Below are positions 1-16,226 of a DNA stretch of 16,226 bases, one piece after another. Source of the stretch: an uncultured Desulfobulbaceae bacterium (lineage in GTDB: Bacteria > Desulfobacterota > Desulfobulbia > Desulfobulbales > BM004); contig CAMYJP010000023.1 in the NCBI GenBank assembly GCA_947258675.1, positions 1 through 16,226 on the forward strand. The letters are read 5' to 3'. The position numbers and the translations under genes are program-made. Below the pieces are notes generated by a model, which had not been told where the DNA came from, made no database searches, and saw only the letters and a program-made list of their open reading frames with translations. Positions within the stretch are counted from its first letter, which is position 1; each line of letters starts with the position of its first letter.

Positions 1-54
1 ATCACCTTCAGCTAAAAGACTATTTTTGTAAATCGTCTAAAGGATGATTTTTGC

Positions 55-87
55 AAAAAAAAAGTACCAAGGGAAGGTATCCCGTGG
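55..87 (-). terminator. Rho-independent terminator, minus strand
   Basis: On the minus strand an 8-position stem (CCACGGGA against TCCCTTGG, one A/G mismatch, loop of five bases) is followed by TAC and then nine T. It lies about 150 bases beyond the stop codon of the corrinoid-protein gene, with no gene between, so it probably ends that transcript. The stem is short, and only one strand has a T tract. Confidence 0.55.
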
Positions 88-236
88 GTCGCTAGCATCA
101 CTGATGTTTCGTCAACTATAAAAAATCAGATCAGGATCTACAAGTAGTTCATACTTTTTTAGGGTTTGATACCAAGTAGATCAAGGTCAGAGTATATTAT
201 CAATGAGGGTTACTTATCTACTTTGGGGAAGTTCAT

Positions 237-881
237 CTATATGTCTTTTTGGGCTCGGAAAAAAAAATTCAAAAATTCAACCGCCTCTCCAGCGTCTTCA
301 GCAAACGCATCGGCCTCAATAATTTCAACTGCATTATTGGCATTAACGCCGCCACCTCCAACAATTACTTTCACCTGCTCCCTTAAACCTGCTCCTTTCA
401 ATTCCTGCACAACTTTTTTCGCCTCCATTACCCCGTCAGCTGTCATAATAGATATGCCAATAAAGTCGACACCTTCTTTGGCAGCCTGCACAAAAACTTC
501 AGCTGGCACTGATTTTCCTAAATCCATAACTTCAAAACCATTGGCACACAAAGTCATGTGGACAATATTTTTACCGTAGTCCTGCATATCGCCGAAGGCC
601 ACCCCAATTGCCCCCCGCACTCCTTGTTTTGTTTCCATGGCAACAATCTGATGTCGTAGTTTTGCGAGTGCTTCATGAAAGATAAGGGACGCCTTGTACA
701 TGTCAGGATACAGATGGGCTTTATTTTTATAACGTTTAGCGACCACATCCAAACCAGAGTAAAGACCTTGTAATATAATATTCTGTGGAGTTTTACCTTC
801 CAGTATTGCCTGTACAGTAAGAGAAATTGTTTCCTCTTTGTTAAGGTCGGCTAAAGCCTTCGCAATATGTTCTAATATCAT
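237..881 (-). CDS. Corrinoid-binding methyltransferase subunit (MtbC/MttC-type), His ligand replaced by Gln
   Basis: This 214-residue protein has the two-part layout of the small corrinoid proteins that carry a methyl group between methyltransferases. Residues 1-90 form a helical cap (B12-binding 2 type). Residues 90-214 form a Rossmann-like B12-binding domain ending in IVGGGGVN and EDAGEAVEF. Length and layout match MtmC/MtbC/MttC and the corrinoid subunits of bacterial demethylases. The cobalamin signature, normally DxHxxG, reads GDMQDYGKNIV, so glutamine stands where the lower-ligand histidine should be. The minus-strand codons are GAT ATG CAG GAC TAC GGT. ATG 881 is well supported by a GAGGAA ribosome site seven bases upstream. 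No methyltransferase or reactivase gene is next to it, so its substrate is unknown. The family is clear; the partner reaction is not. Confidence 0.88.
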   Translation of the reverse strand: MILEHIAKALADLNKEETISLTVQAILEGKTPQNIILQGLYSGLDVVAKRYKNKAHLYPDMYKASLIFHEALAKLRHQIVAMETKQGVRGAIGVAFGDMQDYGKNIVHMTLCANGFEVMDLGKSVPAEVFVQAAKEGVDFIGISIMTADGVMEAKKVVQELKGAGLREQVKVIVGGGGVNANNAVEIIEADAFAEDAGEAVEFLNFFFRAQKDI

Positions 882-990
882 TTAAGTTTCCTCTTTTTTT
901 AATGACGACCCAAATGGGCTCGCATGTAATAGTTCTGATTTTTATTACGCCACGCCTCTATGAAAATATGTTCATTTAAAGATAGATATC

Positions 991-1031
991 AGAAGCCCTA
1001 TAAAAAAAAGACAAGCATTAGGGCTTCTTGT
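991..1031 (-). repeat. Inverted repeat overlapping a terminator-like hairpin, leader of the corrinoid gene
   Basis: AGAAGCCCTA (991-1000) and TAGGGCTTCT (1019-1028) are perfect complements. Read on the minus strand, towards the corrinoid-protein gene, bases 1031-1011 can instead form a small hairpin (ACAAG with CTTGT, or an inner AAGC with GCTT) followed directly by C and eight T. The two folds share bases and exclude each other, as terminator and antiterminator do in attenuators. The terminator stem is weak, and no known riboswitch motif was recognised. The pairing is certain; the regulatory role is a guess. Confidence 0.35.
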
Positions 1032-1132
1032 TATGGCCAACTGTATTGATCGGCAAGATTTGAACATGCAGATATTAACGGTCTACTAGTTCATCTTAAT
1101 GTATTCCCCTTTTCATCCGATAATGTCTCATG

Positions 1133-1156
1133 AGCGACCACATTGTGGTGCTTTTC
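1133..1156 (+). terminator. Weak terminator-like hairpin
   Basis: AGC and ACCAC (1133-1141, one bulged G) pair with GTGGT and GCT (1145-1152) around a three-base loop, followed by four T. It lies upstream of the chemotaxis receptor gene and has no obvious plus-strand gene to terminate. It may instead be a regulatory palindrome. Confidence 0.25.
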
Positions 1157-1348
1157 AGTATAATTCCTTTTGCTTTAGAGAGACATATTAGAATTTATTG
1201 GATAGCAAAAATTTAGAGAGACTTCTATCACAACTAAAAATGATTTTGTCCCGCTGTGTTTGCTCTTTGGACATCTTTTTTGATGGAGTTTGGAAAACAC
1301 AGTTTTTTACATTGGCCTTTAGCTATTCAATTTTGGCAGAAACAAGTT

Positions 1349-3115
1349 ATGAGCAAACAGCATAGTAAATCTTGGCAAAAAATCCGATTGATAAGACAAT
1401 TGCCCATACATTGGATAATGTACCTGAATGGTGCATTGCTGATCCTAATTATAATAGCAGGTGTGTTGCTTATATCCGGTAATCTGCAGAAGGGACGACG
1501 TCACAATCAGTTGAATGGAAAAGAGATTCAGGAACTTGCCCTGCAGCTTGAAGATCATGTCATTCATAATTTTGAATTGCAGCGATTGATAGGTAAGCAA
1601 CAAGCGACAGCTTTGCTCGCAAAACATGAGATTATTAGGTTCGTACTTAATGATGAAAAAAGCTCGGTCCCTCTGGAATCAGTGCTATCGAAATTACAGA
1701 CTCAGCAGATTGAACTGCAGAAGTTATGGCCGGTTGATCTTCCCCAAAACTTATTTGAAGAATTGCGGGGCAACGGCATTATCATGGGTGATATTGCGTC
1801 AGAACTGTTTGGAAATTACTCTCCAGTGCAGCGGGCAGAAATGGCCGAGGATGCCAGGAGTGCGGCGAATGGTCTTGTCCAGGCTGTAGAGAACATTACT
1901 ATTGAATTGGAAAAATTTGCCAAGGGCATGAATGAATTAATGCTTCAGACCAAAGATAATGTGCTGATCAATTCCGAAGACTTGGGCGATCGCCTCGATC
2001 TGGTTGCCAAGCATTTTATGATAAGCATGATTATTATAATCTCCCTGATAGTTATCTTACAGTTCTTCTTATACGTGGTACTCAACCGAAGGCTGAAGAT
2101 GATAGTTGAACGAAGCAGAGATATAGCAATGGGCGAAGGCGATCTGACCGCTAGACTGGACGTTGAAACAAATGATAAAATCGGTGAAGTGGCCAACTGG
2201 TTCAATATTTTCATTGAAAAAATCCAGGTGATTGTTCTGGAGATTAATCACAAAACAGATTTATTATTCACTTCATCGGCTAAACTGAATCAGCTTTCAA
2301 ACACACTTGCAGCAAATACCCTTGAAGTTGCTGAGAGCTCAGAATCCATGACCAACTCTGTCAAGGATGTCAGTGCAAATATAGGGTCTGTCGCTGCCGC
2401 AACGGAGCAAAGTTCGACAAATGCCGATATGATAACAACCGCAACAGGCGAACTATCCAGCACAATCAATGAAATTGCAAGAAATACAGAGGTTGCAAGG
2501 AATATAACCTGTGAAGCTGTAGAAGAAACCCAGGCAGCTTCCGAGCATATGGATGGTTTTGCCAATGTTGCCGGAGAGATAACAGAAATTACCGAGACAA
2601 TTTCGGAGATTTCGGAACAGACAAATCTACTGGCATTAAATGCCACCATTGAAGCGGCAAGGGCCGGTGAGGCAGGGAAGGGGTTTGCCGTAGTTGCCAA
2701 TGAGATCAAGGATCTTGCAAAAAAGACCTCCGATGCCACAGGTGAGATCAAGAAAAAGATCAGTGCTATTCAGAATTCAACGGACACAGCAATAAATAAA
2801 ATCAGCATAATTACCAAAGTGATTACTGATGTGAATGATATCGTAACATCAATTGCCTCTGCTGTTGAGGAGCAATCTGTAACTACCAAGGATATAGCGA
2901 TCAACATCAGTCAGTCCTCGGAGAGCATTAAGGAAGTTAATACGAACATGTCCCAAGGCAAAGTTGCCACTGATGGGTTTGTGCAGGGAATTACAGAGAT
3001 AAAAAATAAGAATTTGGAAATTTCAGATAGCAGCTCCCAGTTGCAACAGGATGCTGATAGGTTAGCGGATTTATCCAAAAAAATTAAACAGTTGGTTAGT
3101 ACTTTCAGAGTTTAA
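1349..3115 (+). CDS. Methyl-accepting chemotaxis protein
   Basis: A membrane chemoreceptor of 588 residues from the chosen start. A short basic N-terminus leads into transmembrane helix 1 (residues 18-40, [20 protein letters not shown]). Next come a periplasmic helical sensor (about 41-220, no family recognised) and transmembrane helix 2 (about 221-244, [20 protein letters not shown]). A HAMP linker (245-300) includes GEGDLTARL. The long cytoplasmic coiled coil has the conserved signalling tip [18 protein letters not shown], then [10 protein letters not shown] (about 421-451), which contacts CheA and CheW. The C-terminus ends FRV with no CheR-binding pentapeptide. The frame is open back to a GTG at 1256, but neither start has a clear ribosome site. 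ATG 1349 gives the usual short cytoplasmic tail, so I prefer it. No chemotaxis genes are nearby, so the ligand is unknown. Confidence 0.93.
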
Positions 3116-3383
3116 AATATTTCTTAAAAGGTTTTCTCCCTTCTTTTATAGCCTTCATTTTAAAACATCGTAATATCTGTCAATCTTTATTACCTGTTGG
3201 CTTTTCTCATCTTATTCTGCATTATTCACGAGCATTTCACAGAGTACTTTATATATTTCATAAGCAATTCATGATTTGTGCACATCACAGGCCCGACAGA
3301 AAAACGACAGGCAAAAAATATCTCCTCTGTCAAGTCAGGCTTTTAATTAAGCTGAAATTGTTCGGAAAATTGGAGGAAATTAA

Positions 3384-4124
3384 ATGTTCAATTGGTTTAC
3401 CAGTCCGGAAGCATTGATTGCTCTTGGCACTTTAACAGCTCTCGAGATAGTTTTAGGGGTGGATAACATTATTTTCATTTCGATACTTGTTGGCCGTTTA
3501 CCGAAAAATCAACAAAACTTTGCCAGGTATTTCGGGCTCGGTCTTGCTATGCTATCACGCCTTGCTCTTCTTTTTTCAATTACCTGGGTTATTGGATTGA
3601 AAGAACCTTGGTTTTCTCTCGCAGGTCAAGAGATTTCCGGCCGAGACATTATTTTGATTGGTGGAGGAATTTTTCTTCTCGCAAAAGCAACCCATGAAAT
3701 TCATAATAGTTTAGAAGGAATAGCGGAACACAAACAATCATCTGCTGTAATGAGCCTTGGATCGGTTCTTTTCCAGATTGCGATTTTGGATATAGTATTT
3801 TCTTTGGATTCAGTAATAACAGCTGTTGGGTTGGTACAGAATGTTTCTATTATGGTAATTGCAATTGTGATTTCTGTGGTTGTCATGCTATTTGCTGCAA
3901 AACCGATAGGTGATTTTGTCGATGACCACCCCACAATTAAAATTCTGGCCCTTTCATTTCTCATTATGGTTGGTGTAACTTTGATAGTTGAGGGTTTTGA
4001 TGTACATGTTCCAAAAGGGTATATATATTTCTCAATGGCATTTTCAGTCTCTGTTGAAATGCTCAATTTACGTTTACGCAAGAAACAAGTTGAGCCCATA
4101 CAGTTGCACAAGAAACTAAGTTGA
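3384..4124 (+). CDS. TerC family integral membrane protein, YgdQ-like
   Basis: This 246-residue protein has about seven hydrophobic helices. It carries the TerC-family signatures EIVLGVDNIIFISIL (residues 21-35) and, in the second half, ILDIVFSLDSVITAVG, whose acidic residues in the membrane fit metal binding. Length and motifs, including the end VHVPKGYIYFSMAFSVSVEMLN, closely match E. coli YgdQ (about 237 residues). The TerC family is linked to tellurite resistance and, in several members, manganese efflux and metallation of exported proteins. The substrate here is unknown. ATG 3384 has a strong GGAGG ribosome site. The gene appears monocistronic. No manganese (yybP-ykoY) riboswitch was recognisable upstream, although such elements often precede TerC genes. 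Confidence 0.92.
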   Translation: MFNWFTSPEALIALGTLTALEIVLGVDNIIFISILVGRLPKNQQNFARYFGLGLAMLSRLALLFSITWVIGLKEPWFSLAGQEISGRDIILIGGGIFLLAKATHEIHNSLEGIAEHKQSSAVMSLGSVLFQIAILDIVFSLDSVITAVGLVQNVSIMVIAIVISVVVMLFAAKPIGDFVDDHPTIKILALSFLIMVGVTLIVEGFDVHVPKGYIYFSMAFSVSVEMLNLRLRKKQVEPIQLHKKLS

Positions 4125-4296
4125 GGTGTCTAGGTCAAAGGGTAATACCTGCAAGGAATTTGGATTCTAGGGGTAATACTTGGACTTGTAACGATTATAC
4201 TCGTTTGTGTCTCATATATGGCAAGGGACATACAAGAATAGTAACTCATTAAAGAAAAGACTGAGGACCCATGGTGAATAAATGGGGAAAGGCGAA

Positions 4297-4677
4297 TTAT
4301 GTAGCTATGTCTGTATGATGCAGAATTAAATATTCCAGCCTAGATTTTTGAAAGGAGTTAAGGTGCAATAATTTGACGCCACATTTTCTCATTAATAGCA
4401 TGCTGAAAGGGGACCGGCAATCAAGACTTGTGAAGATTTTTTTAAACGGTATTTTTTTTAAAATAGGCGAATTATTGTGACAAAAAATATCAAACTCGGT
4501 TGCTTCTTCCGGAGTATTAGGATTGAACAAACAGCTGCAGTAAAGCCCTCCCATACTTATGTTTTTAATTCTTCCTATATTTTCTGAGTGAATGACAAAA
4601 ATAGTATCCTTTGCTTCATAACGCTTATCTTGTCGCCGTTCATCTGGTTTATTTATATTTGTCTTCATGCTATCCAT
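4297..4677 (-). CDS. Small PilZ-domain protein
   Basis: A small soluble protein, 126 residues from the chosen start. The N-terminal part has the two PilZ signatures for cyclic di-GMP binding: RxxxR (R15-R19 in RRQDKR) and, 20 residues on, NxSxxG (N39 in KNISMGGLY). The rest would complete the six-stranded barrel but is divergent and rich in Cys, Lys and Phe. The frame is open from a TTG at 4719, but ATG 4677 (GGAT nearby) or ATG 4668 (GGA nine bases upstream) are better starts and keep both motifs. It diverges from the gene at 4885, with 165-207 bases between depending on the start. Probable role: cyclic di-GMP effector; the target is unknown. Confidence 0.72.
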   Translation of the reverse strand: MDSMKTNINKPDERRQDKRYEAKDTIFVIHSENIGRIKNISMGGLYCSCLFNPNTPEEATEFDIFCHNNSPILKKIPFKKIFTSLDCRSPFSMLLMRKCGVKLLHLNSFQKSRLEYLILHHTDIAT

Positions 4678-4884
4678 TCCAGATCCGTAAAAAGTTTTTT
4701 GATACGTAAAATTATGCAAAAAGCATGCCTAAAAAAACAATTTTTATGTTTACTGTAATCTCAACCTGTTAGGATTGTTGTAGGAAATAAATGTTCTTTA
4801 CTGCATGGATTAATTAGAATAATTTAAAATAAACCTTTCATTTTTTCAAAATGGTCATTTTAAGCTGTCATAGAGAGAGAAAAA

Positions 4885-5280
4885 ATGTCTTTGAATTATA
4901 ATATATTTACAACTGAAAAAGTGGTAATTGTTATCGGCAAGGGTACTGTTACCGAGGATGACTTTATTGATCAGGTTACAAAGCAAATCAACGATTCTGA
5001 CTATAGATTTGAAATGAACACAATATATGATCTAAGAAATTGTCGATATGAAGGCGGTCACGAGAAATTGAAAGATTTAGCAAGGAAAATGGTAGTCAGC
5101 GATATAATAAAACAACCATCCAAAACAGCAATAATAGCGGATAGAGATTTAGAATATGGTTTGGCAAGGGTATATAGCGCCTTAGCTGAAGATTCAAAGG
5201 TGGATTACGAAGTGTTTCGTAGCTGTAAAGATGCCATGTGCTGGCTGGAGTTGCCAGAAGATTACCTGGAAACAAAATAA
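4885..5280 (+). CDS. SpoIIAA/STAS-like small cytoplasmic protein
   Basis: A 131-residue soluble protein with no signal peptide or membrane segment. Its alternating strands and helices resemble the SpoIIAA/STAS-like fold: an early strand pair (KVVIVIGKGTVT), an amphipathic helix, the strand NTIYDLRNC, a helix with DLARKMV, the strand KTAIIADRD, then LEYGLARVYSALAED and a final strand and helix (YEVFRSCKDAMCWL). Proteins of this type are common in Deltaproteobacteria and usually unannotated. I see no clear phosphorylatable serine like that of anti-sigma antagonists. The start follows a weak GAGAG-like ribosome site. A weak hairpin lies at 5304-5319. The family call is by pattern only; the function is unknown. 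Confidence 0.6.
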   Translation: MSLNYNIFTTEKVVIVIGKGTVTEDDFIDQVTKQINDSDYRFEMNTIYDLRNCRYEGGHEKLKDLARKMVVSDIIKQPSKTAIIADRDLEYGLARVYSALAEDSKVDYEVFRSCKDAMCWLELPEDYLETK

Positions 5281-5303
5281 TAGGATATTTTTCTAATACC
5301 TGG

Positions 5304-5319
5304 AAGGCCTCCGCCTTTT
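5304..5319 (+). terminator. Possible weak terminator
   Basis: AAGGC and GCCTT pair around the loop CTCC and are followed by TT and an AT-rich stretch, 24 bases after the stop of the SpoIIAA/STAS-like gene. The stem is five pairs and the T tract is short, so this is tentative. Confidence 0.3.
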
Positions 5320-5550
5320 AAATGAAGACGAAATAAAGAGTCAGGCCGGCGGCATGAAAAGCAGGCAGTACCTGAACCTTACAGATTAAAACATTGATAC
5401 TGATTATTCCATTCAGTTCTTGTCATTATCTCATTTAAATGATTGTAATACTGTCGATAAATATTTGTAAAAGTTGTAAGCAGAAGGAAAAATGAAACAG
5501 AAAACCAAATAGGCTGGGACATTCCATCTCCAGGTATATCGATTTAGCTT

Positions 5551-7851
5551 ATGGGCGATAAACCAACATATGAAGAGCTCGAGCATCTTGTTAATGAGCT
5601 GCAAAAAAAAGAAAAACAATATCGCTCTGTAATTGAAGACCAAAACGAATTTATTGTCCGTTGGCTGCCGAATGGAGTTCGTACATTCGTAAATAGTAGT
5701 TATTGCAAATATTACGGTAAATGTAGAGAAGAGTTGATTGGTTCCAGTTTTTTCCCTCTGATTGATCCGGCAGATCTTAAAAAAGTCCAAGAAAGAATAA
5801 ACAGACTAACACCGGAGAATCCGATTTTATCGGACGTTCATCGCGTTGTTCTGCCAGATGGGGGCGTAGGTTGGAATCACTGGACTGACCGGGCCATATT
5901 TGATGCGGATGGTCAAGTGGTTGAATACCAATCCGTTGGCAGAGATATTACCGAACACAAACAGGCAGAAGAGGCGTTGCATGAAAATAAAGTTATTTTA
6001 GATTCATTTCTTGAAAACAGTCCGGTCTATATTTTTTTTAAGGACCATGAAATTCGTTCTTTAATGCTGAGCAAAAATTATGAGCAGTTGCTTAATATGC
6101 CCCTTGAAAACATATTAGGCAAAACAATGGATGAGCTTTTCCCTTCTGACATTGCAAAGCGCATGGTCGAAGAAGACAAGCAAGTGCTAAGCGAGAGGAA
6201 AAATGTAACTGTGATGGAGGAATTTGGTGGAAGAATTTACGAAACTACCAAATTTCCAATCAGCATAGATGGAAAACCTAATATGCTTGCTGGATTTACC
6301 TTGGACATTACCGAACGCAAGCAGGCTGAAGATTCATTACGTAAAGAGCGTGATTTCAGCACAGCCCTGATCCAGACTTCCCCGGCCTTCATCGTCCTCA
6401 TTGGTATGGATGGTAAGGTAATGATGATGAATAATTCCATGCTTGCTGCTCTCGGATATAAGAGAGAGGAAGTAGTGGGGCGCGACTACCTGCAGACTTT
6501 CGTGCCAACGGAGGAACAGCCAGAACTTGGGAAAACTTTTAAGGTAATTCTTGGTGGACTAATTTCGGCTTCGACAACGAATCATATCGTAACTCATGAC
6601 GGGCAGAAATTATTCACTGAATGGCGCGGAGTTCCTCTGTTTGACGCTTCCAATGAGATTCAATGTTTTTTTGGGATAGGGATCGACATCACTGAACAGA
6701 AGCTACTTGAAGAACAGCTAAGGCAAGCTCAAAAAATGGAGGCAATTGGTACTCTAGCTGGGGGGATTGCCCATGATTTTAACAATATTCTTTCCGTTAT
6801 CTTGGGATATAGCGAACTTATCCTTGAAGGGCTTTCAGATGATAGCCCGATCTTTGAAGATATAAAACTTATTTTAGATTCTGGGAAAAAAGCCTCTGCC
6901 CTTACAAATCAACTTTTGGCATTCAGCCGTAAGCAAGTTCTTGAAATGCGAAAAATTGATCTGAACTCTGTTGTTGAGAACATGGCAAAAATGTTTGGAA
7001 GGATAATCGGAGAAGATATAGAGCTGGAGCTTAAAACCGACACTCCAACTAAAAAGGTTCTCGCTGATCTTGCTCAGATAGAACAGGTATTAATGAACCT
7101 GGTGGTTAATGCGCGTGATGCCATGCCTAAAGGCGGCTGTCTTATAATTGAAACGAAAGATGTCCAATTTGAAACAGAAATTATTAGTCATCATGAAGAA
7201 ATAAAACCTGGTCGCTATACTGTTGTTGCTATATCAGATTCTGGTGGTGGAATGACTACTGAGATTCAAAAGAAAATATTTGAACCTTTTTTTACCACGA
7301 AAGAAAAGAGCAAAGGGACTGGTCTCGGGCTGGCTACGGTATACGGAATAGTAAAACAGCACAATGGTTATATCTATGTTTATAGCGAGCAGGGGGAAGG
7401 TACGACGTTTAAGATTTATTTGCCAATTGCGGAAGGAAAACCGGATCAGCTTGGGTCACAGATTCCTAATTCCAAACCGAAAGGCAATGAGACAGTGCTC
7501 ATAGTAGAGGATGACGAGACCATACGCCAACTGATATTCAAAATACTAAAGCCATTGGGGTATACTGTTTTGGGGGCTTCCAATGGACAGGAAGCATTAG
7601 ACATCAGTGCTACCTATGAAGGAAATATTGACTTGTTGTTAACCGATGTAATTATGCCGGGGATGAACGGCCGGGTGTTAGCCGACAAATTGAAGGGGGG
7701 GCGACCCGCAACAAAAGTTGTTTTCATGTCAGGTCACACAGATAACGTCATTGCCCAACATGGTATTCTAGAATCAGGCGTAACCTTGATACAGAAACCA
7801 CTATCCTCCCAACTACTAGCCAGCAAATTAAGGACTGTTTTAGATCAATAA
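5551..7851 (+). CDS. Hybrid sensor histidine kinase (three PAS, HisKA, HATPase, receiver)
   Basis: A 766-residue cytoplasmic sensor kinase with no membrane segment. A short coiled leader (MGDKPTYEELEHLVNEL) is followed by three PAS domains (about 20-140, 145-255, 270-385). The first two end in the PAC-type DITEHKQAEE and DITERKQAED, the third in DITEQKLLEEQL. The HisKA box is GGIAHDFNNIL, with phosphorylatable H408. The ATPase domain has the N box (NLVVNARDAMP), DSGGGM, FEPFFTTK and GTGLGLATVYG. The C-terminal receiver (about 648-766) has acidic E653/D654/D655, phosphoacceptor D699 in LLTDVIMPG and the conserved lysine in QKP. A stop codon lies just upstream in frame, so ATG 5551 is the first start, though its ribosome site is poor. 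No output domain or partner regulator is adjacent. It converges on the sigma-54 regulator gene; co-function is not shown. Confidence 0.94.
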   Translation: MGDKPTYEELEHLVNELQKKEKQYRSVIEDQNEFIVRWLPNGVRTFVNSSYCKYYGKCREELIGSSFFPLIDPADLKKVQERINRLTPENPILSDVHRVVLPDGGVGWNHWTDRAIFDADGQVVEYQSVGRDITEHKQAEEALHENKVILDSFLENSPVYIFFKDHEIRSLMLSKNYEQLLNMPLENILGKTMDELFPSDIAKRMVEEDKQVLSERKNVTVMEEFGGRIYETTKFPISIDGKPNMLAGFTLDITERKQAEDSLRKERDFSTALIQTSPAFIVLIGMDGKVMMMNNSMLAALGYKREEVVGRDYLQTFVPTEEQPELGKTFKVILGGLISASTTNHIVTHDGQKLFTEWRGVPLFDASNEIQCFFGIGIDITEQKLLEEQLRQAQKMEAIGTLAGGIAHDFNNILSVILGYSELILEGLSDDSPIFEDIKLILDSGKKASALTNQLLAFSRKQVLEMRKIDLNSVVENMAKMFGRIIGEDIELELKTDTPTKKVLADLAQIEQVLMNLVVNARDAMPKGGCLIIETKDVQFETEIISHHEEIKPGRYTVVAISDSGGGMTTEIQKKIFEPFFTTKEKSKGTGLGLATVYGIVKQHNGYIYVYSEQGEGTTFKIYLPIAEGKPDQLGSQIPNSKPKGNETVLIVEDDETIRQLIFKILKPLGYTVLGASNGQEALDISATYEGNIDLLLTDVIMPGMNGRVLADKLKGGRPATKVVFMSGHTDNVIAQHGILESGVTLIQKPLSSQLLASKLRTVLDQ

Positions 7852-8070
7852 TGAATCTTGTATAGCTATAGCTCTCTAAGTCCTAAAGTAATCAGTTGCT
7901 TTGATCAGGGAGAGACTTCAAATATGAAGGGTAAAATTATATCTTTTTCGTACTGCTGAGATAGCAATATTAAACTGATGGATGTCAGAGTAAAATATTA
8001 TTTATATTGGATATGAAACTGGGGGGCTACGCATATACTTTGGCATGATGGCCCTAATATACTATTTGAT

Positions 8071-10116
8071 TCAAGATTTTCTTCCAAAAGAAATACCCAT
8101 TTTCCGCATACGATGCCTTAAGGTGCCCGGATTAATACCCAGAAGTTCAGCAGCCCCCTTATTACCTTCTACTCTACCGTTTGTAATGCTTAACACTCTG
8201 CGTATATGGTCAGCGTTTACCTGATCAAGATTGTATGACTCTTTGAATTCTGAGACAAAGGCTGAAGTCACTTCTGATTCTTCTTTTGGGCCAAGTTCGG
8301 AAAAGGAAAGCGGACCTTCTCTATGAAGGATTATGCTACGCTCCACCGCATTTTCGAGTTCCCGCACATTGCCTGGCCAATGATGGGCCAAAAGTTGATC
8401 ATAAGCCTCTGAGACAAGAGAGGGTATCGCAGCCAATTTTAAATCACGGGATTTTTTCTGAATAAAATGATGGACCAGACTTGGTATGTCTCCACTTCTT
8501 TTCCTGAGAGGTGGGATCTCAATAGGGAAGACCTGAAGCCTGAAGTAAAGGTCTTCTCTAAATTCTCCATCCCGGATCATGGCATCCAAATCACGGTGGG
8601 TTGCCGCAATAACCCTGATGTCAACCTTTATCGGACCTGTACCGCCAACTCGTTCAATTTCCTTATCCTGCAGGACTCTCAATAATCTCACCTGGGCTTC
8701 CGGTGGAAGTTCGCCAATCTCATCAAGGAATATTGTGCCACCATTGGCCCTTTCAAATCGACCCCGTTTCTGATCAATGGCTCCGGTAAATGCACCTTTC
8801 TCGTGTCCGAAAAGTTCACTGTCCATTAGCGTTTCAGGGATAGCGCCACAATTTACTTTTATAAAAGGTCCATTCCGTCTCGAAGAAGCATTGTGGATTG
8901 CTCCGGCAATAATCTCCTTACCAACACCTGTTTCTCCCAGCAACAGGACCGGGCTGGAAAGGGTTGCGACGCGCCGAATCTTTTCCATCACGTCCTTTAA
9001 GCCAAAGTCGGCACCGATAATCTCATTACCGGTTATTTTTTGAAGTTCTTCGTGAAGGTATCGGTTGTCATCGGCCAGGAGATCCTTGAGTTCGAGAAGT
9101 TCACTGTAACGACGGCTGTTGGACAGGGCGATGAAGAAGGGTTGCTTCAACTGTTTCATAAGCCGGAGGTGTTCATCATTGAATTTATCCCAGCCATTAG
9201 CCCAAAGAGTGACAGATCCGATCCATTGATTTTCCACTATCAATCGAACGTTAATTATCGAGGATTTTTCTTTTCCCATGGCAGCGAGAATCGGTTTTGC
9301 AATGGGATGTTCTTCTGCCCGGTTATCAACAAAATCATCAAGTTGGCTTACATCTTCCAACATGGCCCTTATTTCCGGGGGATAGGCAGCTTGGAAATTA
9401 ACGAGGTGCCCGCCGATCTTATCAGCGTGAATATTTAGGGTGACTGTTCCGTTTTTGGAGTCATAGAAGTTAAGGGCTGCCTCCTCTGCCGGTATATAAT
9501 CCTGCAGGAATAGCAGGCTTTGCCACAGGGCCTTCTCGATATTGAGACTGCCGCAGATCCGCATAGTTGCTTCCCAGAAAAAATCCCTATCATACAGCCT
9601 GAGTTCACTGCGGTGTTTGAGAGTGTTGGACAATGCAATTGTGAATGGATCTTTCAGCAATGATATCAAGCGGGCATGATCTGCTGTGAGTTTTTCTGTT
9701 CCTGCAGTAATACAAACAAGGTGTCCAACTATCTGTTCCTCAGACTGAAGCGGCAGCACCATCAGAGAAGTACATGGCACCTTGTGAAAGTTCAGCATAT
9801 CCCTGCTTATTGGATGTTTGTCGGGAGTATCAAAAATATACACCCCATGTAATTTCGTAAACTCTTCATGGTCGCAATTTCTTGCTTCCTCAGAGAGGGG
9901 TGTCAAAAAGTCCAGGGCAATGCACTCTGAGGCTGTGGCGGTGGCTATGGTTCGCATTGCACCGTGGTTTTCGTCAAAACATTGTAAATATACTCTGTCC
10001 AGTGGAATCGATTGTTGAAGAAACTGGAAGCAGGAACCCAAAGCTTTTTCAATTTCAAGACTGCCGCAAATGCGTAAAGTGGCCTCACGAAAAAAGTCAT
10101 TGTCATTAATAGTCAT
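8071..10116 (-). CDS. Sigma-54-dependent transcriptional activator with tandem GAF domains
   Basis: A 681-residue enhancer-binding protein of FhlA/NorR-like design. Two GAF-type sensor modules (about 1-165 and 175-340) precede the AAA+ domain (about 365-600) and a Fis-type helix-turn-helix (about 640-681). The AAA+ part is complete: Walker A GETGVGKE (about 389-396), the sigma-54 contact loop GAFTGA, Walker B FLDEIGEL, and HHWPGNVRELENAVER. The HTH reads GAAELLGINPGTLRHRMRKM. With no receiver domain it should respond to a ligand through the GAF modules, not by phosphorylation. A near-ideal GGAGGAG ribosome site supports ATG 10116. It is divergent from the RND/MerB-like operon, and the 248 bases between the two start codons hold a 38-bp palindrome and a -24/-12 promoter. 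Activation of that operon is therefore the obvious inferred role. Confidence 0.95.
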   Translation of the reverse strand: MTINDNDFFREATLRICGSLEIEKALGSCFQFLQQSIPLDRVYLQCFDENHGAMRTIATATASECIALDFLTPLSEEARNCDHEEFTKLHGVYIFDTPDKHPISRDMLNFHKVPCTSLMVLPLQSEEQIVGHLVCITAGTEKLTADHARLISLLKDPFTIALSNTLKHRSELRLYDRDFFWEATMRICGSLNIEKALWQSLLFLQDYIPAEEAALNFYDSKNGTVTLNIHADKIGGHLVNFQAAYPPEIRAMLEDVSQLDDFVDNRAEEHPIAKPILAAMGKEKSSIINVRLIVENQWIGSVTLWANGWDKFNDEHLRLMKQLKQPFFIALSNSRRYSELLELKDLLADDNRYLHEELQKITGNEIIGADFGLKDVMEKIRRVATLSSPVLLLGETGVGKEIIAGAIHNASSRRNGPFIKVNCGAIPETLMDSELFGHEKGAFTGAIDQKRGRFERANGGTIFLDEIGELPPEAQVRLLRVLQDKEIERVGGTGPIKVDIRVIAATHRDLDAMIRDGEFREDLYFRLQVFPIEIPPLRKRSGDIPSLVHHFIQKKSRDLKLAAIPSLVSEAYDQLLAHHWPGNVRELENAVERSIILHREGPLSFSELGPKEESEVTSAFVSEFKESYNLDQVNADHIRRVLSITNGRVEGNKGAAELLGINPGTLRHRMRKMGISFGRKS

Positions 10117-10169
10117 TTCAGAACTCCTCCATACAAGATATCTATCATATATGTCAGCGTAACATGTAT

Positions 10170-10207
10170 CTGTGAAATATGACAGTATGTTCCGTCGTAT
10201 TTCACAG
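10170..10207. promoter_or_regulatory. Palindromic upstream activating site, probable target of the adjacent regulator
   Basis: CTGTGAAATATGAC (10170-10183) and GTCGTATTTCACAG (10194-10207) are inverted copies of 14 bases with one mismatch, separated by 10 bases. The centre lies about 106 bases upstream of the -24 GG of the sigma-54 promoter, a typical distance for enhancer-binding activators, and in the divergent gap next to the activator gene. The palindrome is seen directly; its use as the binding site is inferred. Confidence 0.72.
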
Positions 10208-10292
10208 AATTTGAATCGGCAAATATTCCATACTTAGTAGTATTATTATGTAACTATTTAAAATTATATGTAAATAATTTTTTACGAGCTTT

Positions 10293-10309
10293 TTGGCATG
10301 CAAGTTGCC
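10293..10309 (+). promoter_or_regulatory. Sigma-54 (-24/-12) promoter of the RND/MerB-like operon
   Basis: TTGGCATGCAAGTTGCC matches the TTGGCAC-N5-TTGC consensus with the required ten bases between GG (10295-10296) and GC (10307-10308). Transcription would start near 10320, about 45 bases before the first start codon. Together with the divergent sigma-54 activator gene and the palindrome at 10170-10207 this is a coherent control region. Confidence 0.82.
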
Positions 10310-10364
10310 ATACAAGGGTCAAAAAACTGTGGAAAGCAGATATTACCCTGAATGGAGACATATT

Positions 10365-10652
10365 ATGAGATGGATGGAATTTATCAAAGTACAGACGGCA
10401 GGATCAAGTGTTGCCGCAAAACTTCAGAACTTTATTACTGAGTGTGAGAAATGCAAAGGCCTGCTCGAAGCTAGAATGTTTAACCATGTATTGGTTGATG
10501 ATTGTTCACTGTATCTGCTCTGGAATACGGACCGGCCCGAACCGCAGGGTAGCAACATTGGTCTGCATCTCTGCAATATCTTGAAAAAATACGGATTGGT
10601 TGACCATACGGTGTGGGTGGAAAAGGAAGGAATAGAGGAGAAAGCATCATGA
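10365..10652 (+). CDS. Small protein of unknown function, first gene of the operon
   Basis: A 95-residue soluble protein that I do not recognise. It begins MRWMEFIKVQTAG and has a strand, helix (VAAKLQNFITECEKC), strand pair (VDDCSLYLLWNTD), helix (IGLHLCNILKKYG) and final strand (HTVWVEK). This order would suit a ferredoxin-like (antibiotic-biosynthesis-monooxygenase-like) fold. Cysteines occur in ECEKC, DDC and HLC and might bind thiol-reactive metal, but that is speculation. ATG 10365 has GGAG seven bases upstream. The frame is open back to a TTG at 10293, but that start overlaps the sigma-54 promoter and would precede the transcript. Its stop overlaps the next start (ATGA), so it is translationally coupled to the adaptor gene. 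Confidence 0.72.
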   Translation: MRWMEFIKVQTAGSSVAAKLQNFITECEKCKGLLEARMFNHVLVDDCSLYLLWNTDRPEPQGSNIGLHLCNILKKYGLVDHTVWVEKEGIEEKAS

Positions 10653-11800
10653 AGGGAAACAAGAAATCACAAACAGAGCTAAAAAAACGAATTACAAGAA
10701 AATTGCTGAATTTATTGCCGGTAGTTTTCATTATTGCCCTTATCGTCACAATCGTTGGATTGTCAGGAACGATCAAGGCTGAAAAGGAGCGAATGACGGC
10801 AGAAAAAAAAGAGGCAATTTCCACAGAGCGTCCTGCAGCCAATGTTGTCCTGCTCGATGTGGAACCCTCCACTATTCATGACCAGATCAACCTTCCGGGC
10901 ATTATAGAGCCGTGGACAAAATTGAGTGTGCTTGCCAGGATTCACTCCACCGTTATCGAAGTGAAAGTACGCGAGGGAGACAAAGTATCAAAGGGACAAG
11001 TGATCGCCCGCCTTGATCCAGCTGATTTCCAAATTGCTTTAGACAGTGCAAGAGCCACCTACGAGCTGGCCGCTGCCGATCAGAAACGTCTAGAAACCCT
11101 ATATAAAAAAGGAATTATCCCCCGGGCTGAGATGGAAAAACTGGAAGCCCAGGTAAAAACCGGTAAGGCTGCATTGGAGAATGCTGAGCTTATGCTTTCT
11201 CGCTGTGAGATTATCGCGCCGCTTTCTGGGGTTATTCGTCGCTTGGATGCAAAGGTTGGTCTTTTACTGAGTGTTTCCGATCAGGTTGCAGAAATTCTGC
11301 AGATTGACAAGGTGAAAGCTGTTGTCGGTATACCGGAGTCGGATGTGGCGCTGGTAAGGAATATTAAGGATGTAGCACTGACTATCCAGGCCCTGGATAA
11401 TAAAGAAATAGTCGGCCGCTCTCATTTTCTGGCAAGTTCCCCGGATAACGGTGCCAGGCTCTACAGGTTGGAATTGGCCATTGATAATAAAGATAATTTG
11501 ATTCTGCCGGGCATGTTTTTCAGAGCGCAACTCATTAAAGAAGTCTTCAAAGACGCAGTTGTTGTGCCTCTTTATACGGTCATCAAACGGGAGGAACGCC
11601 AATTCGTATATGTTGAGGAAAATGGTGTGGCCCGACGAATACCAGTGGAACTGGGCATAATTGAAGACTGGCGGGTGCAAGTTACCAAAGGGCTCACCGC
11701 TGGCAGCCGCGTGGTAGTTGAAGGTCATAGGGATATTGACCAGGGTCACAAATTGAAAATCGTCCGGGTGATAAGCGATCCCATGGAGGCATTGCTATGA
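10649..11800 (+). CDS. RND efflux periplasmic adaptor (membrane fusion protein)
   Basis: A 383-residue HlyD/AcrA-family adaptor linking an inner-membrane RND pump to an outer-membrane channel. A basic N-terminus leads into one hydrophobic helix (about 19-42) that anchors it or acts as a signal; there is no lipobox. The first half of the lipoyl domain (about 91-127, VIEVKVREGDKVSKGQVIARL) precedes an alpha-helical hairpin (about 128-185), and the second half follows (about 188-218, IIAPLSGVIRRLDAKVG). Beta-barrel and membrane-proximal domains complete it, including LILPGMFFRAQL and the end RVVVEGHRDIDQG. ATG 10649 has GAGGAG eight bases upstream and overlaps the previous stop. The gene ends in an ATGA overlap with the pump gene. 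No outer-membrane channel gene is in the window. The substrate cannot be read from the sequence. Confidence 0.93.
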   Translation: MKGNKKSQTELKKRITRKLLNLLPVVFIIALIVTIVGLSGTIKAEKERMTAEKKEAISTERPAANVVLLDVEPSTIHDQINLPGIIEPWTKLSVLARIHSTVIEVKVREGDKVSKGQVIARLDPADFQIALDSARATYELAAADQKRLETLYKKGIIPRAEMEKLEAQVKTGKAALENAELMLSRCEIIAPLSGVIRRLDAKVGLLLSVSDQVAEILQIDKVKAVVGIPESDVALVRNIKDVALTIQALDNKEIVGRSHFLASSPDNGARLYRLELAIDNKDNLILPGMFFRAQLIKEVFKDAVVVPLYTVIKREERQFVYVEENGVARRIPVELGIIEDWRVQVTKGLTAGSRVVVEGHRDIDQGHKLKIVRVISDPMEALL

Positions 11801-13830
11801 TAATCTCAGATACTGCTGTTAAAAATTCTGTCACCGTGATGGTACTTTCTGTGATCATCATCGTCTTCGGTGTCTATAGCTATCTGGTATTGCCCAGGGA
11901 AAATGAGCCGGATATAACTATCCCTTATGTATTTGTATCCACAAGCTATAAAGGTGTTTCTCCAACTGATATCGAGACCGCGGTTACTATAGAGATTGAG
12001 AAAAAACTAAAAGGCCTTGACGGTGTGAAAAAGATCCAGTCAGTCAGTTCCGAAGGGCTTTCTTCAATAAATATTGAGTTTGTCACTGGAACGGATATTG
12101 ATAAGGCCCTCCAGGATGTAAAAGACAAAGTGGATGAGGCTAAGGGTGAGCTGCCTGCTGATCTGGAAAATGATCCGGCTGTCTTTGAGGTGAATCTGTC
12201 TGAAATGCCAATTGCGGTATACTCACTGTCCGGTACCTGTGGTCTGCCTTGTTTAAAGGATATCGCTGATGATTTAAAGGATGATATCGAGGCAATTTCA
12301 GGTGTTCTTGAGGTAGAGGTTACCGGCGGGCTTGAGCGTGAGATCCGCGTAGAAGTCATCCCTGATAAGCTGGCCTATTATGGATTGTCTATTGCCACCT
12401 TTCAAGAAAAATTATTCAGCGAAAACCAAAACACCTCAGGTGGTGCAATCCGGATGGGTGACGGCAGGTTCCAGCTGCAGGTACCCGGTGAGTTTAAGAG
12501 CCCGGCTGAAATCTACGGTCTGGTAATGGGTACCCATAATGGCCAGCCGATTTATCTCAAGGACCTGGCAACGGTAATCGACGGCTTTAAGGAAGAAGCA
12601 AGCCGTTCAAGGCTCGACGGCCGATCCGCGGTCAGTATTGCGGTAAAAAAACGTTCAGGGGAGAACATTGTTTCGATCAGCAAACAAGTTGATGAGTTGA
12701 TCGAGAAGGCAAATCCAGCCTGGCCCGATAACACCGAGATAGTCAAGGTAATGGATAAGGCCAGTGATATAGAAGGGATGGTGGCTGACCTGGAAAACAA
12801 TATCCTCACCGGTCTGCTTCTGGTAGTTGTTGTCATCTTTTTTGCCATGGGTCTTCGCAACGCTATTCTAGTCAGTATGGCGATACCATTTTCCATGCTG
12901 CTTTCATTTACGGTTCTCAGTATCATGGGCATCACTCTCAACGTGGTGGTCCTCTTCGGCCTTACCCTGGCTCTGGGCATGCTGGTGGATAATGCAATTG
13001 TAATTATAGAAAATATCTACCGCTACATGGAACAGGGCGCTCCTCGACTTGAGGCGGCCATGCGGGCCACTTCAGAGGTGGCATACCCAATAATCGGCTC
13101 CACCCTGACCACCCTGGCTGCTTTTTCACCCATGCTGTTCTGGCCGGGGTTGATGGGTGAATTCATGGGGTACCTGCCGCTGACCCTGATCGTTACGCTG
13201 ACATCAAGTCTCTTTGTGGCCATGGTGATCAATCCAGCCTTGGCCTCGATGTTCATGAAAAGCAAAGTCTCCGGGCAACGGAATGAATTAACCATTGATG
13301 AAATTGCCACTGCCGGTGAAAATCCTGTAGCGATCAGGGGGCGGATGTTGGAAGGATATGCCCGTGTTCTTCGGTTTGCAGTCAAAAGGCCGGTTACAAT
13401 ATTCATGATTGCCTTTGCTTTTCTGATTCTGTTGTTTCAGGGTTGGATGCTGGCTGTAGGGTTGGAAAAACCGATTGAGTTCTTCCCTGATATCCAGCCC
13501 AAGTCGATGTACGTGAATGTGGAACCGCCGGAAGGAGCAGACCTGGAATATACTGACCGGCTGGTAAAAAGGGTAGAGGTGGCGATTGCCGGAACTTTGA
13601 GGGACGGACAGGAAGGTCTTGGAAATATTTCGGAAGATATGTATGAAGAGGCCTTCTTACCCAAAGTACATTGGAAAGCCGAGGGCAGCAGTTTCAATGG
13701 GCCCAGTGACCTCGGCAATATCAAGAATATATTTACCAAGGCGGTGACCATCGCCGGCGGCACTTCCATGTTCGGCAGCAACACTCCGAATAATATCGGT
13801 ATCCGATTTCTTGATCTTGATCATGTTTGA
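11797..13830 (+). CDS. RND efflux pump, N-terminal part (frame broken by duplication)
   Basis: The first 677 codons of a HAE-type RND inner-membrane pump. It has transmembrane helix 1 (about 12-32), the first periplasmic porter loop (33-333), helices 2-6 (about 334-485) and helix 7 (about 531-553), then part of the second periplasmic loop. The proton-relay region in helix 4 reads GLTLALGMLVDNAIVIIEN (D398, N399), a single-aspartate form, where many AcrB-like pumps have two. The frame matches the family up to IGIRFLDLD, then reads HV and stops at TGA 13828-13830. The stop arises from a 55-bp tandem duplication that shifts the frame. The remainder of the protein is encoded from 13877 in another frame. 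Removing one repeat copy restores a single protein of about 1105 residues, normal for RND pumps. Confidence 0.92.
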   Translation: MIISDTAVKNSVTVMVLSVIIIVFGVYSYLVLPRENEPDITIPYVFVSTSYKGVSPTDIETAVTIEIEKKLKGLDGVKKIQSVSSEGLSSINIEFVTGTDIDKALQDVKDKVDEAKGELPADLENDPAVFEVNLSEMPIAVYSLSGTCGLPCLKDIADDLKDDIEAISGVLEVEVTGGLEREIRVEVIPDKLAYYGLSIATFQEKLFSENQNTSGGAIRMGDGRFQLQVPGEFKSPAEIYGLVMGTHNGQPIYLKDLATVIDGFKEEASRSRLDGRSAVSIAVKKRSGENIVSISKQVDELIEKANPAWPDNTEIVKVMDKASDIEGMVADLENNILTGLLLVVVVIFFAMGLRNAILVSMAIPFSMLLSFTVLSIMGITLNVVVLFGLTLALGMLVDNAIVIIENIYRYMEQGAPRLEAAMRATSEVAYPIIGSTLTTLAAFSPMLFWPGLMGEFMGYLPLTLIVTLTSSLFVAMVINPALASMFMKSKVSGQRNELTIDEIATAGENPVAIRGRMLEGYARVLRFAVKRPVTIFMIAFAFLILLFQGWMLAVGLEKPIEFFPDIQPKSMYVNVEPPEGADLEYTDRLVKRVEVAIAGTLRDGQEGLGNISEDMYEEAFLPKVHWKAEGSSFNGPSDLGNIKNIFTKAVTIAGGTSMFGSNTPNNIGIRFLDLDHV

Positions 13831-13876
13831 AAGCAACACGCCAAATAATATCGGTATCCGATTTCTTGATCTTGAT
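13767..13876 (+). repeat. 55-bp imperfect tandem duplication that frameshifts the RND pump gene
   Basis: Copy 1 is 13767-13821 and copy 2 is 13822-13876, directly abutting. The copies differ at five of 55 positions: three within bases 7-10 of the unit, plus two single changes further on. Since 55 is not a multiple of three, the duplication adds one base to the frame and produces a stop at 13828. Joining 13821 to 13877 reads IRFLDLD then DQTRSANET without interruption. Confidence 0.93.
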
Positions 13877-15169
13877 GACCAGACACGTTCTGCCAACGAA
13901 ACCATTGAGGATATTCGACAACGGGTTGCCGATATCCCGGGCGCCAAGATAACCATTGCTGCGGCAGAAGAAGGGCCAGCAACCGGCTCGCCGATCAATA
14001 TCGAAATCGCCGGCGATGAACTGGTAATGCTTGGCAGATTGTCCAAACAGATCAGGGAAATTATAGCAAAAATACCGCATGTTGTGGATGTGCGCGATGA
14101 TTACAGTGAAGGAACCCCCTCCATCCAGGTCGTTATCGACCGGCAGAAGGCAGCCCTGTTCGGTCTTACTACCGACATGATCGGTTTTGCCCTGAAAACC
14201 GCCTATAACGGCCTGGATGTTTCCACCTTTCGCGAGAGTAACAAGGATTACGATATTACCGTGCAGTTGCCAGAGGAAGATCGGCGTTTGACCGATGTTC
14301 TGCATGAATTAATGATCCCTGTACCATCCGGCGAAATGGTACCCCTTTCCACCCTGGCGGATATAGAATACACTGGCGCCAACGGTGATATTGTCAGGGT
14401 CGATAATAAGCGGGTAGTGACAGTCAAAGCAAATGTTGATGAGACAAGGATACCCGGCCCTGTGGCCCGAGCCCAGGCTGAGGAATTGCTAAAGGAATTT
14501 CCTATGCCTCCTGGTTATGATGTAAAATTTACCGGTGAATTGGAGATGCAGAAGGAATCAGAGGATTTTTTGTCCAAGGCCTTTGTCATTGCATTGTTTC
14601 TGATTTTTTTCGTTTTGGTAAGCCAGTTTAATTCCATCACGTTGCCAATTATCATCATGACGACGGTAATCCTTTCCTTGGGCGGCGCTTTCTTAGGGTT
14701 GGCAGTATTCAGACAGCCTTTTGGCATCATTATGACTAGTGTCGGTGTTATTTCACTTGCAGGTGTGGTGGTGAATAATGCCATTGTGCTGATCGATTAT
14801 ATCAACAAGCTACGGGAACGGGGCATGGAAGTCCGCCAAGCTGTGATTGCCGCCGGCGCCACCCGGCTGCGTCCGGTCATATTAACTGCTATCACCACGA
14901 TCCTGGGCCTCCTGCCCATGGTGACCGGCATATCGTTTGATTTCCATCATTTTGCTATCTCCTGGGTAAGCGAATCAAGCCAATGGTGGCAATCAATGGC
15001 GGTTGTGGTGATCTTTGGCCTCATGGTGGCCACTTTTCTGACCCTGGTGGTTGTACCGACCCTGTATTCATTCTTTGAAGACCTTTCGGCAACCAGGAAA
15101 AGAGTAATCGACCGTCTGCGTCAATTCGTTGTTGGCGTGAGTGGAGGTCTTGCAAATGAAGGTAAGTAA
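13823..15169 (+). CDS. RND efflux pump, C-terminal part
   Basis: The remainder of the RND pump: the end of the second periplasmic porter loop (including TGSPINIEIAGDEL and VVDVRDDYSEG) and helices 8-12. The helices carry FVIALFLIFFVLVSQF, GVISLAGVVVNNAIVLIDY and a C-terminal MVATFLTLVVVPTLYSFF. ATG 13823, inside copy 2 of the repeat, is the first ATG of this frame but has no ribosome site, so it is doubtful that this half is translated on its own. If the duplication is real, the pump is probably inactive unless rare frameshifting or reassembly of the two halves occurs. If it is an assembly artefact, this is simply the second half of an intact pump. The MerB-like gene follows after 18 bases. 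Confidence 0.88.
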   Translation: MFESNTPNNIGIRFLDLDDQTRSANETIEDIRQRVADIPGAKITIAAAEEGPATGSPINIEIAGDELVMLGRLSKQIREIIAKIPHVVDVRDDYSEGTPSIQVVIDRQKAALFGLTTDMIGFALKTAYNGLDVSTFRESNKDYDITVQLPEEDRRLTDVLHELMIPVPSGEMVPLSTLADIEYTGANGDIVRVDNKRVVTVKANVDETRIPGPVARAQAEELLKEFPMPPGYDVKFTGELEMQKESEDFLSKAFVIALFLIFFVLVSQFNSITLPIIIMTTVILSLGGAFLGLAVFRQPFGIIMTSVGVISLAGVVVNNAIVLIDYINKLRERGMEVRQAVIAAGATRLRPVILTAITTILGLLPMVTGISFDFHHFAISWVSESSQWWQSMAVVVIFGLMVATFLTLVVVPTLYSFFEDLSATRKRVIDRLRQFVVGVSGGLANEGK

Positions 15170-15187
15170 TCAATACGGGAGGAATAA

Positions 15188-15952
15188 ATGCAATCTAATT
15201 TGAAACACAAAATGTTCATGGGAATTGGGAGTTTTATGGTCCCGATACCTCAAGCGATATCTGGAAAAGGGCTGAAAAGAGGCGTATTAGGCGCCAAAGC
15301 AAAGGCAGATATTTTATCGACAGAAGAACGTAGGGTTCATCATTTCATTGTCAAGAAAATAGCGGTTGCCAAAAAACCGATAACAGCTGAGTCTGTTTCT
15401 GAAGAGCTTGATGTACAGGCGAAAAGGGTTGAGAAAATTATTGACAAACTTGAGGCAATGAAAACGTTTCTTTATCGAAGCGATGGAAAAGGAGTAAATT
15501 GGGCCTACCCCCTTTCGCTTGAAAATACAGATCACAGAATGACCGTTAGCACTGGTGAACAGTTTTTCGCAGCCTGAGCAGTAGACGCTTTTGCGACTCC
15601 CTTCGTGTATGGGAGATTACGAAACCAGAAATTGAATTTTTCAGTCAATTCAAGATGTGCTAACACCGGCAGACAAATACAAATCGAACTCGATAGTGAC
15701 TTGAATATTACCAGCGTTACTGAAGGCTCCCACCCCATATACTGCCTGGCCTTAATGAATACTGACCGGATGAAAGAACCAAGTATTGTCGATATCTTTT
15801 GACGAAAGTCACTTTTCTTCTGGTCAGAAGAGGATGCAAGAAAATTTCAAAAGAGAACGCGTCAACTGAAATTCTATATGAACGTTACTCCAGTGTCTCT
15901 CGGAAGTATCAAAAAAATCCAGTCAGCGATTTTTGGTTTTGATATAGAATAA
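15188..15952 (+). CDS. MerB-like organometal lyase, probable double-selenocysteine protein (TGA at 15575 and 15800 recoded)
   Basis: Conventional reading gives a 129-residue winged-helix protein stopping at TGA 15575-15577. The same frame continues through TGA 15800-15802 to TAA 15950-15952, making 254 residues of MerB type. An N-terminal extension (1-45) is followed by a winged helix (about 45-95), then NWAYPLSLENTDHRMTV, then the catalytic core FFAA-U130-AVDAF. MerB of plasmid R831b has AWCALDTL there, so U130 equals catalytic C96 and D133 equals D99. SRCANTG (C157) matches SHCAATG (C117). DIF-U205-RKSLFFWSEEDA matches SFCCHVHFFAS, so U205 equals catalytic C159. Each TGA precedes a SECIS-like hairpin. 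MerB enzymes cleave carbon-mercury bonds; selenols would bind Hg strongly. GGGAGGA supports ATG 15188, 18 bases after the pump gene. I recall a proposed selenium-assisted organometal system with a MerB-like member, SaoL; membership is unverified. A decayed pseudogene is the alternative. Confidence 0.8.
15591..15623 (+). promoter_or_regulatory. SECIS-like hairpin for the first TGA
   Basis: CTCCC (15597-15601) pairs with GGGAG (15611-15615) around TTCGTGTAT. A short lower stem (CG at 15594-15595 with CG at 15620-15621, flanked by TT and AA) extends it. The apical-loop G lies 28 bases after TGA 15575-15577, within the 16-37 base range usual for bacterial SECIS elements. The stem is modest, so on its own it would be weak evidence. 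Confidence 0.5.
15813..15834 (+). promoter_or_regulatory. SECIS-like hairpin for the second TGA, GGUC loop
   Basis: TCTTCT (15816-15821) and AGAAGA (15826-15831) form a perfect six-pair stem around GGTC. Two wobble pairs and one A-T pair extend it to nine. The GGTC occupies bases 20-23 after TGA 15800-15802. In the E. coli fdhF SECIS the loop GGUC sits at bases 19-22 after its UGA, a strikingly close match. The loop identity and spacing are seen directly; function is inferred. Confidence 0.66.
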
Positions 15953-16038
15953 ATAAGGATGCCGGTGCAGATAGTATTCTAGAAAAGCCCTTTTCAACTG
16001 AACAATTGTTGAACATTATCAAAGTTCCACTTCAATAA
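15943..16038 (+). pseudogene. Remnant of a response-regulator receiver domain (C-terminal end)
   Basis: The frame from 15943 to the TAA at 16036-16038 encodes DAGADSILEKPFSTEQLL followed by NIIKVPLQ. This is the typical last strand-helix of a CheY-like receiver, with the conserved KPF lysine. There is no start codon and no upstream part: the preceding codon in frame is a stop (15940-15942), and the stretch begins within the end of the MerB-like frame. It is therefore a broken relic, probably of a two-component protein replaced or deleted when the operon was rearranged. Confidence 0.5.
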
Positions 16039-16086
16039 TAAAGCGGCAGGAAGATTCACTAGTGACTATCTCTCTGAAAGATTTGA

Positions 16087-16226
16087 TCAACTGCTAACCA
16101 TGGCACAGGTTGTTTTTCTTTTGACGATCAATTGATATTCCTTTTCAGAAATTGAAGTGTTTCTGTTTTTTAGCATGAATACAATACAATCCTGGCAGAT
16201 GTTAAATGCACTTCTATAATCATCAA
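16087..16226 (-). CDS. Possible partial gene at the right edge, unknown
   Basis: On the minus strand a frame is open from the window edge for 45 codons to a TGA at 16087-16089. Its product includes FNICQDCIVFML (a CxxC pair), then ISEKEYQLIVKRKTT and the end CAMVSS. I do not recognise a family. The length alone is not significant in AT-rich DNA, but the residue mix looks protein-like. If real, it converges on the MerB-like operon and most of it lies outside the window. Confidence 0.3.
   Translation of the reverse strand, partial: DDYRSAFNICQDCIVFMLKNRNTSISEKEYQLIVKRKTTCAMVSS

Follow-up and report, generated by a model that had tools for sequence, protein, structure and literature searches.

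Near the 3' end of the window, the 16,226-nucleotide stretch of DNA from an uncultured Desulfobulbaceae bacterium analysed here (GenBank assembly GCA_947258675.1, contig CAMYJP010000023.1, positions 1 to 16,226), lies a member of a widespread, conserved bacterial group of MerB-like genes (PF03243) that carry UGA at both catalytic cysteine positions. The reading frame runs from ATG 15188 to TAA 15950-15952 and is open save for TGA at 15575-15577 and 15800-15802, where the preceding residues are Ala and Phe, respectively. An initial annotation had reported this in-frame pair from the letters alone, and we find it as described: two TGA codons, the first at residue 130 and the second at residue 205 of a product 254 residues long. 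The features of the locus, all on the forward strand, are:

10613..15169 (+): RND efflux adaptor and frameshifted permease, directly 5' of the lyase gene (open reading frames and profile matches)
15177..15183 (+): GGGAGGA, ribosome-binding-site-like, 5' of the ATG (seen in the sequence)
15188..15952 (+): double-UGA MerB-like gene, 254 residues with both TGA codons read, TAA stop
15575..15577 (+): UGA1, residue 130, MerB Cys96 position, predicted selenocysteine (conservation, alignment)
15584..15586 (+): Asp133, MerB Asp99 position (Asp in 67/67 loci)
15597..15615 (+): SECIS-like hairpin 3' of UGA1 (hairpin comparison, pinned synonymous codons)
15656..15658 (+): Cys157, MerB Cys117 position (Cys in 66/67 loci)
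15800..15802 (+): UGA2, residue 205, MerB Cys159 position, predicted selenocysteine (conservation, alignment)
15813..15834 (+): SECIS-like hairpin 3' of UGA2 (hairpin comparison, pinned synonymous codons)

The gene does follow an RND pump, as annotated: the adaptor and permease lie 5' on the same strand across an 18-base gap (15170-15187), and the RND genes and the lyase gene possibly share one transcript. A 55-nt tandem duplication (window 13767-13876, copies 91% alike) splits the permease into two frames and is either a real lesion or an assembly fault. Profile scans of the window's proteins recognised no mer gene beside the lyase gene, and the window ends 274 bases past it. At its other end, the reverse strand (237-881) encodes a methyltransferase-type corrinoid protein; the nearest models are MtgC-like, and it scores far below their cut-offs.

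The read-through product is related to the organomercurial lyase MerB. It scores 59.9 bits against PF03243 (gathering threshold 27). Translated only as far as the first TGA, the gene gives a 129-residue piece that does not match PF03243 even at E 0.1; in a profile search this N-terminal half weakly resembles winged-helix domains. An AlphaFold2 model of the read-through product (pLDDT 93.7) matches the MerB fold over 205 residues. The MerB likeness claimed for the joined product is borne out by both profile and predicted fold. Among NCBIfam models the top scores of the window protein are to SaoL (71 bits, cut-off 140) and to MerB NF009710, where its 68.4 bits fall short of the cut-off of 193 and its E-value is the best among 64 members of the group.

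Both UGA codons fall on MerB mercury ligands. Residue 130 aligns with the Cys of the MerB AWCALD motif (phmmer against PDB sequences, in an alignment that stops before residue 205). Moreover, in a 10-sequence alignment that includes a MerB (L078) and a SaoL (L099), both above their NCBI cut-offs, residues 130, 157 and 205 sit in three invariant columns, and the UGA2 column holds both the MerB Cys and the SaoL UGA. The proposed placement of UGA1 on C96 and UGA2 on C159 therefore stands. PMC8261052 describes the examination of MerB homologues for Cys96, Asp99, Cys159 and Cys117, with variants at position 117 and with Ser99 kept apart as MerB-like. Measured against that signature, the window protein has Asp99 and Cys117, and Cys96 and Cys159 are UGA.

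The same two TGA codons recur in every locus of this group for which we read DNA. A single-protein search of genome contigs found no relatives; a profile scan of genome contigs yielded 67 loci, and its second pattern had Trp at site 1, biasing the set towards TGG if anything. In all 67 loci both sites are TGA. The spacing is 75 codons except in L037 (74), and no further in-frame stop lies between them. Asp occupies the residue-133 position in 67/67 loci and Cys the Cys117 position in 66/67 (Arg in L060), so that D99 and C117 are indeed kept, as the initial annotation had it. Trp105 is encoded by TGG in 67/67 loci, and the final stop is TGA in 29 of 68 genes (window and 67 loci). Conservation across phyla extends over residues 131-254 and includes Asp133, Cys157 and the C-terminal motif, in a comparison that leaves out L049, L061 and L067, which have truncated or broken starts. 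L038, whose gene is 88.8% like that of L021, is counted in the codon tallies (TGA/TGA) and left out of the residue-conservation, synonymous-codon, hairpin, SECIS-rule and neighbour comparisons. L060 (3215-3985) is the only locus of 67 with Arg at the Cys117 position, and its genome shows selB fragments only.

Whole-genome searches gave any match in 15/297 genomes of Acidobacteriota (the phylum of L060), in 5/299 genomes of the class of L060 and in 23/395 genomes of Desulfobacterota (the phylum of L002). The rows of at least 200 bits in these searches are TGA/TGA in 24/24 cases and include 14 new loci. The window gene itself belongs to a nine-row clade (support 100/100) with seven loci, assigned to Desulfobacterales, its families or Deltaproteobacteria, and one database protein. 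Two random nonsense hits had been judged unlikely from the window; the 67/67 loci and 24/24 rows place the pair far beyond chance.

In protein databases more than half of the relatives compared are cut at the first UGA. Relatives were sought among 5.8 billion proteins (one search listed the best 120 of 494 matches), and 140 listed proteins were compared, the window's own protein having been removed in two copies from 142. Of these, 79 stop exactly at residue 129, 46 show Trp at both 130 and 205, 2 show Trp at 130 and no residue at 205, and 11 have Cys at 130; ten of the 11 end exactly before site 2, and the eleventh is a partial record. Two proteins stand apart. P0007 carries Arg at site 1 and stops immediately ahead of site 2, and P0064 has Gly at site 1 and Leu at site 2; for both, sequencing error or loss of selenocysteine is possible. 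Because the sites are TGA in 67/67 loci and Trp105 is TGG, the database Trp is most readily attributed to gene callers that used translation table 4. Full-length Trp/Trp relatives might have meant that the TGA codons are Trp-to-stop lesions, which would speak against selenocysteine; the DNA of the 67 loci, however, reads TGA, not TGG. Apart from P0007 and P0064, then, homologues do not show random residues at these sites: the loci are TGA/TGA throughout, and the 11 listed proteins have Cys at site 1.

The relatives with Cys at site 1 nest inside the double-UGA tree, and one of them (P0070) is sister to L060, which has UGA there (support 100/91, the bootstrap being not fully settled). A search of one acidobacterial class for the DNA of a close Cys/UGA relative gave double-TGA relatives and distant ones, so the site-1 Cys in close relatives comes from database proteins. 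Cys at both sites (TGC/TGC) is found in the MerB L078; among the relatives examined there was no close Cys/Cys relative.

Synonymous sites are more frozen after each UGA than before it (67 rows: the window and 66 loci). After UGA1, Pro is CCC in 65/67 rows (+8), Phe TTC in 67/67 (+9), Val GTG in 67/67 (+10) and Gly GGG in 67/67 (+12), with z of 8-17. After UGA2 the frozen stretch covers codons +5 to +9, with Phe TTC in 64/64 twice, Ser TCA in 62/67 (z 20) and Glu GAA in 64/67. Upstream, high values also occur at two serine codons (z 7.5 at position -9 relative to UGA1 and 8.9 at -6 relative to UGA2).

The frozen synonymous codons form the hairpins. The loop after UGA1 is CGUGU in the window, where the stem has a U-U mismatch, and CGUGC in most relatives; the loop after UGA2 is GGUC, 19 nt past the UGA. 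With L004 (97% like L003) and L038 left out, paired cells make up 92.1% of the UGA1 hairpin against 33-54% in slid controls, and 89.7% of the UGA2 hairpin against 45-59%. Double-change cells also set the UGA1 hairpin apart (14, at most 7 in slides), but not that of UGA2 (10, slides 3-12), which is distinguished by its paired-cell share only. In four rows Trp212 has become Arg (CGG) together with a Ser change from TCA to TCG, which preserves a hairpin pair while sacrificing an amino acid.

These hairpins resemble bacterial SECIS elements. Applying the rules in the legend to Fig. 2 of PMC13188914, with at least 6 unbroken pairs, we find a qualifying hairpin in 51/67 rows at each UGA, compared with 1390/12682 other codons (11%) and 3/27 terminal TGA stops. 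Allowing one mismatch gives 59/67 at UGA1 and 51/67 at UGA2, compared with 3440/12682 other codons. The U-U mismatch keeps the UGA1 hairpins of the window and its close clade from passing the strict test; they pass the 6-pair test with one mismatch allowed. Of the 16 rows that miss at UGA2, 12 are listed, and in 11 of these the loop is GGUC and the energy limit is what the hairpin fails; L004 lacks a strict hairpin at that UGA. Rfam gave no match in the window.

Most genomes that carry the gene also encode selenocysteine machinery. Above cut-off, selB is present in 56/66 carrier genomes (controls 2/14), selD in 59/66 (controls 2/14) and tRNA-Sec in 49/66 (controls 5/14); as 5/14 controls pass the tRNA-Sec cut-off, matches of at least 60 bits were also counted, and these occur in 48/66. 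One of selB and tRNA-Sec at least is above cut-off in 61/66 genomes and neither in 5/66, the carrier genomes being mostly draft bins. Since selB is common anyway (193/297 genomes of the phylum of L060), the machinery of the carriers is weak evidence that permits a selenocysteine reading without proving it. Most above-cut-off selD matches in the 66 carrier genomes hold one in-frame TGA, as expected of selenoprotein SelD. From the codons, the hairpins and the machinery together, both UGA codons are probably read as selenocysteine.

Other readings of the two codons fare poorly. The adjoining permease, frameshifted by its 55-nt duplication, could invite the view that the lyase gene is itself decaying, a pseudogene in which two nonsense mutations have arisen. 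The same two TGA codons in 67/67 loci, with no other stop between them, refute this view, and its probability is negligible. That translation ends at UGA1, giving a 129-residue winged-helix protein whose remainder is rarely or never made, would suit the 79/140 listed homologues that end exactly there and the weakly winged-helix-like N-terminal half. Residues 131-254 are nevertheless conserved across phyla, including Asp133, Cys157 and the C-terminal motif, and synonymous sites are frozen after both UGA1 and UGA2, which makes such a product very improbable. Also very improbable is UGA read as tryptophan at both sites, whether by code reassignment or by near-cognate readthrough. The 46/140 listed homologues with Trp at both sites speak for it; the codons, however, are TGA and never TGG in 67 loci, the same genes encode Trp105 as TGG in 67/67, and relatives have Cys at site 1. 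Nor does the window look recoded: 5/11 of its other open reading frames end in TGA (one a piece of the frameshifted permease, one a small hypothetical), and none of the 11 contains an in-frame TGA.

The genomic neighbourhood has no fixed theme. A conserved operon partner was sought across the window and 66 loci and none was found; neighbours vary. Most frequent upstream are a MerR-family gene in 7/67 rows (same strand; L010, L018, L019, L021, L028, L047 and L056) and a MarR-family gene in 6/67 (same strand; L011, L013, L020, L035, L045 and L048, in the last of which it is 902 bases away). Families were assigned by Pfam on two members each (L018 and L047 for MerR, L011 and L035 for MarR). The MerR-type neighbours lack a conserved set of several cysteines and so give no support for mercury sensing.

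Carriers are enriched for hgcA, the gene responsible for methylmercury formation. It is above cut-off in 35/66 carrier genomes and in 0/14 controls. Among 395 Desulfobacterota genomes, hgcA occurs in 9/15 double-UGA carriers against 105/380 others (Fisher p 0.016, a test that ignores shared ancestry); six of these 15 carriers were already among the 66 carrier genomes. With any MerB-like match as the criterion, the same 395 genomes give 15/23 against 99/372 (p 0.0002, again ignoring shared ancestry).

We think it likely, judging from the sequences, that the group comprises double selenoproteins, with selenocysteine at both UGA codons, and that these are enzymes which, as predicted, would use two selenolates to cleave carbon-mercury bonds. 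Compared with thiolates, selenolates are the stronger mercury ligands; they are deprotonated at neutral pH and, as a pair, would hold mercury(II) tightly. SelB with Sec-tRNA would read each UGA at its own hairpin. Going by MerB chemistry, the organomercurial would attach to Sec130 and Sec205, which would stand in for the MerB cysteines, and Asp133 would pass a proton to carbon, whereupon the hydrocarbon leaves. The mercury(II) left on two selenolates would go to cellular thiols, sulfide or selenide. Its release may be slow, making product release the weak point; in an anaerobe, sulfide, thiols or selenide may serve that step. In MerB, according to PMC4525700, Cys96, Cys159 and Asp99 act in Hg-C cleavage and hold mercury(II) until thiols remove it. 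PMC11639659 reports that selone model compounds react faster than the sulfur (thione) ones. By analogy, then, the gene product would likely break down organic mercury. The double-selenoprotein reading of the initial annotation is supported by the conserved TGA pair, the alignment with the MerB cysteines and the non-random residues of homologues; selenocysteine and mercury activity are predictions.

The substrate could be a different one. A MerB-fold double selenoprotein might act on another organometal (tin, lead, arsenic or selenium), or might do no more than bind and store mercury, without turnover. No mercury gene was recognised beside the lyase gene in the window, the MerR-family proteins encoded upstream in 7 loci do not have several cysteines conserved as a set, and a selenolate pair would grip mercury(II) tightly, all of which suits such a role. 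Against this, the MerB acid Asp133 is kept in 67/67 loci, the modelled fold matches MerB over 205 residues, and the carriers are enriched for hgcA. We regard this alternative as rather unlikely.

The balance between the making of methylmercury (hgcAB) and its breaking (merB) is reflected in environmental methylmercury. A cleaving di-selenol enzyme, if active, would provide anoxic settings with a demethylation route so far overlooked. We can only tentatively suggest, with a little less than even confidence, a wider reading: that anaerobes, many methylmercury makers among them, widely possess a di-selenol organomercurial lyase that merB surveys have missed; that producers could destroy their own product, perhaps to mercury selenide; and that both members of a metal-binding pair have changed from sulfur to selenium, the Cys/Cys, Cys/Sec and Sec/Sec stages being alive in one superfamily. 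Two things would explain the oversight: gene calls stop at the first UGA, and the surveys screen for Cys96 and Cys159. PMC8261052 reports that, of the genomes with MerB but without MerA, none encodes HgcAB homologues. Since Cys/Cys, Cys/UGA and UGA/UGA forms coexist, an active enzyme of this kind would also offer a natural test of the role of selenium in carbon-mercury cleavage.

How does the group compare with known systems? In MerB (PF03243/NF009710) the ligand pair is Cys/Cys, whereas in the window group both are UGA; the window protein also has about 25 extra N-terminal residues, and in the window no adjacent mer gene was recognised. Another close system is SaoL, listed in a table of PMC13188914 as a MerB-like selenoprotein with the motif CU and one Sec; its row in a table of PMC9312934 gives the same accession. 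SaoL (NF040728) shares with the window group the MerB likeness and a UGA at the Cys159 position (the TGA of L099 lies in the same column). It differs in keeping Cys at the Cys96 position and in having Cys before its UGA (L099), while the window group has UGA at both sites. The initial annotation had mentioned SaoL; the window group does not belong to it: 0/64 members reach the NF040728 cut-off of 140 (the best is the window, 71 bits, 1e-19), no Sao model is among the matches listed for the other window proteins scanned, and in place of one Sec in a Cys-Sec motif there are two UGA codons, preceded by Ala and Phe. A table row in PMC9312934 also lists, from prokaryotes, a putative mercuric reductase with UxxU. 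That protein is likewise mercury-linked and a double selenoprotein, but by its name and PRK label it is a mercuric reductase, not a lyase.

In a second MerB-like group, too, both ligand sites are UGA, and UGA2 is followed by a SECIS-like hairpin:

L104, 1474-2178: distant double-TGA MerB-like gene
L105, 1486-2181: distant double-TGA MerB-like gene

These two differ from the window group in having Glu in place of Asp133, are 14-16% identical to the window protein and form a separate pair in the tree (100/99). In both of their genomes (G607 and G639) hgcA is above cut-off. In another MerB-like group, L103 (1420-1908, reverse strand) has TGA at the Cys159 position where L100 and L101 have TGC, a direct Cys/UGA pair at site 2.

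We found no MerB-like enzyme with UGA at both ligand sites among the papers that our literature searches listed, which does not exclude an earlier description: a double-UGA MerB is absent from the parts of PMC13188914, PMC9312934 and PMC2398784 covered, and PMC12013277 and PMC5029168 gave no term match. The MerB-like selenoprotein known already is SaoL, with one Sec.
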